From Fasciolopsis buskii (lineage: Eukaryota > Platyhelminthes > Trematoda > Plagiorchiida > Fasciolidae): DNA of 64,000 bases. Location: the NCBI GenBank assembly GCA_008360955.1, contig LUCM01004870.1, positions 170,172 to 234,171 on the forward strand, given 5' to 3'. This document shows positions 1-64,000 of the stretch, piece by piece (within the stretch, counting starts at the first letter, position 1; each line of letters opens with the position of its first letter). The notes under the pieces were generated by a model. That model was not told where the DNA came from and did not search any database. It worked only from the letters and a program-made list of their open reading frames with translations. The position numbers and the translations under genes were made by a program.

Positions 1-150
1 TTGGGGCGCGGTGGATATGCACTGCTGATGATTCCTAACAAGGATGAAACAGCTGTACAGTGCTTCCATGGTTTCTTTATGGTGAGTTGAATGACGATAC
101 CACATGGTGAATTATTTGATGTAAACATTCAATCTCCTAATACAAAATGT
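1..150 (+). repeat. tRNA-derived SINE carrying a hammerhead ribozyme, 3' part
   Basis: The window opens inside a short interspersed element. A fuller copy on the minus strand at 55405-55605 adds a tRNA-like head with A-box-like and B-box-like sequences (RNA polymerase III type) upstream of the shared part, so this copy is cut at its 5' end by the window edge. The shared order is tRNA-like head, hammerhead ribozyme (11-69), then a conserved tail containing CATGGTGAATTATTT and ending near 'caatctccta'. Known parallel: schistosome Sm-alpha SINEs also combine a pol III head with a hammerhead. Whether this is the same family or a convergent one cannot be decided from the window. Confidence 0.7.
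11..69 (+). ncRNA. type I hammerhead ribozyme in SINE, intact-looking core
   Basis: A self-cleaving RNA motif. The core CTGATGA is at 25-31 and GAAA at 46-49. Stem II (33-36 with 41-44, TCCT/AGGA) lies between them. Stem III is a minimal ACA-GC-TGT hairpin at 49-56. The cleavage triplet GTA places the cut between 57 and 58. Stem I pairs 19-24 with 58-63 perfectly; after an internal loop it continues as 11-15 with 65-69, with one G-T wobble. A long stem I with an internal loop is typical of natural type I hammerheads. Weak points are a U-U apposition at the base of stem II, A rather than C at the cleavage position, and a very short stem III, which suggests dimeric folding. Confidence 0.75.
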
Positions 151-164
151 AAAAAGTGATAAAA

Positions 165-3100
165 GCCAACAAGAATCAGCAGTGTGTTGCAAAGGTCCCC
201 CTCCGACTGCAGTTCTTGAGGCGTCGGTTATCTGATATATAGATACTGAAGGGTCGAGATGTGTAAACAGTACGAACCTGCGATAGGCCGTCCCATGTCG
301 TGGGTTTTTATCGTGGAGATATTTCAGTTAATCTTTTGTTATTCTGGCAATATTCGCTGAGTTAGAATCATTTTCCTAGACGGTAAAATAAGCTTAATTT
401 TTCTGAGCATTGAAATTTTTTTAATTCATGGATGTTTAATTATTTTGCCAAATTATGTCTAAGCTTGCGCAGTCACATTTCCAGCTCTGACCTGACCTTG
501 GTGTATAAGATTTTGTATTATGTAGCACAAAGTTAATCGTTCTAGTTAGTTGTCTCCAAAGTAGATATATCTGTCGGCCTGTCTGATCGTTTTTCTATCC
601 ACGCGATTCCATATTGCTCAACATCATCCTACTGTGCAGATGTATAGCGTGACTTGTGGTGTTTTTTACGACACATTACCGTGTATTAATTATTTTAGCC
701 AGTCATGTAACGGCTGTTATATATAGTAGAATGTTGTTGTCCAAGAACAATAATTCCCCACAAAATCTGCGAATGAAACCTTACTATGACCTTAATATAA
801 ACACCTGCACAATAGGAACAATTGACGTGCAGCCTAAATCTAAATGCCAGTTAAAGACGCTCATACACTCCCTGCGTCGATCTATGTGCCCAACTGCCAT
901 CTCCTAACGCAACGGTCTGCAGCAGAACAAAATAAGACCGGCGTTGTTGTCTGGAAATGCATTAAAAATCGATTCAACAATGTACATCAAATGCTGAGTG
1001 GCTGCGTTGTTGGGTCTTATTCTTTTACGAATGAGCATTTCGTTGCGGTTCTTTCATATTCTGAAATGAAAGAAAATTAGGCATTGACCGAGGGCATTTA
1101 GGTGAGCGTAACTGGTCCTTTATTGGTTTAACGCATGGGTAACTGTGCTGACGACAACATTACAACTCCACCTACATTTATTAACTATCGCTGAAGCAAA
1201 CAATACATAAGCAACTCCCCACCGAACAAAAAGGTTGCACGTACAAACGCAAGGTAAATTACATAACGTTATCGTCACATGCCCATGGATATTTATTAAT
1301 CGTTATACGGAGCAAATCTCTTCGCCCGAGTGGAAGGCATGCGTCGAACTTAAATTGCGCGACCTAATATATGCTGTAATGGTCCGACGTGCACTTTTAC
1401 CTTCTGCGGTGCACCACGCGCGTAACTGGAACTTTCAGGAAGAAACTGAAATCCTCGGCATATGTATGTATCTTTCATTAACAAACTTAGGAATTAAAAT
1501 GTACAATGAAGCGGCTCTTCTTTAGTCCTAGCTTATTTTGTCAGTCGGCAGTTGGCGAAAAATTTTCTGCAAAGATTTTTCAGTCTAAACAACAAAACGG
1601 GAATTGGCATTATTACTTTATCACAGTGACGGGCGAAATTTATGATGGCAATATGATTAGATAGTAGCAAACGTTATATGTGACTGCAGAAATGAATCCG
1701 CGCGGTATATATAATGACAAATCAACAGATATATACGTCGTCTTTTTTCTCTATTCGGGTACACGTATATCTCAGTTCCAAATGTAGACTATTTCAGAAA
1801 GAACTACCAAATAACTTATTGTCGTCAAGGCACATTGAACACCAATGATCCACGGTCGTCTTAAGCGGAGTACCTGCAGCGTTGGACGTACTGCCTCATT
1901 GTTTCTCGCATTGTTTCTGCAGTGGCTCCTGGGTAGCGTATATGGCAAACAATTTGGAGAGGTTGGATGCAACACAACGGTGAGCGTACCTATCACCAAC
2001 GCACAAACTCCCTTGATGGACAGAGCCGTTTCCCATGGGAAGCTTTCATGTTCAGCTGACCCAGGGTGAATGTTTTGATTAACTGAGGCGTGACAACCCG
2101 AATTCTTTCAACCGGTTGTTGGTGCCGGTAAATTTATGATAAATTTTGCCTCAAAAATTAATAGATACTCAAGTGCAAATAATAGAGGGTTCTGGTTGCT
2201 TTCTCTGATAAATGCACTTGCGACGGATATTAAAGTAACCAGGTCTGTTTGCAGCAAAATTGTAATCCCCAAGTATGACTGGCTTTTAACGTTCATGTCG
2301 GTGTCTTGTGTTCGCAACAGGATTTCTGCGCCGAAGGCTAAAATTTCTTGTTGTCATTATAAGAAAGACCTAATATAAGGGTGTCCCGTGCTGGGTAATT
2401 TAACCAAAATCCATGTGCACTGCCATTTGATGCAGAAACACTCAGTTTATTCCTCCATTTCTTCATCGCTAAAATCAATTAGTGACACGAGACTGCTTTA
2501 CTCACAACACCTCGATATATGTGGCGGCTAATTCGCATATACCACACCTGTTCCTATCAGATCTTCACAGCTTACTTCTTAGTCAGATGACGTCGCGCTA
2601 TCGCCCAATTACTATGCAGAACGAAATGCTTAAGAGCCACACCGAATATCGATGTTCTGGGGGTGACCACGTACTTAAGTACGACCTGGAGCCATTCGTC
2701 CACCCATTTCTCGCAGTGATATTTATAATGAAATTGCTAGAATGCGGGAACTTACATGGAAATTGATTCTGTGCATTTTTTACATGGACACAAGGGAAAA
2801 ACAGAAAATTCAAAGTGAAATGACGGCGGAAAATAGGTTAGACGACGACGTCCAGGACACCTACTAAATTCTGAAATCCGACGCATCAACTCCACATTCG
2901 CCAGCCAACGTTTGATTGGTAGTGACAATCGATTCCTATGGCAAGGCATTCGAGTATTGTGTGGGAAGAAGAATAAGCATACAAAAACTGCTGATGTCAA
3001 CAGTATCAATCTTGTTTTCACTCATGCTTCCAAGTATACCTCATATTGTCAGATTGATGATATGACAGTTACACTTTTTTCCGTGTCCTCCGCACCACTT

Positions 3101-3487
3101 AAATTACCGCAGCGGCCGCTCCTGGTAGTCCTTCTTCTGCTTTTTTAAGGCATAGTGCTGTGGCTTTGACCGATGCATTTACCTCGCTAATTTACTCGTC
3201 AATAATCTCCTCCTCCATCCTTGACTGTTGGAGACCCATCACTAGTATTTCCGTCCCTGAATCTAACAATTCTACCTCCTTAGCCAAACGTTTTCGCCCC
3301 ATCGATTTAACGTCTTCTGGTCTTAAACTGACAGAGCCTGTTACGCTCAAGTTCCTGCATTCTTCTATGTATTCTCCTGGCTACTCTTTTCAGTTTGTCT
3401 ATAAATCTAACAGGTCCACTTTGGACGCTGTCGCCCCCCTCATTCATTACAGTATTACTCCCTAAACGCATCAATATAATCTGTGCG
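165..3487. repeat. left arm of a 3.3-kb inverted repeat
   Basis: Position p here matches the complement of 17837-p in the right arm (14350-17672). Every reading frame I compared across the arm is identical in both. The outer edge is soft: similarity with a few mismatches continues to about 152. The inner edge is the single N at 3488. The inner end (about 2880-3487) carries LINE-B reverse transcriptase coding sequence on the plus strand. In 165-2500 I recognise no gene or element. The lack of divergence means either a very recent duplication or, more likely given the N and the nearby duplicates, an assembly product. Confidence 0.85.
2880..3487 (+). pseudogene. LINE-B reverse transcriptase fragment in the left arm
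   Basis: The translation at 3160-3465 gives the start of a LINE RT domain: a 'W.PI..ISVPESNN' stretch followed by 'RFRPIDLTS', the counterpart of the 'RPISLTS' block that opens the RT domain in CR1/jockey-type LINEs. The upstream stretch around 2912-3148 is the linker between endonuclease and RT. The rest of the RT is missing here because the sequence is broken at the N at 3488. The same sequence occurs reversed at 12657-13210 and 14372-14925. Confidence 0.6.
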
Positions 3488-3488
3488 N

Positions 3489-3869
3489 CCTCGATATATG
3501 TGGCGGCTAATTCGCATATACCACACCTGTTCCTATCAGATCTTCACAGCTTACTTCTTAGTCAGATGACGTCGCGCTATCGCCCAATTACTATGCAGAA
3601 CGAAATGCTTAAGAGCCACACCGAATATCGATGTTCTGGGGGTGACCACGTACTTAAGTACGACCTGGAGCCATTCGTCCACCCATTTCTCGCAGTGATA
3701 TTTATAATGAAATTGCTAGAATGCGGGAACTTACATGGAAATTGATTCTGTGCATTTTTTACATGGACACAAGGGAAAAACAGAAAATTCAAAGTGAAAT
3801 GACGGCGGAAAATAGGTTAGACGACGACGTCCAGGACACCTACTAAATTCTGAAATCCGACGCATCAAC
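3489..3869 (+). repeat. direct duplicate of 2510-2890
   Basis: Starting right after the single N at 3488, 381 bases repeat 2510-2890 (offset 979), ending where 'cgcatcaac' is followed by different sequence in the two copies. A scaffold-joining N followed by already-seen sequence is the usual mark of an unmerged contig overlap or alternative haplotype. Confidence 0.85.
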
Positions 3870-4010
3870 ACCACAGTTGCCTACTCTAAATTGTGGAACA
3901 AACTCACTAGTTCCCTGCGATCGTGCCCAAATTTAGCCCAGTTCAAAGTCCATCTGGCAAAGCTACTGGATGTCTTTTCTTAATTAACCTGACACGAGGC
4001 CTACGAACAC
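3870..4010 (+). pseudogene. LINE C-terminal tail fragment
   Basis: Directly after the duplicated segment the plus strand reads 'SKLWNKLTSSLRSCPNL' followed by a short helix-like stretch. This resembles the end of CR1/jockey LINE ORF2 proteins, where a 'WN.LP' motif and a short tail follow the RT domain. It joins sequence from upstream of the RT to sequence from the far 3' end, so it is either an internally deleted LINE or a chimeric join. Family assignment to LINE-B is an inference from position only. Confidence 0.35.
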
Positions 4011-4239
4011 GGGATAGAATTTTATTTTGTGACCGATTCTTTGCTGAGATCACCATCAGGGATTCGGCTTCACCTCTAACTTCTTCACTTTATCACACGT
4101 CCCCACTAATGTACTTTTTGACCTCCCTTGTAGTGATGCACCCTCTTCACCAATGGGCTGAGCAACTAACTCTCAAAATTCTCCCAATGTGGGTAGACGA
4201 AAATGTCAGCGTACTTATTGTAGGATCCATGCTCTGATC

Positions 4240-5370
4240 ACATCCTGTGATTTTAAGCACCAGCCTGTGTACCTCTCGCTCTTCTTGCCATCTTATCCTC
4301 TTCACTGACTTGGCGGAGCTGAGTAGGTCGTTCTTGGCAGCCCCTAACATTCATCTACGCCTAAACTGCTACCGTTGCTCATTCTAGAATAGATGCACTA
4401 TGGTGTAGGTGTGTTGTCGCGATCCAGTAATTACCATAACCCCAAGCTGGCACCCAAGCCAGACTACTTCTCTCTTGCTTTTCAGCTGTCGCATCCGCAG
4501 CAGACGCACTGCTAACGCTTCTGTCCTCGTACTGGTGTTTCCGAATCTGCTACCGTATTATTCCTGTTATTGCCCGGTCAACGGTAACTACGCGGATTGT
4601 CCCACTGGATATCTCAACTCGCATTCCTGAGATCGATTAAAATCGCGATTGCTGCTGTCTCCGGAACGGCTTACGCGCCTCATATCCCCCACCCGTACTG
4701 CTGACTAGGATCAAAAGATGCGACAATGCAAATGACAGCATAGACGACATTCTTGGCTATTGTATTTTAGGAGTGTTCATACACATAACCTCCCTTATCT
4801 GACGAGCCTCTCGGCACAGCTTACCACCATCCGTATGTAGATATTATCAATATCCTTGGAGGTCCGCATCCAAAGCTTCACAAATTTCCTCCAGATACCA
4901 TGAGACAATCTTTTTCCACATTTTTGGCCCTTTGTTGTCAGCTACGTATCTCATCCAATTTGCCTGACGTTCCGCCTGCTTCTCACCACTTATATCCAAG
5001 TACCGCATTACCACTGCTTTTCGTCTCTTCAGCTTCACGTTTCCGTCCATTACGTAACGCTTCCGACGCTTGGTGTCTCTAGCCATATATCAAAATCCAG
5101 CGTCGGGCTCCGTCCATGTTGTGTGCCAGCAGTGAGCACATTTAGTGCACTTAAACACGAGATGACTCGTTGTCCGCTACTTGCAAACAGTCCCAGTAAA
5201 CTATTTCTCGGCCTTAACAATTGAGTTTTCTACTTTTTTGCTTTTCACTGGCATACTTGTAATTCCCCTATTGCTTTGTAGCATCTCATTTAACCTTCCA
5301 GTGAGCCTCTGAAAAACTCATTAAAGCTCCCACCATCTTATCACATTCCACTTCTATCATCTACATTTCC
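4240..5370. other. no recognisable gene
   Basis: Only short reading frames are present. The longest minus-strand frame here (4847-5086, 79 codons) is rich in Lys and Arg but matches no family I know and has no splice or promoter context. I see no RNA gene or recognisable repeat. Confidence 0.4.
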
Positions 5371-5479
5371 TGTGCATCATCCTTGTAAAAATTTGATCTT
5401 GCCATGCGCATGCCTCTCGCAAATCGAGAAATATGCAGTATTGTTATTATTATGTGCAAATTCCCAAGCAGAAACAGGG

Positions 5480-6690
5480 GCAATAGGTTCCCGGTTCGTG
5501 GTCGCGGCACACGGCAACGGGCTATCTATTAATTGTTGCCTCCTTAAAGCCAATGATTTGACGATTTACAGAACACTCCTGTTGGATATAGGTTTCTGGG
5601 TTAGTGCAGTCCCTCGTGATTCGAACAATTTGACCGCTACAGAGGCGGAGACGCTATTGGCTGCAAACGGTACGGACATCCACACGTATAAATATCGTTC
5701 CCTCACCCTCGAGCTAGCTCTGAATTTCCCTGGGTGTTCATCATCGCCCATATCCCATACGCAATTTTTGGCATCGATGTCCTGTAGCATTTCCACCTGC
5801 CAGTCGACGCTCGTTACGGGAAAGTAAGAGACCATCCAACGTCACTGACCGTGACCGGCTTGCACGCTGTCGTCAACAAAATCATGCCCCAGTACGCTAA
5901 CCCGCCAGCCCAACAGCCTTGCACTGAGCTGACTCTCGAATACCCCGACATACTGCGACACGCCGGCCCACTTTCTGTTGACGCTACCAAGGTAACCCAT
6001 CACACAGTGATCGCAGAATCCTATATTTCATTCGGCCTCGTCGCCTAACTTCTGACAAGTTCCGTTTAGCCGGGACAGATTTCGACTTGTTAGAACTGGG
6101 CATCATTCGACCTTCCATTATTCGTTGGGCTTCTCCTCTCCACATAGACCCTTAGTCCCGCGGAAAATGGCGGCCCTGCGGGGACTACAAAACAATTAGC
6201 AGGGTCACATGCACCGATAGGTAGTCGTTTTCCTATATACAGGACCCCTATTCGTCGCTGACCTGCTGCAGAATCTTCGGCCGCATAGGCTTAATTTGAG
6301 CATAAAAGCAAATCCCTTAGGAAGATACCGACATACCAAAAACGGCGGTGACCGGAACCTTTGGACTGTTCGAGTTCGTGCAGATGCCTTTCAGGCTCAG
6401 TAATGTGGCTCAAACCCTCCAAAGGTTCATTTAAGAGGCCACATGCGGTTTGGAGTATATGCATGTGTACTTGGAGGATATCCTAGTTGCGGGCCACTTG
6501 AAGGAGCAACAAGCTGCCTACCTACGTGCTTTTTCTCGATCGTCTTATCAAACATGGCGCAAAGATTAATGCCGCAAAGTGTGAGTTGACAAAACCCAGT
6601 GTCACAATCTTGGAGCATATCGTCTCCTCCGCAGGTAAATTTCCACCGCCGGGCAAATCTCTGCTATTCGGGACCACCCTGAGACTCTTT
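5480..6690 (+). pseudogene. Gypsy LTR retrotransposon remnant: protease and reverse transcriptase
   Basis: Broken coding sequence of a Ty3/Gypsy polyprotein. Protease is at about 5575-5810: 'LLDIGFWVSAVP' stands where the family has a D-T/S-G catalytic motif, then 'AANGTDIHTY' and the 'RSLTLEL' strand. Reverse transcriptase follows in changing frames: 'LGIIRPS' near 6100, 'TFGLFEF.QMPFRLSN' near 6360-6410, YLED at 6468-6479 in place of the catalytic YLDD, and 'HGAKINAAKCEL' near 6550. The protease T to I change, the YLED substitution, frameshifts and stops show it is dead. No LTRs, integrase or RNase H lie next to it; an RNase H piece on the same strand is at 17.7 kb. Confidence 0.8.
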
Positions 6691-6789
6691 CTCATTGACC
6701 ATTGCGATAGTTTTGGCTTGTTTATCATTTTGTGCCATTATTCCCTATTTACATGGAAGTGAATTCTCCCCTCACAGACCTGTTAAGGG

Positions 6790-8270
6790 GAGTTAAACGA
6801 ACGCTTAAATTTCCCGTGGCTGCAAAAATCCGGCGTCCATTTCCAATAAGAACGCCATCACCGAAATCTGTAAATATTTTTACATTTCCCGACTAATTGG
6901 ATATGTATGTTTGGTTGCATTATCAATTTTTTTCCTTTTTATTACAAATCTTATTGAAACGGTATGCACGCATTTCGGACAAAATGAAAAGCAATCGGAA
7001 AAAATGTTGTTCTAAGGCGAACAAGTTTTGTTGCGCATCACTGTCGCGTGTCACACGAGCAAGGTTCCGTTTGAGAATGGTGGCGCTTATCGAGATGTTT
7101 CCGCAGCAGGCGGATTTAACGAGTCCCTAAAATGGACACGAATGTTAAACTGCCATGAAGAAATTCTTCAAATTTTCTGAGTGCTATTTAAATAATCGAT
7201 GAAAGCAGCAGGATGGAAATGCATTTATGGTTGATGGATAACTGGTATTAAAATTGGAACAAAAATGAACATCGGACATTTTACCGTGGATCCTTTTGGA
7301 AACGCAGAGGGATGGTGAACATTGATGAAAGTTGTGGTCAACCATTGTTTGACGACATAAATAATGGAAACTTCTTTGACGTTGAGGAGAGTGACGACTA
7401 ATACTGTGCGCTCTAAATAATATTGCTGACGTTGATAAGCCAGTGAGAAACAAGGAACGGGTTCCTTTTATAAATTTTTGCATTTCATTGCCCAACTGAT
7501 AGCAATTACGGGTGTGCTGATAGCCGCGATTTTCGAAGGGAAAATTGGGGTTATGTTCGCGGTAGAAAATGGTGGCGATATCTAAAACACGGATCTAAGT
7601 GTGAATGCCTTCGGGGAGATTGGGTATCAACGTGGTGGGCATTTTAGCCACGATCGGGCAGTTCCAGCAGCAAATATGTGTAATTGGAAGGAATTGTCCG
7701 CCAGAAGAATCGCAAGCGTTGCTGATAAGATCAGGTGGCCTCGGTTTCTAAGAGGACTTGCAACAGAGTCATCAGTTTGCTTTGGTGTATCACGCAGATC
7801 GTCAGCAATGTTCACTTTATGGTGGCCCGTTGAGCAGATCTTATTTGACCCTCCTGAGGTAATTGATCTGGGCCTTCGGTGAGTTTGCTTTCACGATGTG
7901 TTGAGACGTGCAAATATGGGCCCAGAAACCGGATAGTAAACGCTCGGCGATACAGGAGTGTAAACGAGCTCATCTGGAAAGGAAAAAGGAAAGACGGCAG
8001 TTTGAAGGCATTCCATCTGAGAATAATGGTGCATGAAACAATATGCAAGAGAATTGGTAAATGTTGTATCTATTCAGATGGTAAATGATGACAAAATTCT
8101 CCTTTGGTAATGGGCTAACTTTCTTACGAGTGCATAAGAAAGGGTTTATGTGAGGACATAAAATGTCGGTCTGGGAGTAAGTGAGAATCTGATGTGAATG
8201 CCCATGTCTATTTAGATAACTTGTTACATACGTATTAAACCAGATCGAGTGATAAGCGAAAAAACTGGGC
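6790..8270. other. no recognisable gene
   Basis: Several frames of 60-100 codons occur on both strands, none with a recognisable motif. I see no repeat shared with the rest of the window. Confidence 0.4.
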
Positions 8271-11190
8271 TGATTTTGCTTCAGTGAAACGGTATAACCA
8301 CCCATACCTTCAACAATATGTAATCGCGGAGACCGCTGGGAATAAAAATTGCTGGGTCTTGTTGATTGAGTTGAGATAAGACTTCGGGAATTATATTCAG
8401 TCGATGCCTTCGGCGCAACTCGTGGGCTCTTTCTATAGGAATGCGAGGATCGTGCAAGCCTAACAAACTTTGTGCGTTTATTGCCCTCCAACTTTCATTT
8501 TCAGGGTAGCGGAGATAGAAAGAATCGTGCTTATATGTTGAGGTGGTAACTTCATAGGGAAGAATATTTGATGATGAAGTTTCTCCAAAGTGCTATCATA
8601 GACATGGAAACCGACACCGAGATCTCAGCACGTCTTAAGCCAGAGGAAATGCTATACTCTACTTAGGGCACGGCGAAGTGCACATTTCACTGATAACCGT
8701 ATTAAAAACGAGGGGTTAATTTGAAACCGACGCAGCCATAAAGGATCAAAATGTAGTTTGTACAGTGTTCCCTGTAGATTAGCAGGGAAGAACAGCACAG
8801 AAATTGTTTTAAAAATTTTCGCTGAACAGTGTCCATCTAAAGTCTGTCACTCTGCTGCATGTTGGAACACGAAGGAACAGTAGTCAGAAATAGGTTTTGC
8901 TCGTGTCATATATATTAAAATTTTACTTTCCGGAGTTCATAATGTTCTGTGCACCAACCCAAGTAGTCTCCTAGCTTTGCAACTTGAATCAGGTTCTGTT
9001 CTGAGAACTTGAAAGTGTTGGAATAATGCAAACCCAGGTCTCTGACAGGGCGAGAGGATGGAATGGCTTCTTTGATAAACTCAAAGATTTCTCCAGGAAT
9101 GTGGCATTTATATGAGAGTATGCGGCTTTTGTGGGCCGAGAATTTATTAAACTAAGCTTTTCACCATGAGCCCAGCGACAGTAAATCAATTTTCACAATA
9201 TCTTTAATAGTATAGAGTTCACGAGGAGGAAACGTATACAAACGTTTTTATAGAATGCAAACAGAAAAGGCATACCATGCTTAATGATTGAAAAAATATG
9301 ATTGATGTGCAGCAGAAACAGTAGCGGAACTGGTACGCTTCCTTAAATAACGTCTCTAGTAATCGGACGAGGTCTGGATAGAGTTCCACTGACCTTCGCC
9401 ATCCACATTCTGGAGGCCAAATAAGAGGGAAACCAGGCTAGCAGGGGCTGTTATGTCTTAGCTTCTGGCTTTTATTAGACGCTTGCGATCAGATACGCGA
9501 TCAAAAGCCTTCGTCATGTCTAAGAATATTGCAATCACTGACGTTCCTTCTTGGCGACTTTTGCCACTGTATTTAAGTAATCAGTCGTGCAGGTAGGGCC
9601 TGAATTACTTTGAAGGAAACCATAATGGCCTGTGTTAACGAGGCCCCGATCTAATAAGTAAGTTGTTAGGTTACTTTTAATTATTGTTTCCGCAATACGA
9701 GAGATAACTGGGGTGCGATCGATGAGTCCGTAAGTAGATAGCTAATGCTTTTGAACGCGTTCGTAAATCGGGACAATGACAGAAGTATTCTGTTGGTGGG
9801 GGAAATTGATACAATTTAAGGAAGAATCGAATACATTGGACAAAATTATAGGGGTGTCTGCACCGCTAAATTTGAAGAGGGCTGTGGGAAGTTCGTCCGG
9901 TTCGACGTGGAAAGACGATCTTATTTTTGTCAACAGTGGCTCAATATCACTTGGACGGAATGATAAACTTGGAGGGGATGCGGAGAAGACTGCGGGAATG
10001 ACCGGTGTAATTGTGTCGTCGACCGTTATTATAGCGGAGAGAAAATAACGGCTGAACAATTCTGATATCAGCACGGGGTCATTTGCGCCCATGCCCCTGA
10101 ATATGACGGATGTGATGTGCGTACTAGGTAGGGATTTATTAGTTCTCCTTGGTTTGACTAAGGCGCAGCCTCGTTGTTAGAGTGTGACGCTTGAAGCTCC
10201 TCCTTTTGAAGAGAATCAAGAAGTGTCTTAGTTACCTCAGACAGGCGGTTCAGTTGTCACATCAGAGCAAATTCTTTTGTTATTTTGAATTGTATTTGGA
10301 TTAAGGAATACTTTTTTAAGGAAGTCCAGTGTGCTGAACCTTTTTGGAATTGTGCCAAACTGGGTTAGGGTGACTAGATAAAGGAATAAACCCACAGTTC
10401 CGTAAAATTGGTTGGTGGCCAGTTGGGGTTTCACGGATAAAAATAAACCGTCCCAAATGTGGCTAAGAATTATAGAGAAAAGGAGGCCGCAATGAGGCTC
10501 CGTGATATGATTTAATAAAAGCCGAGGAGGAGATAAGGGACGGCAAAACCAAAAACTTACAATCTATTTGGGAATGATCACATCCGAGTAAATCTTTGTA
10601 TATGAACGTGCGCACCTGAGTTAAGCCAGTTTTTAAGATAAGATCAATAATACTGTCTGCCCTTGTGGGTAAGGAAACATGCCGTGTACACCCATCCAGT
10701 CTTACACTTGAAGCAAAGGCAGAAAGGCATTTTGGGGAGGAGAAATAGGACCAAAAACCCCTGGGGATTGAGGTCGCCCGCTGCTGGCTTCAGACTTGGA
10801 AGGTCGGCGGCCGCGTTAAGCGCATCATTTAGTGGTAAGAACTGGGACTGATGCGTACTAGGGGTACCGTAGATGCAATTGATCATTAAGTCTTGACGCC
10901 CGGTAGCCACACCCAGACAGATAGAAAAGTTCAGCTAAGTAAAGTTGGAGTGGATGTACAATAGAGCTGAAAGGGCGTCTCTTGCGTAGATGAGCTAGCC
11001 ACCACCGCGTTTACTTGCCCCGTCTCTACTAAAAGCAGTGCAACCAATCAAAGCAATGTCTCTGTCGGGGGTGTTAGCGGTCAGCCATTTCTCATAGATA
11101 AGAATGAAATCACATCTACGTGCATAAACCAACAGGCGCAGCACGTGTGCACTATTTAGTACAAAGCAAGCATTCAGTAGTAACAAGTAA
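8270..11190 (-). pseudogene. LINE-A copy 1, CR1/jockey-like non-LTR retrotransposon, degenerate
   Basis: Read on the minus strand. The apurinic-type endonuclease begins near 11186: a 'YEKWLTANTPDRDIALIG' block (family: ITETWL) ending in 'KRGGG', then 'GDLNPQG' for GDFN near 10780, and a degraded SDH motif near 10580. The endonuclease-RT linker and first RT blocks are at 9742-10092 ('DELPTALFKFSGAD', 'IPIYERV'). RT palm traces follow at about 9360-9700. The post-palm 'WAHGEKLSLIN' stretch is at 8990-9190. The last part (8281-8466) has a long frame I cannot assign and may be the 3' end. Stops and frameshifts are spread throughout. The same family in better shape is at 18.96-21.7 kb. Confidence 0.65.
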
Positions 11191-11429
11191 AGTGGCTCAG
11201 TAATATTAGCACGTGGTTGTGGAAAATGGGGTAAATATCATCAAAGGCGTAAGATTTGACATGGGCTGAAAAGATATTGTGAGACAAGCAAGGATAAATA
11301 GATGTTGATGGTGAGGCCTTTGAGGGGTTATGTTGCGCTGTGCCTGATTCATGAGCCAGAACGGGTTCCAATCTGTCTACTTATAGAGCGGGTAAGCAGC
11401 TTGTTCATTAAGGATTGTAGAGACCGTAT

Positions 11430-11700
11430 AACTGTGGTATAGGGTATCGTGTTGTATTGTGTAGACTTCTGCCTACAAAGATAATGCCCTAAGTCAGTCA
11501 AAAAATGTGCTCAGGGAATACATTAGGGGGAAAAGAAAATTAATAAATAAAATAACCAAAAATATTTACACGCATCTCCTGGTAGAGTATATTGAAGAAT
11601 TCATCCAGGAATAATCATATCGCATTAGGACAGGCAGCTCAGGAATTTGCCTGAAACCCAATCTCGGTCTGTCGAATTTTGTGCCTAATATGGATTCATT
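11430..11700. repeat. dispersed repeat shared with 25490-25680
   Basis: Two diverged copies share blocks such as 'ataatgcc', 'cagtcaaaaa' and 'ggaataatcat' / 'ggagtaatcat' in the same order. It lies just beyond the 5' end of LINE-A copy 1, so it could be that element's 5' untranslated region, but the copy at 25.5 kb has no LINE-A coding sequence next to it. Confidence 0.45.
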
Positions 11701-12141
11701 ACGTTCCTATAAATATTGATTCTGGATGGTATGGAACGAAAATAGGATCGTATCGAAATATGAGTGACACTTTGAAGATAATTGTGCAGAGGATGCGTGG
11801 AAACACGAATAATTTTGGGAGAAAATTTCTCACATGATAATAAGTGTTGGTTGCATAGACTAAGGAGCAATTCAACTAGTGGTATGAAGGGCACCCGGCT
11901 GATAATTGACAGTCCCCAGCGAAGAATGTTAAAGTCTTTTTTAAGAAAACCTGGAAAAAATGACGGAAGATCAGTAAAGAAGGAATGGGAAAACAGACTA
12001 GTATACGAATCGGGAGATTATGGTTTGTTTTATTTTGTACTGTCGAAACTTTGTGATATGAAATGACAACCGTCGGAGCCTCTTTAGGCAGGTGGAAATG
12101 TGATTATTCCACTTCAGATTTTTGTCAGTAGCGACCTCTAG

Positions 12142-12639
12142 TTATTTCACAGAATCAACCCTGTTAACAGATTTTGAGTTGTTGGAAGACGTTTTAGATG
12201 GGTAGGCTAACCGAGGAATAAAGAACAGAAATTCGAAGCATTTAGATATGTTGAGATTTAAACCAGTTCGTGCAGAGAAATCGCAAACAGAAGATAGGTT
12301 GCTGGAAAAACATTGAAAATCATCGGTGTTTGAAACGGCTTGTGAGTGGGCATCATCAGCATACTTGAACATATTACAAGGGAAGCTAGTAGATAAGTCG
12401 CTGATGTAAGGACAGAAAAGAAACGGTGAAAGAACAGCACGCTGCAGCACTCCTGAGTTGTTGATCAACGGTTTTAAAGTTTTACCATCCATTAATGTGC
12501 ACTGGGCTCGGTTAGTGAAGTAATCAGACAGCCACGCTAACAAAGAACTGGGACAACCAAATGTTTCCAGTTTGTAAAGTAGAAGAGACCGTGGGACCGA
12601 GTCAAATGCCGACAAATAGTCCAGGAAGGAGCAACGCAC
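12142..12639 (-). pseudogene. LINE-B reverse transcriptase palm domain
   Basis: A 165-codon open stretch with ordered RT motifs: 'SAFDSVPRSLLLYKL' (motif A, catalytic Asp), 'GVLQRAVLSPFLF' (family GVPQGSVLSPLLF), and 'FKYADDA' carrying the YADD catalytic pair. It continues the RT fragment at 12657-12962 on the same strand after a stop and frameshift. The family belongs to the CR1/jockey-like LINEs; two more copies sit in introns of the importin gene (36.4-37.9 and 47.2-49.5 kb). This is the only LINE-B copy here that retains YADD, but the element is interrupted upstream and by the gap. Confidence 0.75.
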
Positions 12640-13627
12640 AGATTATATTGATGCGTTTAGGGAGTAATACTGTAATGAATGAGGGGGGCGACAGCGTCCA
12701 AAGTGGACCTGTTAGATTTATAGACAAACTGAAAAGAGTAGCCAGGAGAATACATAGAAGAATGCAGGAACTTGAGCGTAACAGGCTCTGTCAGTTTAAG
12801 ACCAGAAGACGTTAAATCGATGGGGCGAAAACGTTTGGCTAAGGAGGTAGAATTGTTAGATTCAGGGACGGAAATACTAGTGATGGGTCTCCAACAGTCA
12901 AGGATGGAGGAGGAGATTATTGACGAGTAAATTAGCGAGGTAAATGCATCGGTCAAAGCCACAGCACTATGCCTTAAAAAAGCAGAAGAAGGACTACCAG
13001 GAGCGGCCGCTGCGGTAATTTAAGTGGTGCGGAGGACACGGAAAAAAGTGTAACTGTCATATCATCAATCTGACAATATGAGGTATACTTGGAAGCATGA
13101 GTGAAAACAAGATTGATACTGTTGACATCAGCAGTTTTTGTATGCTTATTCTTCTTCCCACACAATACTCGAATGCCTTGCCATAGGAATCGATTGTCAC
13201 TACCAATCAAACGTTGGCTGGCGAATGTGGAGTTGATGCGTCGGATTTCAGAATTTAGTAGGTGTCCTGGACGTCGTCGTCTAACCTATTTTCCGCCGTC
13301 ATTTCACTTTGAATTTTCTGTTTTTCCCTTGTGTCCATGTAAAAAATGCACAGAATCAATTTCCATGTAAGTTCCCGCATTCTAGCAATTTCATTATAAA
13401 TATCACTGCGAGAAATGGGTGGACGAATGGCTCCAGGTCGTACTTAAGTACGTGGTCACCCCCAGAACATCGATATTCGGTGTGGCTCTTAAGCATTTCG
13501 TTCTGCATAGTAATTGGGCGATAGCGCGACGTCATCTGACTAAGAAGTAAGCTGTGAAGATCTGATAGGAACAGGTGTGGTATATGCGAATTAGCCGCCA
13601 CATATATCGAGGTGTTGTGAGTAAAGC
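12627..13627. repeat. 1-kb direct duplicate of 14342-15342
   Basis: The last 1,001 bases before the N gap repeat the first 1,001 bases after it (offset 1715). Minus-strand frames at 12657-12962 and 12974-13210 reappear unchanged at 14372-14677 and 14689-14925. Exact duplicates hugging a gap usually mean two overlapping contig ends were scaffolded instead of merged. The content is LINE-B linker and the start of the RT. Confidence 0.85.
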
Positions 13628-14341
13628 NNNNNNNNNNNNNNNNNNNNNNNNNNNNNNNNNNNNNNNNNNNNNNNNNNNNNNNNNNNNNNNNNNNNNNNNN
13701 NNNNNNNNNNNNNNNNNNNNNNNNNNNNNNNNNNNNNNNNNNNNNNNNNNNNNNNNNNNNNNNNNNNNNNNNNNNNNNNNNNNNNNNNNNNNNNNNNNNN
13801 NNNNNNNNNNNNNNNNNNNNNNNNNNNNNNNNNNNNNNNNNNNNNNNNNNNNNNNNNNNNNNNNNNNNNNNNNNNNNNNNNNNNNNNNNNNNNNNNNNNN
13901 NNNNNNNNNNNNNNNNNNNNNNNNNNNNNNNNNNNNNNNNNNNNNNNNNNNNNNNNNNNNNNNNNNNNNNNNNNNNNNNNNNNNNNNNNNNNNNNNNNNN
14001 NNNNNNNNNNNNNNNNNNNNNNNNNNNNNNNNNNNNNNNNNNNNNNNNNNNNNNNNNNNNNNNNNNNNNNNNNNNNNNNNNNNNNNNNNNNNNNNNNNNN
14101 NNNNNNNNNNNNNNNNNNNNNNNNNNNNNNNNNNNNNNNNNNNNNNNNNNNNNNNNNNNNNNNNNNNNNNNNNNNNNNNNNNNNNNNNNNNNNNNNNNNN
14201 NNNNNNNNNNNNNNNNNNNNNNNNNNNNNNNNNNNNNNNNNNNNNNNNNNNNNNNNNNNNNNNNNNNNNNNNNNNNNNNNNNNNNNNNNNNNNNNNNNNN
14301 NNNNNNNNNNNNNNNNNNNNNNNNNNNNNNNNNNNNNNNNN
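13628..14341. other. assembly gap (714 N)
   Basis: Run of N. Because the two sides are duplicates, the true gap may be negative, with the contigs overlapping, and no sequence may be missing. Confidence 0.95.
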
Positions 14342-15100
14342 AGGAGCAACGCACAGATTATATTGATGCGTTTAGGGAGTAATACTGTAATGAATGAGGG
14401 GGGCGACAGCGTCCAAAGTGGACCTGTTAGATTTATAGACAAACTGAAAAGAGTAGCCAGGAGAATACATAGAAGAATGCAGGAACTTGAGCGTAACAGG
14501 CTCTGTCAGTTTAAGACCAGAAGACGTTAAATCGATGGGGCGAAAACGTTTGGCTAAGGAGGTAGAATTGTTAGATTCAGGGACGGAAATACTAGTGATG
14601 GGTCTCCAACAGTCAAGGATGGAGGAGGAGATTATTGACGAGTAAATTAGCGAGGTAAATGCATCGGTCAAAGCCACAGCACTATGCCTTAAAAAAGCAG
14701 AAGAAGGACTACCAGGAGCGGCCGCTGCGGTAATTTAAGTGGTGCGGAGGACACGGAAAAAAGTGTAACTGTCATATCATCAATCTGACAATATGAGGTA
14801 TACTTGGAAGCATGAGTGAAAACAAGATTGATACTGTTGACATCAGCAGTTTTTGTATGCTTATTCTTCTTCCCACACAATACTCGAATGCCTTGCCATA
14901 GGAATCGATTGTCACTACCAATCAAACGTTGGCTGGCGAATGTGGAGTTGATGCGTCGGATTTCAGAATTTAGTAGGTGTCCTGGACGTCGTCGTCTAAC
15001 CTATTTTCCGCCGTCATTTCACTTTGAATTTTCTGTTTTTCCCTTGTGTCCATGTAAAAAATGCACAGAATCAATTTCCATGTAAGTTCCCGCATTCTAG
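14342..15100 (-). pseudogene. LINE-B RT start and linker, second copy
   Basis: Same content as 12627-13370: minus-strand 'W.PI..ISVPESNN' and 'RFRPIDLTS' blocks at 14372-14677 and the linker at 14689-14925. It is the inner end of the right inverted-repeat arm. If the duplicate before the gap is an artefact, this copy and the palm domain at 12142-12639 belong to one element running from about 15.1 kb to 12.1 kb on the minus strand. Confidence 0.6.
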
Positions 15101-17672
15101 CAATTTCATTATAAATATCACTGCGAGAAATGGGTGGACGAATGGCTCCAGGTCGTACTTAAGTACGTGGTCACCCCCAGAACATCGATATTCGGTGTGG
15201 CTCTTAAGCATTTCGTTCTGCATAGTAATTGGGCGATAGCGCGACGTCATCTGACTAAGAAGTAAGCTGTGAAGATCTGATAGGAACAGGTGTGGTATAT
15301 GCGAATTAGCCGCCACATATATCGAGGTGTTGTGAGTAAAGCAGTCTCGTGTCACTAATTGATTTTAGCGATGAAGAAATGGAGGAATAAACTGAGTGTT
15401 TCTGCATCAAATGGCAGTGCACATGGATTTTGGTTAAATTACCCAGCACGGGACACCCTTATATTAGGTCTTTCTTATAATGACAACAAGAAATTTTAGC
15501 CTTCGGCGCAGAAATCCTGTTGCGAACACAAGACACCGACATGAACGTTAAAAGCCAGTCATACTTGGGGATTACAATTTTGCTGCAAACAGACCTGGTT
15601 ACTTTAATATCCGTCGCAAGTGCATTTATCAGAGAAAGCAACCAGAACCCTCTATTATTTGCACTTGAGTATCTATTAATTTTTGAGGCAAAATTTATCA
15701 TAAATTTACCGGCACCAACAACCGGTTGAAAGAATTCGGGTTGTCACGCCTCAGTTAATCAAAACATTCACCCTGGGTCAGCTGAACATGAAAGCTTCCC
15801 ATGGGAAACGGCTCTGTCCATCAAGGGAGTTTGTGCGTTGGTGATAGGTACGCTCACCGTTGTGTTGCATCCAACCTCTCCAAATTGTTTGCCATATACG
15901 CTACCCAGGAGCCACTGCAGAAACAATGCGAGAAACAATGAGGCAGTACGTCCAACGCTGCAGGTACTCCGCTTAAGACGACCGTGGATCATTGGTGTTC
16001 AATGTGCCTTGACGACAATAAGTTATTTGGTAGTTCTTTCTGAAATAGTCTACATTTGGAACTGAGATATACGTGTACCCGAATAGAGAAAAAAGACGAC
16101 GTATATATCTGTTGATTTGTCATTATATATACCGCGCGGATTCATTTCTGCAGTCACATATAACGTTTGCTACTATCTAATCATATTGCCATCATAAATT
16201 TCGCCCGTCACTGTGATAAAGTAATAATGCCAATTCCCGTTTTGTTGTTTAGACTGAAAAATCTTTGCAGAAAATTTTTCGCCAACTGCCGACTGACAAA
16301 ATAAGCTAGGACTAAAGAAGAGCCGCTTCATTGTACATTTTAATTCCTAAGTTTGTTAATGAAAGATACATACATATGCCGAGGATTTCAGTTTCTTCCT
16401 GAAAGTTCCAGTTACGCGCGTGGTGCACCGCAGAAGGTAAAAGTGCACGTCGGACCATTACAGCATATATTAGGTCGCGCAATTTAAGTTCGACGCATGC
16501 CTTCCACTCGGGCGAAGAGATTTGCTCCGTATAACGATTAATAAATATCCATGGGCATGTGACGATAACGTTATGTAATTTACCTTGCGTTTGTACGTGC
16601 AACCTTTTTGTTCGGTGGGGAGTTGCTTATGTATTGTTTGCTTCAGCGATAGTTAATAAATGTAGGTGGAGTTGTAATGTTGTCGTCAGCACAGTTACCC
16701 ATGCGTTAAACCAATAAAGGACCAGTTACGCTCACCTAAATGCCCTCGGTCAATGCCTAATTTTCTTTCATTTCAGAATATGAAAGAACCGCAACGAAAT
16801 GCTCATTCGTAAAAGAATAAGACCCAACAACGCAGCCACTCAGCATTTGATGTACATTGTTGAATCGATTTTTAATGCATTTCCAGACAACAACGCCGGT
16901 CTTATTTTGTTCTGCTGCAGACCGTTGCGTTAGGAGATGGCAGTTGGGCACATAGATCGACGCAGGGAGTGTATGAGCGTCTTTAACTGGCATTTAGATT
17001 TAGGCTGCACGTCAATTGTTCCTATTGTGCAGGTGTTTATATTAAGGTCATAGTAAGGTTTCATTCGCAGATTTTGTGGGGAATTATTGTTCTTGGACAA
17101 CAACATTCTACTATATATAACAGCCGTTACATGACTGGCTAAAATAATTAATACACGGTAATGTGTCGTAAAAAACACCACAAGTCACGCTATACATCTG
17201 CACAGTAGGATGATGTTGAGCAATATGGAATCGCGTGGATAGAAAAACGATCAGACAGGCCGACAGATATATCTACTTTGGAGACAACTAACTAGAACGA
17301 TTAACTTTGTGCTACATAATACAAAATCTTATACACCAAGGTCAGGTCAGAGCTGGAAATGTGACTGCGCAAGCTTAGACATAATTTGGCAAAATAATTA
17401 AACATCCATGAATTAAAAAAATTTCAATGCTCAGAAAAATTAAGCTTATTTTACCGTCTAGGAAAATGATTCTAACTCAGCGAATATTGCCAGAATAACA
17501 AAAGATTAACTGAAATATCTCCACGATAAAAACCCACGACATGGGACGGCCTATCGCAGGTTCGTACTGTTTACACATCTCGACCCTTCAGTATCTATAT
17601 ATCAGATAACCGACGCCTCAAGAACTGCAGTCGGAGGGGGACCTTTGCAACACACTGCTGATTCTTGTTGGC
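14350..17672. repeat. right arm of the 3.3-kb inverted repeat
   Basis: Reverse complement of 165-3487 (coordinates sum to 17837). Apart from LINE-B at its inner end I recognise no element in it. No terminal TG/CA, target-site duplication or DNA-transposon gene was seen that would make the arms transposon termini. Confidence 0.85.
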
Positions 17673-17689
17673 CTTTATCGCTTTTCTCA

Positions 17690-18060
17690 AACATTTGTGG
17701 TCACCATAACCTAGATACAGCATGTTTGATGGAGAGTTGCTAACTTTGGACTTTGTTGTTTGGCACTTTAGACACACGTTAGAAGGCCGGCCAATCAAAG
17801 CGATCAAATATCACAAACCACACTTGCCACACAAAATTCGCCAATTGGAATTTGTTTTACAGTTCGCTGTGGACATAAGACATGTCTCTGGGCAGAGAAC
17901 TCCGCCGGTGATGCAATTTCTTGTATGTACTTATTTCGTTTGTCTCCAACAACGAGCATCTCCATCGATGGCGTGGCATACTCCCAAGTGATGGATCCTG
18001 ATATCGAAGAACTTCGACGAGGCAGCTCCTTAAACTTCGCGGTTCCACTACCATAGCCTT
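17690..18060 (+). pseudogene. Gypsy LTR retrotransposon remnant: RNase H and linker
   Basis: The frame at 17722-17991 carries the end of a Ty3/Gypsy RNase H: 'ELLTLDFVVWHFRHTLEGR' (family: SRELLAxxxAVRHFRHxLEGR), 'HKP', then 'EFVLQF' and 'DIRHVSGQ' (family: FxxDIxHxPGxxN). A shifted frame at about 17955-18050 reads 'DPDIEELRRGSSLNF', the linker that precedes the integrase zinc finger. The first half of RNase H and the whole integrase are absent. Same strand and superfamily as 5480-6690, so the two could be parts of one element split by the intervening 11 kb. Confidence 0.75.
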
Positions 18061-18950
18061 ACAGCATACAAATTTTTGCTTCTCAATGCAAAGCCATGCA
18101 AAACCGCTGGTGCCAGCAATTCATATTTATCCCTCATTTCTTTCGCTGCACAACCTCTTCCCTCCCAACTGTAGCTGCTTTGTTGGGGCTTGTAACCGAA
18201 CTGTTTCGTGATTCATTTTTTGGCTCGACTCGCGCCAGTGGTCTTGCGCCTGCCGTAAACTCTAAAGAGTAAGAGTCCATGGGCATATCAAAGTTTCATT
18301 CGCTAGATTTCCCTAACCCGAGACACTTTGTCACCACGTACACCTTAATTTCTTGGCACCTCTCCCGCCATTTCTAGGCCACGTCTACACACTCATCCGT
18401 GTAAATCGCTTCTCTCACAAGATCCTTTTAACAATTTATATATCATGATGTACGCACAGGCAAACAAAAGAAAATGAACACAGCAGAATTGTTGCCAAAA
18501 TGTTGTCATACATATTACAAACGTATATATACATTTTTCAAGTTAACATCTTCAGGTATGCATACACACGTAAAAATTTTCCCACTCACAAACCCCGTCG
18601 CCGCCACTAAATACGTCAACGGTAAGCCACAAACAATAACAACAACACCAATTCAAATCAAAATAGAAAGTATTCAATCATAAAGAAAGTCAACCATACA
18701 GAAATACAGTACAAAATAAACTTCAACGTGTACACATCGCGCGTCACAAATAAAAACCACCACCACAAGCATAATTCGGGCAAAAGGTAGTGACTACAAT
18801 ATCATACAAAATAAATAATAATTACGTTTGCATCACAATACAGTATATCATCGCTGACCACATGCCCCTAACTTATCCACCGTCTTGCGTCAGAGGAGGC
18901 AGGGAAGCCCTTCTTGACATGTTGGGTAGTTACACTTGTTCGCTCCGCCG
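18060..18950. other. no recognisable gene
   Basis: A/C-rich stretch with only short frames; no RNA gene or repeat recognised. Confidence 0.4.
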
Positions 18951-18959
18951 GTGTGACCA

Positions 18960-21690
18960 TAGACCCTGTCTCCCACGTTGATCGGTCCTCCTGAGATCGG
19001 ATTAAAACACCTGGATGTAAGCATACTAGACAAATTGCCTACCACCCGCAAGGTCCCCAATTGTCGCTGTCCCTTCCAAATGCCCGTTCTCCACTGGGGT
19101 AAATGCAATCTCTTCGTCTATTGGCGCTCCCCTCAAATTACAACTTCCTACTAATCACCGAGAAGCGGCATAATGATGATACTCCGGATGGTGCAATTAG
19201 TATTCCTGGATATCAATCATTCATGGAAAGTCGCCCACTTCAGCTTGGGGTCGGCTGCCTTTTGTACGTCCGAAATTCAATCTTAGCCTCATTATGCCAC
19301 GATCCTCGGTTAAATCGCGTTTCGGATGCCTTTTTGCTTAGGGATGTCATTGGCAGGGAAAATCTGCTGATGGGATGCATGTGCAGCCCACGCGGCCTTT
19401 ATCGGAACGATTTCTTTTTCCTAAATGATGCAGTTAACTACCCTTCCACCTTACTAGGTCCCAAAGTCCTGGCGGGAGTCTTCAATACTCCAGAAATTTG
19501 CTGATCAACTTCACTGTTCCTAAATCCCTGCTCCCCTTTGTTACTAACATTCAGCAAGGTGGCCGACCCGACCAGAAACAGAAATATCCTAGATCTTACC
19601 TTCGCGACTGAATTACCACACGTCCGCACACCCTAGATGCTATCATCTGCGCAGTTGTAATGGGGACTGCTTCCTAGCAAGTGAGATGCAAAATGGCAAC
19701 TGACAAACTTTATTCACTGCTGCACGAATGCTTTGCATTGTTAGGCCGGCACAGAATTAATTGATGCTCACAAAATAGAACAGCCATGACCAGCTACGCT
19801 ACAAAGTTGCCAAAATTCAGAAAAGCTTTCTTAGAACCAGGGACTTTTCTTTGTTTCTGCGACTGAATCGCCTATCAAAACAATTAGAAAGGATAATAGA
19901 CTCCCGTAACAAAATGCAAGAGCTACGTAATCTGAAGCTGCCCAATCCACAAGCAGCTCTGTCACAACTAGTTAAATCAAGAACAAACCACGCCAGGTTC
20001 TCAGCTACTTCTAATCACCACCTCACCTACAACAGCACACCTCGACAACCCCCAAGAAATCGCTGAGGCTTTTGGCAGATTCTTTGCCTCATCTGTAAAC
20101 CCTGATATCTCTCTTCCAACCACGTATCTACCATGCCTCAACTTGGAAACAATCCTACCGAAAGAAACAGCTTCGTTGGTGGAAAAACTAAAGTCAGCTC
20201 TCACCCTGGACCAGACTCATAACCTCCATCTATGTTTACACTAGGTGGGGGAAATATTTCAATGATGTTGACAAATATATTCAACCCCTTTGTCCAATTC
20301 GGTAACTTACCCTCCAATGGAAAACGTCTGTCATAGTTCTCATACATAAGAAGGGTACACGACCTGACCCAGCCAACCACAGACCGATAAACCATGCCCT
20401 GACTGCCTCTAGAATCATAGAGCGCTTGATTAACATCAGCTCACCATATATCTTACTGGCCACGAACATTTCAACACTAAACAGCATGGTTTTCTCCAAA
20501 AGAAATCTCGCGCGACGTGTATGAATGATCGCCTAGATATGATCACAACAGCTGCCAACGCCGAAAAGCCACCTGGCTCTGACAAAAGCTTTTGACAGAG
20601 TATCCAACCGTAGGCTGATAGCCAAAATCAAATCTTATGGGATCACTGACCCTACACTGTCATGGTTGACGTCATACCTTCCGCCCAGAAATCGAGTAGT
20701 AAAAGCGCGTGGTTTCGCATTCCACCCCAGACCAGCAGCTCAAGACACTCTGTCAAGCCTTCCAATGTTTTGTTTGTGGGCAAATGAGGTCTTCAACGTT
20801 GTGCGAAATGGTGTACCTTTCTTATTCGCCAATGACATCAAAATCGGACACACATTTCAGCCTGAGGCTCTAGGCCATATTGTCGCCAAAATAACCCAAG
20901 ACCTAATATCCCTTAACACTTGGGAAAACGAATGGACGACGAAGTTCTCAGCAGATCAAAGCTGTGTCCTGTGTTACAAGTGCATCTTAACCAAAGGAAG
21001 TCTTAAAATTGGTATTCACATCATCCGCATTAGCAACAGGGTTCGTGAACTGAGTTTAAACTACTCCTGCAGCTTAAACTTTTCGGAGCACGCACTTTCT
21101 GAAGCTGCGAAAACAAATGAAATAGTTCGGTTGCTACACAGGACTATTGAGCTGAATGAGGGGAAATTAAACTTCTTCAAAACACACCTCAGAAACATTG
21201 TAGAGCATTGTTCTCTGGCCTGCTCCAGCATGAGACAGTGCGACAGACTTCAAATGGAAAACGTTCAGTGGCCATTTATGAAGCTGCCAGTAGGCATTTC
21301 ATCAAGCCTAAGTTACAAGGAAAGATGTTCAATGGTGAATCTTCAACCCCAGTGGCTTTCACGGGTGAACGCAAACTTAATATTCTTTAATAGACTCATC
21401 AGTGGTGAAAGTTGCATTTCAACCCATCAGTTCAGAAATTAGATTCCCTACTCACTTTGAAACACAAAGCTCGTCGTCGCAACTGACAAAGCGAGAGCAA
21501 GCATGAGAGCGAACTTTCTATTGCGAAACATTGTTTCTTGTGGAATTCATTGCCCCAATATTTGCATCTCCTATCGTCCTCTAATATCACCTTCAGAAAC
21601 GAAGTCCGCAAACTACTGACAGCTCAAACCCTTATTCGCATATACGACCCTTATCTCTCAAAGACTCGGGCGCAGAAAATTGGCTGAGGA
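18960..21690 (+). pseudogene. LINE-A copy 2, near full-length CR1/jockey-like LINE, degenerate
   Basis: Endonuclease at 19103-19504: 'DDTPDGAISIPGYQSF', 'GCLLYVRNSI' and 'LAGVFNTPEI' where the family has GDFN. The linker and fingers follow in broken frames (19850-20640). The RT palm and thumb are in a 258-codon open stretch at 20666-21442: 'SYLPPRNRVVKA', FAND at 20825-20836 in place of the catalytic Y/F-ADD, and 'LNTWENEWTTKFSADQ' (family: L..W...W...FN..K). The tail (21530-21690) keeps a 'LWNSLPQYLH'-like and 'IYDPYLS' ending. The D to N change at the catalytic site and multiple frameshifts make it non-functional. Domain order and ends suggest a full-length insertion that has decayed. Confidence 0.75.
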
Positions 21691-21699
21691 TTTCAACAG

Positions 21700-24600
21700 T
21701 TACTGCAGTAAAGTCTCCAAAACCTGGATCTCAGCCAACAACACTAAATAACACTAAGGACCATGAGAGCAGAATTATGCTGGATTCTATGACAGCTATA
21801 ACGGCAGTAAACCCTAATTATATCGGCTATCTTAACCCTGGTTACTTTTCTCATATACTCCTCTGCCCGCTGCTTCCATTTTTTTACTCACCTTAACACC
21901 ATCTGGAAAATTTCCAGAATGCCTACTCTCCGGCCCGTCTTTAGGTTTGCCAACGACCACAGAGACAATGCAAACTCTCTCCCAAAGTTTCACTCCATCC
22001 TATACGCCGGTTGTCTATCCCTGTTTGGACGCTGCTATCCGGATCTGACGCTCCAGTGCCAGGCCGGTTATCACCAAAACAAATCAAACCACGCCAATGA
22101 TCGCCCCGGGTCCGTCATCCGAGATGAACAATTGCGACACGCCAAAACACTGGTACCGGCAATACTGAAATGCTGCGTAGTCCCCCAATCTCCAGACCCC
22201 TACCGCCGCAGAACACCACAATTTCCGATATTAAACAAGGACAAAGCACAGGTCATTCATGGCAAGTGTATTTAAGGACTGATTGCAAATATTGCACGTA
22301 CTCGTTTTCTTCCCGCCACACATCACGGTCGGCTACCAGCCGCAAAAGTCCAGTGACTATTCTTGTGAATTCCTATGTATCTCCGTCCACAATTCTTCAT
22401 ATGAATTCGTCCCATAAATAGTTTGATGCAACCTCAAAGGTTTTCCGCTGTTCCACTTTCAGCATTATTTTGACTATTGAATGTTGTTAACTACCACTTT
22501 CCATCGACCTCATATGATACCCTATATGGTTTTCACTGACTTCCATCCCGTTACATTGATCTTAATCTTCACCAAATAGCCCTCTTTATTTTTGAGGAAC
22601 TCGGCCCTATGGCAACGCCCACCACTGCCTCCCAGCCAAATTTTGCTCCAGCGATACGAACCCTTCATGCATTTATACGCACCAGAAGTACTGGATATGC
22701 GAAGCAGTTATTGCGGCCGAATGGCAAAGCAAACCGTTGGATTTTTAACTGTTATTATTTTTATATTAGATGGTTGGATGCTCTCGAGTTGTAAGTTTAC
22801 AGGCGCATTTGAAAGGATACCATGTTTGTCGCGATAATTTGCGCGCCGTTGGAGAGGACGCCCCCATGTTACACCGAAAAGGGCATCACCGAATGATGTT
22901 CGATGTCCGCAAACAAGTCCAACATCTACCGATGCCCGCAGGCACCGTTTCCTCAAGTTTCTGTTTTGCTTTACCCTCACTCAGAAGAACGCATAAGACT
23001 GAAGGGGGTCCACCGAATCCGGCAGGACAACCGCCATTCCCATGGTCGAAATCATGCACGCAACAGGAGACGAAGAAAACCCGAAGTCAAACACTCATCT
23101 TCAACCCCGTTTGGCGAATACTCTGGACGAGGGTAAAAACCGTGGTTGTGTGACACGGTAAGGTCAACCGTTTCAACCGGCGCACATCGGGCGGGAGGTT
23201 CGGTTGCAGTGGTGCGCGAGGATCCCATTTCCTGCCTTAACCTCCTGATGGTGTCTTTCAGGTTGGATGTCTGGAGTACAATCAGCTCCCAACAAATAAA
23301 ACCCACGGGACCAACCAAAAGAACGGCGAATTCTTCTATTGGCGATCGATACCAAGCCCAAAGACATCCGCTAGTTTCCGGCTTGTTCTGTATAATCTCA
23401 TTCGGAGCTCTTCTCCGACGGCATTTTAGGCGAATTATCATATGGCGGAACAAGGATTTTTCCTCCGGATCGCTTGTTTAACCAAACGTTTACCGCCCAG
23501 CGCGATCGCCAGTTACGTGTTGCTCACGCAGGCTCCGCTTACACGCTCGTGTTAAATATACCCAACATGCTACCACTCCTGACTGCCTCTGCCTTGAACT
23601 CGTCAAGTTGTAGGGTTTTCAGTACTGCAATCGTACAGAGCCGAATTAGAGCGATGCACGAGTGGTAACAAGGGCTAAGGACAAGCAAAGGTGATACGAG
23701 AACCACGTAAAGACAATCGGTATTATTGATCACTTTAGGCTGAAATCAGTATTGTCCTCCTTTGAAACGGAGGGGTCCATACCTGTGGACAAGGCTGCAG
23801 TAAGACTTCGCCTGGGACCATTTATGCACGTTAGATCTCGCCATTTGAAAAACAACGCCACTCATCTTGAACAGTTAGTCACAATAATTAATAATTACCA
23901 ACTATTTATTATTAATTATTAATCAATTAATAACAATTATCTGAGGTGTACGGTGGAAAGCCACACAATCAGCGATTCTCGCTGGACAGAATGGGACACC
24001 GCGGTGATCTAACTCAAACCATTAAGAGTGTACCAATTTTGTCACACCTCAGCCCAGGAGGTTTTTTCAGCAAGAGGTACATTTCCACCCCCGTGACTAT
24101 AAGAGGAAGCTTGAAAAAGGACAATGTTAGTTAGGTAGTAATTCATTAGAAATGCCAGCCTGAAAAATGGCGTAAGATAAAATGCAAAGATACCTGGGGA
24201 TTTAGTAGTCATTTCGACTGTGGTTCCGTTCGATGGAAATTGGGAGTACGTGTTTCCCGAGGTAAACCATTAAGGGACAAGGTGTGGTGGGCTTTCGTTC
24301 ATTCTTTCTACATCCTTGATTTGGACTACGAATGCTCGCAACTCGTAATCTCTCGTCGTCAGTGTGAGACGAGGTATTCTATTTCCTTTTTTTAGCGTGG
24401 TCAGTTGAACGGCACCTGGGAGAGGTGGATGCCTAATCAAAATGAATGCCATTGAATGAATTCAGGACACTCGAATAGCGCAGGCCAAAACTCTCCTAGT
24501 GAGGATTAAACTGAACCGAATTGAGGCCCTGAACTGCGTGTAGGTGAGCTTTGGGTGCAGGCGGTGGGCCGTGGTGCTTGTATTGTAAGTCGTAAGCTCC

Positions 24601-25490
24601 CGTGTCGCGTTTGGTTCTGTAGATGATGATTCTGGCTAAAATGCTTACTGGGCTTCGACTGACGTTAGTATTTTTGTGCTGCCTTTTTCATTTAGTGACA
24701 TTTCTGAACCCCGGCGGGGAGCGCCGCCTCACAAGCAAATTACAAATTTAGCATCCTCGGCGGAACCGATTAGCCAGGGATGTAAGACCGACTTTCCGAA
24801 GGCGGTCCGCGCATTGGTTTTTGTTTACCCTTGCTCGTCATGACCACTTGTGCGCCACCCACTCGGCGCTATACGATTGGAATACTGACAAACCTGACAC
24901 TCGACTGGTACAACGAAAAGGCAATCTGGAATGATAAAAAGCCGAGTGTATTTGAAAAGAGCGTGCGAATGAAGCGTGCGCGACCAACGTGCAACTGGCG
25001 ACCGCACCGAGCGCCCAGCATCCGGTTAAACAAGCGCTCCGGAGTAACAATCCATGTTCCGCCACATGGACCTCCTTACAGAAGACCGTCGGAGAACGGT
25101 GGGAAAAGAGCCGAAACCTCGTGAGTGTTCCGGTTTCTTGGCATTCTTCTTGAATTGAAAAAAATATCGATCGTCTGGCTGACTGTGGGTGCTAATTGTT
25201 TGAACCTGGCCGTGCACCAGACGCCCAACCTGAAAACACCCTTAATATGTGGACACAGGAGGTATGATCAACCGGTGTAGCGGTGCCTGCACATCTCCCC
25301 AGCCGGGATTCTCCCAATTTGTGCCAGTAAATACGGTGGATTTGACTCCGTTTCGCACCCACGGGTCTCGTAAGCTCGACAGAAATATTCATCAGTCAGG
25401 ATTGAAAATGTGTATCCTCTGGCTCGTGAATGATGGCGGTGGGAAGGACGAGTGTGGTGCAGGAGTCAGTAAATCTGCAGGATCCCAGTG
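21700..25490. other. no recognisable gene
   Basis: Frames up to 133 codons occur on both strands, often overlapping, and none shows a known motif. There is an A/T-rich 'taataatta' stretch near 23880-23940. I see no element shared with the rest of the window except the repeat at 25490-25680. Confidence 0.35.
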
Positions 25491-25680
25491 CATTATTTTA
25501 CATTGTATAGACTTTTGAGTACAAAAATAATGCCACATTTCAGTCAAAAACGTGAGGGTAAATGCTTGAAAAAAAAACTCATCGAGGAGTAATCATAGCA
25601 CATTTTGATAGGTTACTCAGAAATTCGGCTAAAACACAGCCAAGGTTTGTCAAAATGAGTGCTACATTTGGGACATTCAT
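25490..25680. repeat. dispersed repeat shared with 11430-11700
   Basis: Diverged second copy of the repeat described at 11430-11700. It ends where the 3' end of RTE-A copy 1 begins ('cgttcaccgttgg', also found at 50.96 kb next to another RTE-A 3' end), so it may be the target into which that LINE inserted. Confidence 0.4.
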
Positions 25681-25689
25681 CATGATCGT

Positions 25690-28390
25690 TCACCGTTGGA
25701 CAGTAAGGCAAACCTCACTTACCGCTGCCTTCTTTCCATAGTTCCATGTTTCTATAAGAAGAGCGAACATCCAAGGGGAACAAGGGGTGGACCTACGCAG
25801 GTGGGAAACGATAAGATGCCGCTGCAGCCAACATGCAGAACATAGTCTAACCGTACAAGCGCACTCTTTCAATCATTCTGATTTGACAGAAAATGAAAAC
25901 ACGATTGCTACTGTTCGCGGTTCATTGTCGGCTAGTTGAAGGGTCTTTCGGACCCCAACCACGAAGAAGTGAGACACCTACTTCACCTAAGTTGGCTGCA
26001 CGTTTTCTCATTCCACGTTGCCACGTCATCTGTTGGCCTCCACATAGCTTCTTCCATTCCTTGGGAGGAACACGAAGTAGGGTATGGTACGTTAAATGGG
26101 TGTTCGTCATACGCAGCACGTGACCCAACCAGTGTAGTCTACTAAGTTTCGTACGCTGAAACAAGCTGTTCTCAGAAGTGGCACCCAGTACCAGATTCCT
26201 AACCTCAATATTACTCACCCGGTCACTCCATTCAATCCTAGCCATACTACGTAGCCATCGGTTGTCGGAAACCTCCAACCGACGAACATTTCCCACATGC
26301 ATACTCCATGTCACGCAACCGTACAACAGAACTGAATGCACTGCGGCACAGTACACATGGCTTTTCAACTTCAGTGAAATATCAGACCGACGCCGCAAGC
26401 GCTTCAATCCAGTGTAAGCTGCTCGAGCCTTCGAAATACGCCCGCCTACATCTAGTACCTAGCTACCATCGTTGGACACGCAGCTACCAAGGTAGGTGAA
26501 ACGGTCCACAACCGTTAGTTTCTCTCCATCGAGTACCAAATTCGGGACTACTGTCATCCTGTCCTGTAACAGCACTTTGCACTTTGAAGGTGCAATGCAC
26601 ATGCCAAACCGAGCAACCGACCTCGAGAGTCTATCTGGTGTGCGTTGTGCATGGTCCGCGGATTCGAACAGATACACAAAGCCATCTAGGTCACAGCTCC
26701 CCTGCATTCCCCAGTTCGATTCCTACATCCCGGGGACCTAAAGCATCTTCCATCACCTCGTCTATGACGAAGTTGAACAGGAATGGAGAGATGGGACACC
26801 CTTGTCGAACGCCACTAGTCGTTTCGAATGAACTTGATAGTTCACTTGCGACCGTAGGCATGCAAGTTCAATGATCGCAACAGGTTTACGAAATGCGCTG
26901 GCATACCTTTCCGTTGGGGAGCACTAAATAGTGCTGGTCGATCCACTGAGTCGAGAGCACCTTCCAATTGCAGAATGACTACTATCGTAGGGCGGCGGTG
27001 CATGTGGCGCGTTTAGAGAATCTGTGGGAGAGTGATTACCTGGTCGATGCAACCTCGACAGCCAGTCGTGCTTGTGGCCTGTGTCGATAGCCGTTGAGAT
27101 GCAGTAAAAAACGCATTAAAAATAAAGCATGGTCCGATTCGACGTACGTGGTCCAGTATGATCTACAGTTCTGGACAGAACCGCGCCAACGGTAGCTGAC
27201 TGCAATATGGTCAGTCTGACTCTGTCGGGTTAGAATGCCAACTTGTGCATTAAAGTTACCTGCCACCACTACATTGTCGGAGCGTTTGCTCTTCCGGACA
27301 AGAGTGACGAGGTTATCGTAAAACTCGGATTTCTCCATGTCAGTGCTGCAATCTGTTGGGGCGTATACCGAGATAACAAATAAACTGCGCTTAACACTAC
27401 TACCCTTTTGGACGTCGACTGATCCCTGCAGTCTCATGTCACACAAGCGACTGTTGACCGGGATCCAGTCTTAAAGGACTGCTCCTGCCTTCTCACCCAA
27501 GACTATTCCTACACCACGTTCACCCGCAGCCTGAGCTGCTTCGTCTCCTGAAGTGCAAAGAGAATATCTTGACAAGGCGTTTGGCGCATTTAGTTGAATT
27601 ACTCTGCTCGAATCCTGAATTCGTGTTTCACTCGCGCAGCAGAACTCAATCGAAAGTGGGTCCACTGTCAGAGCCAAACACGCCTGTTGGCCGGCCTGCA
27701 TCAAAGTGCGCACATTGAACGAACCCAGATGCAGAGGCTGACGAAGCTTGAGAAAATGTGAGCTAACAGACTGAAAATCACTTACTACACTACTTGACAA
27801 TAAACCGTTGCGAGTATCGGGCGTGTTACGATTTGGGACGCTATGGGTAGGCCGAAGGGGCAATGAGATAGGGTTGGAGACAGAAGAGACAGGTTGAATA
27901 AAAGAGAGGGAACTCTGAGCAGTAGCATACTTACCACTACCCACCCCACCTGCGCTCGATGCAATGGGCAGCGCGGCCCTGATTATCCTGCGCCACGACC
28001 GATGCGGTATGGAATTATTTATAGGCGTTTAACTCATGGGAAATAATGGACGGGTACTGCTAAGGAGTCCAGCCGCTAAGTAGAAGAACGATTAAGGTTC
28101 TCAACCAAAGCGTTTGGTTCTGACAAGAACCTGACCGCAAGGCAGCGGGGAATAGCTGAGTGGACGCCCATCTACTTGGATCAATTATTTTTCCACTTGT
28201 TTTTCCGACTGAGCTGTTAACTCAGATCAAACCCCAACTTGGAGGACCAGGAGACTACTTCGTCAGACCTCTATCCATTGACCTTCCAGGCGTGATAGGA
28301 TCTTCGGCTTGAGATAAGCCATTCTGTATAGCTCGTTGGATCATGGAGGCACACAAGCCGTCACACCACGTCAAGGTGTAGTCTCGTTGT
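25690..28390 (-). pseudogene. RTE-A copy 1, SR2-like RTE LINE with internal deletions
   Basis: Minus strand. The 5' untranslated region is at about 28000-28390 and matches 62195-62520. Endonuclease is at 27036-27944: 'LGSFNVRTLMQAGQQACLAL', 'SETRIQDSS', 'VISVYAPTDCS', 'VVVAGNFNAQVG' (family GDFN) and 'TDHIAVSYRWRGSVQ'. The linker and RT fingers are deleted between about 27035 and 27000; palm traces follow ('GVRQGCPISPFLFNF' near 26790). At 26690 the YADD block is missing between 'CDLD' and 'VYLFESADHAQR'. The C-terminal domain is at 25922-26407 ('LLYGCVTWSMH', 'RLHWLGHVLRM'). Several stops. Confidence 0.8.
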
Positions 28391-28404
28391 GGGAGACAAA
28401 CTAA

Positions 28405-29480
28405 GCTTCGTTTTTGGATGTTGTTACCTCCAAACCAACAATCATGGCCTCGCATACTGTCCGGTCTAGGACCAGCTGCACAGTTGCTGGCTCCTCTCTG
28501 ATCAGAGGCCCGTGACCAAGTTGTATTCCACGAGAGTCATTAAAGGCAGGACGCACTATCCAGTCTATGGCGTAGTTGAATAAAATCGGCTTCAGCGGGC
28601 AACCTTGACGAACACCTGATTCAAAGGGGAACTCTGGAGATTCCTCGCCGTAGGTGCGGGCGCGCGTGTTGACGAGTAGTATGTTTCTAACAGTCTAACG
28701 TACTTTTCCGGCATCCTGTCGCTTCGAATTATGTTCCAGAGTGACTGTATTTCAACGGAGTTGAGTGCTGCACGGAAGTCGATGAAGCACGCTTTGGTGG
28801 GTTGCTGGAACTTATACCTCTGTTCTAGGATTTGACGTAGTGTGAAGATCTGGTCCATACAACCTCTTCCTCGAGGAAAACCACACTGAGTAGAGTGTGC
28901 TCGTTGGTCCCGAACAGCGACAAGGTGATTTAGCAGAACGGTTTCAAAGAGCTTAGGTGCTATGTCGATGAGGCTTATACTCTGTAGTTCGGACACAGTC
29001 TTGTCGCCCTTCTTTGGTATAGGGAATAGAACACAGCTTGCCCAGTCCTTGGGAAACGTTTCGAAGTCCCAGATAGGACGAAACGGCTTGATTAGTGGAC
29101 TCAGCAAAGAAAGTCTTGTTTGGAATGTCATGCTCACCGAGTGACTTCTTGTTTTTCATTATCTGAACCGCTAAGGTAATTTTCAACCACTCGGAAGGCT
29201 TAAGATCAAACTGTTTCTGACGAACTCCAATTCTTGATATGAAATCCGACGTCAGCTCCCCTTCCGCCCTCCTTTGCCTTCACAGCGTTGATATCTGATC
29301 ACACTGTGATTCGAATTCACTAATTGTAGACATCTTTGGTATCGACTTGCCTTCCGGTTCGGGTATCCGCGACAACCGTATGCCAGTCCTGATGCATTTT
29401 TCAGTAATCTGGTCGTTGCGGACATATGTTTGGGGACTGTGGACATCTGAACACTGTTGTGTTGGTAGTTTTTAGACAGC
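28405..29480 (-). pseudogene. RTE-B copy 1, RT fragment of a second RTE LINE family
   Basis: A 181-codon open stretch at 28592-29137 carries RT motifs: 'WDFETFPKDWASCVLFPIPKK' region, 'GDKTVSELQSISLIDIA' (family: NYRPISLLSVxxK), 'TQCGFPRGRGCMDQIF' and 'ACFIDFRAALNSVE' (motif A; the family has FIDFxxAFDSV). Upstream minus-strand sequence to 29480 is the RT linker. The palm motif with FADD is deleted here near 28500, whereas copy 2 retains it at 40921-40932. It is almost identical to 40815-41650, with the same protein over 181 residues, so one copy is recent or they were homogenised. Confidence 0.75.
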
Positions 29481-29489
29481 ATGTGTTGG

Positions 29490-29730
29490 GAGGATTTTGT
29501 CGGTAACTCAAGTGGTTAGGCGTAACGTGCTGGATCCTAGGCTTAAATCTTTGAAGGAGGCATTTAATGTGAATATATTAAGGAGGTGGAGTTATGGTTT
29601 ACGCATGACTAGGACACCTGCGTCGTTGTATGTTGTGCGAGGCAAATAATGGCTGGAATGTGGTTGGATGTAGTCAGTCGATGGTATTTCAAAGGGTTTG
29701 AAAGCCCTAACCAGTGAAGTGGTTCTGGTG
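29490..29730 (+). pseudogene. RTE LINE 3' end fragment
   Basis: Plus-strand trace of the extreme C-terminus of an RTE protein: a conserved 'LDPRLKSL' block and 'SYGLRMTRTP' (family: RWLGHVLRMPxxRLP). It aligns block by block with 32140-32350 in intron 1. It is 5' truncated, as is usual for LINE insertions. Confidence 0.5.
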
Positions 29731-30506
29731 AGTTTAGTAAGGCCTCCGGGTCGGGATTCACAAAATCCCTCCACACTGTGGTACGTGATATAGATCAGTG
29801 TCACAAGCGGAATCTCTTCTTTGGAGTTCTTCAGTTGATTACCTTGCGATTCTGTTTTTTTGAATAGAAGGTGCTGTGAAGTGGAAACCATAACCAGAGG
29901 GTGTCAATGAAATGTTAATAGTTGTGAAAACTGAAATTTTACTGAGTTGCTGGATCCTGGTGAGAATTTTGATTGGGTAGTGGCCCGATGGTTTTTCATT
30001 TGTGGTGCGCTTATTTTTCCCATCTGATCGAGGTACTCGCTTTGCATCCCCTCCGATGACTTGGTGAGTTTATGACTATACCTCCGCATGCCAAGGAAGG
30101 TTGAAAGAAACATCGGGAGGTTGGGATGATTTCACCCAGTGGCATGAAGAACTTAGCTTCAGCTTTGGCATGTGTTAGTGCTTCCTGCCTTCGTGCTTGA
30201 GGCTCAAAAGGTAACGATTGTCTCTGGAGTATAGATTACGGCTCCGAATCGAAGTGATCCATCTTTGGTTTCCAGTAGTATGTAGAGTAGAAATGATGGA
30301 AAAATTTCAAAATTTGTCCTCTGAAAGGAAAAAATATCGTTTTTTGATGTTTCGTTTCCTGGGAACTTTTCAACAGCTCCTGTAAAATTTTAGTTACACG
30401 TTGCTTTGGCATCGTGCTTTATTTCCTGCTAGTGTATATGTATATCCATTATTTTCATGTATTTTTAGTTCTCTAAGCAAATTTGTTATTCTCGTTTTGT
30501 TTTCAG
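29730..30506. other. upstream region of the importin-13-like gene
   Basis: No element recognised. Immediately before the ATG at 30507 there is a pyrimidine-rich stretch ending in TTTTCAG, a good 3' splice site. So either a 5' untranslated exon lies further upstream, or this is a trans-splicing acceptor. I found no convincing promoter. Confidence 0.4.
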
Positions 30507-30725
30507 ATGCTTTCAGAATCTCACGCCAGATTACCGCCTGATTTGGAAGCATCAATTGAAAAGTATTTTTCAGGCGAATACTGTCCTGAACTAGATGCAC
30601 TCCTGGACGAGGTCAAAGAATCTACAGAAATATGGGACTTGATCTGGACTCTGTTAAAAAAGGCAGACGTGCCTAAAATGCAGTTTTTCGGAGCTGTTTT
30701 GCTTCGAAGTGCAGTCGCCTCATTT
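30507..30725 (+). CDS. IPO13: importin-13-like exon 1
   Basis: 73 codons starting at the ATG at 30507, next to a TTTTCAG acceptor; donor GTGAGT at 30726, phase 0. 'LEASIEKYF' and 'WDLIWTLLKKADVPKMQFFGA' correspond to the first HEAT repeat and the W-x-x-x-W-x-L-L / Q-x-F-G-A region of importin-13. The N-terminus is a few residues shorter than in vertebrates, so this can be the true start. Confidence 0.85.
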
Positions 30726-33700
30726 GTGAGTATTTTTTGCTTTTCTAATTCACCTGCAAAAGGGTTCTGATAAAATAATTGAAGAGTTCCTAGTATTCCG
30801 GAACAATATTTTCGGAGCTATTCCAGCTGTTTCACGGGGCTCATTCCTCTGCTCGCCGATCATCAAGAAGCTTTTCGAAGCATTAGCCCAATTGATCTTC
30901 CGAACCAGGAGTGTTTGGCCCGGGGCCCTGTCTGAGTCACTTCTGTTAATGACTAATGGTAACTCCTTTTCCATTTTTGGTAATTGCTTTAATCATTTCT
31001 TGTCAGCAGCTACCGCAGTTTATAGTTCTATCCGAAATTCAGGCAGTCTCACTGTTTGATTATTAGCGCAACCTTTATGGTTGTGGTAATTTAACTGATG
31101 TTGTAAAAATGAACTGCGTAGCATCTTTTATTACACACACTGAGCATGCATACTATCAAAGAAGTATTACTCGCTCAAAGAAGCCCAGAACATTTTGTGA
31201 CCGGCAATCATGGGTCTGATACTTGGATTGGCATACAACCACATAATATTTCAGTAGTTCGGCAGTGGTAACGAGCCGGACGACAGCAACTTGCTGTCCA
31301 CCATCAAAGTTACTAGCAGATCTGGGATTCCAACATCTGACCCCTTTTAGTGACAAGGGCCTAATCTACCTGACCACCTCCTATCGATCGGTTGGCTCCT
31401 CAGAGAGTATAAGGTGGATTCTTAAGTACCCCTGATAGAAGCTATCCATCTTTAGGGCTCGGTGACCAGATATTTACACGTCTCGAACCTCATTTTTCAT
31501 TGGTGGACGTTATGTGCCGTATGAAGAGCAAGTTCGTTCCTGTCTTTAGAAATGGTGCTCATGCAAGTTTACCTCGATGACACTAAACTAGACAATGTCA
31601 GAACTCTTCTGGTTAGAACAGAGTCAGGTTTATGGAGATGTGCCCAAACTGCTACGCTGCTCCGTTGCTGTTTGAAGACTAAAGTAAGTTGCAGATTTCT
31701 TGCGGTTGTATGAATGCTGGTGTAGGTATGGTTGATAGGTGCTTCGCGTCTTCAAAATGTGAAATTTTGCTACGGCGTTGGATTGGTTCAAAGCCAAATC
31801 TTGTTCTTGCACGGAAAAAAATGGATGAGGTGGATAGATTTAGCTCCCTGGGTAATTGTATCTCCCCAGGTGGTTCTATGTAGGATGGTGTGTTCCCTCA
31901 TATACAGAAGGCCCAGTTGCCATTCACCGATTTGAAGCATTTATGGCGTCGGCGTGACATCTGGTTGATAATCAAAGGCCGAGTATGCACAACTTCAGTG
32001 GGATCGGTGCTGCTATACGATTCAGAAACGTACCTATGTAGGTTAAAAGATTTGCATAGAGTTTCGGAGTTCGAACGCTGTTATGTTCGCGGTATTGGTA
32101 GTATATGTTGGGGGGGTTGCCAGTAAACTAAGAGGTTCGGCCCAATGTGTTGGGTTCTAGGCTTCAATCTTTAGAGGAAGCACTATAGGTGAATAGACTA
32201 ATGGGGTTTGAACATGATTTTTTTGCGCATGCCCGCACGATAAATGCCTCATTGTTTGGTGCTATCCGAGATAGGCAATAGGTGGAATACGGTTGGGTGC
32301 GACCAGTGGATGGCATGGCGAAAGGTATGAAAACTGTGAACAGAGGAGCGCTACTCGTACTTGCAGTTAGATGTGGAAATGAGAATGAGAGGCTACCATA
32401 TGTGGTGAGCTTTGGACATCGTTTTTATTTTTTTTAATTTTGCACTGGTTTTTCCCCGTTCGTCGTGATTCTGATGGCCTGTGATCCGTACACGTTAGAT
32501 TTGATGCATGACATACATGTGTGTGCATGACATGTGTACATGTATATATCACTAGTTTGGGTTCCTTGAGATTCCTCAAAGCTGCAATCGGGGACAATGG
32601 GTGATATGGGTCAATATCACAATGATGTTGTTCTTGCATTCGAAGTTTTCCATCTTCCTCATAATTGTTCAACTTCTTAATTTGCAGTTAATGTCTGACT
32701 GTTTCTCGTCCACTTTTTCTCACCATAATAGGGGACGCCGTGAAGTAGCAGCTAAAACTTCAGCACTTTGTTTGGAGATTGGTGGTTGTAAAGACTGTAA
32801 GTGAATCTGAACTGCAGCAAATTTTATGGATGTTGAAAGATGGCCGATTTAGCAACGACTTCTGGCAGTCTCATGCGAAATCTCTTCAAACCGTTTCACT
32901 TCCAGGTAGACCTGGGACACTCGTGGTCAATGACCTCGAGTCGCCCGATGTCCTCAGCTCCTAATGACCGGGTTCCACAAACTTACAATGATACCCGTCG
33001 GATTGCTGCCGTAAACACTCCGAGCTTGGTTCCTGTTTGTCGTAGAAGTACAAATGTTCTACTAGTGGATAGCCTTCGGCTGCGATGGGATTCGAACCCA
33101 CGTATTTGCTCTGCCTGTGTTCTGCCAGGTCATCTACGTAGCCACTTAAAAACTACTTATGATCTTAAATGAAATTTTCAACCACCCCGGTTTCGCCTCC
33201 CGGTTCAACTGGTAGAATACATGCGGTATATGTGGGTTGCGAGCATCCACGGATTTGAATCCCGCCAAGGTGGATGGCGTTTCGCATTTGGATCTCTATA
33301 TTTGTCAAATCTACCGAAACCCAGCTTCCTCTTATAACAGGACCTGAAATTCAAACCTCACACCTGGCCTATTGGAACCGCATATCGTTTTCTGCCTGAT
33401 CAAGTTTCAGGATCATAGTTGCCGAATCTCTTTTGTGTTGCGCACTTGAAGCTCTAAAAGGCCCCCTTCTGCTGCACTCATGCGCCATTCATTGATGAAA
33501 ACACTTCAGGGACGGGAAAGGCTTTAATTCATTGACCACCAGCAGGAGTGATTTTAACGCGGCAAACAAGGACTTTTTTCAATGAACTGTTTGTTTCAAC
33601 GGCATCAGACGAATTCTCAACCTCACTGCGCACCATGCACCTTGGAACTACGTTCCCGTCTTCAAAACTAAGGTCCGTCGCACCATACGTACATAGAGAT

Positions 33701-35254
33701 GCATCACAAACCCGTCTCCAACTTAAGAGCAGTCCGAACCATCGCGAATGGAGATAGCAAGAGGAAAGAGAGAAGAAGCAGAATAGTTGCAGGATTTGCT
33801 ATATGTCAGCGTTTCCGGATACTTGTTCCACGTCATTGTTGTAACCTAACAGTTCCTCTGTCAGCATCGCACCAACCGACTGTCCAAGCAAAAACTAATG
33901 GGCTGCCTTATGGAGGTTGATCTGTCGGAAGCTTGTTTGGTTAAATGCTACTCCATGTTTCAGGGTCGTTTGCCGGTTCCTCCACCCGTTCAGTGAGGAG
34001 TATCGGCTATGAGGCATATCTCTTCCGCTGCACCCGTGCACGACGCACGCAACAAAATAGCGTGAGCCTTTGATCTGAAGATCGGCAAGACAGCAAAACG
34101 AAACAAGACGTTTGAAAACCGTCTGAAAGCCGTTAACTGATGTTCCAATTCATGCGCGTTTTGACTGTTTCAGGGCAGTAGTTAAACAATCCTTGGGTTT
34201 CCAGTAAGGTTGGTGAACGACGTGTTTGGTTCTCGTGCCTCTACTAAACTGCATTATCTCGAAAGAAAACGGGGACTGTGGCCTCATTCCGTAGTGAATT
34301 ACACTAACGGCGTCATTGTCACAAACTGACTGTTGTGACATCTCATGTCCGGAAACCTACTGTATCGTTGACGGTGTCACTGTTTATGTGTGGTTTCTTA
34401 TTTGGTGAGAGTGAACGCCTGAGGAGATTTGACTAAATAGTGATGAGAATGAACCAATCACTAAACGACGTCGATGTGTTGAGACGCATCATGGTCACAC
34501 AAGGGCAGAATCGAGGACATTTTTAATTAGTCAGACCACCACGCAAAAGTCGACTGGATAACAGATATGACCACCTTTGGGCTTTAACGTCGAACTGCCA
34601 ACCGAATGGCAAGATAGATAGGACAAAGAAAGCTAACAAGCCTTCTCTCGTGGTCCAGCCGTATTTAGCTGAACCAAGCAAACTATTGGGGGCGTCAACA
34701 GTGATCAGCGGTCCGCTAGTAGTAATGCCGCGCAATGGTGCGATTGGGATGGAATATTTGGAATACATGCTGATGTGGACAATCAAAAGAAACGGGGAAA
34801 TTGAAAGGGAGTGGGCAAAAGAGTCCACACGAAGTTTGGATACATTTCACACAAGCTTTATATCGTATTTAATTTTGGCCAATGATGGGAACATCTTTGA
34901 ACCGCCTTGAATTTACCTGACTTGCACTTCCTTGAGTGAGCAAAACTGGGTCTAATTTAGATCAAGGGAAATTTATCTAACGCGTCCTATTCAGCTGCAT
35001 GGTTTTACGACAGTGGGTGGGAACGTTCATGGATAACCATTATTTTGGTAACCTTCCCTCCATCTGAAAACTGAGGGCACGCCAGGTAGCATATGCTTGT
35101 CGTAGGTCGTTCTTCAGAACAGTTGTTCACTTTAATTTGGTTGCACAAATATTTAGATGCCAGATATTTCATTATCGCCCTTAATGTTGTCGCTTCAATC
35201 AGAGAATTAACTGTACCGGGTCAGAAGCTGCATAATCTGAAAAGCGAACGTAAG

Positions 35255-35315
<61 letters not shown>

Positions 35316-35412
35316 TTATGTTTTAGAGTTGCGAAGGCGTACGCTGAGTTAATACGTTTATCGTGACGTTCCGATCCGAACTAGGACTCGTCGTCAAACA
35401 TGAATGAGTGAT

Positions 35413-35451
<39 letters not shown>

Positions 35452-38400
35452 TATGTAATAGGTCAAATTCGCCCCGTTACAGTACCATCAACAGACTTGC
35501 ACTATTTTTCGGGTCGAACGTTTGCCAGACAAAAATCCAGTATGTCTGCAGTAACTTCTTTGCGTCCGCTTATTTGTTGGGTACTACCTCACCGTATTCA
35601 CGACCAGCTAACAAAATGGTGATTATTCCTCTAGCTGAAACAGAGCACATGCCTGTAAGCCACAAGACTATCTTTGTTGCCCACTGGCTTGCCACGATGC
35701 AGCGGATATCCAATAAGGGAATTGTTATGCATTCATATTTAATCTGAAAAGCGAGAAATCTGTAATTTGATTTCTTATGACAAAAAAATCGTGAGGTCAC
35801 TGAAGTTTATTTTACAGAATTTTGTTCACTGACCGCTGAATGTTCACGTTTACGGTGTTTTGACTTCGGAATTTGCAGGGTGTGGATCCATTAATCTCTG
35901 TAGCGACCAGTTGGAAGAAATATGTTCAAGACTAGTAGTAAACGAAGAATGCTCATATGATGTTTTGACGTTTATCACCATTCTTGCCGAGGAATTCAAA
36001 ACTGCGGACTTAAGCCTCCGCGAAAGGCAGCTCATGAATGAGTTCATTTTATCAAATCAAAACTTTGTTCTGAGGATTCTCCAAGTGAGTTTCAAACAAT
36101 AGCAGGAAACCACTGACTTATTTCCGGTAATTAAAAACTTTTTTTTCAACTATTCCAGCATCTCCTTGGTGTGGAGACATCTGAATCAGTAAAAAAGGAT
36201 ACCATTCACTGCTGCTCAGTGTGGATGTCCACATTCGCTTCAACCACTTTATGCGTAATGGAGAATACTACACTGATGGATCTTATCTACCAAGCTATGC
36301 GACATTCAGAGTTGATATTTTCCTCTGGTTTGAGCTGCCTAATCACCATATTTGAAGATGGCGGTTCGGAATTATGGTATGCAAACCCGCTTATTGCTAG
36401 GTTTCGTTTTCAATAACCATTAATCCGTGACTACTTTGAGCAAACATTGCAGTTCTTCTACTGCATTGTTTGAACTTTTTGCGTGCATAGGTGTCCGCAT
36501 TTCGATCGAAAAAGTTGCGTTCGCCACCTCATCAGCGGGATATAAAAGCGATGGGACGAAAGCGTTTGGCTGGAATACTGAAATTACTAGGTTTATGGAT
36601 GGGCACAATAATGACTGGTCTCCAATAATGGGAATGGAATACTTGCATAAGGAGGTATTAAGAAGGAAAATAAACGAACCGGTGAGCGAAGCCACACCGT
36701 AATTCAGGAGAAGTGAAGATAAATAATCAGGACCTGTATCTGTGGTTATTTTGGTAGAACGAAGGAGTTTAAAAGGTTCTTCCTTAGAAAATGGTGTCAC
36801 ATCAGCGCAATCATCCGGGAACCATGAAACTGTAGATTCATTACTTGGATAAATAAATGCTCGGTTCATACTTTCCACTTCTGTAGTACGGTCTATTGGT
36901 TTTGTTTTCTCTCCGCACAAAGGGGGAATTCATTGCCAGAGGCGTCTGCTGGCTTGCATTCGACGAATCGATTGGTTTTATTTCTTTTGATGTTAAGAAT
37001 GGAAAGAATCTGACTTTATGGGAATCCCGTAATTTATAGAAGTGTTCCTTCCGTCTCCTTAAGGCATTCAGTTTCGGTGAAACAATACGGCCGTTACAGA
37101 GAAGTATTTCTAAGGGACGACAAATATCGGAAATTAGATTCAGTCCATCTACTGAGTGGTTGGTATTATTATTTAGGGATTCAAAAGAAAACCCTAAAAT
37201 TGCAAGAAAGAGATACTTGAAGAAGAACCTTTTCCCGTGAAAAATTCCTAAGCTGTATTTTGATTTGGTTAGACTTCTTAAAAGATCGGAATGCTATCCA
37301 TGAATAAACTTTGGGCTTTAAAAGCAACAGATGATGATCACTGGTTGAAATTGGAACACGTAGTTTAAGACAGAATAACTCAGGGTGGCTGATAACAATT
37401 CTATCTGGTGTGAAGTTACTTCTGGTAAGGGGACATGTCGAGTCGTGATTAAAGTCACCTACGATGATGTGTAGGTTATTATCCAGCAACAGGACCAGGA
37501 AAGGCAGAAAGCAATCGAAAAAAGATGAAATACTAGTCTGTGTGCAAAAAAGGCTGTACCGGTTCGTTACAATTGTGCCCCTAAGTCGAGAAAACTTAGG
37601 ATGATGTTGAGTAGCTAGGAAGTCAATACCAGAAAATGAAAATGGATTAATTGGTTTAGACTTGGTTGACTAGGAAGAATTTATGTATGTGGCAATACCA
37701 CCTCCGGTTCCGTTAGCGCTAGATTGTCTGTCCTGTCGATATACATCACAGCCTGCAATGGATACTAGGGTATCTGCAACACGTGGGTTTAACCACGACT
37801 TTTGAGTACTAATCACACAGGTATGAATACGTGTCCGGAGAGAAGAATGAAAGATATACCCGGTAAATTTGTGTACAGAGAGCGTGTTATTTCTCAGTGG
37901 AGATGGAACAGACAATTTGGCTGGTGGGGTGCACTTAAGAGCAACCTATCAACTGATACGAATGTCTGCTCGATTTAGCGGGAAATCCGTGATGTCGATA
38001 CGTAGTTAAATCGCAGCGAGGAAAAGTTTCCGGGTAGTGTTTGAGTAAGAATGAATCCGACCGTGAATAGCGACGAACAATGCTCACAATGAAAAACAAA
38101 TCCTTTCAATTGATGAGACAAAGAGTGAAAATGTAGCACAGCTAATCAAAGGGCTTAGAGGGAACCTGACCCTCGGACTCAAATATGAACTATAGGTTAT
38201 GGGAAATATCGGAAGCACTTGCTCGTCCGGAATCATTTCGACCAGGTTAGATTCGTCGTAGAAGAATTCGAGAGGTCACTTGTTCCGTAATATTGGGTTA
38301 ACTTCCGTTGGTAGTTTGCTTCTGTGAACACGTTCAACTGTCCCAATCTGTTGCACGCGTAGCCGTTTTCTATCATGCCTGTTTTGGAGTCGAACGAGTG

Positions 38401-41400
38401 ATTTTCCACCTAATCAGTGTTTTATTGCAATTAGGGACACTAATGATCTTAAATGTTTTTTTTTTGCTTACTAGACTTGTCAACATAGTGGGAGGGGAAT
38501 GCTTCTTGGGCATTAGGGCCCACTACCCGGCAGGAGAGTCAACAATCGTGATCTTAAGATGTACGTAACCACTTAAGTTCCCAGTAGGAGCTGGGAAACA
38601 CCGAATAGCCATGCACCGCCAAGTCGACTGGCGGATCCGGGATTCGAGCCTCTAACCTTTTTTCATGTGGCATAATAGACTCGCCCACCCCCGGCTTAGA
38701 TCAAATATCTACGAATTTTCTGATATATCATGGTGGAATTATCTTTCGCGCTCGATATACTTCTACCGCTGCAGAGGTGGCTAACGAAGTAATTGTTGTT
38801 TGAAATTTGAAAACACCGAACTCAGCTTGCCTTTGAATGCTTTCCAGTGGATTGTAGCACTGCATTGTGATGCCAGTGATGAGTGCTCTATTATATATAC
38901 CATATATATATATTGAAGGAAAAAAATGTGAGACGTGAAATGTTTATTGTGATATTTCGACCCAGACCTGGACTCGTTATCCAACGTAAATGCATCAGTG
39001 TGACTGGGACGGCTGGTTCCATAAGGTCTCTTGTGTGCGTCTGTCCGTTTTTTCATCGTGTGACCCTGGTTTTGCCTGGTTTTGCCAGGGTGACGTGATG
39101 TTTATCGACTAAACTAGTTAGTCTGATGGAGCGCTTTGAGGACCAAACTTTCACCCTTTTTCTAGTTCGGGCAATCACTTTTGGGTTGACGATATTGACC
39201 TCGTTACCCGTCTGTGCGCAATGGTTCCAAACCTGTGAGCGTGGATCAGCCCGTTGTAAGGTTAGTTTGTGTTCCTGTAAACAGGTCCGCAGCTGCTTGC
39301 TTGTCTCGCCTGTACTCGTTATCACAGCCCATGCATGCATGGAATGATGTAGGCCACTCCTGTACGCTGAGCATGTAATGTGCAACGCTCACCTAAACAA
39401 AATTCTGATGCACTGTTTTGCAACGTATGTAATAAAGTTCCTAGCGAGCAATACAACGTTAGAGCCTTTATTCCTGTGGACGAGTGTTTCATAAAACTGG
39501 TCGTTTTGTGTCACTGCTACTGTCTCTTGGAGCATATGCCGAGATGACAAACACGCCGCGCTTGACACAGCAACTTTCGAAAGCCAATGGACATCTGAAG
39601 TCATACGGCACATAAACTACTATTAATCTGGATCCAGCCTAAAAGGTCGCCTCAGTCTTGTCAGTCAGGGCTATTTCTACAGTGCGCTGATCCACAGCCC
39701 GAGCTTCTTCCTCTACTGAAGTGTGCAGAAAGTATTTTGACGCGGTGTTATGCATAGCCAGTTGAATTACACTACTTGAATCCTAAATTCATGTTTCACT
39801 GATGCAGCAGACATAAATCGCCAATGAGTTCCCTGTGAGCGCTGAAACGTCTGGTGATGTGCCTGTATGAGAGTGCACACAATGAAGAGACCAAATGTTA
39901 GAGGCTGCCGAGGGTAGAAAAAACGTAAGTTACTGGACTGAAAATCTTCTACAGTACCCCTTGACAATGAACCGTTGCAAGTATCGGAGATGTTATCACT
40001 GGGAGTATAATGAGTAGACAAAGGAGGGCAAAGCGAGACGCTTGGAGGCGGGAGACGCAGATTGAATAAAAAAGGGAAAGTTAGTAGTTAGTTTTACTAA
40101 AGATAGTGGGAGTATTTTCCATGATTGCATGGTCATTTCCTACAAGGACGTGGCGTTCGGCATGAACAAGAGTAGAATTATCAACAAAGAATCTCATTAG
40201 AATCTATTCTAGCTATAAAATTCCGAGTAAATGAATTTGAAACAGTTGAAGGCTGATGTTTATCCATTGAAATCAATATTGACAAAGCGTATTGAAACGT
40301 GGGTAAATGAATAGAGCTTATTGAAAATAAGTCAAAAATGTTTACGGCCATCGTCAGTAGACGAGAGTGGTGGGTAGACTTGAATAATATTTAAACTCCC
40401 CCCTTATGTATGGGTTTGTGATAAAATTGTTTGAGTTTTTCTCTTTCAATTTCTTGCTACCTTGATGAAAACAGTTGATTAAGTTCTTTGGATGTCCGTT
40501 TCAATGAACACGTTTATGGGTTTGCGTCGTTTTGTGTCTCATATTAGGATTGTGCTGCAGTGTGTACACAATTTGACTGTGGGCGGCACGGTAAGTGTGC
40601 AGCTTTGTACGTACGCTTATTTCTTTACCAGACCATAGCGCTTTGCAGGTTGATGCGAAAGCTCTCCTGGCGCTGTCTGCTCAAAGCTTAGCCTCGTCTC
40701 TGAATTGACCATTATGTTGGATAGTAGAGCCCAGACACTTGAAGTGAAGCATCTATTTCAAAGTGTTGGAATTGGTGTGGATACAAGGTGAGGGGTCTCG
40801 AGAGGTTGTGAGGAACTTCGTTTTTGATGTGTTTACCTCCAAACCAACGGTCACGCCTTCGCACACAGTCCGGTTTAGGACCGGCTACACAGTTGTGGGC
40901 CCCTCTCCCAGAAGAACAATGTCATCGGCGAACTCGAGGTCATTGACCAAAGACCCGTGACCAAGTTGTATTCCACGAGAGTCACTAAAGGCAGGACGCA
41001 TTATCCAGTCTATGGCGTAGTTGAATAAAACGGCTTCAGCGGGCAACCTTGACGAACACTTGATTCAAAGGGGAACTCTGGAGATTCCTCGCCGTAGGTG
41101 CGGGCGCGCGTGTTGACGAGTAGTATGTTTCTAACAGTCTAACGTACTTTTCCGGCATCCTGTCGCTTCGAATTATGTTCCAGAGTGACTGTATTTCAAC
41201 GGAGTTGAGTGCTGCACGGAAGTCGATGAAGCACGCTTTGGTGGGTTGCTGGAACTTATACCTCTGTTCTAGGATTTGACGTAGTGTGAAGATCTGGTCC
41301 ATACAACCTCTTCCTCGAGGAAAACCACACTGAGTAGAGTGTGCTCGTTGGTCCCGAACAGCGACAAGGTGATTTAGCAGAACGGTTTCAAAGAGCTTAG

Positions 41401-44400
41401 GTGCTATGTCGATGAGGCTTATACTCTGTAGTTCGGACACAGTCTTGTCGCCCTTCTTTGGTATAGGGAATAGAACACAGCTTGCCCAGTCCTTGGGAAA
41501 CGTTTCGAAGTCCCAGATAGGACGAAACGGCTTGATTAGTGGACTCAGCAAAGAAAGTCTTGTTTGGAATGTCATGCTCACCGAGTGACTTCTTGTTTTT
41601 CATTATCTGAATGGCTAAGGTGATTTTCAATCAGTCGGAAGGCTTAAGATCAGTTTCATATTGCTCTACGTCGCCTGGTGATGTTGCACATGTGGAGTGA
41701 ACGGGAGGGCGATTGAGCACCTAGTTGAGATGTTTGACCCATCTTTGATACTTTTGTTCATATCCCAATATGAGATGACCAGTGCCGTTAGGAAGCGTGG
41801 GGGCGGGAATTACGTCTTTCCTGAAGAGGAGCGCTTAAGCATGAAAAAAATTTCCGAAATCTCCAACGGCAACTGCTGTTGCCATGCGGTCTGCAAATTT
41901 ATGCCAATACCGCTTTTGGTCGCTCTTCGGTGAGCGTGTAGCTTCGCGGTGGAGATTGTGATAACCAGGTGAGTTGTGCAGTTCCACCTCTCTAGCCTTA
42001 GCACACCGATTCAGAGTTTCTGGGAATATCGAATATCTTGTTTCATTTGCCTTTGCCTAGCTGTTCAAGGGATGCACCGGTGATGAGTATAGCTAGTCCA
42101 GATTGCCATCTTCGTCGACCTCGGATGGCTTAGATGTGATAGCGGTAGACAGAGTTTTTAGTTACCCGGGATTGTTAACCGTGGAATCTGCGGTGCGGTA
42201 GGATTGTCTGTCAAGCTGAAAGGTGAAGGTCGAGGCGAGGGTGTACCAGTGTGTAATCTGTGCCGTTGATGCTTCGTTATGCTGCCGCAGTTTGCCCGAT
42301 AGTCCTCGATCGGTGGTGACCAGCGAGAACGCACCACGCTATGGTGGTTCTTATGCGCTGTGAGACCGTCATTGGTGCCTTTTGGGATGCTGAAGGCGAG
42401 TATTGGTGACGACCAGTCGATTGAGATCCGCAAACGAGACTAAGCAGGTGACATTTCCGCATCGTTGGCCGAGACTGAATATCCCTGGTATGCGGTGGGT
42501 GTATTCGTCTGCTGGTCCCGTGCGAGCGCTGCAATCTCCTGCAATTAGAAGGATGCCACGCCTTGGGATACGGCTGACGAAACCCTGAGGTTCGTTGCAG
42601 AAGGCATCATTAGCGTTTGGCTCGCCCTGTAGAGTAGGAGTGTAGATTGGGATGACGGTTATGTCGAAAGTAGTGCTCGTGGATCATGTCATTGTAGGTC
42701 TTGGAGGAACTGGTCTGCGACAGATGAAGGCGCTGAGCTCGACTGTTCATTGCAATTGTTACACTGGGCGGTCCCGAGTTGTCTTGTGGTTCGCTATGAT
42801 ACATCCAGTAAGATACGGCCATCTGGGCGACATGAATACACCGGCTGCCGGAGTTGGGTAGGCGCACTTCGAACAGACAAGCAATATCGATCCCGTAATT
42901 GTAGAACGTACGCACGGAGATTCGTTGGCTACATGTGTCCAGAAGGGTTCTCGCGTTCCAGCAGTCTATATCCATGAGAGATCTTGTGTTTAGGTTTACA
43001 TTCCCAGTTTGTGTCTGGTTCACCCCGGCCACTGGGGGAGTACAGGTCGCGTCGTTTACCGGGGCCGCCGTAACATGATGAGAACAAACTGTAAAGACAA
43101 AATCCATGAAGATGCTTGGGAGCAGTGTAAGCAGTTACGTCCCAAGCGTCACTCGGCTTTTGTTTGAGGTGACACCTCTAGCCCAAGCACAACGAACTTC
43201 GACCGTCCTAGCAACAGAACGTCCAAATGTTGGGAGCCGGTGGCTGACCAAGTGGTACATGCACCTTTTGTTGGTAGTCGCCTAATCCGGGACGTCCAAC
43301 GCATCCGAGGTGAATTTGGTGCATGATTTTTAGTGGCTCACTAGGAGCTCATTCTTCATTCGGAAGCACTGGCTGCAACCCTGTTGGGTGAACGAATTAC
43401 CTTGGTAGCCGTTGGATCCAACAGATGTCATTAATCTATTCGGGATCACTCGTCATCACATGCTGGAGGCCGTCTCACTGAGGATTTTAGTCCTGGTTAC
43501 CCTTAACCTGGTTTATCCCGCCTGTCGAGCGGTTTTCCGGGGTGTGGTCGCTTATGCATGTCTCAGCTTCTTGGAGCCACAGGTAAAATTTAGGTGAATA
43601 ATTGGTGGGTAATATTCAAAATATCACTTTGCTACCGGCATGTGTTTTTGTTAGTTTTTGGCGAAAACGCATTCCAGATTGTTACAGACGGTGACAAATT
43701 TAGTGTTTTTGGCTTCACAGATTTTAATTTTGCATTATATTTCTGCATTACCCTATGCTTTCCGAGATATTTGGCAGTTGGCGTTATTTCAAGTAATCCG
43801 CGGTTGTAATTTGTAGCTACTACCGATGTCATTTTTCCGTCACATTATTTATTTTTCCTGCTTTTTCGTATTTCGTCCTCGTATACTCCAACAAGCTCGG
43901 GTCGCAAAACTTCTCGACTGCTAGATGCACACGTGCAGCAAATCACTCTCTTTCGTCCCATCCTGGAACACTTGGTTCAGTGTCATGCACAAAGCATTGC
44001 AGCTGGAACTACGTGGGGTGAATGTCGTCAGCGGAAGGCGATTAGCGAATTCTCCCTCTTGCTGGTTGCATTGACTGAAAAACAGGTTCGTTTGGTCCTC
44101 TTTTGCAGTGAAAGTGTGCCCTTGCAGATCGTGAATCAACGTTTCTTGTTCCCACAAGCTTGAGAGCACCGTTGGTCATAAATTAGGTGATTCCACGCTC
44201 ATTTACGCACATATCGTCATAGTTAGTTCCATTAAAAGCGACACTTCTTATCCGTGTTTTCAGATTGAAAAGATATTTTGGAAACAATCAAGATTCAGGC
44301 CAAGATGGGATTTTATACGAAGTTTACCCTCCACCCAAGCGTACATTTATCTGAAAAAATTCAGGTTGTAAGAAAACCGCTTTACTCGGGAAAACGTCTA

Positions 44401-46597
44401 ATATATTTTGATAGAGTGAATCATTGGACTTATTTCGGTGACACTGCTGTTTCTCTCTAAATGAGTGGAATAATTTCCTTACTACGACGACGAAATTCCC
44501 CCTACCAGGAGTGCATTTCATTTTGATCCCTTGGTAGGGATTTTCCAATTTCATTTGTGTGGGAGTTAATAACTTGGACGGCAACAAGAAAGCGGAACAA
44601 CTTTGTCAGAATACTCCTTCCTAGAATTGATCATTTTGTGTTTTTCAGGTCACCAAATCCTATTTATTCCTCAACAAAATTAATGGGTTTTTAGACTGAG
44701 ACGCTCAGCATTTCCTACTAATTTACAGTATAAAAAAATTTCCTGCTTTGTCATGCTAATAATTCACGCTACAAATCTGGTGCAACTTAAGGAGTTTAAT
44801 TAATATTCAAGTCTATCTGGGCGATGGCGCATGAAATTTCGATAATAATCTGCGAGAGGATCGCAGAAAGAAACTTCTGTCGTGAAATTTTAACAAAAAT
44901 ATGGGCAACTTCATGGTCACTTTCGGATATGATTGATTTCATTCATAAAATTTATGCTCTTGGCATAGTTGATTTGTTTACTATGATACAAATGGTGCCC
45001 TAATTTATTTAAAATGCTGGAAGCGATTCAATACAAAATTTTAAATCGACTGACGCCTTGGAATCAGCTACTTACACTACATTGCAATGCCAGAATATTT
45101 TACTGTTCCTGCCTCGCTGCTTCACTCTCGCGGTAACAATGTAAGCGACTAACGCAACGCGCCTAAATGACCTTAACACAAAGGAACTTGATCTTCTCTA
45201 AACAAAAATTCTCCTGTTCAAGATCAGCCATGAGTAGTAGACCCCAGTTAACAAATAATTATATTCAGCCTAAAAATGCGGGCGTAACTGTGGATAGAAC
45301 ACTTGATAAAACAATTGTTTGCTGGGTAGGCGAGTTTGTTATCATCTATGGAGACATAATAGGATAAATTTTAAGGCTTTGCCAAAACATTTGTGAACAT
45401 TTCATGCTCCGGGAGAGTTTAGTTTTTCATATTTAGACGCTTTTATCTAGAAAGCCATGGTCACCAATGTTTGATTGACCCAATTACAGTCTACAGACAG
45501 ATATAATAAAGGAAGCTTGTAAACAAATTCAAGGTATTTCCCGATGCTCTTTTACACCAAGCAAGTATTGGGGCCCTAAATATTTTAACATCAGAAATTT
45601 CTGAGTACATCACAATCGGCGGCACTTTATGTATATATATATATATGATATTTCCCACCAGAATCCAATCTGTAGCAAGAGGAGTGTGCATGGAAGCTGT
45701 TCGTCGAAGAGTCCACAGAAGAATTACAACTGTGATTCGTTGATAATTCTTTGTCAGTTGGGCTGAGCCAACCTTAGGAACGAGGGCAGAATGCCCCAGA
45801 ATATACGTATGTATATACAGAAGAAGGAAGTAGTATCTGGATGCGTAAACAAAATTTGCCCGGGAGCACACGACCGGTTTCGCGGTTATTGTCGCTCGTC
45901 AGGTATGCGTACCCGATGCTCTCTTGTCCAAACATCCACATANNNNNNNNNNNNNNNNNNNNNNNNNNNNNNNNNNNNNNNNNNNNNNNNNNNNNNNNNN
46001 NNNNNNNNNNNNNNNNNNNNNNNNNNNNNNNNNNNNNNNNNNNNNNNNNNNNNNNNNNNNNNNNNNNNNNNNNNNNNNNNNNNNNNNNNNNNNNNNNNNN
46101 NNNNNNNNNNNNNNNNNNNNNNNNNNNNNNNNNNNNNNNNNNNNNNNNNNNNNNNNNNNNNNNNNNNNNNNNNNNNNNNNNNNNNNNNNNNNNNNNNNNN
46201 NNNNNNNNNNNNNNNNNNNNNNNNNNNNNNNNNNNNNNNNNNNNNNNNNNNNNNNNNNNNNNNNNNNNNNNNNNNNNNNNNNNNNNNNNNNNNNNNNNNN
46301 NNNNNNNNNNNNNNNNNNNNNNNNNNNNNNNNNNNNNNNNNNNNNNNNNNNNNNNNNNNNNNNNNNNNNNNNNNNNNNNNNNNNNNNNNNNNNNNNNNNN
46401 NNNNNNNNNNNNNNNNNNNNNNNNNNNNNNNNNNNNNNNNNNNNNNNNNNNNNNNNNNNNNNNNNNNNNNNNNNNNNNNNNNNNNNNNNNNNNNNNNNNN
46501 NNNNNNNNNNNNNNNNNNNNNNNNNNNNNNNNNNNNNNNNNNNNNNNNNNNNNNNNNNNNNNNNNNNNNNNNNNNNNNNNNNNNNNNNNNNNNNNNN

Positions 46598-46655
<58 letters not shown>

Positions 46656-49600
46656 TTAACGGCTTGCGTTTCTTCGGGGAAAAACGGGCTGCATAAGGCA
46701 GCTTATCTGAAGATGAAGATTCAGTCATCCTTGAAAGGTCAATGAATGTACTTTGGTGGTTGATTTGAACTGGCAACTCATTCGGAAAAAAGAATGAAGA
46801 AATAATTGATCCAATCAGATGCGCTTCCAATCAGCCACTCCTCACCGCCTTGGTAATAGGCTCTAGTTAGAACCAAATGTTTTGACTGAGAAGCCTAATT
46901 ATTTTCCTGTGTGGTGACTGGAATCTCTAGCACCACTGGTCGAGGAAGCACTAAGAGTCGTATAAACGTAGCACGTTTCATGCTGTACCGACCTCCGCGC
47001 GGGATAGTCAGGACCGCATTGCCCGTTGTTTCGATCGGTGTGGGTAAGGATGAGTATGCTTCTGCTCATAGTTCCCTATTTTTTATTCAACCTGCGTCTT
47101 CCGTCTTCAAGCGTCTGGCTTTGCCCTCCTTTGTCTACTCATAATACCCCCACTGATAACATCTCCGAAACTTGCAACGGTTCACTGTCAAGGGGTACTG
47201 TAGATTTTCAGTCCAGTAACCTAGGTTTTTTGTACAAAATGGATCCAGTGAAAGATCAGCACCCTGAAGCACTGCTGAGTCGTTACCCAGCGGTTTTCAC
47301 CTTTTGCCGTCTAATCGTATGCACGGGGTTCGGTTAATAAAGTAATCAAATATTTATGCTAATAAGGGTCTGGGACAACCGAATGTTTCCAGTCTGTGAA
47401 GTAGACGAGACCGTGGGACCGAACTGAATGCAGAGGAATAATTTAGGAAGGCGCAGCGCACAGATTTCATCGATGCGTCTAAGGACCTACAAATGTGATG
47501 AACAAGCCAGGCGATGGCGTGCAAAAAAGACCTATTCAGATTAGTAAGTAAACTGGGTGTCGTCAGAAGGATTCTTAGAAGAACGTAGACGCTTAAGCAT
47601 AACACTCAGTTTAGGATCAGAAGATGTCAAACATTGGAGTGAAGTCGTTTGGCTAAAGCAGTAGAACTGGTAGATTTTGGGATGGGAACAGTAGTGACAG
47701 ACTTCCAGCGGTGTGGCCTAAAAGACAAGCTTAGTGATTTGATCAGAGGAATGAATGGGTCAGTTTGGGTCACAGCACCACGTCTTAAAAGAGCTGAGGG
47801 AAGACTGTTAGAACCATCCCCTGTGGTAATTTCAGTGGTGCGGAGAGACTTGAACACCTCTTCCCTATAAAAGCGTGTAATTGTCGTTCCATCCCGCTGT
47901 GCGAATGTGACACAGTCGAATGTCATGCCGTGGTGGTTTGCGGTTGTTGCCACTCAAGAGTTGGCGGGTGACTCTCCTGTCGCTGTGTTTAATTTTAGAT
48001 ATAATTAGGTTAGAAATTTATCGCGCATGTAAAGTATTACGGGATTTGTAGGGCGTTGCTTGCTTCTCCCTAGAAATTTCAGTACCTGGGAGAAGATACA
48101 CTCATTTGAGACGAACAGAGTCTTCAAGGGACAACAAATCTCGATGATCGCATTGACCGTCTCTGAAAAGTCTGAAAAATAAGGTTTCACAAGAGAAACA
48201 AGCAGATGCGTGTGAAAGAAATTTTTGAAGAGGAGTAAGTTTGTTGTGTAAAAAATATGAATGTGTTATGTTGCCAAGTTTGGTTGGTCTATGCACACAC
48301 TGAAGCACAAAACACAAGTACTCGCGGCGCACGATATCACAGGAGCGAACACAGCCTGTAGTCTAGTAGGACACGAACACACACAGAGGTTAGAGACACA
48401 AGAAGATCGGGCTCAAAGCTCAAGGCCCGTAGTCGCATAACGAATGGGACAGATCTGCTGCTCCCTTGAATGAGCAGCTACACGGAACAATAAGCGGCGC
48501 GAAATACGAACAGCTAGCCCAGCCCGCTAGCGGAAGAGAGAAGACGAACACAGAGTACACAAGTCCGAATTCAAGTGAGCTCTATCGTTTATATAGTTTT
48601 GTTGGGCGGCCTTGATCGATGTGTGGACTAGCCAATCACAGAACGGGCTTTTATAAATCTTTTCGCTGCCATATAAGAAATTTTGACCGCGCAATATTTA
48701 AAATAACGTCAATTTCAAAATATTGAGAAAAGGATAGATTCTTTTGGAAAATTGGTAGCAGAAGTGAAATCCGCGGCTCCAAAAACCTTGGAATGGTCGT
48801 CGACCGTAACAGGATGCGAATTTGATGTTTGCTTGAAGAAATGAAAAGTTAGCCGTGAGTATATTTAGGCCCTAGCAAAAGCAGACAATGATCACTAGTT
48901 GAAATGAGTGCACGTAGTTTCAGGGGAAAGAACTCACTGTCCGGTAATGACTTTATCTAAAATGGAGTCCCCTCTGGTGGGAGAAACGCAGAGGTTTGTC
49001 AAATCAAACAGCCAGTGGTATGGTTGATGAATTATTGAAATCTACAGCAATATGCAGATTATCCTCAAGAAGTGGAACAATAAATGCCAGAGTCGAAAAG
49101 TTTGCGGTGCTGTGCTGTGGGGTCATATATAAGTTCATTGTGATCCTACGGGCATGTCAGGGAAACCAGGGATGATAGTGTTACGAAACAATTAATTCTA
49201 TCTAGAGAGTGCGCGTGAACAATTTCGGACTTGTCAGACCAGAAGGAGTTTATTTATGTTGCCACACCACCTCCGGTCTTCTTGTTGTTGGGATCTCTGT
49301 CCTACCGGTGGGGGTTGAAGCTGTCTATCGGCACGAATGAATCAGCGATACCCGGGTTCAGTGACAATTCTTGTATGCGGAAGATAAAAGTGTGAACACG
49401 GAAAGATGTTTGGGGTACAAGAGACAGACCCGATGTTTTCGTAAACAAGGAACGGATGCTGGCGATCAGCAATGTCAGAGTGAACATGTTCGCCGGGGGC
49501 GTGCATTCAAGAGCCGTCTGCCAGACAACATGAGTGCTTCTTCTGGATGGGTCAGAAGATCAGTGAAACAAGACAGTGCGTGATCTCAGCCCAAGATGAG

Positions 49601-52600
49601 AACCAATAAACACCAGTAATTCCGACCTATTGTAATGGCGGACGTGGGCCGTAATGGAGAACAAAAATCCCTCAAAAAAACGAAATGAGGGTAACGCAAA
49701 ATCCATCTCCGCCCTGTAAAGGGAGATCGCGCCATGGGTTGTTTTCATTCCGTAATTTGTTACTCGACTTCCGAAACACTCGGTAGTATTGCTGACACTG
49801 TTTTGTTGATTTTCATTGATTTTTTATCTTAATAGCGACAATCTTGAGTTTGAGTTGTTCACTTCTCAATGTCTTTGAGAATGGATGATAATCCTAGGTT
49901 GAGGGATTTCAGTGGGCTCTAATCGCTGAGCTTGGCGTTTAGGGAGTAAACGCTCTATCACCGGTGGCAGTGACACTGATACCACATGGGAGCAATCGAA
50001 TGTTGTCTTCAGTATTTAGACGTTTCTTATTCTGGACTTTAATTGTAGTTGGCTCATTTGCTTAATATACTTGGCAATTGGCCACGAACATGCATTCGGA
50101 GTTTTTCTCTATCTTATCCAGTTGCCTTACGTGACTTAATATTATTCGTTAGCCGTTGTTTTCTTCTGTTCCACGTATTTCCTTCTATCCGGGGCGGTCG
50201 CAGATAGATAATCTTGTTCGACGTTTAATCACGGCTGGAATGGAACGAAATGAGGCTGTCCCAATCATGTTTCAAATGTTCCCAATCCCGTTCACCCTTG
50301 CCGGTGCCTATCCACGAGACGAGGGTGTCAGTGATTTAGCTTTGCAAATTTGGAGTAACATCCTTGAGTGCGATATTGACGACTTCAGTGCAGGTAATGA
50401 ATTTAACATTCATCCCGGGATTTCCGTGTTACGTGAATGTCATGCGTCATTCCTAGGGCAAGCTCTCCTGAAGGTACGTCTCATCGAGTATACTATACTG
50501 CTTTCATATTACAAGATGCCTTTCAAGTCTGTAGCATTTGATGTCCTCTGTTAATTTGTCTTCAGAAAACCTTATTTTTCTTGGCAGATCATAAATGAAG
50601 TCACTCGCATCTACTTATTGATATATCGAACTCCTGTTGTAGTGGTCTAATTATGGCTCTAGGACCGATCGTTTAGTCATAATTTGATTCCTGCTGATGG
50701 TTCATCTTTGCTCCGAACTCGCCGGTTGTCAGTCGAACATCCAGTGCTTTTCTGAACTGATTCTGAGTCAGGGTGTGAATCTCTTGATTCAGATTTTCTG
50801 CGGGTATTATAGAAGTAAAAGTGTCCCGTGAAAGCTTGGTTTTTGGCATCATGATATACCAGTGACTTTCAGTTACGGGGTATTTGTCAGATCTAAATAT
50901 GCTGCTAAATATTTATCGCCTGTTTTACATGATCACCATCATCGTCATAATCGTTCAGCGTTAACCAGCAAGGCAAGCCTCACTTGACGGGACGTCCGGA
51001 CCCCAACCACGAAGGCGTGAGACACCTACTTTACCTAACTTCGCTGTACATTTTCTCATTCCACGTTGCCACGTCATCTGTTGGCCTCCACATGACTTCT
51101 TCTATTCCTTAGGAGGAACACAAAATAGGGCACGATATGGTAGACAAGTGTTCGTCATACGCAACACGTGACCCAACCAGCGTAGTCTACTAAATTTCAT
51201 ACGCTGAAAAAAGCTATTTTCAGAAGTGGCACCCAATACCAGATTCCTAACATCAATATTACTCACCCGGTCACTCCAACCGTACAAAAGAACTAAACGC
51301 GCTGCGACACACTACACACGACCTTTCAACTTCAGTGAAATATCAGGCCGACGTCACAAGTGCTTCAATCCAGCGTAAGCTGCACGAGCCTTGGATATAC
51401 GCATATTTACCTCCGATCCCGAGCTAGCATCCTTGGACACGCAGCTACCAAGGTAGGTGAGACGGTCCACCATTGTTATTTCCTCTCCATCTAGTATCAA
51501 GTTCGGCGCTGCTGTCGTCCTGCACTTTCAAAGTGCAAAGCACATGCCGAACCGAGCAACCGATCTCGGCAGTCTATCTAGTGCCATCCTAAATCATCTT
51601 CTACCGCCTCGTCCATGACGAAGTTGAACAAGAATGGAGAGATGGGACACCCTTGTCGAACGCCACTAGTCATATCGATTGAACTCGATAGTTCACCGTA
51701 TACCCTCACGCGGCCATAGGTATGCGAGTACAATGCTCGCAACAGATTCACAAACTTCGTTGGCATACCCTTCCGGTGGAGAGCACTGAATAGTGTTGGT
51801 CGATCCACGGAGTCGAAAGCACCTTTCAAGTCGAGGAAGACTACGATCGTAGGGCGCCGGTGCGTGTGGAGCGTTTCGAGTATCTGTCGAAGAGTGAATA
51901 TTTGGTCGATACAACCTCGACCTGGCCGAAATCCGGCCTGCTGTTCTGGATATTACTCTCGCGAATCGGTGTCAAACGGTGCAACATTATCGAAGCTAAC
52001 ACCTTATCAACTATCGGAATGAAACTAATCCCATGATGATTGCTGCAGTCACTCCGTGTACCCTTCTTGAAGATGCACACAATCAGTGACTCACCCCACG
52101 ATAACGGAATACGCTCCTCGTTCCAAATATCACGAAGCAAGGAGGTAAGTGATTTCACCAGAGCTCCACCCAATTTGAAAAGAACTGGGGGAAGGTCGTC
52201 AGGACCGGCAGCTTTTCCCCTCTTCAGAAGCCGAATATTCGACTCCACTTCCACTTCCGTTGGGGGATCAAGTGACACCTACCAAGGATTCACAGCTCCA
52301 GGCGTCGGACTAGATACGATAGTGTATGGCCAGTTAAACTGATCCTTGAAATGTTCTGCCCAACGGTCCAGTCTTTCCTGTCTACCATGAATGAGCTCTC
52401 CAGTCCTATCACACACGACTTCACTAGCCGACGTTCGCCACCCACCGCTGTCGCGTTTAAGCTTTAACAGTCTTTGACTGTTACCTGAAACGGACGCCAC
52501 TTCCATCTCTTCGGCTACCTTAACCCACCAGTTTCCGCGGTCATTCCTAAGGCTTATGGTCAACTGACGCTGCAACTGCCGACGCATCTTATTCATTTCC

Positions 52601-55600
52601 TTGCAGTTAGGCAGCTCGCGTTTTTGTTCCATTAGACTTAGCGACGCTTGTGAGATCCAGTGTTTTTGATGAATGCTAGGTCTGGGACCGCAGGCGAAAT
52701 TCGCTGCCAAATGCATCGCCTGCTTAATTTGATCCCACTGATCGTCTACATTGCTGCTCGTCGAAGTTCTTAGTCCATCGGATAGTTTCTGTTCGTAGCT
52801 GTTGCGAACAGCCAAATCAGACAAACGTCCGATACCCAATCGGATTTGTGGCCTGCGTCGATGGCCATTCAGCTGCAGCAAAAATCGCATTAAAACTAAC
52901 GCATTGTCCGATTCGACGTACGTGGTCCAGTATGATCTACAGTTCTGGACAGAACCGCGCCAACGGTAGCTAACTGCGATATGGTCGATCTGACTCAAAG
53001 TACCTGTCGAGTTAGGGCGCCATATCGCCGTGTGACGCGAACTGTGTCGGAAATTCGTACTAGATAGGAATAAATGATTATCTGCACAGAACTGGAGAAG
53101 TCTTTCCCCGTTGTCTGTCCGCTGTGCAGGCAAGGCGCATCGCCCGTCTAGACAGGACTCCGATGCACTCAGTTTTCCACTACCACTACAATGTCAGAGC
53201 GTTTGCTCTTCCGAACAAGAGTGACGAGGTTATCGTGAAACTTGGGCTAGAATATAATTAGTTTTCTTATCTGTTACATTAAAAAAAATTGAAGGTCATT
53301 TGGCTCATCCGTCGCGATGCATTTGCGGTACATATGATTTCGAGAAGAATATACAACAGTACATGGTGTTTTACGTATCCAACTGGCTGATGCTTCTCCT
53401 CGGTGAACGGCTGTAAACGTTTGTCTCTAAGAAGTATACAATTTTTACAGTATTATATCGTTTACGGTACATATAAAATAAACGCCTTCATTACCCTGCA
53501 TGTTCGTTTTAGCTAGTTAATTCACCAATGATGGAACACTTGAACTAGCATGCGAATCGACCTTTGTTTTCAAGGTAACGGTTTCTTAGCCATATGGAGA
53601 AATTTTGTTGCGGCCTAAGAATGTAATGGTTATTGTCATCGCACTTTTATTTATTGAGGATTTGTCTGGCACTATATGTCGCTATGCGATTATTCGTCTC
53701 TGATTAACTTCTAGTGTCGTTATCCGAACAATCTAAGGGATTTCCTGCAATGTTGGCCTACAGATGAACGCGAACAGTGGTTCAAGTTTCGCGGTGAGCT
53801 TGCTGACGCGCTACTCATGGCCTACAGTAACCCGATATCCAAACCGTGGTTTATCGACCATTCGGACCTGGGATGTTTAGTGGAGGCCTACGCCGGCTTC
53901 TATGACGGTGCATGGCAAGTGAGTAATTTTTCGGGAGACCCGGTTTGTTTTTCATAAGAAGCCTCATGTCCCGTTTTTTGCACTTGGATGAAATAATTTC
54001 GATCAGCTACTGTGGCGCGTTCCTTTGAGTTTCTAGCGATAGAAGGTTGAAAATAGGTGTGTATATTTTCGCTTTGGTTGAAATGAAACTAGGCGTAATA
54101 CGTTGTAGTCTTATTTGGTGTTCACATTATTGCAGGAAGCATTTCCTTTTTGTAAACAAAAGCTGTGTAGGTTTTCGATTTTTCCCGTCATCTGATATCC
54201 GTCAAAGACAGGAAAGCACGTAACACCCACTTAATAAAATCCATTAAGCTTTCTAATGTGCTCATCGTGTAGCCGGTCAGAATTTTCTCCTTTGTTTTTA
54301 TTTTCATTTCAAGACATTTGTTCCACCCAAGTGATTGGTTCTTGGATCATTTGTTTATTGGATAGGACTTGGAATCGTTCCTGTACATTTTTACCGCTAT
54401 CAGCGAGCAGTTGATTCAGGAATTCCATCATGCTTCCACCGTTGCACACGACCTGATCACCAGCTTGGTTCGCCACCTTTTCCACGTCGTTCAAATAATT
54501 GTCCAACAAATGAATGACTCCTCTTCTGCAGAAGATTCATGTCTCTTCCGTAGTTTGCTCACAGCAAAAGTGTTGCAAATGCTGGACGCTTATTCGCCTG
54601 TTCTGAACTTCCTGAAGTCGGATCCGACTGGATTGGACTTGGCCGCTGCAACTCAACTGGTTTCTACCTGTTTAATTGACTCCACACGATCACCAGCTTT
54701 CGCTGAAATACGGGTCATGCTGTCTATGACTGTTCTGAAAACACTGAAGACTTTTACTCAGGTATTTTCCTGCGACTCTTCAGTTCAAAAATGCCCTAAG
54801 AAATTTTTTTCCTTCTATTTATATGACTCTACGCTTACTGCTCATCATACTGGAACGTATCTAGTTAAGTAACCTTGTTTTCACGGTTGTTTTCATATCA
54901 GTTGTATAAATATACCTAATCTCAGCGATTGACTTTAATTTTCGGCTATGCGACCGACTTAAACTTATGCTTAAGTTGTGCTATTCTTCTCACGTTTTTC
55001 TCATCTGTCGTCAGTTTACTAAGTTTGGACTGACGGAATGCGATAATGAAAATAGATTTCCGATGCATTCGTTTTCAGAACTTGTTTCCAACTGAGGTCG
55101 AAGCAACAGAAATCCTGAATATATTGAACTACCTTCAAAAGGCTAACAAACCTTTCCCAACGGAGGTGGAACTGCTCGCTTCGTACGTCGCCGGTGCGCT
55201 TGTATCTCTTGTTCCAGAGAATCGTGTGTCTGCTGAAATTGTACAAAGACTAACTCAGTCGTTTGAATGCTCGCTTACGCTTGACGGGAACCAACATGCA
55301 GATGGTCAGTCTGATAAAAGTAAGCACCTTTGCGATTACACTTGTAAACTTCTTTTGTTTATTTTCAAACCTACTAACTAATAAGTATTTATATATGTAT
55401 ATAAATATATATATGAAATAATTCACCATGTGATATCATCGCTCAACTCACCATAAAAAACCCATGGAAGCACTGTACAGCTGTTTTATCCTTGTTAGGA
55501 ATCATCAGCAGTGCACATCCACCGCGCCCGAACTGGGACGCGAACCCGGGACGAACGATTCTGAGTCGAACGCCTTGGCCATTACACTACCGGGCAGGCT

Positions 55601-57975
55601 GTGAACGGTTTCTTGAACTTCACCGCAGGATGTTGCACCTATCTGTCACTGATTTGCACGGTTACTGTCCGTTAGCTTACAGCGATCGACCCCTACTGAT
55701 AGATGACTTCTCTGCAGGTAGCCTAAGTACGGCAAAGGCTTTGGATATGACCTACAGAGCTTGATTACTTGATACATTTTAGTAGTAGGAGATTGAATGT
55801 TTTCATGAAATAATTCACCATGTGATATCATCGCCCAACTCACCATAAAGAAACCATGGAAGCACTGTACAGCTGTTTCATCCTTGTTAGGATCATCCTT
55901 GTTAGCAATGATATCACATGGTGAATTATTTCATGTAAACATTCAATCTCCTACTACTAAAATATATATATGCTTTGCAATTCTTGGAAAAACTTCACGG
56001 GACGAACATTGAAGAACATGAAATCATTATCTTTTTCGACATCATGTCGATTTCACATCCACACCCTGAGATTTGGCAAGACAGACACTGCATGTACTTT
56101 TAGAGGAGCACTAATAGAACGAACAATTGAAGTCGAGTAGTGTTTGCCAATTAGTGGAATTGTGCCTGCGAACACACTTCAAGTTCGACAGAACGTTTTA
56201 CGACTCAATGGGCTCACCAACATCTGGCTTCATTGCAAAGGCAGTGATGCTGAAACTCGAGAAGACCATCCTGCCGTACATCAAACCAAAACTGTGGCTG
56301 TGCTACGTTGACGATACGTTAGCAATCATTAAACGATCTGCACTACAACGAACCTTCATTGTCATCACGGAAATCAAGTTCATTATGGGGACGGAACATG
56401 ACAACAGTCTACCGTTTCTAGACGTGCTCGTCGCACGGACAAATATAGGGACATTGGAAACATCCGTATAAAACAAAAACAAGCACACAGATCAAATTCT
56501 ACAATTTCAAAGCAACCACTCAAGCTGCCACGAGAGAAGCTGCATCATAACACTATTCAAAAGGGCACAATCTCACTCCAGTACTGCGAAACGAAAAAAA
56601 ACAAGAAGGAAATCTTTTTCAAATGCTTCTGCGCAACGGTTACACACGAAGCTTCATCAGACGAAGCATCAGAACAAAGGAGTACCGAGAGACGATCACC
56701 GAACAGATCAAAATACGGGCCCTCCTGCCGTATAGCAAACATAGTTCTGTAATGGCAACAAGAATACTCAAGTCCCATGGAATTGAAGTGGGTCACAGCG
56801 CAACAAGAACCCTACGAATGGTTCTACCGAAGACATCCAATAAGAATCAAGCTAACGTTTTCTGTCAAACCGACTGCAAAGACTACACGGGACAAACCGA
56901 AAAGAAACTCTAGACACGGATCCATGAGCACCAATTGGCGACAAAAAGGCACGATCCACTCCTCCTAGTTTCACCTCACGAATAACGGGAAAGTTTCAAT
57001 TCGAAAACGTGAAAATCGTCGCCCGGGATAGAACAAACCATTCGGGGGAGTTTCTCGAATGTTGGCATTCCTCAGAAAAACCGATGTACAGACACGTCGA
57101 TCTGGACCACGCATATCTATCGATCCAATCAAAAGACCAACCAGCACAAGCCAGTAGAAACGGACGATGATTCAGCCCACAACAAGTCAACAAATGACAG
57201 ATGAGCGCAGCAACTGGGCAGCGTTACTACCCTACTACTTCAGCCAGAGCAGCCATTCAACACCGACTAAAGATTAGGCGACTCATTTAAACGAACGATA
57301 GGAAGCAGACGCTCGCTGCAAGATCATCTCGACTGGTGATGTAATGTTTCCAATCAAATTGGCTAGCTCAGCTAAAAAACCAATAGCATTATATGTATAT
57401 ATATTCAGGTAATCCCTACAATTCCTATATATACATATGTATATTGTGGTGGCATTCTGCTCTCGTTCCTAAGGTTGGCTCAGCCCAACTGACAAAGAAT
57501 TATCAACAGATAACAGTTGTGTACTCTTCAACGAAGAACTTCGATGCACACTCATGACGCTACAAACTAGATTCTGATGAGACATACAAATTCCGAGTGT
57601 ATAAGTAAAAGAATGTTTGGACAGAGCATCGGGTATGCGTACCTGAGGAGCGACAATAACTGCAAAACAAGTCGTGTGCTTCCAGGGAAATTTCGTCCAC
57701 TCATCCACTTACTACTTGCAATTCGTACATATAGTCGATTGGTGTTAGTTAGTCAGTGTGTGTCTGATTTGCAGCTAATTCGTTTCACATCATAGCTCTC
57801 TCGTTTTTGCTGCCTGCTTATGCCACCGAAGAGAGCGTGTAGCTGTTGTTGTCTCCATAGGATAGCAACTGTCTTACATCCGTTAAAACATGCTGTTTTC
57901 TCTATTAAACCTCCATCGGTTTGTCTTTCAGCTCTGAGGATTAGTCCACACCAAGTTGATCAATTTTTGTTTGCA
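30507..57975 (+). CDS. IPO13: importin-13-like nuclear transport receptor, ten exons, 3' end not found
   Basis: Importin-13 is a HEAT-repeat karyopherin-beta that shuttles cargo through the nuclear pore under control of RanGTP. Exons: 30507-30725, 32688-32796, 35879-36084, 36159-36376, 43896-44085, 50204-50473, 53715-53918, 54366-54761, 55079-55319, 57932-57975. The lengths sum to 2,097 bases (699 codons) and all intron phases agree (0,1,0,2,0,0,0,0,1). Blocks recall human IPO13 in order: 'STEIWDLIWTLL...PKMQFFGA', 'FITILAEEFKTADL', 'RHSELIFSS', 'WPTDEREQWFKFRGELAD', 'SFLYIFTAISEQL'. Human IPO13 is about 960 residues, so roughly the last third is missing and should lie beyond the window. Transportin-3 is the nearest alternative. 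Family call from recall, not from a search. Introns are packed with retroelements. Confidence 0.85.
31620..32350 (+). pseudogene. RTE LINE 3' fragment in intron 1
   Basis: Plus-strand frames at 31689-31883 and 31890-32126 give the end of an RTE protein: 'SKCEILLRRWIGSKPNLVL', 'VDRFSSLGNCISPGGS', 'IKGRVCTTSVGSVLLYDSET' (family: VLLYGSETW) and a 'ERCYVRGI' block. The copy starts after the palm motif, which is typical 5' truncation. Frameshifts separate the blocks. Confidence 0.75.
32688..32796 (+). CDS. IPO13: importin-13-like exon 2
   Basis: 109 bases between acceptor TTTGCAG (to 32687) and donor GTAAGT (32797). Phase 0 in, one base left over. The split codon T|GG restores a Trp that aligns with the conserved Trp of the 'MMPDAWP' region. 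Sequence conservation is weak ('KTSALCLEIGG'); the main support is the exact phase fit with exons 1 and 3. Confidence 0.7.
32860..33160 (-). repeat. tRNA-derived SINE in intron 2
   Basis: On the minus strand a B-box-like GGGTTCGAATCCC stands at 33087-33099, preceded by a degenerate tRNA-like head starting near 33150. The body extends to about 32860. It does not fold into a canonical tRNA, so I call a SINE, not a tRNA gene. Confidence 0.5.
33190..33290 (+). repeat. tRNA-derived SINE head, opposite orientation
   Basis: The plus strand shows an A-box-like 'TCAACTGGTAGAATA' and a B-box-like 'GGATTTGAATCCC' about 45 bases later, the spacing of a pol III promoter. The remaining tRNA arms do not pair well. 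Confidence 0.4.
33300..35250. other. intron 2, no element recognised
   Basis: Frames of at most 101 codons without known motifs. Confidence 0.35.
35257..35312. repeat. (TA)n microsatellite
   Basis: About 28 TA units, followed by the PLE-like remnant at 35325-35405 and a second TA run at 35415-35446. Confidence 0.95.
35325..35405 (-). repeat. PLE terminus remnant with hammerhead-like sequence
   Basis: Minus strand: 'GACGAGTCC' stem-II half, six-base loop, 'GGATC', 'GGAAC' where GAAAC is expected, then 'gataaacgt'. It aligns with the terminus of PLE-2 at 38.93-38.99 kb. Core positions are mutated, so it is a relic. Confidence 0.4.
35415..35446. repeat. (TA)n microsatellite
   Basis: About 16 TA units on the other side of the PLE-like remnant. 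Confidence 0.95.
35879..36084 (+). CDS. IPO13: importin-13-like exon 3
   Basis: Acceptor TTTGCAG, donor GTGAGT, ends phase 0. 'DVLTFITILAEEFKTADL' matches the 'ELLTVLPEEFQTSRL' block of importin-13, one of the clearest matches in the gene. Confidence 0.88.
36159..36376 (+). CDS. IPO13: importin-13-like exon 4
   Basis: Separated from exon 3 by a 74-base intron with a TTCCAG acceptor. Donor GTATGC at 36377, two bases left over. 'SVWMSTFA' and 'QAMRHSELIFSS' match the 'SSWVQLE' and 'ALQDSELFDSS' blocks of the family. Confidence 0.88.
36420..37930 (-). pseudogene. LINE-B copy 2 in intron 4
   Basis: Minus strand, opposite to the host gene. Endonuclease: 'STQKSWLNPRVADTLVSIAG' and 'GTGGGIATYINSS' at 37670-37915, then 'IIVGDFNHDS' (GDFN kept) and 'STSDHHLLLL' (SDH kept) at 37181-37489. 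Linker near 37040 ('ICRPLEILLCNGRIVSPKL'), then the pre-RT block at 36420-36920 ('VTPFSKEEPFKLLRSTKITT'). The copy stops before the RT palm, so it lacks catalytic RT. Confidence 0.75.
38510..38700 (-). repeat. tRNA-derived SINE in intron 4
   Basis: The minus strand reads an A-box-like start near 38690 and a B-box-like 'AGGCTCGAATCCCGG' near 38640, followed by an unrelated body. No full tRNA fold. Confidence 0.45.
38890..39390 (-). pseudogene. PLE-2, 3' part of a Penelope-like element (GIY-YIG domain and terminus)
   Basis: A 110-codon minus-strand frame at 39053-39385 carries the end of a PLE protein: 'STGETSKQLRTCLQEHKLTL' (family: YxGQTxRxLxxRxxEH, GIY-YIG endonuclease) followed by 'NHCAQTGNEVNIVNPKVIAR'. 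Downstream (39050-38930) is the terminus with hammerhead-like sequence, then a short TA run at 38890-38910. The RT part is missing. Confidence 0.7.
38930..38990 (-). ncRNA. degenerate hammerhead-like motif in PLE-2 terminus
   Basis: Minus strand: 'AACGAGTCC' (3' half of the CUGANGA core plus stem II), loop, 'GGGTC', 'GAAA', a minimal 'ATAT' stem III and cleavage-like 'C|ACAATAAAC', with a partly complementary 'GTTTACGTTG' upstream for stem I. Core positions C3 and G5 differ from consensus and stem II has a mismatch, so activity is unlikely. Confidence 0.35.
39390..40080 (-). pseudogene. RTE-A copy 2, 5' endonuclease fragment
   Basis: Minus-strand frames at 39767-40021 and 39389-39613: 'SDTCNGSLSRGTVEDFQSS', 'PRQPLTFGLFIVCTLIQA' (family: SFNVRTLMQA) and 'KHEFRIQ' for SETRIQ. 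More decayed than the copies at 25.7-28.4 and 62.2-64 kb, and cut off within the endonuclease. Confidence 0.65.
40815..43110 (-). pseudogene. RTE-B copy 2 in intron 4, endonuclease plus RT
   Basis: Minus strand. Endonuclease at 42610-43107: 'DIDCWNARTLLDTCSQRISV', 'GIDIACLFEVRLPNSGS'; then 'GDCSARTGPADE' near 42530 and a degraded SDH region. RT: the 181-codon frame at 41036-41581 ('CVLFPIPKKGDK', 'TQCGFPRGRGCMDQ', 'FIDFRAALNSVE') and LEFADD with the catalytic Asp pair at 40921-40932. A one-base frameshift near 41030 separates palm blocks, and motif A reads AALNS where the family has AFDS, so it is inactive. Together with copy 1 this defines the family. Confidence 0.8.
43896..44085 (+). CDS. 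IPO13: importin-13-like exon 5
   Basis: Acceptor at 43895 (CAACAAG after a pyrimidine-rich tract) chosen because it is the one that restores the phase left by exon 4. 'FRPILEHLVQCHAQSI' and 'ISEFSLLLVALTEKQ' fit 'LIPLVLGLQEQLRQA' and 'ICRIAVALGE'. The donor GTTCGT is weaker than the others; read-through would meet a stop at 44161. Confidence 0.75.
44090..45610. other. intron 5, first part: no element recognised
   Basis: A/T-rich with short frames only; no repeat shared with the rest of the window. Confidence 0.35.
45620..45942 (-). repeat. PLE-1 terminal repeat (pLTR-like) with hammerhead ribozyme
   Basis: Minus-strand sequence matches 57434-57700, which follows the PLE-1 coding region: shared blocks include 'AAGGTTGGCTCAGCC', 'CAAAGAATTATCAAC' and 'AGAGCATCGGGTA'. 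The element has no coding sequence here; it runs into the N gap. A short TA run sits next to it at 45631-45646. PLEs are known to carry hammerheads in their terminal repeats, which fits. Confidence 0.7.
45858..45920 (-). ncRNA. type I hammerhead ribozyme in PLE-1, intact-looking core
   Basis: On the minus strand: CTGACGA (complement of 45896-45902), stem II GCG-loop-CGC (45882-45895), GAAA (45878-45881), minimal palindromic stem III ACCGGT (45873-45878), cleavage triplet GTC with the cut between 45872 and 45871. Stem I pairs GCATAC upstream with GTGTGC downstream (6 bp, one G-U), then an internal loop and GGG/CCC pairing. All core nucleotides agree with the hammerhead consensus. The minimal stem III suggests cleavage as a dimer. 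Confidence 0.8.
45943..46597. other. assembly gap (655 N)
   Basis: Run of N inside intron 5, between a PLE-1 terminus and a TA microsatellite; probably an unresolved repeat. Confidence 0.95.
46598..46651. repeat. (TA)n microsatellite
   Basis: About 27 TA units right after the gap; the true length is unknown because the gap abuts it. Confidence 0.95.
46660..47224 (+). pseudogene. RTE-A copy 3, 5' untranslated region and start of ORF
   Basis: Plus strand: a diverged copy of the RTE-A 5' region (compare 62260-62520; shared blocks 'cagcttatctgaag', 'ggtcaatg', 'taattgatcca', 'tagaaccaaatg'). It continues into the N-terminal coding part ('SETCNGSLSRGTVDFQSS') and stops at about 47224, where LINE-B begins on the other strand. 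Confidence 0.65.
47225..49490 (-). pseudogene. LINE-B copy 3 in intron 5, interrupted
   Basis: Minus strand. Endonuclease start at 49302-49487 ('TFIFRIQELSLNPGIADSFV'), SDH block near 48890 ('TSDHCLLLL'). Linker at 48005-48190 ('ICCPLKTLFVSNECIFSQVL'). Pre-RT and first RT blocks at 47627-47953 ('REEVFKSLRTTEITT', 'KSVTTVPIPKSTSSTALAKR'). Motif A at 47354-47605 ('SAFSSVPRSRLLHRLETFG', where the catalytic Asp of AFDSVP is replaced by Ser). Sequence ends at motif B near 47237. An unrelated segment (48240-48720) splits the linker. Confidence 0.75.
48240..48720 (-). mobile_element. possible solo LTR inserted in LINE-B
   Basis: A segment with no coding content interrupts the LINE-B linker. On the minus strand it has a TATA box (CTATATAAACG, near 48595) followed by 'gagctcact', as in a Gypsy LTR promoter. 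The plus-strand edges could be TGTTATG (48263) and AACGTCA (near 48711). AAAATAT occurs at 48252-48258 and 48717-48723 and could be a target duplication, but then the termini do not start with TG. A related stretch is at 59385-59480. Confidence 0.4.
50204..50473 (+). CDS. IPO13: importin-13-like exon 6
   Basis: 90 codons, phase 0 at both ends. Acceptor TCGCAG at 50203 and donor GTACGT at 50474. 'VPIMFQMFPIPFTLAGAYPRDEGVSDLALQIW' region corresponds to the 'MFCTGIPGHYPVNETTS...TFWYTL' part of importin-13. An upstream start of the open frame (from 50156) is intronic on this model. Confidence 0.82.
50985..53246 (-). pseudogene. RTE-A copy 4 in intron 6, SR2-like RTE LINE
   Basis: The best preserved RTE-A copy. 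End of endonuclease and linker in a 284-codon frame at 52279-53133 ('TDNGERLLQFCADNHLFL', 'SQIDHIAVSYRWRGSVQ'). RT fingers at 51841-52278 ('RGKAAGPDDLPPVLFK', 'IPLSWGESLIVCIFKKG'). Palm at 51578-51829 ('GAFDSVDRPTLFSAL' with the catalytic Asp, 'GVRQGCPISPFLFNF'). The YADD block is deleted at about 51580, where 'DDLGWH' runs straight into sequence from beyond it. C-terminus at 51102-51287. 5' truncated within the endonuclease at 53246; opposite in strand to the host gene. Confidence 0.85.
53715..53918 (+). CDS. IPO13: importin-13-like exon 7
   Basis: 68 codons, phase 0 at both ends; acceptor TTCTAG, donor GTGAGT. 'CWPTDEREQWFKFRGELADALL' is the counterpart of 'FWSSDEKEQFRIYRVDISDTLM', the strongest diagnostic match for importin-13/transportin-3. 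Confidence 0.9.
54366..54761 (+). CDS. IPO13: importin-13-like exon 8
   Basis: 132 codons, phase 0 at both ends; acceptor GGATAG, donor GTATTT. Opens with 'DLESFLYIFTAISEQLIQEF', matching 'HTEALLYGFQSIAETID'. The rest has the helical pattern of HEAT repeats. There is a roughly 35-residue insertion relative to human around 'QQMNDSSSAEDS'. Confidence 0.88.
55079..55319 (+). CDS. IPO13: importin-13-like exon 9
   Basis: 241 bases; acceptor GTTTTCAG, donor GTAAGC, one base left over. HEAT-like helices 'VELLASYVAGALVSLV' and 'SAEIVQRLTQSFE' fit the 'LMQALGFLLSAL...VEEILKNLHSLI' region. The acidic/polar end before the donor is variable in the family. Confidence 0.8.
55405..55605 (-). repeat. tRNA-derived hammerhead SINE, most complete copy, intron 9
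   Basis: Minus strand: tRNA-like head with A-box-like 'TAGTGTAATGGCCAAGG' (near 55575-55591) and B-box-like 'GGGTTCGCGTCCC' (55537-55549), hammerhead region (55464-55522), conserved tail to about 55416, then a TA-rich run at 55388-55412. It shows the full architecture of the family whose 3' part opens the window. Confidence 0.75.
55464..55522 (-). ncRNA. hammerhead ribozyme, inactivated (G12 to A)
   Basis: Same fold as 11-69 (coordinates sum to 55533). CTGATGA is intact at 55502-55508 and stems I, II and III are preserved, but the conserved G of GAAA is A (T on the plus strand at 55487). G12 acts as the general base, so this copy should not cleave. Confidence 0.7.
55783..55960. repeat. fold-back of two SINE tails
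   Basis: 55783-55834 (minus-strand SINE tail) and 55909-55960 (plus-strand tail) are near-perfect inverted copies (AGTAGTAGGAGATTGAATG / CATTCAATCTCCTACTACT ends). Between them the minus-strand copy keeps the 3' half of the hammerhead (GAAA complement at 55876-55879) but its CTGATGA is replaced by a short duplication of 'CTAACAAGGATGA'. PLE-1 coding sequence starts right after at 55970. Confidence 0.7.
55970..57250 (+). pseudogene. PLE-1, Penelope-like element: RT palm to GIY-YIG, intron 9
   Basis: 5' truncated copy starting at the RT palm: motif A trace 'IIIFFDIMSI' near 56030; 'FKFDRTFYDSMGSPTSGFIA' (family: FxYxQxxGxxMGSPxSP) at about 56175; YVDD catalytic motif at 56304-56315; 'HDNSLPFLDVLV' near 56400. 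Then, after frameshifts, 'ALLPYSKHSS' and 'HSATRTLRMVLP' at 56623-56913. The GIY-YIG part is 'FCQTDCKDYTGQTEKKL' with 'TRIHEHQLA' after one stop. GIY-YIG plus this RT type identifies PLEs. Same strand as the host gene. Confidence 0.85.
57434..57700 (+). repeat. PLE-1 3' terminal repeat (pLTR-like)
   Basis: Matches the minus-strand terminus at 45620-45942 and follows the PLE-1 coding region, so it belongs to the same family. TA-rich sequence precedes it (57390-57444). It contains a hammerhead copy at 57625-57690. Confidence 0.7.
57625..57690 (+). ncRNA. hammerhead ribozyme in PLE-1, inactivated (G12 to A)
   Basis: CTGAGGA at 57643-57649 (valid, since N7 is free), stem II GCG/TGC around ACAATAAC, then AAAA at 57664-57667 in place of GAAA, minimal stem III AC-AA-GT, cleavage triplet GTC ending at 57673, and stem I GTGTGC at 57674-57679. 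Only the G12 position departs from the core consensus. Confidence 0.7.
57932..57975 (+). CDS. IPO13: importin-13-like exon 10, candidate micro-exon
   Basis: 44 bases between a strong acceptor (GTTTGTCTTTCAG) and a consensus donor (GTGAGT). It takes the single base left by exon 9 to make 15 in-frame codons (T-LRISPHQVDQFLFA) and ends in phase 0. The start resembles the 'LISPYIQQL' helix of importin-13, though not strongly. I could not find the next exon in the remaining 6 kb. Confidence 0.5.
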
Positions 57976-57999
57976 GTGAGTCTTTGTTTTAGTTAATTC

Positions 58000-59380
58000 T
58001 ATTCACTGTTTCCACCAATCATTCATGGTCAAATAGCATGCATTTTTGTTCACATCTTAGCCTAGCTTTATTTTTCGTTATGGCAAATCTTCGTTATCAT
58101 CACGGTCCATTTTCCTTATCTGACTAAATTGTGTCCGGTAGCTGGATGTAAACCCATTTCTTCTTACCGACGTAATGATGTGCCCACGACACAATACCAT
58201 ATTCCCTCAGACTCGGCCTGTTGTTCGAATGGCCCAATTTTATCACAAGCCCGTCTTTTCGCAGTTATTTCCATGGTTTTTATGAAGTAAATGCAACATA
58301 AACCGATTTGACGATTATAAACATGGTCGCTGTACACCAACGCGTAACGCTTATGTGAAGGTCAGTGGCTTGCCTGTCACAACCAACAGTGCCTACAGTT
58401 TAGTGCTCATTAGCCTTGCAGTGGTGTGCTCCGGTGTCTCTTCCTACCCCACATCATCCCGCTAAGATTCCGTGCTTATTCCGGGAACCTACGCGGCACC
58501 TTAAAAATGCAATCTACTTCAGCAATGCAGCGAAAGGTGGCGCTAAGGAAAAAGTTGTAGGAAATAATCGACTTGACTATCAGAACGTGACTTCCCTAAT
58601 GACCAACTGACATCCACCAGTTACAGTTTGTCGGCACGGTTATTTATGAAATTTTGACTTGAAGAGTGAAACCAAAAACGTTGGTTTGTATAGTATATCT
58701 AGGATAACCCTGCTGACTTCACACAGCGCTTAATACACTCACGGTAGTTGTTTTTAGTAACCAAAGAAAGCGAACAGCAAGTAATAAGATTACAATCGTG
58801 GCTCAACATTGGAATTGGTCCAAAGGGGGTAGAGCTGGAGTGTTTGCTACGAAGTCAGATATCTGTGAACGAAAGCCTTCAGGCCAGTTATTAAGGTTAC
58901 AAATGGCTTGCGCCTCTGCGTGATTGAATAAACCTCCGTTACTTTTCACAGTGAGTGATCTCAGTTATCCCATGCAAAATGACGTTGTGCTCCCCTTGGT
59001 AGAATTCGTTGACGACCTGATTAATGTTATTGTTTTGGTGATTTCATTGATACGAAACCGGTCCCCGTCGCTTTTTGTAACCACGACGTCAACGTTTGTG
59101 TTCTGTGTATAAACGGCTAAGCATCCGCACTTGAAACGGTAACAGTCGGATTTCGCGAGGCGAGGTAGAGGCGCTTTTAGCGACGACGGAGTGTTCTGAA
59201 CACTGGGTACTTTTGGCGGTAGAGTCCAAGGGGTTTCTAACTGACCCATTGACGTCATCTGTTGTGTTTCCGGATGGACTAAACTGCACACAAAGAACCG
59301 ATTCGCAAGAGGTTAACACTAGACCTCACACATTAGGAGGGCATGCCTATCCCCTAGACACAATGAAACGGAGCCTGCAG
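58000..59380. other. no element or exon recognised
   Basis: Short frames only (longest 108 codons, minus strand, no motif). Downstream exons of the importin-13-like gene were looked for and not found. Confidence 0.35.
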
Positions 59381-59384
59381 CCTG

Positions 59385-59480
59385 ACAGGGGATCGACACA
59401 CACTGGCCTTAGAAACAAGAGAACGGATTTGAGCCTTTAAAACCCGTAGTCGCACAACGCTGTCACAGTCGAGTTTTGTC
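59385..59480. repeat. fragment related to the LTR-like segment at 48240-48720
   Basis: Shares 'cacacac...ggc/gtta', 'acaagaga/aagaagat', 'ttgagcc/ctcaaagctcaagg' and 'cccgtagtcgcacaacg' in order with 48370-48440, about 100 bases. Confidence 0.4.
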
Positions 59481-59699
59481 GAGTCAGTAGTTGTTTCCTG
59501 CACTCCAAAAGGGCGGATTTTTAGCATTTTACATGGTATTCATGAGTAAGAATAATATTACCTGTAGAGAATTTCAATAAGAAAATAAATTTCAGAGTGA
59601 AATAATGTCTAGCTTTCGAATTGTTTCGTAATCCTAAGATAACTTTCGCGCGTTCACGAAGGAGACACGCGCGATAGGGCGAAACGGAAATACGACAGG

Positions 59700-61060
59700 A
59701 AAACAGGAGTTTGAACTTTGGGCTTGCGAAGGATGTTTATAAAACCTTTTTAAGTTCATTGGAACGGGGAGAGGTGTCTAAGACTTTCGAAACAAAATTT
59801 TCAAGCCATAATGTGCTTCTTCATAATGGCGTCAGTAAGTGCGCCTCTGGATCTTCCGCTACATCTAGAAATGTGTTTTATGCATCCAATTAACAGATAA
59901 AATTCTTCTTTCACCAAACCAGGAAAAACTATTGAAGAACAGTAGAGCCTGTGGGGGGCACAGATTTTCAGGTACATTTATGAAAAATTAGGAACACAGC
60001 CTAAGGGGAAAAACCTTAGCTTCCTAACTTTGCAAAATGCTTCTTTGATATGCACAGGCCAAGAAAGGGTATGGAAAAGTAAAAATGCAAGTTGCTTGGT
60101 TATGAGCGATGAGAGCATGTATTCGTTTATAGAAAAAAAGAGAATGTTGGTGTTGTTATAGTTCGATTTTCTGGATACTAACGAAGATGACGTTGTCAAG
60201 ACATTTCGCTCCATTTAAATTCACGGAAAAGAGCGAAGACCAGATTAAAATGTCGTCCAGAGTTATAGGAGTGACGTCAGGTTTAATATGGTCGTGTTCA
60301 AAATTGACATCGTCAGCATACTTACATCCAATAAATGAAGGTTGAATAGGAAGTTGTTCTACGTTTAAGGAAAAGGGTAGGCGTAGAAAATAGTATTCTG
60401 TGAGATAGGGACGCTGGCAGGCAGTGCGGAGGATACCGTACTAATAACGTAAACATAGTCTAGTCAGAGAAGTAGCCACGTTTCAGTCTACGCAAGGTCT
60501 GAACAATACCTAATTCGGATAAAAAGATTACGCAGCATTGATCTGTCATGACAACCGAAGGCATTTTCTTGGATGAAGAGTGGTATCCCTTCCACTTTAC
60601 ATTTCTTATCTAAAGTGGACGTAACAGAATTCAGTAAACCTCAAGAGCTGGTCGGGGTGATATATATAGAAAATGATAGATATTTTTGTGTCGTTATGAG
60701 TGAGGACGTCTATCACCAGAGTCTTCCGTAGCATCTTCGACGTCACAGATGTGCTTATAATAAAGCTGTATGTATCAAGCCCATTCTTTGGGGCAGGTGT
60801 TATCTTGTCGTGCCTGTTCGTGCCGGGATTTTTTCTGGTTTCCAGACAATCGTTGAAAATGTCTTTTAAAGGACTCATCAATGTATGGAAGCACACTTCG
60901 AATCACTGTACAGATGCTAATACTCACGACATTTCCAAGCTTGCCTTGCTGCCTTCGAGAAAAAACAACATATTCAGTAACGAACCAGCCCCGGCAGCAA
61001 ACGCATTGAACCACCAAATTCGCAATAATAATGTTGTCATAAATAGGCTGGGTTTGATAA
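59700..61060 (-). pseudogene. CR1/jockey-like LINE RT remnant
   Basis: Minus strand, heavily broken. Pre-RT stretch at 60606-60896 ('LKDIFNDCLETRKNPG', 'KITPAPKNGLDTYSFI', 'TSVTSKMLRKTLV', compare RPISLTSVxxKxLExxL). Palm motif 'GCKYADDVNF' with the catalytic Asp pair near 60315-60340. Post-palm stretch 'FSINEYMLSS' at 60070-60150. Which of the two LINE families it belongs to is unclear. Confidence 0.6.
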
Positions 61061-61079
61061 CGTCTTGATATTATGTGCC

Positions 61080-61640
61080 TTCCTGTACAATCACGCTACC
61101 AACTGTGATGTAGACGAAGTTGTTCGTTTGAATCACCACCGGTGCAATTTATCACAAACTCCTGTCTGATTTGAAGTAGAACTTTGTTTCTAGAAATTAT
61201 GATCCGAATTCATAACAAAATCACCAAGAAGACGCCCTACGTTATCACTAAGGTCATAAAATGCGTTTAGCAGAGCATCCTCGATTGCAGGGTTCAACAG
61301 GAACGATGAGATGGGTTATCCTTACCGTACGAGACTGACAACGGCAAACGAAGGGAAAAGCACATCGTAATTGTTTGCCCTATTCAGTGTGGCTGCAGAG
61401 TTCCTTTGAGCTAATCAGATCAGAAATATATCCGGCACACCCCTTTGACAGATAGGTCGACCTTCTATGGGCTAAGAAAATATGGAATTCTGATCGAAGA
61501 AACTGCGACCGATACGGACGCTAGCTTCTTTGCGGAACGGAACCTCATGTGTGTCACAGAGCTTTTAATGTAGACCATCCAAAGACTAGGGATCTTTTCT
61601 TCATTCAAAATTCTGTCGAACAACGTCGTTTGTTCAACTC
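61080..61640 (-). pseudogene. RTE-like RT remnant
   Basis: The minus strand reads 'LNEEKIPSLW', then 'VVSLVR.G.PISSFLLNPAIEDALL' with stops, the decayed form of the 'SGVRQGCPISPFLFNFAID' palm block of RTE LINEs. No endonuclease nearby. Confidence 0.45.
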
Positions 61641-62189
61641 AGCTTGTACAATCATTAACCTTGGATCAATGTGCTCTGGTTATGGTTGCTAGAGCACCAC
61701 CATCTACTCAGGAAGGAGTAGACGAAGAATAATGAAAGATCGATTCCAAAAAAGTTAGCTAGGAAGAATAAGTTTTCTGAATAGCGGAAAGCCAATGATT
61801 TCGAAATTTCACCATATCACATCGTCTCCGACAATCCCGCACTCACTCGGTATTCTAACGAAACCAACCACTACCTGGTTCGGGGAACAGCATACAACGA
61901 AACGGTCGTGTCTTGCGCACAACATACACAAATCAAATTTAGCAATGCCGATCCGGTGCCTGTTCCAAAAGACCTAATATCTTATACCTAACCCTTAAGT
62001 TATTCAGATTGGTAGCCCACCATGCCCTACCGACACATCGAAGATGGCAGTCAAGGGTCGCGAAAACATGCACATATTTTTCGCAAGAGTGAAAATTTGG
62101 TCACTAACATCTATGATGGCACTTGACTCTCACGCCTACAATTTTCGCACTTACTGAATACTCGGTCAAAGATTATTCCAGATGGCCGT

Positions 62190-64000
62190 CTGAATACTGT
62201 CACCACGAGACTGCACCTTGACGTACTGTGACGGCTTGCGTGCCTCCAACAAGCTATACAGGATGGCTTATCTCAAGCCGGAGATCCAGTCATGCCTAAA
62301 AGGTCAATGGGTAGAGGCCTGACGAAGTAGTCTCCTGGTCCTCAAAGTCAGGGGTTGATCTGAGTTAGCAGCTCAGTCGTTAAAACGAGTGGAAGACTAA
62401 TTGATCCAAGTAGATGGGCGCCCACTCAGCTATTCACCGCTGCCTTGCGGTCAGGTTCTTGTCAGAACCAAAGGCTTTGGTTGAGAACCCTAATCGTTCT
62501 TTTGCTTAGTGGCTGGACTCCCTAGCAGTACCCGTCCATCAATCCTCATGAGTTACACGCCTACAAATAATTCCATACTGCATCGGTCGTGGCGCAGAAT
62601 AATCAGGACCGCGCTGCCCATTGCATCGAGCGCAGGTGGGGTGGGTAGTGATAAGTATGCTACTGCTCAGAGTTCCCTCTCTTTTATTCAACCTGTCTCT
62701 TCTGTCTCCAACCCTATCTCATTGCCCCTTCGGCCTACCCATAGCGTCCCAAATCGTAACACGCCCGATACTTGCAACGGTTCTTTGTCAAGTAGTGTAG
62801 TAAGTGATTTTCAGTCTGTTAGCTCACATATTCTCAAGCCTCGTCAGCCTCTGAATTTGCGATCGTTCAATTTGCGCACTTTGATGCAGGCTGGCCAACA
62901 GGCGTGTTTGGCTCTGATAGTGGACTCACTTTCGACTGATGTCTGCTGCGTGAGTGAAACACGAATTCAGGATTCGAGTAGAGTAATTCAATCAACTGTG
63001 CCAAACGTCTAGTCAAGATATTTTCTTCGCAATTCAGGAGACGAAGCAGCTCAAGCTGTGGGTCAATGTGGTGTAGGAATAGTCTTGAGTGAGAAGGCTG
63101 AAGCAGCCCTTTTAGACTGGATCCCAGTCAACAGTTGCTTGTGTGCCATGAGACTGCAGGGATCAGTCGGCGTCCAAAAGGATAGTAGTGTTAAGCGTAG
63201 TTTATTTGTTATCTCGGCATGCGCTCCAACAGACTGCAGCACTGATATGGAGAAAGACGAATTTTACGATAACCTCGTCACTCTTGTTCGGAAGAGCAAA
63301 CGCTCTGACATTGTAGTGGTGGCAGGTGATTTTAAGGCACAAGTGTGAAACTGAGTGGATCTCAATTTTGTTTGGGTGGGCGGTGCGCCTTGCTTGCTGA
63401 GCGAACGGGTAAGGTGGGAAGACTTCTCCAGTTGTGTTCAGACAATCGTTTTTTTCGTATCTTGTACGAATTTGGACAAAGTTCGCGTCGCACGACGACA
63501 GTGCTCTCTAACTCGACCGTCATTCTGAATCAGTTCGACCCTCATGCATTAAGCAACCATTTGCAAGTTTGTCCAGAACTGTAAATCATACTGGACCACG
63601 TACGTCGAATCGGACCATGCGTTAGTTTTAATGCGATTTTTGCTGCAGCTGAATGGCCATCGAAGTAGGCCACAAGCACGGTTGGCTGTGGAAATTCTGT
63701 GTGATTCAACTGTTCACAACAGCTATGAGCAGAAACTATCCGATTAACTAAGAACATCTACGAGCGTTGGGATCAACTTAAGCGGGTTATGCATTTGGCA
63801 GCAGGTTTTGCCTGCGGTCCCAGATCCAGCGTTCATCAAACACACTGGATCTCGCAAGGGTCGCTGGGCCTAATGAAGCAAAAATGCCGGCTACCTAACT
63901 GCAAAGCGGTGAATAAGATGCGTCGACAGCTGCAGCCTTCATTGCCGACAAATCTTAAGAATGATCATGACGACTGGTGGGTTATGGTAGCCGAAGAGAT
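62190..64000 (+). pseudogene. RTE-A copy 5, SR2-like RTE LINE, runs off the window
   Basis: Starts with the 5' untranslated region (62195-62520, shared with 28000-28390). The endonuclease N-terminus is in a 167-codon frame at 62509-63012: 'RSFNLRTLMQAGQQACLAL', 'DVCCVSETRIQDSS'; a TAG at 63010 ends it. A second frame (63058-63348) continues with 'VGIVLSEKAEAALLDWIPV', 'VISACAPTDCS' and 'VVVAGDFKAQV' (GDFN to GDFK). Then frameshifts, and 'SYWTTYVESDHALVLMRFLL' at about 63600, with the SDH His kept. The copy is full-length at the 5' end but not coding-competent; RT would lie beyond the window. Confidence 0.8.

What the first reader, a model, noticed from the sequence alone, without database searches (positions are those of the whole stretch)
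11..69. Hammerhead ribozyme inside a tRNA-headed SINE
The fold is complete: CTGATGA, stem II, GAAA, minimal stem III, GTA cleavage triplet and an 11-bp stem I with an internal loop. The better copy at 55.4-55.6 kb shows it sits between a pol III type head and a conserved tail. Schistosome Sm-alpha SINEs have the same logic; if this genome is not a schistosome, this would be a related or convergent ribozyme SINE.
Basis: partly seen in the sequence, partly recalled or inferred. Interest (0 to 1): 0.85.

Follow-up and report, generated by a model that had tools for sequence, protein, structure and literature searches.

The report
Ribozyme SINE with Penelope-type insertion footprint
A genome, probably of a fluke, carries thousands of copies of a short mobile repeat made of a tRNA-like start and a self-cutting RNA motif, and the way sampled copies sit in the DNA looks like the footprint of the Penelope retrotransposon machinery, which published work seen here names only as a likely mover of such repeats.

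Summary
Window 11-69 (+) is a complete type I hammerhead ribozyme (HHR) directly 3' of a tRNA-like head. It is part of a 392-bp unit found in head-to-tail arrays of up to 8.35 units. A 21-mer of its tail occurs 3,727 times exactly; reversed control 0. It is a tRNA-headed SINE of the schistosome Sm-alpha kind and equally a metazoan non-LTR retrozyme. The host is probably a trematode: the best named relatives of one window RT are Schistosoma and Trichobilharzia at 66-71% identity.

The new part is the integration footprint. 5' ends are spread, but 104 of 110 3' ends fall at two internal sites, A (unit 106-125) or B (133-152). Of 33 clean head-to-head pairs, 28 have one arm ending at A and the other at B; 14 have a detectable target duplication of 8-15 bp. 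Published Penelope-like elements (PLEs) show the same two-site "tail" and head-to-head copies. I conclude that PLE machinery probably mobilises this element, which papers I saw name only as a likely candidate. Self-cleavage, circular RNA and the partner PLE are unproven, and the copies give no covariation support.

The parts
1..151 (+). Retrozyme/SINE copy 1: unit 383-392 then 1-142, 3' end at site B; an assembly gap (N) lies directly upstream in the contig
   Evidence: 96% identity to the L010 unit
1..10 (+). Last bases of the tRNA-like head
11..69 (+). Type I hammerhead ribozyme, core intact, predicted cut 57/58
55406..55415 (.). Left copy of a possible target site duplication TATATATATG (low complexity)
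   Evidence: read by eye
55404..55897 (-). Left arm of the head-to-head pair: 1.26 units, 3' end at site A (BLAST end unit 119; the last bases overlap the AT-rich possible target duplication)
55464..55522 (-). Hammerhead ribozyme of the left arm; first G of GAAA is A, predicted inactive
55523..55599 (-). tRNA-like head
   Evidence: boundaries read by eye; the same part of the L010 unit hits the Rfam tRNA model and the A box and relaxed B box patterns
55908..55967 (+). Right arm of the head-to-head pair: unit 84-143, 3' end at site B
55963..55972 (.). Right copy of the possible target site duplication TATATATATG
   Evidence: read by eye
55968..57400 (+). Decayed, 5'-truncated Penelope-like fragment (RT motifs 56118-56468; GIY-YIG-like part about 56551-57110); named by recalled motifs, Pfam gives RVT_1 only at 14.6 bits, below its cut-off of 29.6, and no GIY-YIG
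57425..57717 (+). Decayed copy of a second, unrelated HHR repeat (317-bp unit)
45646..45942 (-). Copy of the second HHR repeat (317-bp unit); HHR at 45849-45920

Best explanation
This is a tRNA-headed SINE that is also a non-LTR retrozyme. The internal tRNA-type promoter is inferred to drive pol III transcription through tandem 392-bp units, which contain no TTTT. The hammerhead is inferred to cut the multimeric RNA, probably as a paired double hammerhead through the palindromic stem III, giving monomers that may circularise. The RNA is then inferred to be used in trans by Penelope-like RT/endonuclease. The enzyme cuts both strands of an AT-rich target about 8-15 bp apart and starts reverse transcription inside the RNA at one of two sites, A (about 68 nt) or B (about 95 nt) downstream of the ribozyme cut, usually one of each per insertion. 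The two cDNAs run to varied 5' points, sometimes more than once round the unit, and are joined head-to-head. Shown here: anatomy, tandem arrays, two fixed 3' ends, spread 5' ends, the A/B pairing, target duplications and AT-rich flanks. Inferred: transcription, cleavage, circular template and the Penelope partner.
For: (1) Arrays with a 392-nt period (a few spacings 387-397), up to 8.35 units. (2) In 57 merged loci covering 70 of the 100 places listed for an exact 21-mer, 92 clean ends: 3' ends cluster (Rayleigh R 0.949), 5' ends spread (R 0.351). With the similarity-chosen loci added, 50 of 110 3' ends lie at 106-125, 54 at 133-152, none at 126-132, 6 elsewhere. (3) Of 33 clean pairs 28 are A+B, 3 B+B, 2 B+other; 28 of 31 classified against a 0.5 maximum, p 2e-6. 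(4) A shared flank of 8 bp or more in 14 of 33 pairs against 0.9% for swapped flanks. (5) Opposite-strand neighbours within 1.2 kb lie tails-outward in 11 of 12 cases. (6) AT content of pair flanks 63.6% against 58.7% background; of the 14 duplications 75.7%. (7) PLE features in print: two adjacent internal RT start sites that define the 30-40 bp tail, both target strands cleaved and extended, AT-rich targets (PMC11167929, parts 1-2 of 4 read); a 31-bp tail on one of two inverted pLTRs, 8-10 bp duplications, head-to-head copies (PMC3846280, passages). (8) Relatives of the PLE-like RT fragment are abundant here: 150 matches, 1,679 first-look candidates of which 150 were scored.
Against: The PLE naming of the window RT rests on recalled motifs: Pfam does not reach its cut-off and finds no GIY-YIG, and the genome search for GIY-YIG did not complete. 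The 392-bp unit shares no more than 9-nt words with that fragment, which lacks the 5' region where start sites would lie; no PLE with the same tail was found. The PLE paper reports no difference in start site between the two target strands, no need for HHR cleavage in insertion in vitro, and unprocessed RNA as the main substrate; this speaks against a required cleavage or circle. 19 of 33 pairs show no duplication of 8 bp (14 show none of 7); single arms show 4 of 26, one of them pure AT repeat. No covariation excess. The monomer's best fold blocks the core, -19.4 against -13.0 kcal/mol. A 3-nt insertion shared by one unit of L011 and one of L013 fits a linear multimer as well as a circle. A+A pairs are undersampled because the search word ends at unit 113. 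5' ends are not uniform (excess at unit 1-28).
Confidence: 0.75

Rival explanations
1. An ordinary SINE mobilised by a LINE; the inverted pairs are twin-priming products and the arrays arise later by unequal crossing-over.
For: tRNA head and 5' truncation are usual in SINEs (recalled); 3 of 10 window ORFs tested have an RVT_1 domain and look LINE-like by recall.
Against: LINE insertions have one fixed 3' end (recalled); here there are two, used one per side in 28 of 33 clean pairs. No consistent poly(A) or simple-repeat tail was seen by eye. The two arms cover overlapping parts of the unit in 33 of 33 pairs. Units within the young arrays L010 (6), L012 (3) and L015 (2) are identical.
Confidence: 0.13
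2. Satellite DNA spread by recombination, the hammerhead being incidental.
For: Tandem arrays with a near-constant period; parts of some insertions are repeated next to N gaps in the assembly.
Against: Dispersed single copies and pairs, 14 of 33 pairs with target duplications, spread 5' with fixed 3' ends.
Confidence: 0.04
3. Inverted pairs arise by snap-back self-priming of one cDNA, as discussed for Penelope inverted repeats with palindromic junctions (PMC3846280, passages).
For: Head-to-head structure; the HHR contains self-complementary stems.
Against: Snap-back predicts nearly equal 5' coordinates in both arms; 1 of 33 pairs is within 10 nt, shuffles average 3.1. Junction overlaps are 0-4 nt in 24 of 33.
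Confidence: 0.05

Closest known systems
Sm-alpha / Sj-alpha SINE-like elements of Schistosoma (HHR SINEs)
   Same: Sm-alpha: tRNA-Gln-TTG-derived, type I HHR, representative unit 335 bp, more than 10,000 copies estimated (PMC2770079 and PMC8490949, passages)
   Different: Here 392 bp; the head's anticodon loop reads CTAACAA (AAC at the anticodon, valine-like, inference only); probably a different trematode host; sequence homology could not be tested because no Sm-alpha sequence was at hand
Metazoan non-LTR retrozymes (Cervera and de la Pena 2020)
   Same: Type I HHR in tandem units of 150-450 bp, no LTR features, GC below 50%, target duplications larger than 4 bp when present (PMC7229834, passages, part 2 of 6 and discussion)
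   Different: That paper leaves the partner open (LINEs or PLEs, PLEs a strong candidate); the words SINE and polymerase III were not found in it. Here a tRNA head and a PLE-type insertion footprint are seen
Penelope-like elements (for example PAc of Anolis; Penelope of Adineta vaga)
   Same: HHR (PAc), tandem or head-to-head copies, two internal RT start sites or a short tail, short target duplications or AT-rich targets (PMC11167929, PMC3846280)
   Different: The element here is a 392-bp unit too short for an RT gene; interval about 27 nt against 30-40 bp; no shared sequence found with the few PLE pieces seen

Membership tests
Type I hammerhead ribozyme | CUGANGA - stem II - GAAA - stem III - NUH - stem I, opened at stem I | tested here: met
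   32 of 70 distinct copies keep the full core
Type I hammerhead ribozyme | Rfam gathering score | tested here: not met
   25.0 of 52 bits (HH9); 26.7 of 34 bits (Hammerhead_1). A curation threshold, not a structural feature
Type I hammerhead ribozyme | Compensatory changes across copies | tested here: inconclusive
   Covariation score 0.063 against 0.065 in shuffles, 4 cells with double changes against 2.9; copies too similar and many dead
Type I hammerhead ribozyme | Loop I - loop II tertiary contacts | not tested
   not modelled
Type I hammerhead ribozyme | Self-cleavage | not testable with these tools
   needs transcripts
Metazoan non-LTR retrozyme | Type I HHR in tandem units of 150-450 bp | tested here: met
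   392-bp arrays
Metazoan non-LTR retrozyme | Low GC (below 50% in the text, below 45% in a legend) | tested here: inconclusive
   unit GC 47.2%: below 50%, not below 45%
Metazoan non-LTR retrozyme | Expressed as circular RNA | not testable with these tools
   no RNA data held
tRNA-headed SINE (Sm-alpha-like) | tRNA-derived 5' part with A and B boxes | tested here: met
   full-length tRNA model match, 22.5 bits, below gathering 29; A box TAGCGTAATGG; B box only with one departure, GGTTCGCGTCC; ARAGORN finds no tRNA
tRNA-headed SINE (Sm-alpha-like) | Sequence homology to Sm-alpha | not testable with these tools
   no schistosome nucleotide collection; Ferbeyre 1998 not held
Mobilised by Penelope-like elements | Two alternative 3' ends a few tens of nt apart, one per arm of a head-to-head pair | tested here: met
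   28 of 33 clean pairs A+B; 104 of 110 ends at the two sites
Mobilised by Penelope-like elements | Short target duplication and AT-rich target | tested here: met
   8-15 bp in 14 of 33 pairs, control 0.9%; flank AT 63.6% against 58.7%
Mobilised by Penelope-like elements | Sequence or tail shared with an autonomous PLE of the same genome | tested here: inconclusive
   none found in the window fragment, which lacks the 5' region; the upstream pieces L122 and L123 showed no recognisable PLE sequence

The most novel reading that the evidence does not exclude
A SINE class whose retrotransposition partner is a Penelope-like element. A pol III transcribed, self-circularising RNA is copied by rolling-circle target-primed reverse transcription from both strands of the target, at two RNA sites that mimic the PLE tail. 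This would settle how metazoan retrozymes and perhaps Sm-alpha spread.
Probability: 0.4. Interest if true: 0.8.

Novelty: new variant of a known kind. Interest (0 to 1): 0.62.

Why it matters
How animal hammerhead repeats spread is an open question. PLEs were proposed because both carry type I HHRs, occur in tandem and co-occur (PMC7229834, discussion; PMC7761336, passages; PMC8969392, passages). A genomic footprint like that of a purified PLE protein makes the proposal directly testable, and suggests that SINEs can parasitise PLEs as well as LINEs. My searches of the held open-access library listed no paper whose title and abstract start report this footprint for a retrozyme or SINE; I opened nine papers in all and read only parts or passages of them, and most subscription papers are not held.

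Tried and rejected
Covariation of the HHR across 70 distinct copies: no excess. COX1 for species naming: two frame-broken hits over the family cut-off, which I could not use to name the species. Genome-size matching to a lung fluke (Paragonimus genomes 697-923 Mb, PMC7370270, one section and passages): suggestive only, not claimed. The HHR at 45.8 kb as a PLE pLTR: it is a separate 317-bp tandem family; of 18 fetched PLE downstream pieces one (L101) holds part of it, and a copy follows the window's PLE fragment, so a link to PLEs is open. Same-template test of paired arms: shared-variant fraction 0.318 within pairs against 0.231 between, divergence 0.102 against 0.118, weak. Absence of TTTT in the unit: 23% of shuffles lack it too. 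A stable hairpin between A and B: not predicted. Protein search with the PLE fragment: nothing at E 0.001; PDB by sequence: nothing.

Full report
WHAT IS THERE. Window 11-69 (+) is a complete type I hammerhead. The window lies in an unnamed 703-Mb genome of 6,974 contigs. A DNA search with window 1-330 returned 67 matches, 40 of 1,368 first-look candidates being scored. Fetched loci showed head-to-tail arrays with a 392-nt period, for example L010 (7 HHRs in the main array) and L011 (9 HHRs, 8.35 units); a few spacings are 387-397. In one unit, numbered from GTGGATATGC in L010, the HHR spans 1-59 (cut 47/48), the conserved tail about 84-147, and a tRNA-like head about 319-392 abuts the HHR. 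The tRNA model scores 22.5 bits and Hammerhead_1 26.7 bits, both below gathering. An A box and a B box with one departure are present. A 21-mer of the tail occurs 3,727 times exactly; the reversed control 0 times.

HOST. A window RT fragment finds 115 proteins; the named ones that cover 90% or more of it are mainly Schistosoma and Trichobilharzia (55-71%), with Opisthorchis at 54% and a hookworm at 41%; shorter matches include Dicrocoelium, Fasciola and some records labelled as bacteria, and the best of all, 76%, is unnamed. A second fragment finds Schistosoma margrebowiei at 53%. The host is taken to be a trematode, probably not a sequenced schistosome; this is an inference from mobile-element proteins, and the species is not identified.

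INTEGRATION FOOTPRINT. To avoid choosing by similarity I used the first places listed for the 21-mer: 70 of the 100 listed (of 3,727), in 60 fetched loci, 57 after merging L032/33, L036/37 and L040/41. All blocks in these loci were counted, also a few not tagged by the 21-mer. BLAST gave 38 head-to-head pairs and 31 singles; after dropping blocks near N runs or locus edges, 33 pairs and 26 singles remained. L065 was counted as two singles although its A and B arms lie 161 bp apart. The 3' ends are fixed, R 0.949; the 5' ends spread, R 0.351, but not uniform, with 22 of 92 at unit 1-28 inside the HHR. With the similarity-chosen loci added, 50 of 110 3' ends lie at 106-125, 54 at 133-152, none at 126-132 and 6 elsewhere. 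Pairs: 28 A+B, 3 B+B, 2 B+other. Singles: 16 A, 8 B, 2 other. Shared flanks of 8 bp or more: 14 of 33 pairs against 0.9% of swapped flanks; singles 4 of 26 against 1.2%. Flank AT content is 63.6% in pairs against 58.7% in the same loci, and 75.7% in the 14 duplications. The A+A class is undersampled because the search word ends at unit 113. Of neighbours within 1.2 kb among the 100 listed places, 11 are tails-outward, 1 tails-inward, 5 same strand. Paired arms do not share a 5' coordinate (1 of 33 within 10 nt, shuffles 3.1), against snap-back priming. The window's own copy at 55.4-55.97 kb fits: left arm ends at A, right arm at B, within a low-complexity TATATATATG duplication.

WHY PENELOPE. 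Frangieh et al. (PMC11167929, parts 1-2 of 4 read) report that a purified PLE protein cuts and extends both target strands, starts reverse transcription at two adjacent internal RNA sites, and that the interval is the genomic "tail". PMC3846280 (passages) describes a 31-bp tail on one of two inverted pLTRs, 8-10 bp duplications and head-to-head copies. In the first paper's numbers the main start lies 85-92 nt after the HHR cut (26 against 111-118, my subtraction); here A and B lie about 68 and 95 nt after it. The interval here is poor in G (1 of 29 at unit 114-142); theirs is called AC-rich. Two of their results do not favour my fuller model: start sites do not differ between strands, and HHR cleavage is not needed, unprocessed RNA being the main substrate in vitro. 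The window holds a decayed RT fragment with recalled PLE motifs; Pfam gives only RVT_1 at 14.6 bits. It has 150 reported relatives here. No PLE with a matching tail was found; only small pieces could be fetched, five of which were read, all with AT-rich repeats near the end of the element by eye.

TEMPLATE. Of 92 unselected arms 15 exceed one unit, so their template was multimeric or circular. Units inside L010, L012 and L015 are identical; L021 differs by 1, L011 by 0-6, L013 by 1-4, old L027 by 14-55; between loci the median is 7, the minimum 0. This favours copying from one monomer circle, but a homogeneous parent array would do the same, and the 3-nt insertion shared by L011 and L013 allows a linear multimer.

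RIBOZYME. The isolated monomer prefers a fold that pairs the core (-19.4 against -13.0 kcal/mol). Two copies paired through the palindromic stem III reach -41.9, close to the dimer optimum of -44.7 and below two blocked monomers at -38.8. This predicts cleavage in multimers, as in newt repeats (PMC6155905, passages), and stable circles. Tertiary contacts were not modelled. The core is hardly more conserved than the rest of the motif among copies (0.933 against 0.925), as expected for dead insertions.

VERDICT. The two-ended inverted insertions are the surprise, because they turn the PLE hypothesis for retrozymes into something visible in a genome.

Noticed in passing
window 45646-45942 (-), 57425-57717 (+); L109-L121: A second, unrelated HHR repeat with a 317-bp unit, no tRNA model hit, 3,672 copies within 3 mismatches of a 28-mer (control 0); its ends fall mostly at about 96-123 or 276-280 (exceptions 37, 64, 140, 157, 250), and of 7 opposite-strand neighbours 5 are tails-outward.
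   Followed up: partly
window 152-3487 and 14350-17685: A 3.3-kb inverted repeat at 100% identity that starts right after the first retrozyme copy; with N runs nearby it may be an assembly error.
   Followed up: no
L040, L051, L058, L062: Parts of insertions are repeated next to N gaps, probably an assembly artefact.
   Followed up: no
L091, L094, L095, L096: These PLE copies run into (AT)n-rich repeats near their 3' end, judged by eye.
   Followed up: no
window 33077-33143 (-): Sub-threshold tRNA model hit, 25.2 bits, possibly another tRNA-derived repeat.
   Followed up: no
alignment A1 (70 HHR copies), unit 3-4 and loop II: Some copies carry GTCC instead of GTGG in outer stem I, and some a 3-nt longer loop II; the outer stem could then pair in another register.
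   Followed up: no
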